Source: an uncultured Acidobacteriota bacterium (GTDB lineage Bacteria; Acidobacteriota; Thermoanaerobaculia; Gp7-AA8). From it: a stretch of DNA of 34,943 nucleotides. This document shows positions 1 through 34,943 of this stretch, piece by piece. A model generated the notes under the pieces. The model was not told the DNA's origin, ran no database searches, and was given only the letters and a program-made list of their open reading frames with translations. Made by a program: the position numbers and the translations under genes. Every line of letters starts with the position of its first letter. Within the stretch, counting starts at the first letter, position 1. The DNA is taken from assembly GCA_946887105.1 (NCBI GenBank), contig CAMPKJ010000021.1, forward strand, positions 1 through 34,943, in the 5' to 3' direction.

Positions 1-24
1 CATGAGCTACACTTCCGGCCGCGC

Positions 25-813
25 ATGATCTACGCGATCTCGGCTCTCTTCGTCACGCTGGTCTGGCTGGCCATCGTCTTCCTCAACGAGCGCTACGGCC
101 TCCTGAGCTGCGACCGCTTTTCGTCGCCGTGGGCGAAGCTGTTCGCCTATCTGTGGCTGGGTGGCTTCATGATCGTGCTGGCGCTGCTCGTGACCGGCTC
201 CGCGTTGACGCCGGTGACGGCGAAGCAGCTCGCCGATACGCCGTTCTGGTCGCTGTTCCTCATGCACGTGATCCTGGCCGCGTTTCTGGTCGGCTGGTGG
301 GCGGCCACCGGCTTCCCCGATCTGCGCGAGTTCCTCAACATCCGTTACGAACGCCCGTCCGAGGTGGTGGCCATCGGGGTGTCGGTGGGCGTGGGCGGAT
401 GGATCTTCACGCTGGTCATGGCCATGCTGGTCGCGCTGCTGCTGCAGGCGACGGGAGTGCTCGAACGCACGCCGGATCCGCCGGCGATGATCGGCTGGAT
501 GGCCGCGCTGGCGTGGTGGAAGAAAGCGTTGATCGTGCTGAGCGCGATGACGGTGGAAGAAGCATTCTTCCGTTCCTTCCTGCAGAAGCGCATCGGCCTG
601 ATCGCCTCGACCATCCTCTTCGCGCTCGCGCACTTCACGTACGGCAACCCGCTGCTGCTGATCGGCGTGACCGTGATCTCGCTGGTGATCGGCGTGACGT
701 TCTATCGCACCAAGAACGTCATCCCCGGCGTGATCGCGCACGGCGTCTTCGACGCCATCCAGCTCTTCGTCATCGTCCCGATCGCGGTCAGGATGATGGG
801 CATCAGCGGATAG
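25..813 (+). CDS. CPBP family intramembrane metalloprotease
   Basis: A 262-residue, very hydrophobic protein with several predicted transmembrane segments, so it lies in the inner membrane. It shows the three CPBP/Abi (Rce1-like) motifs: E178-E179-AFF-R183 (EExxxR), FALAH with H203, and H239-GVF-D243 (HxxxD). These residues are the metal ligands and catalytic Glu in the family. Such enzymes cleave near the C terminus of prenylated proteins in eukaryotes; bacterial substrates are mostly unknown, with roles suggested in bacteriocin self-immunity and protein maturation. The reading frame stays open upstream to base 1, so the true start could lie outside the window. The ATG at 25 is chosen because a hydrophobic segment begins there. 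The next gene starts 2 bp after its stop, so the two are probably cotranscribed. The substrate is unknown. Confidence 0.85.
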   Translation: MIYAISALFVTLVWLAIVFLNERYGLLSCDRFSSPWAKLFAYLWLGGFMIVLALLVTGSALTPVTAKQLADTPFWSLFLMHVILAAFLVGWWAATGFPDLREFLNIRYERPSEVVAIGVSVGVGGWIFTLVMAMLVALLLQATGVLERTPDPPAMIGWMAALAWWKKALIVLSAMTVEEAFFRSFLQKRIGLIASTILFALAHFTYGNPLLLIGVTVISLVIGVTFYRTKNVIPGVIAHGVFDAIQLFVIVPIAVRMMGISG

Positions 814-815
814 CC

Positions 816-1334
816 ATGTCCGCGTACGCCGAGGCCCTCAGCGCTCTGAGCTCCGGCGGCCCCGTCGCGCGCGATGACATGCGCCGCTGGATCGATTCCG
901 GCGATCTGCTGACCTGGAGCGTCGTATACGCGCTGGCCGAGACGGCGTGGGCGCGCATTCAGCCGGAGATCCCGGCGGAGGAACACGCGGAGTTCATGCG
1001 CCGCTACCTCCTGCGCTGCATCGAAGAGAACCCAGCGCCGGGCGAACATCTGCACGGCGGATACGAGGCGGCGTGGGAGCTGGCCGCGGCGCTCAAGGAA
1101 TGGCGCCGTCGGGGAGGAAGGCTCGCGTCGACCGTCCGCGGCGTGGCGCTCGATCTCGAGAAGATTTATCGCCGCGGCGAGCCCGCGACGCAGAACCGCA
1201 TCCTCTGCGGAGTGATGGAGCACGCGTTCGAGGATCCGGCGGTGCGGCCGTACTTCGTCGACTGGGAGCGCGATGCGGATCTGCGCGATGCGTACAAGTT
1301 AGCGGTCGAGTGGGGCAGCGCGCACGAAGGGTGA
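816..1334 (+). CDS. Hypothetical protein, 172 aa
   Basis: A soluble, charged, mostly helical-looking protein without signal peptide or membrane segment. The start is taken at the ATG at 816, two bases after the stop of the protease gene, which points to cotranscription and probably translational coupling. The frame remains open upstream through the protease gene, but that part reads as an Arg-rich shadow. No family is recognised. It is rich in Arg, Glu, Ala and Trp. The middle (HLHGGYEAAWELAAALKEW) is a plausible amphipathic helix. Its stop abuts the stop of the convergent TPR/AIM24 gene with no gap. It is likely real given high-GC codon use consistent with its neighbours. Confidence 0.65.
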   Translation: MSAYAEALSALSSGGPVARDDMRRWIDSGDLLTWSVVYALAETAWARIQPEIPAEEHAEFMRRYLLRCIEENPAPGEHLHGGYEAAWELAAALKEWRRRGGRLASTVRGVALDLEKIYRRGEPATQNRILCGVMEHAFEDPAVRPYFVDWERDADLRDAYKLAVEWGSAHEG

Positions 1335-2708
1335 CTACTGCTCGCTGACGACCACGCCGTCGCCTTCGAACCGGATCTTGAACCCCGCACCTTCGAACTC
1401 GATCATCACGTTTTCGAGCGACTTGTCGTCGACCACGGTCGGGATGATGTTGCCGGTCCACGCCACGAGCGCGTTCGAGGAGATCGACAGCGGGTATTCG
1501 CGCGTGACGCGCAGCGTGAGCGGTTCGATCGACGTCGAGATGGCCAGCGAGCCCTTGCCGAAGATCTTCACGACGTCGATCTTGCGCTGGTACGACGCGT
1601 CGTAGATCGGCTCGACGCGATACGTCAGCGAGTCTTCGAGCGCGAGCAGGTTGCTGCCTTCGACGTAGATGAACTCGTCGTTGAGATCGAGGAGGAAGGT
1701 CTTCCTCCCTTTCTCGTAGACGAAGATCTTCCCCTGCCCGACCGCTTTGACGAGCGTCTGCGCGGTGGTTCCGAGGAGGCCCGATTCGGCGATGAACTTC
1801 AGGTTGCCCGAGTAACTCGAGACCGTGCCGCGCTTGCAGTGTACGGAGCGCGCGAAGTTGATCTCCAGGAAGCCGTTCTCGTGCAGCGTGAAGGTCTTCG
1901 ACGCGCCTTCGATCTTGCGCGCGACGTCGATGCGTTTCGCTTCGACATGTTGCGGCTCGTCGACCGCATCCTGCAGCTTGCGCGCGGCGGTGACGGCCGC
2001 GTGCGAGATCGGCGCCGTGACGTCAGGGGGCGGCGACACGGCCACCGGCGCGACCGGCTTCGTGATGGCCGGAATGGGAACCGGCGCGGGTGCCGGCGCT
2101 GGTGTCGGGATCGATCCGGGCATCGTCACTCCCGGCTTCAGCGCCGGGATTTTCTGCGTGGTGTGTCCGGGCGGCTTCGCGGCCAGTGGCGGAACGACCG
2201 GCGGAGGCGGAGGTGGCGGCGGCGCGAACGGCCGCATCTCGAGCTCCACTTCGCGCACGAGCTTGTCGGCTCCGGCAAAGCGAAGGTGCTCGATCGCCAG
2301 CGCGAACTTTTTCTTCTGGCGGTACAGCAGGCCGAGGTAGAGATGCGACTTCGCGTAGTTCGGCCGCAGTTCGACGGCGCGCAGGAGGTACTGCTCCGCT
2401 TCCTCCTGCTTCCCCTGTTTGAAGAGGATCAGTCCGAGATTCGAGTGCAGGATGAAGACGTTCGGATTCTCGGCGATCAGTCTCCGGTAGATGACTTCCG
2501 CCTCCGGGAAGGCGTTGGTCTTGAAGTACACCAGGCCGAGGAGATTGAGCACGTCGGCGTCGTCGGGGCGCAGCCGCTGGGCGGCCTCCAGCTCACGCCG
2601 AGCCTCCGCATAGCGTCCTTCCTGGAACGCTTCACGGCCTCGGTTGTAGTGCAGGAGGAAAACGCCCTGATCGAATGGCGGCGCAACAGCCGGATCTCGC
2701 TCAGGCAT
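1335..2708 (-). CDS. TPR repeat protein with C-terminal AIM24 domain
   Basis: A 457-residue protein in three parts. Residues about 17-155 form roughly four tetratricopeptide repeats (units ending in patterns such as RPDDADVLNLLGLVYF). Residues about 160-235 are a Pro/Ala/Val-rich low-complexity linker including a run of eight prolines. Residues about 265-450 match the AIM24 (PF01987, TIGR00266-like) fold, with the typical segment around FIYVEGSNLLALEDSL. AIM24 proteins are beta-rich; the eukaryotic member supports mitochondrial cristae organisation, but the bacterial role is unclear. No signal peptide is visible, so it is probably cytosolic or membrane-associated, with the TPR part binding a partner. 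The ATG at 2708 is the first codon before the TPR region and lies just inside the repeat-bearing intergenic stretch. Confidence 0.85.
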   Translation of the reverse strand: MPERDPAVAPPFDQGVFLLHYNRGREAFQEGRYAEARRELEAAQRLRPDDADVLNLLGLVYFKTNAFPEAEVIYRRLIAENPNVFILHSNLGLILFKQGKQEEAEQYLLRAVELRPNYAKSHLYLGLLYRQKKKFALAIEHLRFAGADKLVREVELEMRPFAPPPPPPPPVVPPLAAKPPGHTTQKIPALKPGVTMPGSIPTPAPAPAPVPIPAITKPVAPVAVSPPPDVTAPISHAAVTAARKLQDAVDEPQHVEAKRIDVARKIEGASKTFTLHENGFLEINFARSVHCKRGTVSSYSGNLKFIAESGLLGTTAQTLVKAVGQGKIFVYEKGRKTFLLDLNDEFIYVEGSNLLALEDSLTYRVEPIYDASYQRKIDVVKIFGKGSLAISTSIEPLTLRVTREYPLSISSNALVAWTGNIIPTVVDDKSLENVMIEFEGAGFKIRFEGDGVVVSEQ

Positions 2709-2743
2709 GCGGCGGGGATTGTACTCGACCGGGGACGGGGAGC

Positions 2744-2843
2744 AGTCTTAGAGTCTTAGAGTCTTAGGCTAGAGTCTTAAGGTCTTAGAGGCGCGAGTGC
2801 GTCTCGGCCCTCTAAGACTCTACGACTCTAAGACACCAAGACT
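2744..2843. repeat. Intergenic AGTCTTAG direct/inverted repeat block
   Basis: The short unit AGTCTTAG or close variants recurs about five times on the + strand between 2744 and 2790, then in inverted form (CTCTAAGAC, ACTCTAAGAC, CCAAGACTC) between 2810 and 2843. GTCTTAGAG at 2782-2790 is an exact complement of CTCTAAGAC at 2810-2818, giving a 9-bp stem with a 19-base loop. It lies between the divergent AIM24 and gatB genes. It could be a genome-wide dispersed repeat or a transcript hairpin in the gatB leader. Nothing here shows mobility or coding capacity. Confidence 0.8.
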
Positions 2844-2866
2844 CCGCCCGACTACAATCCCCCGCG

Positions 2867-4276
<1,410 letters not shown>

Positions 4277-4323
4277 TGTATCATCCGGCCGATTTTTCAA
4301 GCGCCTAATCCTCTGTAGAACAA

Positions 4324-4346
4324 AAGACTTAGGAGGTCTTCCTTTG
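4324..4346 (+). promoter_or_regulatory. Ribosome binding site and TTG start of the FadL-type gene, in a small hairpin
   Basis: A perfect AGGAGG at 4331-4336 lies seven bases before the TTG at 4344, which fixes the start of the FadL-type gene. AAGAC (4324-4328) and GTCTT (4336-4340) are complementary and flank most of the Shine-Dalgarno, so a weak 5-bp hairpin could partly hide it. Whether it matters in vivo cannot be told from sequence. Confidence 0.6.
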
Positions 4347-5624
4347 CGATCCCTCAGATTGATCTCGACTCTTTCCCTGACGTGCCTGCTGGCCACGTCT
4401 GCATTCGGCTCGGGCTTCCTCATTCCCGAACAGGGCGCAAAGGCCAGCGCGATGGCGGGCGCATTCGCCGCCACCGCCGACGATCCGAGCGCGATTTTCT
4501 ACAACCCCGCCGGCCTCGCGCAGCAGCGCGAGATGGCCGCCTACGCCGGCACTACTCTCATCAACTTCACCAACGAGTTCACTGGCGACATCAATAGTCC
4601 GGTGACCTCCGGCGTCGAGGCGAAATACAACCGCCACACGTTCAACATCCCGAACATGTACGCGGTGGTGCCGTTCGGCAACAACATCACGTTCGGGGTG
4701 GGCGTGTTCGCGGCGTTCGGTCTGCGCACCGACTGGGCGGATCCGTTCCCGGGACGCTACATCTCGAAGGACGCGGACCTGAAGACCACCTCCGTGAATC
4801 CGGTCATCGCCTGGCAGACCGACGATGGACGCTTCGCCATCGGTGGCGGCGTCGAGTATCGCCGCGCGCGCGTCATCCTCAATGCGAACCGCATGGCGCT
4901 GAACCCCTTCATCGGCCGCGTCGTCGACGTCGCGAACACGCGACTGGTCAGCGATTACGGCAGCGACATCGGCTTCAACGCCGGCATCCTGTTCAAACCC
5001 TCCCCTCGCTGGCGCATCGGCGCGTCGTATCGCTCGGCGATGGACATCGATCTCGAGGGCGACGCGGAGATCACGCAGATCTCCAGCGGCAACGCGCAGC
5101 TCGACGCGGTCATCGCTTCGCAGCTCCCGCCGGATCAGCCCATCAGCACGACGCTGCCCTTCCCGGAACTGGCCACCATCGCCGTCGCGTTCAGCCCGAA
5201 CGACAACTGGGACGTCGAGGTGGACATCATCCGCACCGGCTGGGATCGTTTCAAAGCGCTGGACGTCGCGTTCGAGACGACGCCGGCCTTCAGCTTCTCG
5301 CGCGAGCAGAACTGGGAAGACTCGAACTCGTACCGCCTGGGCGTGAATCACAACGCCACCGAGAACTGGGACGTGCGCTTCGGCTTCGTCTATGACGAGA
5401 ACCCGCAGCCGATCGAGGCCGTGAGCCCGCTGCTGCCGGATTCCGACCGCCTCGGCGGCAGCTTCGGCGCGGGCTTCCACGCCGGTCCGTTCACGGTCGA
5501 CGGCTCCCTGCTCGTGCTGCACTTCAAGGATCGCGATACGGAGTTGCAGAACCCCGAAGACTTCGACGGCTTGTACGAGACGGACGCGCTCCTCTGGAGC
5601 GTGAACCTCGGATACCGGTTCTAA
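4344..5624 (+). CDS. OmpP1/FadL family outer membrane channel
   Basis: A 426-residue protein from a TTG start. The preceding AGGAGG and the signal peptide support this start over the ATG at 4230, which would overlap gatB. Residues 1-22 are a Sec signal peptide, with cleavage likely in AFG|SG. The mature N terminus SGFLIPEQGAKASAMAGAF, followed by DDPSAIFYNPAGLA, is the hallmark FadL hatch/NPA region. The rest alternates beta strands and ends in an aromatic Phe (NLGYRF), as expected for an outer-membrane barrel. FadL relatives carry long-chain fatty acids or other hydrophobic compounds across the outer membrane. The secreted GDSL esterase follows 14 bp downstream, suggesting release and uptake of fatty acids as a pair. 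The actual substrate is not determinable here. Confidence 0.9.
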   Translation: MRSLRLISTLSLTCLLATSAFGSGFLIPEQGAKASAMAGAFAATADDPSAIFYNPAGLAQQREMAAYAGTTLINFTNEFTGDINSPVTSGVEAKYNRHTFNIPNMYAVVPFGNNITFGVGVFAAFGLRTDWADPFPGRYISKDADLKTTSVNPVIAWQTDDGRFAIGGGVEYRRARVILNANRMALNPFIGRVVDVANTRLVSDYGSDIGFNAGILFKPSPRWRIGASYRSAMDIDLEGDAEITQISSGNAQLDAVIASQLPPDQPISTTLPFPELATIAVAFSPNDNWDVEVDIIRTGWDRFKALDVAFETTPAFSFSREQNWEDSNSYRLGVNHNATENWDVRFGFVYDENPQPIEAVSPLLPDSDRLGGSFGAGFHAGPFTVDGSLLVLHFKDRDTELQNPEDFDGLYETDALLWSVNLGYRF

Positions 5625-5638
5625 AGGAGACCCACACC

Positions 5639-7132
5639 ATGAAGAGATACTTGCATTCCGCAGCGGCAGTTCTTCTCGCAGCAGTGATCGCTGTTCCGGT
5701 ATTCGCCGCGCGTGGCTCGGCTGACTTCTCGAATTTCGTCGCTCTCGGCGACAGCTACGGCGCCGGCTTCGAGAGCAGCTCGCTCAACGAGCGCCATCAG
5801 CCGTGGAGCTGGCCCGCCGTGATCGCCAGACAGGCCGGCCTTCGCCTCTGCACTCCGTCCGACACCGCGACCTCCGACTGCTGGGCGATGCCGCTGGTCT
5901 CGTTCCCCGGCATCGCGAACGAGCTCCTTCTGCAGAGCATCGCGCCGCCGTCGCCGGTCATCGCGCCGGCGCCCGGACAGGGCCAGCCGCTCATGCTCAC
6001 GTTCGGCCGTCCGTACAACAACCTGAGCATCCCCGGCGCCACCGTCGGCGCGCTGCTCGGCATCACCGGCGCCGAGCCTCCGTCGCCGAACGAGCCCACC
6101 CCGGTTTCCTTCGGGCGCTTCATCCTGCGCGGCCAGGGCACCGCTGTGCAGCAGGCGGTCGCACAGCATCCGACGTTCATCGCGCTGTGGATCGGCGGCA
6201 ATGACTATCTGAACGTGCTCTTCAGCGGCGATCCCGCCACGCTCACGCCGGTGACGACGTTCAAGGCGCAGTACGAGGCGGTGCTGGACGCGCTCGTCGC
6301 GGGCGCGCCGAATGCCGGCATGGTGGTCGGCAATCTCCCGACCGGCGTCGTGCCGTACCTCCGTCTCATCCCGCCGGTCGTGGTCAATCCGGCCACCGGC
6401 CAGCCGCTCCTGGTCGATCCGGCGACCGGCCTTCCGTCCAGCACCGGCGTGCCGCTGTTCTACCTCGCGAAGACCGGAGAGAAGGACGCGCAGGGCAACG
6501 ACATCGTCGCGCCGATCGCGTCGACCACGCTCATTCCGCTCGGCACCCGCACGAAGCTGGCGCAGGGTTACGGCCTCCCGCCGCTGTTCAAGAACTTCCC
6601 GCCGTTCAGCCTGCTCCCCCACACCGGCGAGCCGCTGCTGGCGAGCGACGTCATCACCGCCGAAGAGTACGCAGCCACGGTCGCGCGCGTGGCCGAGTAC
6701 AACGCGGTGATCAATGCCGCCGCCGCTGCACGCGACATCCCGGTCGCCGACGTCGCGGGACTGTTCAACCGGGTCTTCTCCGCCACCGGCGAGCACCTCG
6801 GACCGATCACCGTCACCGCGGCGCCGGTCACGGGCGGATTCTTCAGCTACGACTTCTTCCACCTCACCGATCTCGGCTACCTGCTGATGGGCAATGAGTT
6901 CATCAAAGCCATCAACGCCGGCTACGACACGGCGATCCCGCTCGCCTCGATCACGCAGCTCTTCGCGAACAACGGCGCGTTCTTCGGCGATGACGGTCCG
7001 GGCGCGTCCGCGAACAGCATGACGTTCCACGGCTCTAACGAAGGCATCACCGATGAAGCGGTGAAGAAGATCGTGACCATGTGGGCGCAGCCGACGGTCC
7101 GCAAGCTGCGGTTGCGCGCCATCAGCCACTGA
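5639..7132 (+). CDS. Secreted SGNH/GDSL-family hydrolase (putative lipase/esterase)
   Basis: A 497-residue protein with a Sec signal peptide (residues 1-23, cleavage near VFA|AR). Block I is ALGDSY with nucleophile S39, the block II glycine lies in NNLSIPGATVG, block III is WIGGND with N188, and block V is D405-FF-H408. The full Ser-Gly-Asn-His set with the Asp of a DxxH motif is therefore present. Such enzymes hydrolyse acyl esters in the periplasm or outside the cell. A large insert between blocks III and V (about 245-330), rich in Pro and Thr and with the repeated phrase PATG, makes it longer than typical GDSL esterases. A strong Shine-Dalgarno (AGGAG at 5625-5629) and the 14-bp gap place it in one operon with the FadL-type channel. 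A rho-independent terminator follows its stop. Confidence 0.9.
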   Translation: MKRYLHSAAAVLLAAVIAVPVFAARGSADFSNFVALGDSYGAGFESSSLNERHQPWSWPAVIARQAGLRLCTPSDTATSDCWAMPLVSFPGIANELLLQSIAPPSPVIAPAPGQGQPLMLTFGRPYNNLSIPGATVGALLGITGAEPPSPNEPTPVSFGRFILRGQGTAVQQAVAQHPTFIALWIGGNDYLNVLFSGDPATLTPVTTFKAQYEAVLDALVAGAPNAGMVVGNLPTGVVPYLRLIPPVVVNPATGQPLLVDPATGLPSSTGVPLFYLAKTGEKDAQGNDIVAPIASTTLIPLGTRTKLAQGYGLPPLFKNFPPFSLLPHTGEPLLASDVITAEEYAATVARVAEYNAVINAAAAARDIPVADVAGLFNRVFSATGEHLGPITVTAAPVTGGFFSYDFFHLTDLGYLLMGNEFIKAINAGYDTAIPLASITQLFANNGAFFGDDGPGASANSMTFHGSNEGITDEAVKKIVTMWAQPTVRKLRLRAISH

Positions 7133-7150
7133 CGATCGCGCATCGAAATG

Positions 7151-7180
7151 AAAAAGGCGGCCTGCCAGGCCGCCTTTTTT
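7151..7180. terminator. Bidirectional rho-independent terminator
   Basis: GGCGGCCT (7156-7163) pairs perfectly with AGGCCGCC (7167-7174) around a GCC loop. T6 follows and A5 precedes, so it can work in both directions. It separates the GDSL hydrolase gene (+) from the convergent small gene (-), whose stop codon begins at base 7180. Confidence 0.95.
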
Positions 7181-7560
7181 CATGTCCCCGCGGGACGTCC
7201 GCGGGGCGATGGTTTGGAGATGTCGATCATCGCCATCCGTTCCTTCTCGTCATACCAGCAGTGAAAACGCTTGATGCCGGGATCGTCGATGTCGTAGGAG
7301 CGGAAGAAGCTCGGCACGTGCAGCGACGTCGATTTTTCCGACTGCCGGATCTTTGCCGCTCCTTCTTCTTTCTTGTCGAGCGGCTTGATGCCGATGATCT
7401 TGCGCTTCTTGTCGTAGTACAGGTTCGCGCTGCTCTTTCCGCGCAGGCGAAGCATGTTCGCGACAGGCGATGGAAGGCGGATGAGGCGGGACTGGACGAT
7501 GGTCGCCGAAGCGGGAAAGCGTTCGAACTCGGGTTGCGGTTCCCACTTTTCAAAAGCCAT
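7180..7560 (-). CDS. Small protein with AbrB-like N-terminal segment, 126 aa
   Basis: The start is set at the ATG at 7560 because a strong GAGGAG lies about seven bases upstream; an in-frame ATG at 7581 has no such support. The first half contains a beta-rich stretch (IRLPSPVANMLRLRGKSSANLYYDKKRKIIGIKP) that resembles the swapped-hairpin AbrB/SpoVT type or a related DNA-binding module, in which a conserved YYD precedes an IGI strand. The second half has a Ser-rich strand and the segment FFRSYDID. The end is rich in basic residues. No signal peptide is present. A transcription-regulator or chromatin-associated role is possible but is inference from pattern. It is driven by a near-consensus promoter, unusually strong for this window, implying high expression. 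Confidence 0.7.
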   Translation of the reverse strand: MAFEKWEPQPEFERFPASATIVQSRLIRLPSPVANMLRLRGKSSANLYYDKKRKIIGIKPLDKKEEGAAKIRQSEKSTSLHVPSFFRSYDIDDPGIKRFHCWYDEKERMAMIDISKPSPRGRPAGT

Positions 7561-7605
7561 AAACCGACTCCTCACCCACACAGACCACTTCGGCGTACGG
7601 ATACG

Positions 7606-7634
7606 ATCATAAAAACTCGGATTTTTTTGTCAAC
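7606..7634 (-). promoter_or_regulatory. Near-consensus sigma70 promoter of the small AbrB-like gene
   Basis: On the - strand, TTGACA (7634-7629) is followed by a 17-bp spacer and TATGAT (7611-7606). The predicted transcript start is near 7599, giving a leader of roughly 40 bases with GAGGAG before the ATG at 7560. It lies in an AT-rich divergent region in otherwise GC-rich DNA. Confidence 0.8.
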
Positions 7635-7799
7635 AATTAATCGCACGTGTTTCGCGACCGGAAAACGTGACCACCCCGCAGAGTATTCTGAGTTATTTGA
7701 AAACGTCGTACAAAAACGAACGGTTGAGGCGGGCGGCAAATCGGCTGAACTCGCTTCTTTTCATTGATTTACGACGATAGTGATATCGTTTTGCGCGCT
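7635..7799. promoter_or_regulatory. AT-rich divergent intergenic region upstream of the exported hydrolase
   Basis: The stretch between the divergent small gene and the hydrolase gene holds two copies of GAAAACGT (7661-7668 and 7699-7706). It also has an imperfect inverted repeat CACGTGTTT (7644-7652) / AAAACGTG (7662-7669). No convincing -35/-10 pair or Shine-Dalgarno was found for the + strand gene. The copies could be operator half-sites, but this is weak. Confidence 0.35.
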
Positions 7800-8636
7800 A
7801 TGCGTCAGACCGGTTTCGTTGCCATCCTCGTTCTGGCTCTCCTCACCGCATCGTGTCAACGCGACGAACAGCAGCACGGCGGTCACGAAACCGCCGCGCC
7901 GCCGCCCGCCACGGCTTCGAGCCCGCCGGCAGCTGCGCCACAGGCGCGCGGCCGCATCGAGCCTGTCACGTACAGCGAAGCCAGTGGCTATCTCGCGCTG
8001 CCGTCCGGCGAGGCAGCGGCGGGGGCGAAGCGGCCTGCGATCATCGTCATTCAGGAATGGTGGGGCGTCGACGATTGGATCAAAGAGCAGAACACACGCT
8101 TCGCCTCGCAGGGCTATGTCGCGCTGGCGCCCGATCTCTATCGCGGCAGAACGGCCAGTGCGCCCGACGAAGCCCACGAGCTGATGCGAGGCATGCCGGA
8201 GGATCGCGCAATGGCCGACCTCCGCGCGGCCGTCGACTATCTCGCCGCGCGACCCGACGTCGATCCGAAACGCATCGGCGTCGCCGGCTGGTGCATGGGT
8301 GGCGGTTACGCGCTGAAGCTCGCCGCCGCCGATCCTCGGCCGGTCGCGATCGTGGTCAACTACGGCAGCGTCCTGACCGATCCCGAAGCGATCACCCGCA
8401 TCCAGGCCCGGATCCTCGGCAATTTCGGCGGCGCCGATCGCGGAATTCCGGCCGCCGACGTGAAGGCGTTCGGAGAGAACCTCACCCGCTACGGCAAGCT
8501 CGGCGACATCAAGATCTACGACGGCGCCGGCCACGCGTTCATGAATCCAAACAACAAAGAGGGTTACGACGCCGCCGCGGCGCAGGATGCGTGGAAGCGG
8601 ATCGATGGCTTCTTCGAGCGGTTGCTGCAGCCTTAG
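7800..8636 (+). CDS. Exported dienelactone hydrolase family protein (probable lipoprotein)
   Basis: A 278-residue alpha/beta hydrolase. The start is the ATG at 7800, which gives a clean signal peptide ending in LLTASC19; an upstream TTG at 7764 is in frame but would bury the signal. Cys19 may be lipidated, although the lipobox (T at -3) is not ideal. Residues 20-60 are a Pro/Ala-rich spacer. The catalytic domain has EWWG in strand 3, nucleophile C165 in GWCMGG, D213 in GGADRG and H245 in GAGHAF: the Cys-Asp-His triad of the dienelactone hydrolase family (PF01738). Dienelactone hydrolases open lactone rings in catechol degradation, but many relatives act on other esters. Export to the envelope is atypical for the classical enzyme. 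It ends 6 bp before the convergent stop of the giant-protein operon. Confidence 0.88.
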   Translation: MRQTGFVAILVLALLTASCQRDEQQHGGHETAAPPPATASSPPAAAPQARGRIEPVTYSEASGYLALPSGEAAAGAKRPAIIVIQEWWGVDDWIKEQNTRFASQGYVALAPDLYRGRTASAPDEAHELMRGMPEDRAMADLRAAVDYLAARPDVDPKRIGVAGWCMGGGYALKLAAADPRPVAIVVNYGSVLTDPEAITRIQARILGNFGGADRGIPAADVKAFGENLTRYGKLGDIKIYDGAGHAFMNPNNKEGYDAAAAQDAWKRIDGFFERLLQP

Positions 8637-8642
8637 TCGCCG

Positions 8643-9419
8643 CTACCTCACCGTCGTCCACCAGAGCGCCAGCAGCACGCGTCCGTCCGGCAAACAGGGA
8701 TCGGTGCATCGGCTGATCACCTGTTTGCTGGTGGCGGAGACGAACGCCAGCGTGTTCTCGTCCGGCGTCTCGACGAGCGCCGCGTCATGACGCCGGGCTC
8801 CGCTCTTTTCGACACGCCAGAGCAGGCTGGGAATGCGGTTCTCGGCGGCGATGGCGGGTGCGACCACGAGCTTCTGGTCCCACCGTACCTCACCGTAGAA
8901 CTCCGGAGTGCCATAAAGCGCGGTGTAGGTGACGTAGACGTCAGGCCACGGTTGATCGTAGGTCAGCGTTGCCAGCTCGATGTCTTCGGCTTCCTCGACG
9001 GCGCTGAACGCGTCGCCGAGAGTGGAGCGGCGCAGTTCGATGATCGCGAACTGCGCGCTCGCTTTGAATGCCACCACCTCCACGAGCGATCGGTCCTGCG
9101 CGGGCTCGTAGGCGCGTACTGCCGCGAAGATGGGCTCGCGGCCGTCGAGGAGCTCGACGGTCATCACGGCCGTATAGCCGCCGTCATCATCCGGTCGATA
9201 GTCGACGTCGGCGACTCGCACGGGACGGCGTGCCGATCCCTGCACGAGCGTGTGCGAAGTGCCCCAGTCGACGGCGGTCGTGCCCGGAAAGATGTGCATC
9301 AGTGCGGCGTCGAGAAGGCGCGCGCGGACGACGCCAAACTCGGTGCGCGCGTCCTGCGCCAGCGCATACGGCGCCAGCAGCGCGAGGGTCAGGGAGAGCA
9401 GGATCGATCGAGCGCGCAT
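8643..9419 (-). CDS. Secreted protein of unknown function, last gene of the giant-protein operon
   Basis: A 258-residue protein with a Sec signal peptide (ending in PYALAQ, residues 1 to about 21). Two ATGs are adjacent (9422 and 9419); GAGGAA lies at a better distance from 9419. The mature part is a mixed alpha/beta sequence rich in Val and Asp (VADVDYRPDDDGGYTAVM) with a single CxxxxC near the C terminus (CTDPCLPDG). No family is recognised. The stop of the upstream 3918-residue gene lies only 7 bp before this start, so it is almost surely cotranscribed and possibly translationally coupled. That makes it a candidate partner, chaperone or accessory subunit of the giant exported proteins; this role is inferred from position only. 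Confidence 0.8.
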   Translation of the reverse strand: MRARSILLSLTLALLAPYALAQDARTEFGVVRARLLDAALMHIFPGTTAVDWGTSHTLVQGSARRPVRVADVDYRPDDDGGYTAVMTVELLDGREPIFAAVRAYEPAQDRSLVEVVAFKASAQFAIIELRRSTLGDAFSAVEEAEDIELATLTYDQPWPDVYVTYTALYGTPEFYGEVRWDQKLVVAPAIAAENRIPSLLWRVEKSGARRHDAALVETPDENTLAFVSATSKQVISRCTDPCLPDGRVLLALWWTTVR

Positions 9420-9426
9420 CATTTCC

Positions 9427-12400
9427 TCAGTTCTCGGGGTCGAGCATCTTGCGGATCTCATCGAACGCTTGAAATACGGTCGTGAATTGCCCGTAGCCGA
9501 GGTAGCTGTGCGTGTCCGCATAGAGCGCGGCCTCGTAACCGGCGTCGACGATCGGCCCGACCCGCTCGAAGACCTGCAGCCCGGTGTAGGCGGAGTACTT
9601 CGTGAACTCGGTCTCGCAGACGGAGCAGGCCGGCGAGAAGTAGTTGTCCATGTCCGTGGCACCGGCCGCGCCGGCAGTCGATGGGAACCAGTAAGAGAGC
9701 TCGGCCCACTGGCGTTTGATGGTCCAGTATTGTCCCGGCTCCTCGTTGCGGAACACGCTGTCCCAATGGGCATCGGTGGCGCTGGAGAGCGCCCACTGCT
9801 GCACGATGTGGTTGTCCTGGAAGCGCGCCGACGATGTTCGATGACGCAGGAGACGCTCCAGCGCCACGCGTTGGAACATGGCGAACGGTTTGTTCTCGAC
9901 CTGATTGCTGCGCCAGATCACGCGCAGCACGCGATCGTCGTAGCTGAAGGTGTTGAACAGACGGACGCGGTTCTTGTTGTCGAAGAAGATACCGCGCCAC
10001 TGGCCACGCGTGGGCAGCACCTCCGGCTGATGGTTCGGAACGCCGAACGGCGAGCGGGTCATGCGCCAGCGCACCGAATAGAACTCGCGCTCATCGGTGA
10101 AGCGCAGCTTCATCGACTCGTCGCTGGTCTCGACCTGGTTGCGCAGTTTGCGCAGGTTGTTTTTCCAGAGCGCCTTCTCGACGAGACCCATCTTCGCGTC
10201 GTAGTCGTCGATCCACACGGCGTCGTCCGCGAAGCCGAACTTCTGGGGATGCGCTTCGCCCCACAGGGTCATGTACTTCGGATCGACCGGCACTTCCGCG
10301 AGCGCCTCGGCGGGCATGGCCGCCTCGTTCATCACAAAGCGGTCGATGACGTGGTCGACCATCTCCGGCCTCGAGATGGCACTGTGGACCGCGAGGTTAC
10401 CGAGACTGTGCGCAACGACGCTCACGCGCCGGGTCGACTTCTGGCGCCGCACTTCCGCGAGGTACTTGGCCATGGCCGGACCGACCGCAAACGCGCGGTA
10501 TTCATCCTCGGGATAGAGCAGGCCCGACCACGCCGACTGCACTGCTTCGCGAATGCCGCCGGACATGATCCCGGGCTGACCCGGCTCGCGGCCGCCGTAG
10601 TTGCTCGGCCAGGCCACGCCGATCGTATGCGCGCAATTCTTCACGCAGCCGTGCGCGTCATCGTCGTCCTTCTGCCGCCATTCGCCCTGCAGACGATGGA
10701 CGGGATGGCCGACCCAGTAGAGCCGCTTGAACATGGTCGGCAGGAAGATGTTGCGCATGGCCGAGTCGGTGACTTTGTAGCCGTGCACGACGACGTTGAC
10801 ATCGCGGACGGCGAGCGGCATCCGGCTGGCCCAATGACTCCATCCAGGGTTGTCATTCGCCCACGTGCGTTGGGCCTGATCCTCCAACTCGTGCGTGTCA
10901 TCGTTGTACCACTCGGGATTGCGCGGAATGGAGTCGAGATACGAGAGCGGCTTGAAGTCGTCGACTTTTTTCGCACGCGCGGTCAGATAAGTGATCCACT
11001 GACGCAGCGGCCGGATATCCGCACGCGATTCGTCGAAGAGCGTCCCCGCCGAAGTTCCGCCATCGGCTGCATATTCGAGCACGATCTTCGGCACGTTCTC
11101 GTAGTTGCCAGGCGTGCGGTTGCCGCAATCGATACAGCGCACCAGGAACTCGTACGTGCCGGTTGCGAGCGGCGGCAGATTGACGAATCCATCCGCGGTG
11201 GGTTTGCACTCTCCCCCACCTTCCGTGTGGATGAGCGTGTTCGTGGGCAGGCAGACGGGGATGGAGTCGTACTCGGGATTCGTGTCGCTGCCGACGATCT
11301 CCTTGACCTGCGCATTCGAGTATCCGAGGTCGCGGAGGTGATCTTTCCCGATGCGCAGCTTGCGTGCGATGGTCCACTTCACGTTGGGGCGATCCATGCG
11401 GATGCGCACTTCTTCGGAGCCGCCGCTTGGACGCCATAGTTTGTTCACGGTGATGCGCAGCGTGAAGTAGTCGGTGAGCGCCTTGTCCGCGGCGCCGCTC
11501 TCTTTCGGAGCGTCCGCCGCAAACTGCTTCAGGTCGTACCACGGGGCGGATTCGCAGAAGCCGAACGCGCGGCCTGTGCGCGCCGCCTCGCGATCGAGTC
11601 CGGCGATGTCGCTGTTGTTGTTCGAGTCGACGTCGAGACGCACCCAGCCGAGGCGGATTGCGCGCGGGACGCTGCGCAGCGAGCCGTTGTCGGAATCGAC
11701 GGCGGCATTCGCGACCAGATCCGTGTCCTCGTAGGTCTGGCCGGCCGGAATGGTGAAGCGTCCCTCGCCCCTCGCGACATTGGTCCAGGTGATCGGATAA
11801 CTGCGCGGCGGCCCCAGTCCGCCAGCGTTGCCGTCGCGATCGGGGAACAGTTTGTTGATGACCTCGACGGAGCCGGACAGGCCGCTGACCGGCGGGATCA
11901 CTTTGATGTTCACGTCGAGCGCTGCCTGCGAAGTGACCTTCTGCGGCGCGTCGACGGTGCCGTTGCCGCTCATGGTGATCATCACCGGATCGGCTTTCTT
12001 GATGATCACCACAGGCTTGAACGACGCCACGTGCAGGCCGGCACCGGCGAGGCTGGTCGCGCCGGTGGAAACGATGAAACCACCTTCCTGTCCGAGCGCG
12101 ATGCGGAAGCCGACGCCTTCGACCGTGCCGAGGTAGCGCGGCGCAAACGGATCGGAGAGGCTGAACGTCATCGCGCCGCCGGCCGTAGCCACGACCGCCG
12201 TCGTGCCGGTGATGTCGACGTCGCTCGCCGAGCCGTCGACGAGATGCGAGCCGATCAGCACCGGTGCCAGCGGGTTGCTCATGTCGTACACGTAGAGACC
12301 CGTGCCCGTGCCGAGCGCGCCCGCGGCATCGAGAGCCTGGCCGGTGCCGACCATCAGCGCGAGATCGCGATTGTCGATGCTGGTGAGCCGGACCGCGCGG

Positions 12401-15400
12401 CCGAACTCGAGATTGCCCTTCGACGGCGAGGCCGCCGCGCGCAGCAGACGCGGGGACGTCTCGGTCGGATCGACGATCACGAATGGCGTGCTGCCCGTTG
12501 CAATGACCAATGTGCGCGCGCTGCCGTTCACGAGGTATTGATCGGCCTCGAGATCCATGAGGTGCGCGCGGAAGCCGGTGTTCGGATCGGTGACGCGAAT
12601 GGAGTTGACGACCGCATCCTGTCCGAACCCGCGTCCCGCCACGATGCTGTCGAGCACCATGCGGTACCGCGTGGTCGGATTCGCGGACGCGTCCTCGTGC
12701 ATCTTCACGGCGCGTTGCAGGTCGATCACCTGAATGCCGTGCGGGTACGTGATCGTGTAGAGGAAGCTCTTGCGCAGCGCGAGCTTGAGCACGATGCCTT
12801 CTTCCGCGCTCTCGGTGAGCGTGACGATGGCCACGCGTTTCGGTGCGGCGGGATCGCGAACGTCGAACAGGTAGACATTCGACGGTCCCGGCGGATTGAA
12901 CTTGAGACCGGAGCCGATGGCCACGGCCGTGCCGCCCGAGATCACCGGCGACTCGGCCTCGGCATCGAGATGGGTCGGCATCCCGAGGACCGTGTGATAG
13001 CCGACTTCGCGGATGTCTTCGGGATCGGCGATGTCGTAGACCGACATCCATCCATTGCCGTTGCCTTGCCTGCCGACATACGCGTGATCGCCGATCACGG
13101 CCACGCCGGACGAGAAGAAGACGTCCGACGAATCGCCGAGCGGCGCCGGATCGATGGTGGTGAACGACAGCTCGCGGTCGGGGAAGTCGTTCCAGGCCGG
13201 CTGGCCGCTCTCGTTGACGTCCGTGTCGTGGATCGCGCCGCTGAGCTTCAGCGAATAGGTCGTGCTGAAGTTCAACCCGCCCACGGGAACGATCGTGATC
13301 GACGTGACCTTCGTCTCCGCCGGAGCGACGCGTAGATCCTGAATGACGATCGTTTGTCCCTGCGGGCCGACTGCGACAGCGCTGATCCTGTATGCCACGC
13401 CGCCGGTGCTGCTGGTGAATTGCAGCCCTTCGACGACATTCACGACCGGCTCGGTGAAGACCACCTGCGGCAGCACGTCCACGGCGATGCCGATCGCGTT
13501 CTGCTTCGGCACGAGCTTGCGCGTGATCCAGTCGGGACGCTCGCCGGGAATGCTGGTGTTGTTTGTCCCGCCGCCGGCCACGACCAGGAAGGTGTGATCG
13601 ATCTCCGTCGCCGGACCGCCGAGAGGATTGAGCGCGGTGGCCTTGATGGAGTAGGTCCCGGCGTTCCGCGGCGTGTAGAGACTGGCGACGACGTAGTCCA
13701 TCGGCTGTTCGCGGCCCATGGTGCCGTCGTCGCGACGGACCGAAAACTCCTCCCCATTCACGGTGGCGTTGAAGATCTCGCCGTCGGTGTTGTTGTTGAA
13801 CTTGAAGCCGATGAGCAGCGGCGTCTCGGCGGCGACCACTCCATCGATCGGTTTCCGCAAGAGGTTCTGGGTCTGGTCGAGCGTCATGACCACGACCTCG
13901 ACGTCCGGCGAAGGCGGCGGCGCCGTCTGCGCGGGGAACGTGAGGTTCACCTCCGCCGCGTAGCCGTAAGTGTCGTACAGCGCGCCGAAAACGTTCGCGC
14001 GCGTGTTGGAGACATTCGCCTCGAACGCCGTGCCGTATGCGGAGTCGTCGCCGAGGTGCGCTTCCACGTCGACCGTGCCACCGGTGTAATGCGAGTCGTA
14101 GAAGACGAAGTGTCCGTCGCCTTCGGTGACCGCGAATTCGATCGGTAGATTGAAGCCGTTCTCGTGTGTGCGCTTGACCATTGCGCCCGAGACCGGCTCG
14201 TAACGCGGCTCGGTCGCTCCCGGATCCCACACCGGCCGATAGACGTGCCCGGCCACCACTCCCTGCACCGGCAGGCCCGGGAACATCGCGTCCCACGTGT
14301 ACATCATCGAGAAGATGAGATCGGACGCGATGCCCATCGCCAGGCCGCCGAGGTCCGCTTTTGCGGTCCATGCGGCAACGGAGTCCTTGAATCCGATGAA
14401 TGGGAACGACGCGGTCACGACCTTGCCGTTGCCGTCTTCGAAGGCGTGATCGATGGTCTGGAAGCCGACCTGCCCATCGGGACCGTTGAGCCGCCGATAG
14501 ACGTAATAGAACGATCCCTCCGGCGCACCGGGCGGCCGCGGGAACACGAGATCCGCTTCCTTCTTCAGCGTCGGCTTCTGCTCGGAGGTGACCTTCAGGC
14601 CGCCTCCGAAGTGGCCGCCGGGAATGTCCGGCTTCTGCGGGAACGCGTCTTCGCCGAGCGCTTCGATCCTGAAGATCGCGCCCTGCTCGAGCGCGCCTTC
14701 GGGGATGCGCAACTGCACGCCGCCCGGTCCCTCGACGATTCCGCCGCCCGGGCCGATGGCGGTGCGGCCGCTTCCGTCCGTGGCCACGAACTGGCTGCGC
14801 TCGAACGTGACCACGTTGCCCTTCGGATCGGTGATCGTGACCACCAGCCGATCGTTGATGGTCGCGGGGAACGTGCCGGTGAAGCTGCCGTCGTTGCCGA
14901 CCGTGAACGACACCACGATGCCGTTCCCGGCGTTGACGATCATCACGCGCGTGCCCGGCGGCAGCGATCCGGCGGGCGCGCTGACGGTGACCAGTCCATC
15001 CGCACCAGGCATCGTGAACGTGACCTTCTGCGTGTCGTAGTTCGGCGGCACGTCGGGTGTCGTGGTGAACGTGACCGGCGCGAGCGTGATGATGCCGCCA
15101 TAGATGTCGCCGAGACCGCTGACGGTGACGGTGTACGTCTCCCCGGCCACGAGTAGAGACTGCGGAATCGCGGCCACCGTGCGTCCGCTGCTGGAGAAGA
15201 CGAAGCGCAGTGGAATGGCGGTGCCGGCGGAGTTGCGAAGCTTGATGGTGGTGTTGTTCGCGGAGGTGGTGCGGATCGGTGCGGTGGCCACGATCTCGAT
15301 CTGCGTCGAGGCCGGAACGTGCAGCGCGCCGTCCGCCGGCGTGATGGTGGCCGTGGTTTCCTGCGCGTTGAGATTGATGCTCGGCGACGCGGTCTGCCCC

Positions 15401-18400
15401 GACACCACACTCACCGTGACGTCACCGGACAGCGAGGTGTTCGGCACCAACGCGGAGAACCTCACGTTGCCTGCGGGCGCGATGGTGTCGAATTCTCCGG
15501 CGGCATTCGTGAGCGCGACGAACGGGAATCCGTCGATGGTCACCACCGCCTGCATCGACGACGAAGGCAGTCCGACGCTGCCCGCGACGACACTCCACGG
15601 CACGTTGACGCGATAGAAGACGTAGCGGCCATCGCGGCGAATGCCCGGAAGCGTCCCGAGATCCTTCGACACGAAATGGTCGCCAATGCGATCGGTGGCG
15701 GCGACGACCATGACCTTCGGCACGCCGCCGACGCGCTCCACGCGAGCGATGACGACGGTTTCTTCGTCCGACATCGTGCCGGCCGGAATGGAGAGCACGG
15801 CGGAGTTGCCGAGCGAGACGCCGCCGAAGTCGAGCAGCACTTCCGCGACCGGCTGCGCGCTGGTCGTCGACGGCAGGAAGCTCGAGAGCACGGCCGGGGT
15901 CGCGGAAATCGCAAGATCGTCGGGCAGCGAGCCGGCGGGAATGGTCACGTTGACGTCGCCCGCATCGAGCGTGAGCGCCTGCGAACCGCCCGTGCGGCCG
16001 CGCACCGACTCGCGTCCCGCCAGGATGTCGAGGTGCACGCGTCCTTCCACGAGCGCGCCCGCCGCGAAGCTGCGCGACGGCACGATCGGGAACTGCGCCG
16101 AGAGATCGGTGCCTTCGCGGAACAGCACCAGATCCTGCGTGCGCTTCTCTTCCGACGCGATCTCGCCGGTGGCCAGCGTGAACGTCTCGGTGACCTCCGC
16201 CTGCACGACCGTTCCGGATGGCAGCGGCTCGGACGAATGAACGGTGAGCGTGCCGACCGCGGAGCCGCCGGTCGGCGGGAGCGTCGGCGGATTCACATTG
16301 CCGCTGCTCGTGGCGGTGTCCGGAATCGGTTGCATGGCCACGCCGGACAGGAGCTCGCCCACGACCGGAGCGGGCACGTTCGCATCGTCTGCGAAGACGA
16401 GCGCATACGCGCCGGGCTGCGGCAGCGATGCACGCGCCACACCGCCGTCGCGTATCACGTTCGTTGCGGTCACGATCCAGGCGTGCGTGGCCGTGTCGTA
16501 GCGAACGAGATGGAACGCGAGCACTTCCGGCGCGTTGGCGATGTCGTTCGCAATCGCGATCTCGAATGGCACGATTGCGACGACGTCCGCGCGCAGTTCG
16601 AGCGCCGCGACGGGCGCCCAGCCGAGTGGCAACAGGTTCGGCAGGCCTTGCGGGCCGAGCGCCGTGAGGCGCATCGGCGTCGTCGCACCAATGGCGCCGC
16701 CCGGAATGGTGACGGTGACGCCGGCCGCTGTGATCGTTCCCCCGCTCGCGGAGACGTTCACTTCCGGGCCGAGCGGCGTCAGTCGCGCATCGACCGGCAC
16801 GGTACCGACCGCCGACTCAATTGCGACGGAGCGCTCGACGGATGTCATCGGCACCGCGGCATCTGCCGGCGCTTCGATGATGAGCACGAGGTTCTGGTCA
16901 TTCGCCGGAAGCGCGTAGCGTCCTCGAATATCCGTAATCGTGTTGCGCGCGGGCTCGCCGGCGATGCCGACGCGTGCGTTGGCGATCGGGAGGCCGGTCA
17001 CGTCCGAAAGCACGAGACCGGTCACCGCGCCGTCGGAGGTGACGCGCAGTTCTTTTGTCACGGTGGTGCTGTTGCCGGCGGTGTCGGTGGCAACGACCGC
17101 GAGCAGGAGGATCGTGCCGGGTTCCGCCGTTGCCGGCGCCATCACATCCACTTCGAACGGCGGCGCGGTCTTCGTGGCCACCACTGCGCCGTTGAACGTG
17201 AACACCACATCACGGATGGCCAGGTTCTCCTGCACGTTCGCCGAGACGAACGCGGGCCGCGTGCGGGTGATGAGCTGCGGTGCATCAACGATCACGATCG
17301 GCGCGATCGAGTCTCGCGTGACCAGCGTCGAAGCAGTGGCCGTGCGCGCGAGCGCATCGGTCGCTGTTGCGATCAGCGTGTTGTCGCCATCGGCCAGCGC
17401 CACATCTGCAGCGCTGAAGATCTTCTCGTCGGCTGTCGCGCCGGCGGACAACGTGGCCACGACCGTTCCGACCTTCACGGAAGCGAGCGTCGTATCGCGC
17501 ACGGTCCCCGTGACAGTGGTGGTGGCCAGCTTCGTCAGCGAGCCTGAAGTCGGCGCGGTGATGGCGATGATCGGTGTGGCGAGATCGACGACGACCTCGT
17601 GGCTGAGCGTTTTGACGTTGCCGGCGGCGTCGGTGGCGACGAGCGCAAAAACGTGCGGGCCTTCGACGAGCGCGGAGAGCTCGGCCTGCCACGCTTCGCC
17701 GTTGATGGTGGCGCTGACGCCGTCGACCGTGAGCGTCGTTGCGGTCTCATCGCGCAACGTGCCGGAGACGATCACCGGCATCGCGCCGATCACGGCACGA
17801 AGCGCGGGCGAGAGCACCGTCACCTGCGGCGCGACGGTATCGCGCGTGACGGCGACGCTCTTCGTGCTGACGTTGCCCGCCTGATCGGTGGCTTCGAGCG
17901 TGACGCTCTTCACGCCGTCGAAGGTCAGCGGCACCGACGTCGAAAACGCATTCGCGGTCAGCGCCAGCGGCGTGCCGTCCAGCCGCAGAGTGACGGCCGA
18001 GAGGTCGGTCACGGAGCCGGCCAGCGTGAACGCCGCCTCCTTCGTCACCAGATCGGGTTGCGGCGACGTCACGTTGATGACCGGCGCGGCGGAGTCGACA
18101 TTCACGGTGACACTGGCAGTACCGGTGTTTGCCGCCGCGTCGGTCGCGGTCGCGGTGATGACGTACGAGCCCTCCAGCGTGGGGATGGTCGCGGTGAATG
18201 CGCCGTTCACGGCCGTGGTGACGACGCCGTTCACGTCGAGCATGACCGGAGACGCGTCAGTGACGGTACCGGCGACGTTGACCGTGGCGCCGCTGATCCA
18301 CGCACCCGCGGCGGGCGATGTGATCGTCACCGCCGGTGCAACGGCGTCGGCGGTGAACGACGCGCTCGCGCTGGCGGAGTTGCCGGCCCAGTCCAGCACC

Positions 18401-21183
18401 GAGATGGTGATGGTGTGCGCGCCGTCGGCCAGGGCCGTGGCGATCGTTCCTGTCGCCGCTGCCGGCGTGATGGTGAATGCGGATGTGCGATCGACGTTGT
18501 CGATGGCGATGACCACCCATGCCGGCGCGATGCCGCTCCCGTCGCCGTCGCTGTACGTCATCGCGAAGTCGTACGGTGCCGGACCGACGTAGCCGGTGTG
18601 CGCGGGCGCATCGATCTGCACGGTCGGCACGATGGTGTCGACCGTGAAGATCTGTTCGACGACCGGCGCCGCGTTGCCGGCCCGGTCGAACACGACGATG
18701 CGCAGGACGTGTGGTCCTTCGGCGAGCGACTGTTCGGCCGCGAGTTGTCCGGTGGCGCCATCGACGGCCATCGTGAAGCGATCGGTGCGCTCCTCTCCGT
18801 CGACATAGATCTTTGCGCTTTCGGTATTGACGCCGCTCAGTGCATCACTCCAGCGGATGACGAACTGCGGCGCGCTGGAGGCGACGTAGCCATCAGGCGC
18901 GGGCGCCTCGACTTCCACGGTGGGCGGCGCGGTGTCGACCTCGAAACGCGACGTGGCCACGCTCTCGTTGCCGGCCAGATCGCGGATGACCGCGCGCAGC
19001 TGATACGTGCCGTCGGTGAGCGGTGCATTCGGCGGAACGAGTCCGGTGGCCTCGATGGCCGTCTTCGTGACGTAGGAGGTGATGTCCACTTCCGGATCGC
19101 TGCCCTGCTGCAGGAAGAGGCGCAGCGACTCGACGTCCACGCCCGTGCCGTTCGGATCGTCGTACGTCACGCGCAGCGGCGGCAAGGACGTGTTGACGAA
19201 CGTGCCGTTGGCAGGAACCGCAACGCTGAGCTGCGGCAGGACGGTGTCCACCGTGAAGGATGCGGGCAGCGTCATCGCGTTTCCGGCGCGGTCGGCGAAG
19301 CGAATCTCGAGCGTGTGCGCGCCATCGACGAGCGGCGCGACCAGGGCGCCCGAGGCGAAGTCGGGACCGGCGGACAGAACGTCGGTGACCGCGGCGCCAT
19401 CGACGCTCAAGGCAACGGAGGACGGATCGATGCCGCTGCCGCCGTCTGCATACGTGACCGTGACCAGCGGCGTGGCCGTATTCACTCGGGCGGCAGGCGC
19501 GTCGATCGTACCGGTGGGTGCGATGGTGTCGACGAGGAACGAGGAGGTGGTCGCGCCGAGGTTGCCCGTCGTGTCGCGGATCTCCGCGGCCACCGTGGTC
19601 GTTCCTTCGACGAGCGGTGTCGCAATCTGACCGGTCGCCGACGTGGCGGTCTTCGTGAAGAGCGTGGTCTGATCGACCGTGTTGACCGTCACCTTCAGCG
19701 AATCGGTGAGCACGCCTTCGTTATCGCCGTACTGCAGATCGATCTGCGGCGTGTTGTCGTTGATGTTCGCGCCGGCCGGCGGTGCGATCACGGCGATGGC
19801 CGGGACGGTCGTGTCGACGATGAACGTGACACTGGCACTCCCCTCGTTTCCGGCGCGATCGTCGACGGTCGCGGAAAACGTGTGCGTGCCGTCCGCGAGC
19901 GCGGTGAGTTGTGCGGTGGCGCCGACATCGCTCGTGGTCAGCGGAGCGGCGCCGCCGTCGATCAGCGCGGCGGCGGCGGTCGATGTCACCACTCCCTGCG
20001 CATCCGACCACGTCAGCGTGACCGTGACGTCGCGGCTGCCGATGCGCGCTCCGGCAGAAGGCTGCGCGATGGTGACGGCGGGGGCGGTGACGTCGACGTT
20101 GAACGAAACGGATGCGGATCCAGAGTTGCCACCCGCGTCGCGAATCGATGCGGTGATCTGGTTGGGACCTTCGGGAAGGATGCCGGGATCGATCGTGGCG
20201 GATGCGGCGGTCGCGGTGATGCGGTCCGCCGGAATGGCGACGCCGTTGACCTGTGCGTCGAGCGTGGTGAGGTCGAGGGCGATGTCGTCCGCGTAGCTCA
20301 GCGTCACACCCGGCGTTTGCGTGGCCAGGTAGGCGCCGGTCTCCGGCGTCGTGAACGCCAGCGCCGGACTGGTGAGATCGACGCGGAACTGGCCGGTGAC
20401 CTCGCTGACGTTTCCGGCGCGATCGGCGATCGATGCTTTGTAGTGGTGGATGCCTTCGGTCAATGGCCCGTCGTCGGCAATCTCTCCCGAGGCTTCGTCG
20501 GAACGGCGCGTGAAACGCTCGCTCACGTTGACGTCGTCGATGAACACGCGCAGCGACGCCAGGTCGACACCTGACGCGGCCGGCTCGTTCGTGCCGACCG
20601 GATCGGAGTACTGCACGATCATCTCGGGCGTCGCGTCATTGGTCGTGGAGCCGGACGCGGGGCGGACCCAGAGCAACGGCGGCGCGGTCTTATCGGCCGG
20701 CGCGCCGTAGATCCACATCGTCAGATACGAGGTCGGCTTGCTGGCCAGCGTGACCGCCAGCGAGAGCGTGGCCGGTTGCGGCGTCGGCAGGGTGATGGTG
20801 CGCTCATACGATGCCGCGTTCTGGTTGAAGTCCGACTGCGTCAGGAGCTCGGTGCCGTTGATCACAACGGTCGCGGACGAGACGCGGAACGTGCCGTCCG
20901 GCTCGCCGTTCTGCACGAAGAGGCGGAACGGAGGCTTCAGCCACGCCGGAACGGCAACCGTGGCGGTGTAGACGTCTTTCGGGCCGGTGGTACGAACGTA
21001 TTTACGCGGACCGAAGAACGCGAGCGTGGTGACGGCGTTCGATTGCGGAGTGCGCTGGGTGGTGCGCTGTGCAGGGCGCGAGCCGGTCTGCGGCCCTGGC
21101 GTGGCGAACGTCTGCACCGGCAGCAAGGCCAGCAGCAGCGTGGCGATCGACTTCCGCACTTCGCGTTTTGTCATGTTCGTCAT
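9427..21183 (-). CDS. Giant secreted multi-Ig protein with C-terminal alpha/beta-hydrolase domain
   Basis: A 3918-residue protein. The ATG at 21183 lies 11 bp after the upstream giant gene's stop; an in-frame ATG at 21174 is the alternative. Residues 1-27 are a Sec signal peptide. After a beta-rich N-terminal region come 13 Ig-like modules (about 163-1384), each opening with D-x-x-x-P. A carboxypeptidase-regulatory-like unit follows (about 1385-1460), then a section with four ZU5-like IPxGA/PAGS motifs and a Big_5 unit (about 1480-2175), another peptidase-regulatory-like unit, and a second Big_5 (about 2541-2680). A likely LVIVD-type beta-propeller (about 2685-3060) precedes a beta region and an alpha/beta-hydrolase domain (about 3458-3695) with H3467-G-Y and AHS3593LGN. 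The last 220 residues are unassigned. The modules suggest a long surface stalk presenting an esterase-like domain; the substrate is unknown. Confidence 0.88.
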   Translation of the reverse strand: MTNMTKREVRKSIATLLLALLPVQTFATPGPQTGSRPAQRTTQRTPQSNAVTTLAFFGPRKYVRTTGPKDVYTATVAVPAWLKPPFRLFVQNGEPDGTFRVSSATVVINGTELLTQSDFNQNAASYERTITLPTPQPATLSLAVTLASKPTSYLTMWIYGAPADKTAPPLLWVRPASGSTTNDATPEMIVQYSDPVGTNEPAASGVDLASLRVFIDDVNVSERFTRRSDEASGEIADDGPLTEGIHHYKASIADRAGNVSEVTGQFRVDLTSPALAFTTPETGAYLATQTPGVTLSYADDIALDLTTLDAQVNGVAIPADRITATAASATIDPGILPEGPNQITASIRDAGGNSGSASVSFNVDVTAPAVTIAQPSAGARIGSRDVTVTLTWSDAQGVVTSTAAAALIDGGAAPLTTSDVGATAQLTALADGTHTFSATVDDRAGNEGSASVTFIVDTTVPAIAVIAPPAGANINDNTPQIDLQYGDNEGVLTDSLKVTVNTVDQTTLFTKTATSATGQIATPLVEGTTTVAAEIRDTTGNLGATTSSFLVDTIAPTGTIDAPAARVNTATPLVTVTYADGGSGIDPSSVALSVDGAAVTDVLSAGPDFASGALVAPLVDGAHTLEIRFADRAGNAMTLPASFTVDTVLPQLSVAVPANGTFVNTSLPPLRVTYDDPNGTGVDVESLRLFLQQGSDPEVDITSYVTKTAIEATGLVPPNAPLTDGTYQLRAVIRDLAGNESVATSRFEVDTAPPTVEVEAPAPDGYVASSAPQFVIRWSDALSGVNTESAKIYVDGEERTDRFTMAVDGATGQLAAEQSLAEGPHVLRIVVFDRAGNAAPVVEQIFTVDTIVPTVQIDAPAHTGYVGPAPYDFAMTYSDGDGSGIAPAWVVIAIDNVDRTSAFTITPAAATGTIATALADGAHTITISVLDWAGNSASASASFTADAVAPAVTITSPAAGAWISGATVNVAGTVTDASPVMLDVNGVVTTAVNGAFTATIPTLEGSYVITATATDAAANTGTASVTVNVDSAAPVINVTSPQPDLVTKEAAFTLAGSVTDLSAVTLRLDGTPLALTANAFSTSVPLTFDGVKSVTLEATDQAGNVSTKSVAVTRDTVAPQVTVLSPALRAVIGAMPVIVSGTLRDETATTLTVDGVSATINGEAWQAELSALVEGPHVFALVATDAAGNVKTLSHEVVVDLATPIIAITAPTSGSLTKLATTTVTGTVRDTTLASVKVGTVVATLSAGATADEKIFSAADVALADGDNTLIATATDALARTATASTLVTRDSIAPIVIVDAPQLITRTRPAFVSANVQENLAIRDVVFTFNGAVVATKTAPPFEVDVMAPATAEPGTILLLAVVATDTAGNSTTVTKELRVTSDGAVTGLVLSDVTGLPIANARVGIAGEPARNTITDIRGRYALPANDQNLVLIIEAPADAAVPMTSVERSVAIESAVGTVPVDARLTPLGPEVNVSASGGTITAAGVTVTIPGGAIGATTPMRLTALGPQGLPNLLPLGWAPVAALELRADVVAIVPFEIAIANDIANAPEVLAFHLVRYDTATHAWIVTATNVIRDGGVARASLPQPGAYALVFADDANVPAPVVGELLSGVAMQPIPDTATSSGNVNPPTLPPTGGSAVGTLTVHSSEPLPSGTVVQAEVTETFTLATGEIASEEKRTQDLVLFREGTDLSAQFPIVPSRSFAAGALVEGRVHLDILAGRESVRGRTGGSQALTLDAGDVNVTIPAGSLPDDLAISATPAVLSSFLPSTTSAQPVAEVLLDFGGVSLGNSAVLSIPAGTMSDEETVVIARVERVGGVPKVMVVAATDRIGDHFVSKDLGTLPGIRRDGRYVFYRVNVPWSVVAGSVGLPSSSMQAVVTIDGFPFVALTNAAGEFDTIAPAGNVRFSALVPNTSLSGDVTVSVVSGQTASPSINLNAQETTATITPADGALHVPASTQIEIVATAPIRTTSANNTTIKLRNSAGTAIPLRFVFSSSGRTVAAIPQSLLVAGETYTVTVSGLGDIYGGIITLAPVTFTTTPDVPPNYDTQKVTFTMPGADGLVTVSAPAGSLPPGTRVMIVNAGNGIVVSFTVGNDGSFTGTFPATINDRLVVTITDPKGNVVTFERSQFVATDGSGRTAIGPGGGIVEGPGGVQLRIPEGALEQGAIFRIEALGEDAFPQKPDIPGGHFGGGLKVTSEQKPTLKKEADLVFPRPPGAPEGSFYYVYRRLNGPDGQVGFQTIDHAFEDGNGKVVTASFPFIGFKDSVAAWTAKADLGGLAMGIASDLIFSMMYTWDAMFPGLPVQGVVAGHVYRPVWDPGATEPRYEPVSGAMVKRTHENGFNLPIEFAVTEGDGHFVFYDSHYTGGTVDVEAHLGDDSAYGTAFEANVSNTRANVFGALYDTYGYAAEVNLTFPAQTAPPPSPDVEVVVMTLDQTQNLLRKPIDGVVAAETPLLIGFKFNNNTDGEIFNATVNGEEFSVRRDDGTMGREQPMDYVVASLYTPRNAGTYSIKATALNPLGGPATEIDHTFLVVAGGGTNNTSIPGERPDWITRKLVPKQNAIGIAVDVLPQVVFTEPVVNVVEGLQFTSSTGGVAYRISAVAVGPQGQTIVIQDLRVAPAETKVTSITIVPVGGLNFSTTYSLKLSGAIHDTDVNESGQPAWNDFPDRELSFTTIDPAPLGDSSDVFFSSGVAVIGDHAYVGRQGNGNGWMSVYDIADPEDIREVGYHTVLGMPTHLDAEAESPVISGGTAVAIGSGLKFNPPGPSNVYLFDVRDPAAPKRVAIVTLTESAEEGIVLKLALRKSFLYTITYPHGIQVIDLQRAVKMHEDASANPTTRYRMVLDSIVAGRGFGQDAVVNSIRVTDPNTGFRAHLMDLEADQYLVNGSARTLVIATGSTPFVIVDPTETSPRLLRAAASPSKGNLEFGRAVRLTSIDNRDLALMVGTGQALDAAGALGTGTGLYVYDMSNPLAPVLIGSHLVDGSASDVDITGTTAVVATAGGAMTFSLSDPFAPRYLGTVEGVGFRIALGQEGGFIVSTGATSLAGAGLHVASFKPVVIIKKADPVMITMSGNGTVDAPQKVTSQAALDVNIKVIPPVSGLSGSVEVINKLFPDRDGNAGGLGPPRSYPITWTNVARGEGRFTIPAGQTYEDTDLVANAAVDSDNGSLRSVPRAIRLGWVRLDVDSNNNSDIAGLDREAARTGRAFGFCESAPWYDLKQFAADAPKESGAADKALTDYFTLRITVNKLWRPSGGSEEVRIRMDRPNVKWTIARKLRIGKDHLRDLGYSNAQVKEIVGSDTNPEYDSIPVCLPTNTLIHTEGGGECKPTADGFVNLPPLATGTYEFLVRCIDCGNRTPGNYENVPKIVLEYAADGGTSAGTLFDESRADIRPLRQWITYLTARAKKVDDFKPLSYLDSIPRNPEWYNDDTHELEDQAQRTWANDNPGWSHWASRMPLAVRDVNVVVHGYKVTDSAMRNIFLPTMFKRLYWVGHPVHRLQGEWRQKDDDDAHGCVKNCAHTIGVAWPSNYGGREPGQPGIMSGGIREAVQSAWSGLLYPEDEYRAFAVGPAMAKYLAEVRRQKSTRRVSVVAHSLGNLAVHSAISRPEMVDHVIDRFVMNEAAMPAEALAEVPVDPKYMTLWGEAHPQKFGFADDAVWIDDYDAKMGLVEKALWKNNLRKLRNQVETSDESMKLRFTDEREFYSVRWRMTRSPFGVPNHQPEVLPTRGQWRGIFFDNKNRVRLFNTFSYDDRVLRVIWRSNQVENKPFAMFQRVALERLLRHRTSSARFQDNHIVQQWALSSATDAHWDSVFRNEEPGQYWTIKRQWAELSYWFPSTAGAAGATDMDNYFSPACSVCETEFTKYSAYTGLQVFERVGPIVDAGYEAALYADTHSYLGYGQFTTVFQAFDEIRKMLDPEN
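10100..10810 (-). other. Alpha/beta-hydrolase (DUF676/DUF900-like) domain at the end of the giant protein
   Basis: Within the 3918-residue protein, VNVVVHGY (H3467-G-Y, an oxyanion-hole-type motif) is followed about 125 residues later by VSVVAHSLGNLAVH, a nucleophile elbow with S3593. This order and spacing fit serine esterases or lipases of the alpha/beta-hydrolase fold. The acid and base of the triad are not assigned with confidence; WGEAHPQ and the WIDDYDAK segment downstream are candidates. An insertion with CVKNC lies between the two motifs. Confidence 0.75.
12010..13130 (-). other. Putative LVIVD-type beta-propeller segment
   Basis: Repeated units of the form VAVxGxxAYV...LxVYDxxxPxxPxxxG appear several times: SVYDIADPEDIREVG, YLFDVRDPAAPKRVA, YVYDMSNPLAPVLIG and FSLSDPFAPRYLG. 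Units of this type make blades of LVIVD-repeat propellers in secreted bacterial proteins. At least four such blades are seen, with a divergent middle section. Such propellers usually serve in binding. Confidence 0.6.
17045..20697 (-). repeat. Array of 13 Ig-like modules in the giant hydrolase-bearing protein
   Basis: Thirteen tandem modules of roughly 80-105 residues each begin with a D-[TLVSAK]-x-x-P phrase (DKTAPP, DLTSPA, DVTAPA, DTTVPA, DTIAPT, DTVLPQ, DTAPPT, DTIVPT, DAVAPA, DSAAPV, DTVAPQ, DLATPI, DSIAPI). Most carry an internal DxAGN before the last strand. They are diverged in sequence, so the array is old rather than freshly amplified. Such modules form elongated, rod-like stalks. 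Confidence 0.85.
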
Positions 21184-21194
21184 CTGGATCGGTC

Positions 21195-24050
21195 TCAATT
21201 CGTGAGGGTGATGGCGAGCAGTCCGCCGTTGATGGTGGCGCCGCCATACACGGTGCCGTCGTTGCGGGCTGGAACGACCTGGAAACGCACGGTCGATGGG
21301 AGCGCGGCGGTCACGCCCTGCGTCGAGTACTCGACCGTGATCGAGCCTCCTTGCGCGGTGAACCACTTCCAGTGCGTTCCACTCGGAGACGCGTTGCCGT
21401 TCGCGATCGTCCCGCCGGCGGAGCCGTTGTAGCAGCAGCCGGTGAACGTTGCGCTGTTGGCCACGGTCACGGCGACCGGAGTCCCGTCGGGCACGACGTT
21501 GCCCGCTGCATCGCGGAGGTTCGCGAACGTCACCGTGGTCGTCCCCGGCACTTTCAGAGTGGCCGGACCGCTGCCGGTGGCCGACGCGACGCCGTTGATG
21601 CGCACCGGTGCGGTGCCGAGCGCGCGCGTGGTGAGCACGTTGTTGGCCGCACTGACCGGCACGACCTGCACCGTGGCGATCTTCACCTCGCCATTGCCGG
21701 CGGCGATGCTGGTGCCGTCGTAGACCGCATGCACTTCGCCGCCGGAGACGGTGAAGACTTTGAAGTTTCCATTGTTCGGAGCGGGCGTGCCGTCGTCGGG
21801 ATTGGTGCCGGACGGAAGGATGGTCCCGCCGGCCGATCCGTTGTAGCAGCAGCCGGTGAAGGTCGCGCCGCTCACGACGCTGATCCCGATCTTCGAGCCG
21901 TCCGGCATCGGCACACCTTCGGCGCTCTTGAGGTTGGTGATGGTGATCTGCGAGAGCTGCGACGGCGCGTGCGCGGTGAGGTTGCCGGGCGACACCTGCA
22001 CGGTCACGCTGGCCGGAGCCATGAGCCGCACCGGCACGACGCCGATGGCCTGCGTGCTGATCACATTGCCCTGCGCGTTGACGCTCACCACGGCCACGTT
22101 GGCGATGCGCTCCCCTTCCGAGACCGTCAGGCCCTGCGACGAGTACTGCACGACCACCTGGCCGTTCGTGATCGCGAAGACTTTGAAGTTGCCGTTGTTC
22201 CCGGCCGTCGTACCGCCGAGGATCGCCCCGCCCGCCGAGCCGATGTAGCAGCAGCCGCTGTACGTGGCGCCGCTCACGGCCGACACTCCGATCAGCGTTC
22301 CCTCCGGCACCGGACGGCCGGCCAGATCCTTGACGTTGCTGATGGTGATGGTGGCGCGGTGATCGTTGCCATCCGCGAAGATCGCGGTCGGGAACGCCGC
22401 GGCCGTGGCGGAGGTGGTGCCGACGGTCTGCACGGGCACGATGCCCAGCGCGAGCTGGCTGAGACGCTCGCCGTTTGCGCCGGCCTGCGCCAGTACGACG
22501 TTTGCGGTCTTGGTCTCGCTCGGTCCGGAAACGATGCCCTGGTTTCCGTAGGTGACGTCGATGCCGCCGTCTTCGATGGTGAAAACTTTGAAGGTGGCGG
22601 TCGGCGAAGGTTCGCCATTCACGATCTGGCCACCGATCGAGCCGATGTAGCAGCAGCCGACGTACGTAGCGCCGCTGGCCGCGCTGACCACGACCTTCGA
22701 ACCATCGGGCAGCGGATTGCCGTGCGTATCGAGGATGTGCTCGAAGCGCACGCGCGTGGTGGAGAGATTGCCGTCGCCGAAGATCGAAACGTCGTCGGCG
22801 AAGCCGCGCGCGTTCATCGGCCCGAGGATCTTGATCTGCGCGGCGCCGATCATGCGCTGGTCGATGCGTGCGCCGGAGGCGTCGCCCGGCAGCACCTGCA
22901 CCACCGCGGTCTTTTCCTCGCCGCTGTTCACCTGCTGCACGCCCTGCTGTGTCCAGGAGGTGCGGAAGAAGTTCGAGACCAGCGGGAAGTATTTGTAGAT
23001 GCTGCTGGTCGGCGAGACCGTGCCGTCCGCAATCGTGCCGCCGGCCGAGCCGACGAAGCAGCAGCCGGAGATCGACGCGGAGTTCGCCGCCGAAACGAGC
23101 AGCTTCGCGCCGTCTGGAATCAGTCGCGCCCGCGCGTCATGCGCGTGGTGCACGTCCACCTGCACGATGGGCGGATTCGGGAAGACATACGGAACGGTCT
23201 GCGGCGACACTCCCACCTCGGTCGTGGCCGCGCCGGTCATGGCGATGGCCGCCGTACCGAGCGGCGTCTGCGACGTGCGCGCGCCGTTTGCGTCGGCGGG
23301 CAGCACCTGGATGAGCGCCGTCTTCACTTCGCCGACGGTCGACGAAACATTGACCGATGAGTACTCCGCCTCGACGACCCCGCCGGTGACGGTGAAGACT
23401 TTGTAGATGCTGCTGGTGGGCGACGTCGTACCGCCGATGATGTCGCCGCCGGCGGAGCCGGCGAAGCAGCAGCCGATGATCGAGCCGCCGTTCGCGGCGG
23501 TGAGCAGCACCTTCGTGCCGTCCACCACCGGATTGCCTGCTGCGTCGCGCACCTGCACGCGGATGTGCGCGCGGCGATCGACGCGGTCGGCATACATCGT
23601 GGCGGGATCGACGTGCACGATGGCCTGATCCACCGGCGCGCGCACGTTGATGTCGAGCGACGACACGGCCTCGGTGCCGAGTACGTTGTCATCCGCATCG
23701 GCGCCGAGGACCTGCACGATCGCCAACGCGCCGGAGCGTGCGGCCGGAACGACCGTCGTGCTCGAGTACGTGGCCGTGACCTCGCCTCCGTTGATGGTGA
23801 AGACGCGGAACGCGGCGTGGTTCGCGGCGGGAACACCACCTTGGATCTCGCCGCCCGCGGAGCGGAATGCCGCGCCGAGGCCGTTCGTGGAGGCCATGTC
23901 GGCCACGGCGAGAGCGACTTTGCCGCCGTCCGGCACCAGCGTGCCTTCGCTGTCGCGAATGTTCGAAATCGTGATGGTGGTCGCGCCGGGTGACGCGGCA
24001 CCGCCGGCGATCACCGTCGGCGGATCGGCCGTGACGTCGGCGCTGTGCGC
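21195..24050 (-). repeat. Seven tandem C-terminal repeats, six with a vicinal Cys-Cys motif
   Basis: The repeats follow the pattern ITIxNxxDxxGxPVPDGxKVxVSxxSGATxxGCCYxGSAGGxI, then FKVFTVxGGxVxxxY and GExKxAxVQVxPxxA (shown with variable positions as x). Cys-Cys pairs lie at residues 2985-2986, 3121-3122, 3257-3258, 3391-3392, 3525-3526 and 3663-3664, so the period is 136, 136, 134, 134 and 138 residues. The first repeat (near 23800-24000) has the SAGGEI part but no cysteines. The framework resembles invasin-type Big_1 domains with an inserted Cys loop; that assignment is inference. Confidence 0.85.
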
Positions 24051-27000
24051 GACGTACGTGCGATCTTCTTTCGGCACGATGTAGTACGTGCCGAGGAACT
24101 GCGAGCCGTCCGTGAAGACCGCCTTGACGGTGTAGGTCCATCCGTCGCGAACGAAGCCGGCGTCGGAGGCGAACAGCGTCAGCGTGGTGCCGGAAGTGAC
24201 CGGGAAGTTGATCTGGCCGGTGGCGTTGTTGAGGAGCGCCGAGCCGGCGTCCTGCGCGACGCCGAGCGGCGGCTGGTTGCTGCGCGTCGAACGTGTGAGC
24301 GGACCGGTGAGATCGATGTAGCTGATCGTGCGCGTCACGCCGTCGCCGATGGCCAGGCTGACGGTGAAGACGGCGTCGAGATTGCCGTCGGACGTCAACG
24401 CACCGGCGGCGCTGCCGACGCGGTCGACGAGGATGCCGTCGAAGTGCAAGGTCGTCGAGCCCTCGCTCGGCGGCAGCGACGGAGTCTGCCGGATGCGGAT
24501 CGTGGCCGGCTCGCTGCGGTTGCCCACTGCATCGACCGCGACCACCGTCAGCGCGTCGTCGATCGCTCCGGCGATGAAGATCGAGAAGCCGCCGTCGCTG
24601 GAAGCCTTCACGCTCGAGAAGGCGCTGCTGACCGTGTTCGTGATCTCGACGGTGGCATTCGGTTCGACCGCGCCGGAGTACCCGAAGACCAGCGAGCTGC
24701 CGTTGTTCGGCGGCTCCGCGGTCATGCGCGTGATGTCGGGAACCGGCGGAGCGGTACGGTCGACGATCACCACGCGCGTCGCCTGCGCGGTCTCGCCGCT
24801 GGCGGCGGTGGCATCGACGGTGATGGTGAGCGGACCTTCCGGCGCGGCGGTGAGCGTAAATGTCGCCTCGTAAGGCGCGGTGTTGTCGACGATGGTCTCG
24901 CCCGCGGCGGTGAACTGCAGCGCAGTGACCGGCTCGCTCACGGTGACGGCGGCGGAGACGGCGTCGCGCACCTGCAGGTTCGCCGCGGGACTGGTGAACG
25001 TGACCACCAGCGGCCGGTTGTTGACCAGCGCCGTGACCGGCGCGGAGCGCGCGCTGGTATTGCCGGCGACGTCCACCGCCTGCGCACTGAACGCGTGCCA
25101 GCCGTCCGCGAGATTCTCGGTGTTGTAGCTCGCGGACAATCCCGCCGGCAGAACATCGACGAAGTTGCTGTCTTCGACGAAGAGATCGACGCGCGCGATG
25201 CCCGATGTCGCGTCGCTCGAAGAAGTGCCGATGGTCAATGTGCCGGTGAGCGTCGCGCCCTGGCTGATGCCGGTCAGCGCCGGAACGGACGGCGCGGTCG
25301 CGTCGAGCTTGAACGTGCTCGAGACGAAGCCGCGGTTCGTGGCGCGGTCTTCGACGGACGCCTCGACGCTGTGCGTTCCTTCCGCGAGGTCAACCTCGGG
25401 CGTGAAGTAGAACGTCGCGCCGGAAGTCTGCGGAGTGACGCTGGTGCCGTCCAGCGTCATTGTGGCGGTCGCGCCATTGACGCCGCTGGTCGGATCGACC
25501 GCGTTCACCTGAATCTGCGGACGGAGATTGCGGCCCCACGAGTCGTTACTCGGCGACGAGACGGTCAGCACCGGCGCGATGGTGTCGGTGGTGGCGAACG
25601 TCGACGTGAAGTTCTGCGTCTGGAGATTGCCGCTGAGGTCGCGCGCACCGCTGGCCTTGACGGTGTAGATGGAGTTGTCGAGCAGCGGCGTGGACGGCGT
25701 GAAGACGATCGTCGCCGGCGACGTCATGGCCGCGGTTCCGGCTACGCTGGCCGCACCCTTCTCCAGCGTCACGATCGCCGCCGCGTCATTGGTGGCGTGC
25801 AGCGGCTCGTCGAACGTGACCGTGATCTCCGCGTTCGCAGCAACCTGAATCGCGCCGCCGATCGGCACGACGCTCGCGACCTTCGGGCCGCTCGTATCGA
25901 TCGTGTGGAACGTGCTGGTCACCACTTGCAGCGGATGGCGTCCAAACACATCGGTGACGCTCGTGCTGACGTTGACGGTGAGCTCGGACGAATCGGGCCA
26001 CGTGCCGGTGAGCGTGACCGTCTTCTTGTCGGTCGAAAGCGCCGCCGATGCTCCGATGGTGCTCGTCCCTTTGCGTACCGAAATGCCGAATGCCGATGCG
26101 AGCTGATTGCTGAACGTCACCGAAATCGGCTGCGTCAGCGATACGCCGATCGTTCCCGGTGCGGGCGTGACCGAGACCACCGTGAGCGGCTGGTCATCGA
26201 GGACGATGGTTCCGAGATCGAGCACCTGGCCGTTCGTGTCGATCGAGCCGCTGCTGAGCGCGAGCCCGGTGGTGATGGAATCGTCGATGCGGACCGTGAA
26301 GGTGCTGAACGGCACGCCGCGCGCCGTGAAGCGGCCGTCGTTGCCGGCCTGCACGGTCACGCTGCCGCGATTGCCGTCCAGTTTCAGAACCACGTTTGCG
26401 CCGACGGCGGGCGTCGTGTTGTCGGCGCGCAGCACCAGGCCGGTGACAGTGCCGCTCGGCTGCACCTGCACGGTGATCTGTGCAGTGCCGCCGGGTGGAA
26501 CCTCGCCATTGGCGGTGCCGTACAACGTGAACTCGCCCGACTTCGCCTTCAGTGCGGCGGTGAACGGACCGGCCAGCACCTGCGGCAGCGCAAACGTGCC
26601 GTCCGCCTGCGCCTGCACCGTGAAGCTGTACGGGAAGCCGCCGTTGCCGGTAATGGTCACGTCGCCGCGAATCGGATTCCCCGATGAATCGAGTGCCAGG
26701 CCACTGATCGCGCCGACGCCATTGAGCGTCAGCGTGACGTCGGTGGTCTCCGAGCCGACGACATCCGCGACGCCGCCTGCTTTGTCGATGCTGCCGAGGA
26801 CTTCGGCGGACAACGTTGCGAAGCCGGCGGGCACGCGATCGAACTCGAACGCGCCTTCCGTATCCGTGGTGGTCTCCAGCTTCGCCCCACCGACGCCGCC
26901 GACTTGAACGGTGACTAGGGAAAGCGGCGCGGCCGCGGCACCCACCGCGGTCACGACGTGGCCCGTGAGCCGGCCGGAATCGCGCAGCGCGACGTCGAGC

Positions 27001-30000
27001 GTCAGCGAACCGCCTTCGCCTTCGAGATTGCCGCCGTTCGTCCCAGTGAGGAAATTGCCGCTGAGCGTCGCGGTGGCGTTGATGCGTCCGACCGGCACTC
27101 CGTCGATGGAGTAGCGGCCGGTCGAATCGGTGTATGTCAGCGTGTCGAAGTTGTTGCCGCTGGTGATGCGCACGTGTGCGCCGGGTTGCGGCGCGCCGTT
27201 GCTGGTGACGATTCCTTCGACGCGTCCCACGCCCTGCGCGACGATGTCGACTTCGACGATCTCGGCTTCCGTTGCGAGCGTTCCGACGGCGACGCCGGAG
27301 CGCGCGGTCTGCGGATCCTGCGCCTCGAGACGGAACGAACCCGCGGGAACGTAATGGAACTCGAAGGCGCCGATGTCGTCGACGCCGTCCGTCGTGGCCT
27401 GACCGACCGTACGTCCACCCACCACGAGCTTCACGCTGCCGAACGGAATCGGCGTCGTGCCGTCGGCGCGGCGGAAGTGACCTTTGACCGTGCCGGTGGT
27501 GGTCAGCGAAACGGTGAGCTCGAGGATTGCGCCCGGACCGGTCAGCGTCGATGAAGCGCGTCCGCCGCGCGCGAAGACGTCGCTCGCCTGCGCGGTGACC
27601 GGCCCTTCGAAGACATTCTCGAATGTGGCGACGCCGCCGTTCGAAGCGCCGATGGCCGCTTCGTACAGTCGATTGGGGAACTGCGTTTCTTCCAGGCGGA
27701 TGAACGCGTTCGGCACCGGCTGTCCGGCGCCGTCGACGACGCGCACCAGCACGGTGCCTCTGCCCTTGAGCCGGATGTCATGTGTGACGTCCTGGGCCGC
27801 TTTGAGATAGACCGTGTCGCGGCGAAGTCCGCCGGTGACCGCGTCACGCGCCGTCACCGTGTAACTTCCCTCCGGGAAGATCTTCGCGAACTCGTAGTGA
27901 CCGTTCGCATCCGTCGCTACCGTCACTTCCGGCAGCGGACCGACGGCCGTGACTTCCACTCCCGCGCCCGCGGGCGTGACGCCGTCCGGCAGATAGACGG
28001 TGCCGGAGAGGACGCCGGAGATCGTGTTCACCAGCTTGAGCTGGAAGTCGACGGTGCCGCCGTTTGCGGTGAGCGTGCCGCTGGCGCCGACCGACGTCGT
28101 GAAGAATGGATGCGTGGCCGTGACGCTGATCTGTCCGACGTTGACGCTGGTGAAGCGGAACTTGCCGTTCGAGTCGGTGCGGATCCGCTGCGACTGTCCG
28201 GGCACGAGGCTGCACGTGTCTTCATCGAAGATCTTCGAGCGCAGACGGATGTCGGCGCCCAGCGCGGGCGTGCCGTCGGGATTGAGCACCGTTCCGGTGA
28301 CGGTGCCGGTGCCGGGGAAGATCAGCACGCCGAACGCGGTCGCGCCGTCGCTCATCAGCGAGACGCTTGCGTCGGCCTGATCCCAGGTCTCGCCCATCGT
28401 ACGCAGCGCGCGCGCTTGCGCGGTGCCGAGGCGAACGTTCGTGAAGCGGACTTTCCCCTGGCTGTCGGTGGTCTTCGCCGCACATCCGCATGGATTCCAG
28501 CACGTGCCGAGGAGATCGACTTCCTGATTGGCGACCGGATTGCGATTCGCATCGAGCAGCGTGAACTCCGCGGTGCCGACGCCCGACAACGTGATGTTGA
28601 TGTTCTGCAGGACCTGGCCGGGCTGACTGAGCAGCACCCTGGTCGCGCCGTTGCGCAATCCATCGCGTGACTGCGCGCGGATGAGCTGCTCGGTGGCCGG
28701 CTTGATGAGCAGTCCCACCAGCTCGTACGTGCCGTCCGCATTGGTCAGCACGCCGCGATCGTCGACGGATACGACGATGTCGCCCGCGGGCGCTCCATCC
28801 GGGAAGCGGACCGTGCCGCGGACCGTGCCGTAGCCGTCGTTGCCGAGCACGATGGCGATGTCCTGATTGATGATGTCGCCCGCGGCGGCGATGCCGTGCA
28901 CGAAGCCGCGGTCGCGCGAGTTGAGCAACGCGTCGATGCGATATTCACCGGTGGGCAGCCCGGTCATCAGATAGCTGCCGTTCGACTCCGTCGTCACCAC
29001 GTCCACCGGAATGAAATCGAGACCGTTCAACGCCTTCACGCGATAGACGACCTGCAGCCCGGGCACGGCCTGGATGTCGCTGCCGTGCACGGTGCGCACG
29101 ATTCCTTTGGCCGTCACGGTTCCGCCATCGAGCGTGAGATCGACCACGGCGGCGGTACCGGCGCGATCGATGCGGCCGAAGCTCTTGCCGAGCGATGCGT
29201 CTTTCACGGCGCGCACCGTGACCGCGCCGACCACGATGTTGTCGATCTGGTAACGGCCCTGCGAGTCGGACATCGCGCTGCCGTGGCTCTGCGAGTCGGT
29301 CTGGCTGAGCGCGATCACCGTCGCGCCGCTCACCGGCGATCCGTTCAAGGAACGGACGATGCCGGTGACCGAGCCGCGGCCGAGCATGGCAATGTCGAGC
29401 ACGATCTGCTCGCCCGGCGCGCGCACGGAGCTGCTGACCTGCCGCAGCGCTCCCGTGCCCGGATCCTTCGTCGCCACGAGGAACGCCATCCCGCACTGGT
29501 CCTGACGCACGTAGCGCAGTTCGTAGCGGCCGTCGTTGTTCGTGCGGACGTTGGTCAGGCCCTTGTAGTCGCCGAGCGGCGGAATGCAGAGGATCTCCGG
29601 ATTCTGCGCGTACGTGACGTTCGCGTCCGGGATCGGAGTTCCATCCGCGCTGAGAATGCGGCCGGAGACGACCGCACCGATGTCTTCGAGACGCGATCCG
29701 AGCGTCACCGTCGCCGCCGGTCCGAGCGCGTTACGCAGGTCGCCGATGCCGCTCACGCTCATCTGCGTAGCGACGTACGGTCCTTCCGGTTGTTCGAGCG
29801 ATGCGAACACGAGGCGTCCGGAGAGCTGCTTCTTCGCGCTGACCACGCGATTGTTCGCGATCGTGTAGTTCACGACGTTGCTGCTGGTGGTCGTGCTCAC
29901 GATGCGATCGAAGAGCAGCACGGTCTGGAAGCCGAACGGCGGCGCACCACTGACTGTCTCGGGACCGATCACGTGCGCCGAGATCAGTTGCGGGCCTTCG

Positions 30001-32423
30001 GCGAAGAGCATCTCCGTCGCCATCGTCTGCTGGCTTTCGAAGAGGCCGTCGCCATCGCCGTCGATGTCCAGCGTGAGCGAGCTGTCGGCCACGACGCGAT
30101 AGCGTCCACCGACGTTCACTCCCACTTGCGCGGTGCCGCGGCGGAAGCCGCCGCTGGCCGGCATCGTGACCGAGAGATCGATCGTGCCGGATCCGGTACC
30201 GCTGAGGATCAGCGTGTACGGATTGTCGGCTGGCGCCGGGATGAGCACGAGACGCGACGCCGTCGCCGATGTTCCGAACGGAATGGCCACCGCCGAGGTG
30301 ACGGTCCCGTTGACGAACGTATTGCTGGTCGAGCCGGCGATGCTTTCGTGACCGCTGTTGTCGGTGAGCGTCGCCGTGACTGGAGCGCCGGACGCGTTGC
30401 CGAACGCAAAGGCCACGAAGTTGGATCCCGATGCTGCGACGCGCGAGACGGTGCGCTCGTATGCAGCAGCGCCGCCGGCGAGATCGGACGGAGTCTTCAA
30501 TGCGTTACCGATGGCGCGCGCGAGGTCGGAGCCGGCATTGGTGGTGCGCAGCAGTTGATCGAATCCGCCATCGACGGCCGTGTTTTCGTTTGCGCCGTAG
30601 AAGTCGAAGAGAAGATCGCGGATGGCGTCGGCGTCGGGTTGTCCGAGGGAGACGCGCAGTCCTGCTTCCGCCAAGGCGAGCGCCTTCTGCGTGACGATGC
30701 CGCGCGAAGTGCGGATCACATCCTTCGGCAGCGTTCCCGACGGCGCGTTGGCGATGCTCCATGCCTGCCCGAGCACGCGCATGGCTGCCGCGACGACGCT
30801 CTGCGGGAGATAGTCGACCGCCACCGGCAACACGAGCGTGTCCGGCGAAAGCGGCACGCCGCGCTCGCCGATGGCCAGCGTAAACTTGAGCCGTCCGGTC
30901 GATCCGTCTTCGGTCTCGAGATTGAGATACGTCGCCACGACCTGACCGGTGCGTTCGGCGACGAAGTCGAATTCGAGCATGCGCGAGTCGCGCGGCTGGA
31001 GCGTGTCGATGCTCTTCGTGGTGTCGCCCACCAGACGTGCGCCGGACATGCGCGCGCCGTCGAGCGTGACCTGAACATCATTCGCCAGCGCCTGGCTGAT
31101 GTTGTTGACGGTGACGTACATCTTGAACGGCTCGCCCTGACGAACGATGGCCGGCGCGGTGAACGTCATGTCGAAGTACGGATTGCGCACCAGCACGCCG
31201 CCGCTTCCGGATCCAGTCACGGTCACGGGACCGGTGACCAGACCTTGCAACGTGGCCGCGATGTCGAAGTCGATCTGATGGAAGCCTTCCTTCTCGCCGC
31301 GCAGCAGGAACTCCGCTTCGCCTTGCTCGCCCGGACGGAAGATCACCACGTCGTCGCTCGTGCCGAGTTGGCCGTCGGCACCCGCGGCGACGACCGGCAT
31401 GATCTTCGGCTGGGGGCCGCGCGTGGTATCCGGCAGCATCAGCGGATCGTCCGCGGTGTTCAGCACGCGATCGGCGCCGGGCGGCAGTTTGATGGTGCCG
31501 GTGACGTCCTGCACGACCAGATTCGAAGTGCCTGGCGCGCCGTTGGCGACGAAGAGTTTGGCCGAGAAGAATTGTTTCAGGTAGCCGACGTTCCCCGGAA
31601 TGACCAACACACTGGGAATGCGTACTTCCTCGGTCGTGCCATTCGGCAGTCGCACCGTCGGCGCTTCCCCGTCGCCTTCGGGCTTGAGGAGCATCGGGAT
31701 GATCGTCGTGAGCGGCGGCATCTGCGCGCGCTCCGGCTCCGCGCCTGGAAGCAACGGCTGAGGCACGGCCACGCCGCGATGATCGAAGACCACCGGGAAG
31801 GTGAACTCGACCGCCTTCGAATCGAGAGCGATGCCGAGCGTGAACTCGAATCCGAGATAGGAGTCGTCGTCGAGGATGATGCCCTTGGCCTTGATTTCCT
31901 CGAGCGTGAGCGGGCGCGTGGTGACGGAGGTGATCAACACCTGCTCGATGACTTCGACGTCGACGCGGTTGGGAGTGATGTCGAGAACGGTGCCGCCGAG
32001 ACGGGTGATGCGCAGATTCGCGAGCGTGTAGTTGCCGGACTGCGGAAGCGGCGGAATGTGCACCAGCAACGGATCGCCGGTGTTCGGCGCGTCCGCCTGC
32101 GGCAGTCGCACGGGAGCGATCAGGCCCGGACCCGCGAGATCTCCTTCGATCGTGAAGGGTCCGCCGAGAAGACGTTCGGCCTCGGCGATCGTGACCTCAC
32201 CGGCTCCGCCGCGGATGCTGATCCTCACGCCCGACGCGGTGTTCTTCGGAACGGTGACCTTGACCGGGTCGACGGTGGCGGAGAGACCGCTGAGCACGAG
32301 CTCGAGCTCACCGAGCTTGCGCGGCTTGAACTGCGCGGAAGCCGTGCCGGCGATGACGAGTCCGAGACACAACTGCAGAAGGAGGCGGCGCACGCCAGAC
32401 GCACTGCTGGAGAACGACAGCAA
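21195..32423 (-). CDS. Giant secreted multidomain protein with Cys-Cys repeats
   Basis: A 3742-residue protein. The start is a TTG at 32423, seven bases after AAAGAAGG and just before the signal peptide (cleavage likely ASA|Q at residue 30). An in-frame ATG at 32489 lacks a Shine-Dalgarno and overlaps a palindrome. Domains in order: a unique N-terminal region (31 to about 910) containing two GADxxLxTxDD-type motifs, a CARDB-like segment and an acidic DIDGDGDG loop; 13 carboxypeptidase-regulatory-like units (about 915-2075); two Big_5 units (about 2077-2282); about four Ig-like units (to about 2645); a short unique region; and seven repeats (about 2790-3742), six with GCC(F/Y)xGSxGGxI. It heads the operon, with the next giant gene 11 bp downstream. 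It looks like a long extracellular or surface structural protein. No anchor motif is visible. Confidence 0.88.
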   Translation of the reverse strand: MLSFSSSASGVRRLLLQLCLGLVIAGTASAQFKPRKLGELELVLSGLSATVDPVKVTVPKNTASGVRISIRGGAGEVTIAEAERLLGGPFTIEGDLAGPGLIAPVRLPQADAPNTGDPLLVHIPPLPQSGNYTLANLRITRLGGTVLDITPNRVDVEVIEQVLITSVTTRPLTLEEIKAKGIILDDDSYLGFEFTLGIALDSKAVEFTFPVVFDHRGVAVPQPLLPGAEPERAQMPPLTTIIPMLLKPEGDGEAPTVRLPNGTTEEVRIPSVLVIPGNVGYLKQFFSAKLFVANGAPGTSNLVVQDVTGTIKLPPGADRVLNTADDPLMLPDTTRGPQPKIMPVVAAGADGQLGTSDDVVIFRPGEQGEAEFLLRGEKEGFHQIDFDIAATLQGLVTGPVTVTGSGSGGVLVRNPYFDMTFTAPAIVRQGEPFKMYVTVNNISQALANDVQVTLDGARMSGARLVGDTTKSIDTLQPRDSRMLEFDFVAERTGQVVATYLNLETEDGSTGRLKFTLAIGERGVPLSPDTLVLPVAVDYLPQSVVAAAMRVLGQAWSIANAPSGTLPKDVIRTSRGIVTQKALALAEAGLRVSLGQPDADAIRDLLFDFYGANENTAVDGGFDQLLRTTNAGSDLARAIGNALKTPSDLAGGAAAYERTVSRVAASGSNFVAFAFGNASGAPVTATLTDNSGHESIAGSTSNTFVNGTVTSAVAIPFGTSATASRLVLIPAPADNPYTLILSGTGSGTIDLSVTMPASGGFRRGTAQVGVNVGGRYRVVADSSLTLDIDGDGDGLFESQQTMATEMLFAEGPQLISAHVIGPETVSGAPPFGFQTVLLFDRIVSTTTSSNVVNYTIANNRVVSAKKQLSGRLVFASLEQPEGPYVATQMSVSGIGDLRNALGPAATVTLGSRLEDIGAVVSGRILSADGTPIPDANVTYAQNPEILCIPPLGDYKGLTNVRTNNDGRYELRYVRQDQCGMAFLVATKDPGTGALRQVSSSVRAPGEQIVLDIAMLGRGSVTGIVRSLNGSPVSGATVIALSQTDSQSHGSAMSDSQGRYQIDNIVVGAVTVRAVKDASLGKSFGRIDRAGTAAVVDLTLDGGTVTAKGIVRTVHGSDIQAVPGLQVVYRVKALNGLDFIPVDVVTTESNGSYLMTGLPTGEYRIDALLNSRDRGFVHGIAAAGDIINQDIAIVLGNDGYGTVRGTVRFPDGAPAGDIVVSVDDRGVLTNADGTYELVGLLIKPATEQLIRAQSRDGLRNGATRVLLSQPGQVLQNINITLSGVGTAEFTLLDANRNPVANQEVDLLGTCWNPCGCAAKTTDSQGKVRFTNVRLGTAQARALRTMGETWDQADASVSLMSDGATAFGVLIFPGTGTVTGTVLNPDGTPALGADIRLRSKIFDEDTCSLVPGQSQRIRTDSNGKFRFTSVNVGQISVTATHPFFTTSVGASGTLTANGGTVDFQLKLVNTISGVLSGTVYLPDGVTPAGAGVEVTAVGPLPEVTVATDANGHYEFAKIFPEGSYTVTARDAVTGGLRRDTVYLKAAQDVTHDIRLKGRGTVLVRVVDGAGQPVPNAFIRLEETQFPNRLYEAAIGASNGGVATFENVFEGPVTAQASDVFARGGRASSTLTGPGAILELTVSLTTTGTVKGHFRRADGTTPIPFGSVKLVVGGRTVGQATTDGVDDIGAFEFHYVPAGSFRLEAQDPQTARSGVAVGTLATEAEIVEVDIVAQGVGRVEGIVTSNGAPQPGAHVRITSGNNFDTLTYTDSTGRYSIDGVPVGRINATATLSGNFLTGTNGGNLEGEGGSLTLDVALRDSGRLTGHVVTAVGAAAAPLSLVTVQVGGVGGAKLETTTDTEGAFEFDRVPAGFATLSAEVLGSIDKAGGVADVVGSETTDVTLTLNGVGAISGLALDSSGNPIRGDVTITGNGGFPYSFTVQAQADGTFALPQVLAGPFTAALKAKSGEFTLYGTANGEVPPGGTAQITVQVQPSGTVTGLVLRADNTTPAVGANVVLKLDGNRGSVTVQAGNDGRFTARGVPFSTFTVRIDDSITTGLALSSGSIDTNGQVLDLGTIVLDDQPLTVVSVTPAPGTIGVSLTQPISVTFSNQLASAFGISVRKGTSTIGASAALSTDKKTVTLTGTWPDSSELTVNVSTSVTDVFGRHPLQVVTSTFHTIDTSGPKVASVVPIGGAIQVAANAEITVTFDEPLHATNDAAAIVTLEKGAASVAGTAAMTSPATIVFTPSTPLLDNSIYTVKASGARDLSGNLQTQNFTSTFATTDTIAPVLTVSSPSNDSWGRNLRPQIQVNAVDPTSGVNGATATMTLDGTSVTPQTSGATFYFTPEVDLAEGTHSVEASVEDRATNRGFVSSTFKLDATAPSVPALTGISQGATLTGTLTIGTSSSDATSGIARVDLFVEDSNFVDVLPAGLSASYNTENLADGWHAFSAQAVDVAGNTSARSAPVTALVNNRPLVVTFTSPAANLQVRDAVSAAVTVSEPVTALQFTAAGETIVDNTAPYEATFTLTAAPEGPLTITVDATAASGETAQATRVVIVDRTAPPVPDITRMTAEPPNNGSSLVFGYSGAVEPNATVEITNTVSSAFSSVKASSDGGFSIFIAGAIDDALTVVAVDAVGNRSEPATIRIRQTPSLPPSEGSTTLHFDGILVDRVGSAAGALTSDGNLDAVFTVSLAIGDGVTRTISYIDLTGPLTRSTRSNQPPLGVAQDAGSALLNNATGQINFPVTSGTTLTLFASDAGFVRDGWTYTVKAVFTDGSQFLGTYYIVPKEDRTYVAHSADVTADPPTVIAGGAASPGATTITISNIRDSEGTLVPDGGKVALAVADMASTNGLGAAFRSAGGEIQGGVPAANHAAFRVFTINGGEVTATYSSTTVVPAARSGALAIVQVLGADADDNVLGTEAVSSLDINVRAPVDQAIVHVDPATMYADRVDRRAHIRVQVRDAAGNPVVDGTKVLLTAANGGSIIGCCFAGSAGGDIIGGTTSPTSSIYKVFTVTGGVVEAEYSSVNVSSTVGEVKTALIQVLPADANGARTSQTPLGTAAIAMTGAATTEVGVSPQTVPYVFPNPPIVQVDVHHAHDARARLIPDGAKLLVSAANSASISGCCFVGSAGGTIADGTVSPTSSIYKYFPLVSNFFRTSWTQQGVQQVNSGEEKTAVVQVLPGDASGARIDQRMIGAAQIKILGPMNARGFADDVSIFGDGNLSTTRVRFEHILDTHGNPLPDGSKVVVSAASGATYVGCCYIGSIGGQIVNGEPSPTATFKVFTIEDGGIDVTYGNQGIVSGPSETKTANVVLAQAGANGERLSQLALGIVPVQTVGTTSATAAAFPTAIFADGNDHRATITISNVKDLAGRPVPEGTLIGVSAVSGATYSGCCYIGSAGGAILGGTTAGNNGNFKVFAITNGQVVVQYSSQGLTVSEGERIANVAVVSVNAQGNVISTQAIGVVPVRLMAPASVTVQVSPGNLTAHAPSQLSQITITNLKSAEGVPMPDGSKIGISVVSGATFTGCCYNGSAGGTILPSGTNPDDGTPAPNNGNFKVFTVSGGEVHAVYDGTSIAAGNGEVKIATVQVVPVSAANNVLTTRALGTAPVRINGVASATGSGPATLKVPGTTTVTFANLRDAAGNVVPDGTPVAVTVANSATFTGCCYNGSAGGTIANGNASPSGTHWKWFTAQGGSITVEYSTQGVTAALPSTVRFQVVPARNDGTVYGGATINGGLLAITLTN
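26200..29680 (-). repeat. Array of 13 carboxypeptidase-regulatory-like units
   Basis: Thirteen units of about 75-105 residues each start with G-x-[VLI]-x-G-x-[VF]-type strands followed by DGxP and a G/A-rich turn (for example GSVTGIVRSLNGSPVSGA, GTVRGTVRFPDGAPAGD, GRVEGIVTSNGAPQPGA). Each ends in a (D/N)xxGxYxxxx(V/L)xxGxxxxxA strand pair. These are transthyretin-like modules common in secreted proteins. Five cysteines occur in this part, including CWNPCGC, separate from the C-terminal pairs. Confidence 0.85.
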
Positions 32424-32438
32424 TCGAGAACCTTCTTT
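32421..32438 (-). promoter_or_regulatory. Ribosome binding site and TTG start of the first giant gene
   Basis: On the - strand AAAGAAGG (32438-32431) precedes the TTG (32423-32421) by seven bases. This is the best-placed Shine-Dalgarno before the signal peptide and decides the start. Confidence 0.65.
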
Positions 32439-32479
32439 CCGCCGGGACGTGGCCGTTGTACTTGGACGAGAGCGGCAAA

Positions 32480-32507
32480 AGCGTAACATTTGTTACGCAT
32501 CAGTCAA
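32480..32507 (-). promoter_or_regulatory. Possible promoter of the giant-protein operon overlapping a palindrome
   Basis: GCGTAACA / TGTTACGC (32481-32498, + strand) form 8-bp perfect arms around a TT centre. On the - strand TTGACT (32507-32502) and a weak -10, TACGCT (32485-32480), are 16 bp apart and enclose the palindrome. A dimeric regulator bound here would block RNA polymerase. The -10 match is poor, so the promoter call is tentative, while the palindrome is certain. The rest of 32424-32600 shows no gene and no clear terminator. Confidence 0.5.
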
Positions 32508-32600
32508 CAGTAAATAAAGGCTGAAGGGTGTGGGAGCATCAGGGCTGCGTGACGGCAACGGCAGCGTCCGCTATCCGCTGTCCGCGCGCAACTTCCTCCC

Positions 32601-34130
32601 TCACCGGAAATACGCCCGATCCAGCGCCCGGTACTGCACCGCCTCCGCGACGTGCGACGCGTCCACTCTTTCCACGGCGGCGAGATCGGCGATCGTGCGC
32701 GCCACTTTCAGGATGCGGTCGTGGCCGCGTGCGGAGAGGCCGAGGCGCTCGATGGCGGTGATGAGCAACCGGCGTGAGGAGGGGTCGAGCTCGCAATGGC
32801 GGCGCATGTGCCGCGTGGTCATCTCGGCATTGCAGAGGATCGCCGCGCGATGGAAGCGATCGCGTTGGATCTGCCGCGCCACCTCGACGCGTTCGCGGAT
32901 CGACGCGCTCGACTCCGACAGCTCGATGCTCGTGATCTCGTCCGTCGTCAGCGCCGCGACCTCGACCTGCAGATCGATGCGATCGAGTAGCGGTCCGGAG
33001 ATCTTCGCCAGGTAACGCGACATCTCGTGGCGCGTGCAGATGCATTCGCGCTGCGGATGATTGAAGAAGCCGCATGGACACGGATTGAGAGCCGCAGCCA
33101 ACGTGAAACGCGCCGGATAAGCAACGGTGCGCGCGGCGCGTGCGATCGTGACCAGGCCGTCCTCGATCGGCTGCCGCATCACTTCCAGCGTCTCGCGGCG
33201 GAACTCCGGCAGTTCGTCGAGGAACAGCACGCCGTAATGCGCGAGGCTCAACTCGCCCGGCCGCTGCGGCGTGCCTCCACCGGCCATGCCCGCGGTGGAG
33301 ATCGTGTGATGCGGCGCGCGGAACGGACGCCGCGACAAGAGGCCGCTCCCGGCCGGCAGCACGCCTGCGACGGAATGGATCTTCGTCGCCACGATGGCCT
33401 CGTCTTCCGTCATGCGCGGCAGGATCGTCGCCAGTCGCTTGGCGAGCATGGTTTTCCCCGATCCCGGCGGCCCGATCATCATCACGTTGTGACCGCCCGC
33501 TGCCGCGACTTCGAGCGCGCGCTTGGCCTGCACCTGTCCGCGCACCTCCGCGAAGTCCGCCGGCTCGTGCAACGGCTCGCGATTCGAAGTCGAGATCGCG
33601 GGCGCGATGGCGTGATCGCCGCGCAGGTGCTGCACCAACGCAAAGAGATGCGGCACGCCGATGACGCGCAGTCGCTCCACCGCCGCGGCTTCATTTGCGT
33701 TCGGCGCGGGCACGATCAGTTCACGGATGGACCGGTCGTGCGCGAGTGCAGCCGAGATGGCGAGCGTTCCGCGTACGGCCGTGACGGTGCCGTCGAGGGA
33801 CAACTCGCCCACGACCACACGTCCGGCGACGTCCTCCTCGCGCACGAGTTCCAGCGCCTGAAGAATGCCGAGCGCGATCGGAAGATCGAATCCCGATCCT
33901 TCCTTGCGCACGTCGGCCGGCGCGAGGTTGACGGTGAAGTGGCGGACCGGAAACGACAAGCCGCAGTTGACGATCGCCGAACGCACGCGCGCATACGACT
34001 CGCGCACGGCGGAATCCGGCAAGCCGACCAGCGAGAAGCCCGGCTGCTGCGCGTGCCGGACGTCGACTTCGACGGTGATGCGTACTGCTTCAATCCCGAG
34101 GGTGGCGGCGCTCCATACTTTCGAGAGCAT
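32601..34130 (-). CDS. comM: YifB/ComM family Mg-chelatase-like AAA+ ATPase
   Basis: A 509-residue cytosolic protein of normal family length. The N-terminal Lon-protease-like/ChlI domain (about 1-170) begins with the family-typical ATLGIEAVRITVEVDV and GLPDSAVRES. The Walker A motif GPPGSGKT is at 220-227, the Walker B is in GVLFLDELPEF, and the C-terminal part has the Cys cluster CPCGFFNHPQRECIC. ComM is a hexameric helicase that drives branch migration during natural transformation and so helps integrate foreign DNA; it is widespread even in strains not known to be competent. No strong Shine-Dalgarno precedes the ATG at 34130. The upstream dehydrogenase gene ends 55 bp away on the same strand, and the giant operon starts 177 bp downstream. 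Confidence 0.93.
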   Translation of the reverse strand: MLSKVWSAATLGIEAVRITVEVDVRHAQQPGFSLVGLPDSAVRESYARVRSAIVNCGLSFPVRHFTVNLAPADVRKEGSGFDLPIALGILQALELVREEDVAGRVVVGELSLDGTVTAVRGTLAISAALAHDRSIRELIVPAPNANEAAAVERLRVIGVPHLFALVQHLRGDHAIAPAISTSNREPLHEPADFAEVRGQVQAKRALEVAAAGGHNVMMIGPPGSGKTMLAKRLATILPRMTEDEAIVATKIHSVAGVLPAGSGLLSRRPFRAPHHTISTAGMAGGGTPQRPGELSLAHYGVLFLDELPEFRRETLEVMRQPIEDGLVTIARAARTVAYPARFTLAAALNPCPCGFFNHPQRECICTRHEMSRYLAKISGPLLDRIDLQVEVAALTTDEITSIELSESSASIRERVEVARQIQRDRFHRAAILCNAEMTTRHMRRHCELDPSSRRLLITAIERLGLSARGHDRILKVARTIADLAAVERVDASHVAEAVQYRALDRAYFR

Positions 34131-34185
34131 GGCAGGTCGACCCGCGGAAGTCCCGCATCGAGTATCCCTCGGCGCACGCGCGCGG

Positions 34186-34943
34186 TCAACGCTCCGTGAT
34201 CTTGCGGCGCGCCACCGGCACCATCAGCTTCTCGTACAGCGCGTCGGGGATCAGCCGCGTGACGCGCATCAGCAGCGACATCCGTCGCGGAAACTCGACC
34301 ACGCGTTTGCCGCGCTCGATCCCGTCCGCGATGATGCGCGCCGCTTTCGGCGACTGCAGCAGAAACGGCATGTGGAAGCGATTCTTCACGGTCATGTCCG
34401 TGGCGACGAAACCGGGGTTCACGATCGTCACGCCGACGTCGTACGGCACCAGCTCGATGCGTGCCGCTTCGAGAAACGCCTGCACCGCCGCTTTGCTCGC
34501 GGAGTATGGACCAGAGGTCGGCAAGCCGCGTAAACCTGCAACGGATGCGACGCCGACGAAGCGTCCGCTCCGGCGCTCGATCATTCCCGGGATCACGGCG
34601 TCGTACAGATACATCACGCCGAGCACGTTCACGCGGATGACCTGCTCGGCGTCGCCGATGTCGAAGCGCGTGGCGTGATTGGGGATGCTCACGCCCGCGT
34701 TCGCGATGGCGAGATCGAACGGCCCGCCGAGCGCCTCCTCGCCGCGGCGCACGGCATCGCGCACTGCCGCGGCATCGGCGACGTCGCACGCGATCGGTAC
34801 CGCGCGCACTCCGATCGCCGACAACTCGCGCGCGGTCGCTTCGAGCAACTCCGCGCGGCGTGCGAGCAGCGCAAGGCCGTATCCGCGCCGCGCGAGCTCG
34901 CGCGCGAGATCGAGTCCGATTCCGCTGGAGGCACCGGTGAGGA
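34186..34943 (-). CDS. Short-chain dehydrogenase/reductase, partial (5' end outside window)
   Basis: About 252 residues of an NAD(P)-dependent SDR oxidoreductase; the first few codons lie beyond base 34943. The cofactor glycine motif TGASSGIG is right at the edge (about 34938-34915), followed by the CDVAD acidic region, NAG (IANAGVS), and the catalytic set: a Ser in VASVAG with YSASK in GPYSASK. The PGFVATDM segment after the active site is also typical. The C-terminal tail has a hydrophobic and basic stretch (RRMSLLMRVTRLIPDALYEKLM) that may contact membranes or lipids, as in some SDRs acting on acyl or steroid substrates. The exact substrate cannot be assigned. It is encoded upstream of comM on the same strand. 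Confidence 0.93.
   Translation of the reverse strand, partial: LTGASSGIGLDLARELARRGYGLALLARRAELLEATARELSAIGVRAVPIACDVADAAAVRDAVRRGEEALGGPFDLAIANAGVSIPNHATRFDIGDAEQVIRVNVLGVMYLYDAVIPGMIERRSGRFVGVASVAGLRGLPTSGPYSASKAAVQAFLEAARIELVPYDVGVTIVNPGFVATDMTVKNRFHMPFLLQSPKAARIIADGIERGKRVVEFPRRMSLLMRVTRLIPDALYEKLMVPVARRKITER

Follow-up and report, generated by a model that had tools for sequence, protein, structure and literature searches.

The window, the whole stretch of 34,943 nucleotides that we analysed, encodes two giant proteins in succession on its minus strand (Table 1), and its source is probably an Acidobacteriota bacterium. Giant protein 1 is probably secreted and is made up of a long stalk, which probably carries a signal peptide at its N-terminus, and a tail of seven C-terminal repeats of 134-138 residues each (about 135). 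The start of the stalk was set at residue 33 after the database copy P0001, which is the same as the window protein except for its start at that residue and one further residue. A Pfam scan of the whole protein places CarboxypepD_reg and bacterial Ig-like domains (Big_5, Big_13, Big_7 and Big_6) on the stalk. For giant protein 1, we found neither an anchor nor a secretion system.

The start codon of giant protein 2 lies 11 bases beyond the stop of giant protein 1; the protein contains Ig-like domains and, towards its C-terminal end, a stretch resembling DUF676 esterases. Its relatives adjoin giant protein 1 at the loci L001, L002, L004, L007, L008 and L021. No repeat was found in the closed giant protein 1 frames of L004, L007 and L008, nor in the stalk relatives of L003, L005 and L009, whose frames reach the end of the DNA. 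Elsewhere in the window, a GDSL lipase gene (5639-7132, plus strand) is overlapped on the opposite strand by a 520-residue open frame that has no Pfam match.

Table 1. Features of the two giant proteins, numbered from the first letter of the window
Feature	Residues	Position	Strand	Remarks
Giant protein 1		21195..32489	-	open frame, 3764 aa
Stalk of giant protein 1	33-2818	24036..32393	-	Pfam; aligned in 97 full-length relatives
Repeat R1	2819-2952	23634..24035	-	loop without Cys
Repeat R2	2953-3088	23226..23633	-	
Repeat R3	3089-3224	22818..23225	-	
Repeat R4	3225-3358	22416..22817	-	
Repeat R5	3359-3492	22014..22415	-	
Repeat R6	3493-3630	21600..22013	-	
Repeat R7	3631-3764	21198..21599	-	C-terminal end of giant protein 1
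Variable loop of R2		23457..23495	-	ANGGSIIGCCFAG; CC codons 23466-23471
Variable loop of R3		23049..23087	-	ANSASISGCCFVG; CC codons 23058-23063
Variable loop of R4		22641..22679	-	ASGATYVGCCYIG; CC codons 22650-22655
Variable loop of R5		22239..22277	-	VSGATYSGCCYIG; CC codons 22248-22253
Variable loop of R6		21837..21875	-	VSGATFTGCCYNG; CC codons 21846-21851
Variable loop of R7		21423..21461	-	ANSATFTGCCYNG; CC codons 21432-21437
Giant protein 2		9427..21183	-	3918 aa; ATG at 21183

The motif GCC[FY].GS.GG.I occurs exactly six times in giant protein 1, at residues 3006, 3142, 3278, 3412, 3546 and 3684, with spacings of 136, 136, 134, 134 and 138 residues across R2-R7, and all six adjacent cysteine (CC) pairs of the protein lie inside these motifs. 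This bears out the preliminary description of the DNA, which had reported six copies with a period of 134-138 residues and a first repeat without the pair; R1 indeed lacks it and shares 24-37% identity with R2-R7. The open frame contains 20 cysteines, two of which, C5 and C41, lie within the probable signal peptide or ahead of it (C5 is absent from P0001 with its later start). The earlier count of 12 of 18 mature cysteines in CC pairs is likewise correct.

Modelled alone, R5 gave a pLDDT of 98.1, and the repeat resembles invasin-type Ig domains in a divergent form, with the CC pair at the turn of a short predicted hairpin; its fold matches to adhesins tie with those to enzyme and S-layer Ig domains. 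R5 has no Pfam match at E up to 1; the preliminary description had not recognised the repeat as a named domain. Its suggestion of a Big_1-like variant may hold for the general likeness to invasin-type Ig domains and fails at the level of profiles: Big_1 and Invasin_D3 are absent from the whole-protein Pfam matches at E up to 1, and no clear match to either profile was found among 37 repeats scanned singly, for which the best E-values were 7e-4 and 9e-4. When giant protein 1 was scanned entire against Pfam and NCBIfam, the best stretch of every matching family fell outside the tail, and the stalk families match none of the seven window repeats scanned singly. Only two sequence matches to solved structures were obtained (E 0.4 and 0.71), and both were taken as chance. 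Compared with the Big_1 and invasin-intimin Ig domains (PF02369, PF09134), the window repeats of about 135 residues differ in the Pfam-unmatched R5, in bearing a variable hairpin loop that changes in concert and in belonging to a protein for which no outer-membrane barrel family was found among the whole-protein Pfam matches, where it was sought as a test for an inverse autotransporter. Our searches of the open-licence literature brought up no account of this protein family.

Relatives were collected in several searches. The tail search scored 1712 candidates, those sharing most words, so that its match counts are lower bounds: at least 75 proteins besides P0001 match the tail, which is therefore not a chance arrangement, 74 of them aligning over 97-100% of its length and one over 27%. 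Two further protein searches, one taking the best 120 of 263 matches and another scoring 7985 candidates, extended the list to P0188, again with counts as lower bounds. Among 138 proteins (the window protein and P0002-P0138), the repeat number is exactly seven in 104 and lower in 3; the other 31 lack the repeats. P0099, a stalk relative of 4031 residues without the repeat tail, contains 82 cysteines; the other counted relatives have 0-20. A genome search located the repeat in other giant proteins as well, and the protein search with 7985 scored candidates found mostly relatives of 2.2 thousand residues with six repeats. We use family 1 for proteins of seven or eight repeats, among them that of the window, and family 2 for those of five or six, repeat number being the sole criterion.

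In these relatives the loop position is occupied by CC, by two cysteines further apart (C-x7/8-C, here C..C) or by a loop free of cysteine. The C..C spacing, counted in 167 loops of 75 proteins, is eight intervening residues in 127, seven in 39 and nine in 1. Loop classes were counted with P0187 and P0188 left out for their short unlike loops. The 708 R2-R7 loops of 118 family 1 proteins divide into 232 CC, 282 C..C, 192 Cys-free and 2 one-Cys loops, and the 203 loops of 34 family 2 proteins into 55 CC, 18 C..C and 130 Cys-free, with no one-Cys loop. None of the 152 proteins combines CC with C..C loops. Exactly two cysteines are present in 587 of the 589 Cys-bearing loops, and both one-Cys loops (of 911 across both families) belong to P0110. 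R1 lacks the cysteine pair in all 104 seven-repeat proteins. An aromatic residue stands within the last seven loop positions in 214/232 CC loops of family 1 and in 174/194 of its loops with neither CC nor C..C, and in 150/282 of its C..C loops. Adjacent cysteines occur only as a pair, as would be expected of vicinal disulfides, and the adjacent cysteines of a loop may well pair with each other, the best evidence being that loop cysteines come in twos.

These counts also bear on what the pair is for. The CC pair is not a constant of the family, since the same loop is CC, C..C or Cys-free in relatives, and the preliminary proposal of a redox switch, or of a crosslink between chains, is disfavoured for the same reason. 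If the pairs were themselves the function, as thiol switch, metal site or interchain crosslink, the regular pairing of 12 of the 18 mature cysteines would be accounted for, and a proposed force-sensing role for the vicinal disulfide in the A2 domain of von Willebrand factor is discussed in PMC9210963. Such a device sits badly with family 1 loops being Cys-free in 192 and C..C instead of CC in 282 of 708 cases, and we regard it as highly unlikely; a conserved redox pair as the general function was rejected, Cys-free and C..C loops being common.

Repeat proteins generally evolve separately in each copy or else are homogenised over their full length. In the present case, likeness among the six copies is maintained in a loop of about 13-15 residues, the remainder of each copy staying distinct, and this is seen in two families of giant proteins. 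The comparison of identities covers the 104 of 138 proteins with exactly seven repeats, including P0076, which has short unlike loops. Between different repeats of one protein, mean identity is 0.524 in the loop versus 0.325 in the scaffold; for the same repeat across proteins the order is reversed (0.308 versus 0.495), and different repeats of different proteins share 0.285 in the loop. Within-protein loop identity exceeds scaffold identity in 100 of 104 proteins, the exceptions being P0075, P0076, P0110 and P0111, and an earlier set of 75 proteins (without P0001 and P0076) gives the same picture, with 75/75. The loops thus change in concert. Their likeness within a protein falls with repeat distance (0.596, 0.533, 0.493, 0.433, 0.398). 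Recent duplication of repeats was rejected as the cause, orthologous scaffolds (0.495) being more alike than the repeats of one protein (0.325).

The concerted pattern persists among close kin. When loops were permuted only among proteins with scaffolds at least 60, 70, 75 or 80% identical, the observed likeness lay above all 100 shuffles at each threshold; at 80%, it was 0.533 against a shuffled 0.490 (sd 0.0025; 52 proteins, 0/100 as high). We also compared 459 pairs with scaffold identity of at least 0.70, which share kinship, as do their proteins, so that the counts are not independent events: columns uniform in both members (alike in 5 of 6 repeats) differ in 206 of 1562 cases in the loop and in 5 of 8063 in the scaffold, and the proportion of differing cells is 0.483 in the loop and 0.232 in the scaffold. 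In P0026 and P0090, for example, whose scaffolds are 0.82 identical, SGFC stands in all six loops of one protein and NGAC in all six of the other. Partial states also occur, for instance in P0064/P0134 and in P0162, with the change present in neighbouring repeats and absent from others.

The same holds for the second family, with loop identities of 0.668 within and 0.439 between proteins and loop above scaffold in 33/33 proteins (one five-repeat protein was left out of these means), which extends concerted loop change to another kind of giant protein. Examples of its loops are RPWYRRSDGGYSNG in P0139, INWYRRSDGGCCNN in P0158, ADTQFTQPDGTGAIR in P0168 and LGNCNFRDRNGFCIN in P0184; each recurs in close versions in most of the remaining repeats of its protein.

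What keeps the loops alike can be judged in part from codon use. The 23-base identity between 21424-21446 and 21838-21860, which had been read as recent duplication or gene conversion, is exact, and it amounts to no more than protein identity explains: among 16 same-residue positions in the R6 and R7 loops with the following motif, 11 share their codon, against 10.1 expected from tail codon usage. Neutral homogenisation, in which short tracts of gene conversion carry loop variants from one repeat to its neighbour and the sameness has no function, would account for the decay of loop identity with repeat distance and for the partial states just described. It also draws on a slight excess of same-codon use at repeat distances 1 (0.607 versus 0.541 expected) and 2 (0.605 versus 0.534) and on the window loop, where 88/111 codons are the same (z 2.1; 12/400 shuffles as high). 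The other six genes with DNA, however, show no clear loop excess (z -1.4 to 1.7), an excess, where present, is equalled in the stretch that follows the loop (window z 2.0, L022 z 2.7), the scaffold only a few residues off has not been homogenised at the protein level, and the occurrence of loop cysteines in twos points to selection. We consider a purely neutral origin quite improbable. Given the little codon homogenisation, it is probably selection on the protein that keeps the loops alike; recent gene conversion as the main cause was set aside for its weak DNA support, and the data agree better with selection, acting by itself or on the products of an older conversion, than with recent wholesale conversion. 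Gene conversion may have seeded the likeness. A diversity-generating retroelement is an unlikely mechanism for loop change: in five relatives' genomes no RVT_1 was found near the tail, three lacking it, including G334, whose P0139 has near-identical loops, and two carrying it on contigs other than the tail's (C268 and C222 versus C151 in G001; C234 versus C86 in G502).

The tail as a whole has a history that differs from that of the stalk. We compared the two in 97 full-length proteins of the 104 (7 shorter ones were left out), or 4656 pairs. Stalk identity is at least 0.85 in 84 pairs, and in 23 of these tail identity is more than 0.2 lower, as in P0019/P0026 (stalk 0.96, tail 0.48; clusters of 5 and 11 member sequences), P0044/P0112 (0.94, 0.49) and P0056/P0132 (0.93, 0.50). 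By our own grouping on shared members, the 23 pairs fall into seven sets, and for 20 of them the best breakpoints lie at window residues 2674-2993, around R1. On FastTree trees, the C..C class requires 10 changes on the stalk tree (73 proteins, two short ones of the 75 left out, with long-branch warnings) and 2 on the tail-scaffold tree (75 proteins, without loops); all loop classes together require 18 and 8. The tail thus appears to move as one piece and, given that stalks 93-96% identical can bear tails 48-50% identical, to be exchanged as an allele between strains. Most relatives are metagenome proteins, and some of the mismatches could be assembly chimeras, though the clusters of P0019 and P0026 each hold several sequences. 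R1 may serve as an adaptor domain at the exchange junction; its loop is 0.462 identical between proteins versus 0.242 to R2-R7 of its own protein (104 proteins). Loops change also without tail exchange, since in P0053/P0064 the tails stay 71-82% identical by block and yet CC has been lost or gained in all six repeats. Some pairs with alike stalks show no tail drop, among them P0064/P0134 (stalk 0.96, tail 0.95).

Other modules occupy the same end of related stalks. Laminin_G_3 follows the stalk in P0097 (3397-3534) and P0114 (2774-2896), and PA14 in P0113 (3849-3983); further Laminin_G and PA14 cases rest on precomputed labels among the best 120 of 263 matches. Both modules are common in ligand-binding proteins. 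Stalk relatives with Laminin_G, Calx-beta or PA14 include two labelled Polyangiaceae. In P0161 (4584 residues), CarboxypepD_reg stalk domains are joined to a WYR-loop tip of family 2, so that tips seem to move between stalks.

Taken together, the Laminin_G and PA14 modules on related stalks, the tail exchange and the loop copies suggest a recognition tip. We find it plausible, with belief and doubt about equally weighted, that the tail is a polymorphic C-terminal tip, displayed at the surface, with six copies of one ligand-contact loop, of which CC would be one rigid version. Each of R2-R7 would be an invasin-type Ig domain presenting one short variable hairpin loop, and with the six loops being versions of one sequence, the tip would bind a repeated or polymeric ligand six times. 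The most likely ligand would be a cell-surface or matrix glycan, glycan binding being a reasonable guess by analogy. The vicinal pair would offer one way to a rigid, flat, non-polar loop end beside an aromatic residue, with C-x7/8-C and aromatic Cys-free loops as other versions of that end. Specificity could change by exchange of the whole tail or by a new loop spreading stepwise along the repeats, presumably under diversifying selection.

Alike loops alone do not prove ligand binding; contact between like loops, or conversion, could suffice. The main rival is accordingly homotypic: the loops may touch the same loops of another copy, in kin recognition or a surface layer, which would require all six to match and to change together. 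The Laminin_G and PA14 modules fit ligand binding better, and we hold the homotypic reading to be rather unlikely. A bolder proposal, which we offer tentatively and with more doubt than belief, is an Acidobacteriota recognition code: a giant stalk protein with an exchangeable tip of seven Ig domains, six of them displaying one barcode loop. A shift in specificity would rewrite this loop in every copy, with vicinal disulfides, disulfide-closed loops or aromatic turns as alternative chemistries, and the code would serve self/non-self or partner recognition.

Several known systems share parts of this design. Phage tail-fibre adhesins have a swappable tip and short variable loops between glycine-rich conserved stretches, as here; unlike them, giant protein 1 is a cellular protein with six loops on six domains that change together. 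The myxobacterial kin receptor TraA, as far as its available description goes, is likewise a polymorphic surface recognition protein with specificity types; its architecture differs from that of giant protein 1, and repeated specificity loops are not mentioned in that description. In the SusD-like protein Bt1762, a vicinal disulfide contacts a fructan branch (PMC7782687). Like giant protein 1, it is a secreted bacterial protein with an adjacent cysteine pair, which there provides a non-polar surface for the glycan; Bt1762 is a different protein, for which the accessible text of that study mentions no repeats. The relatives described here make up a naturally occurring set of scaffolds on which loops are interchangeable. 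They also amount to an experiment of nature, in which the adjacent cysteine pair takes the place of other loop designs and gives way to them in turn. For Acidobacteriota, they offer a lead, open to testing, on the possible recognition of surfaces or partners.

Few genomes of our set contain the tail. In a phylum sample, scored on no more than two candidates for each genome, at least 3 of 396 genomes gave a tail match, one of them only through a family 2 protein, and in one order it was found in 4 of 149. Where the long tail occurs, it occupies one place per genome. P0139 is carried by Luteitalea sp. TBR-22 of the Vicinamibacteria, given in the available part of its description as a cultured isolate from duckweed.
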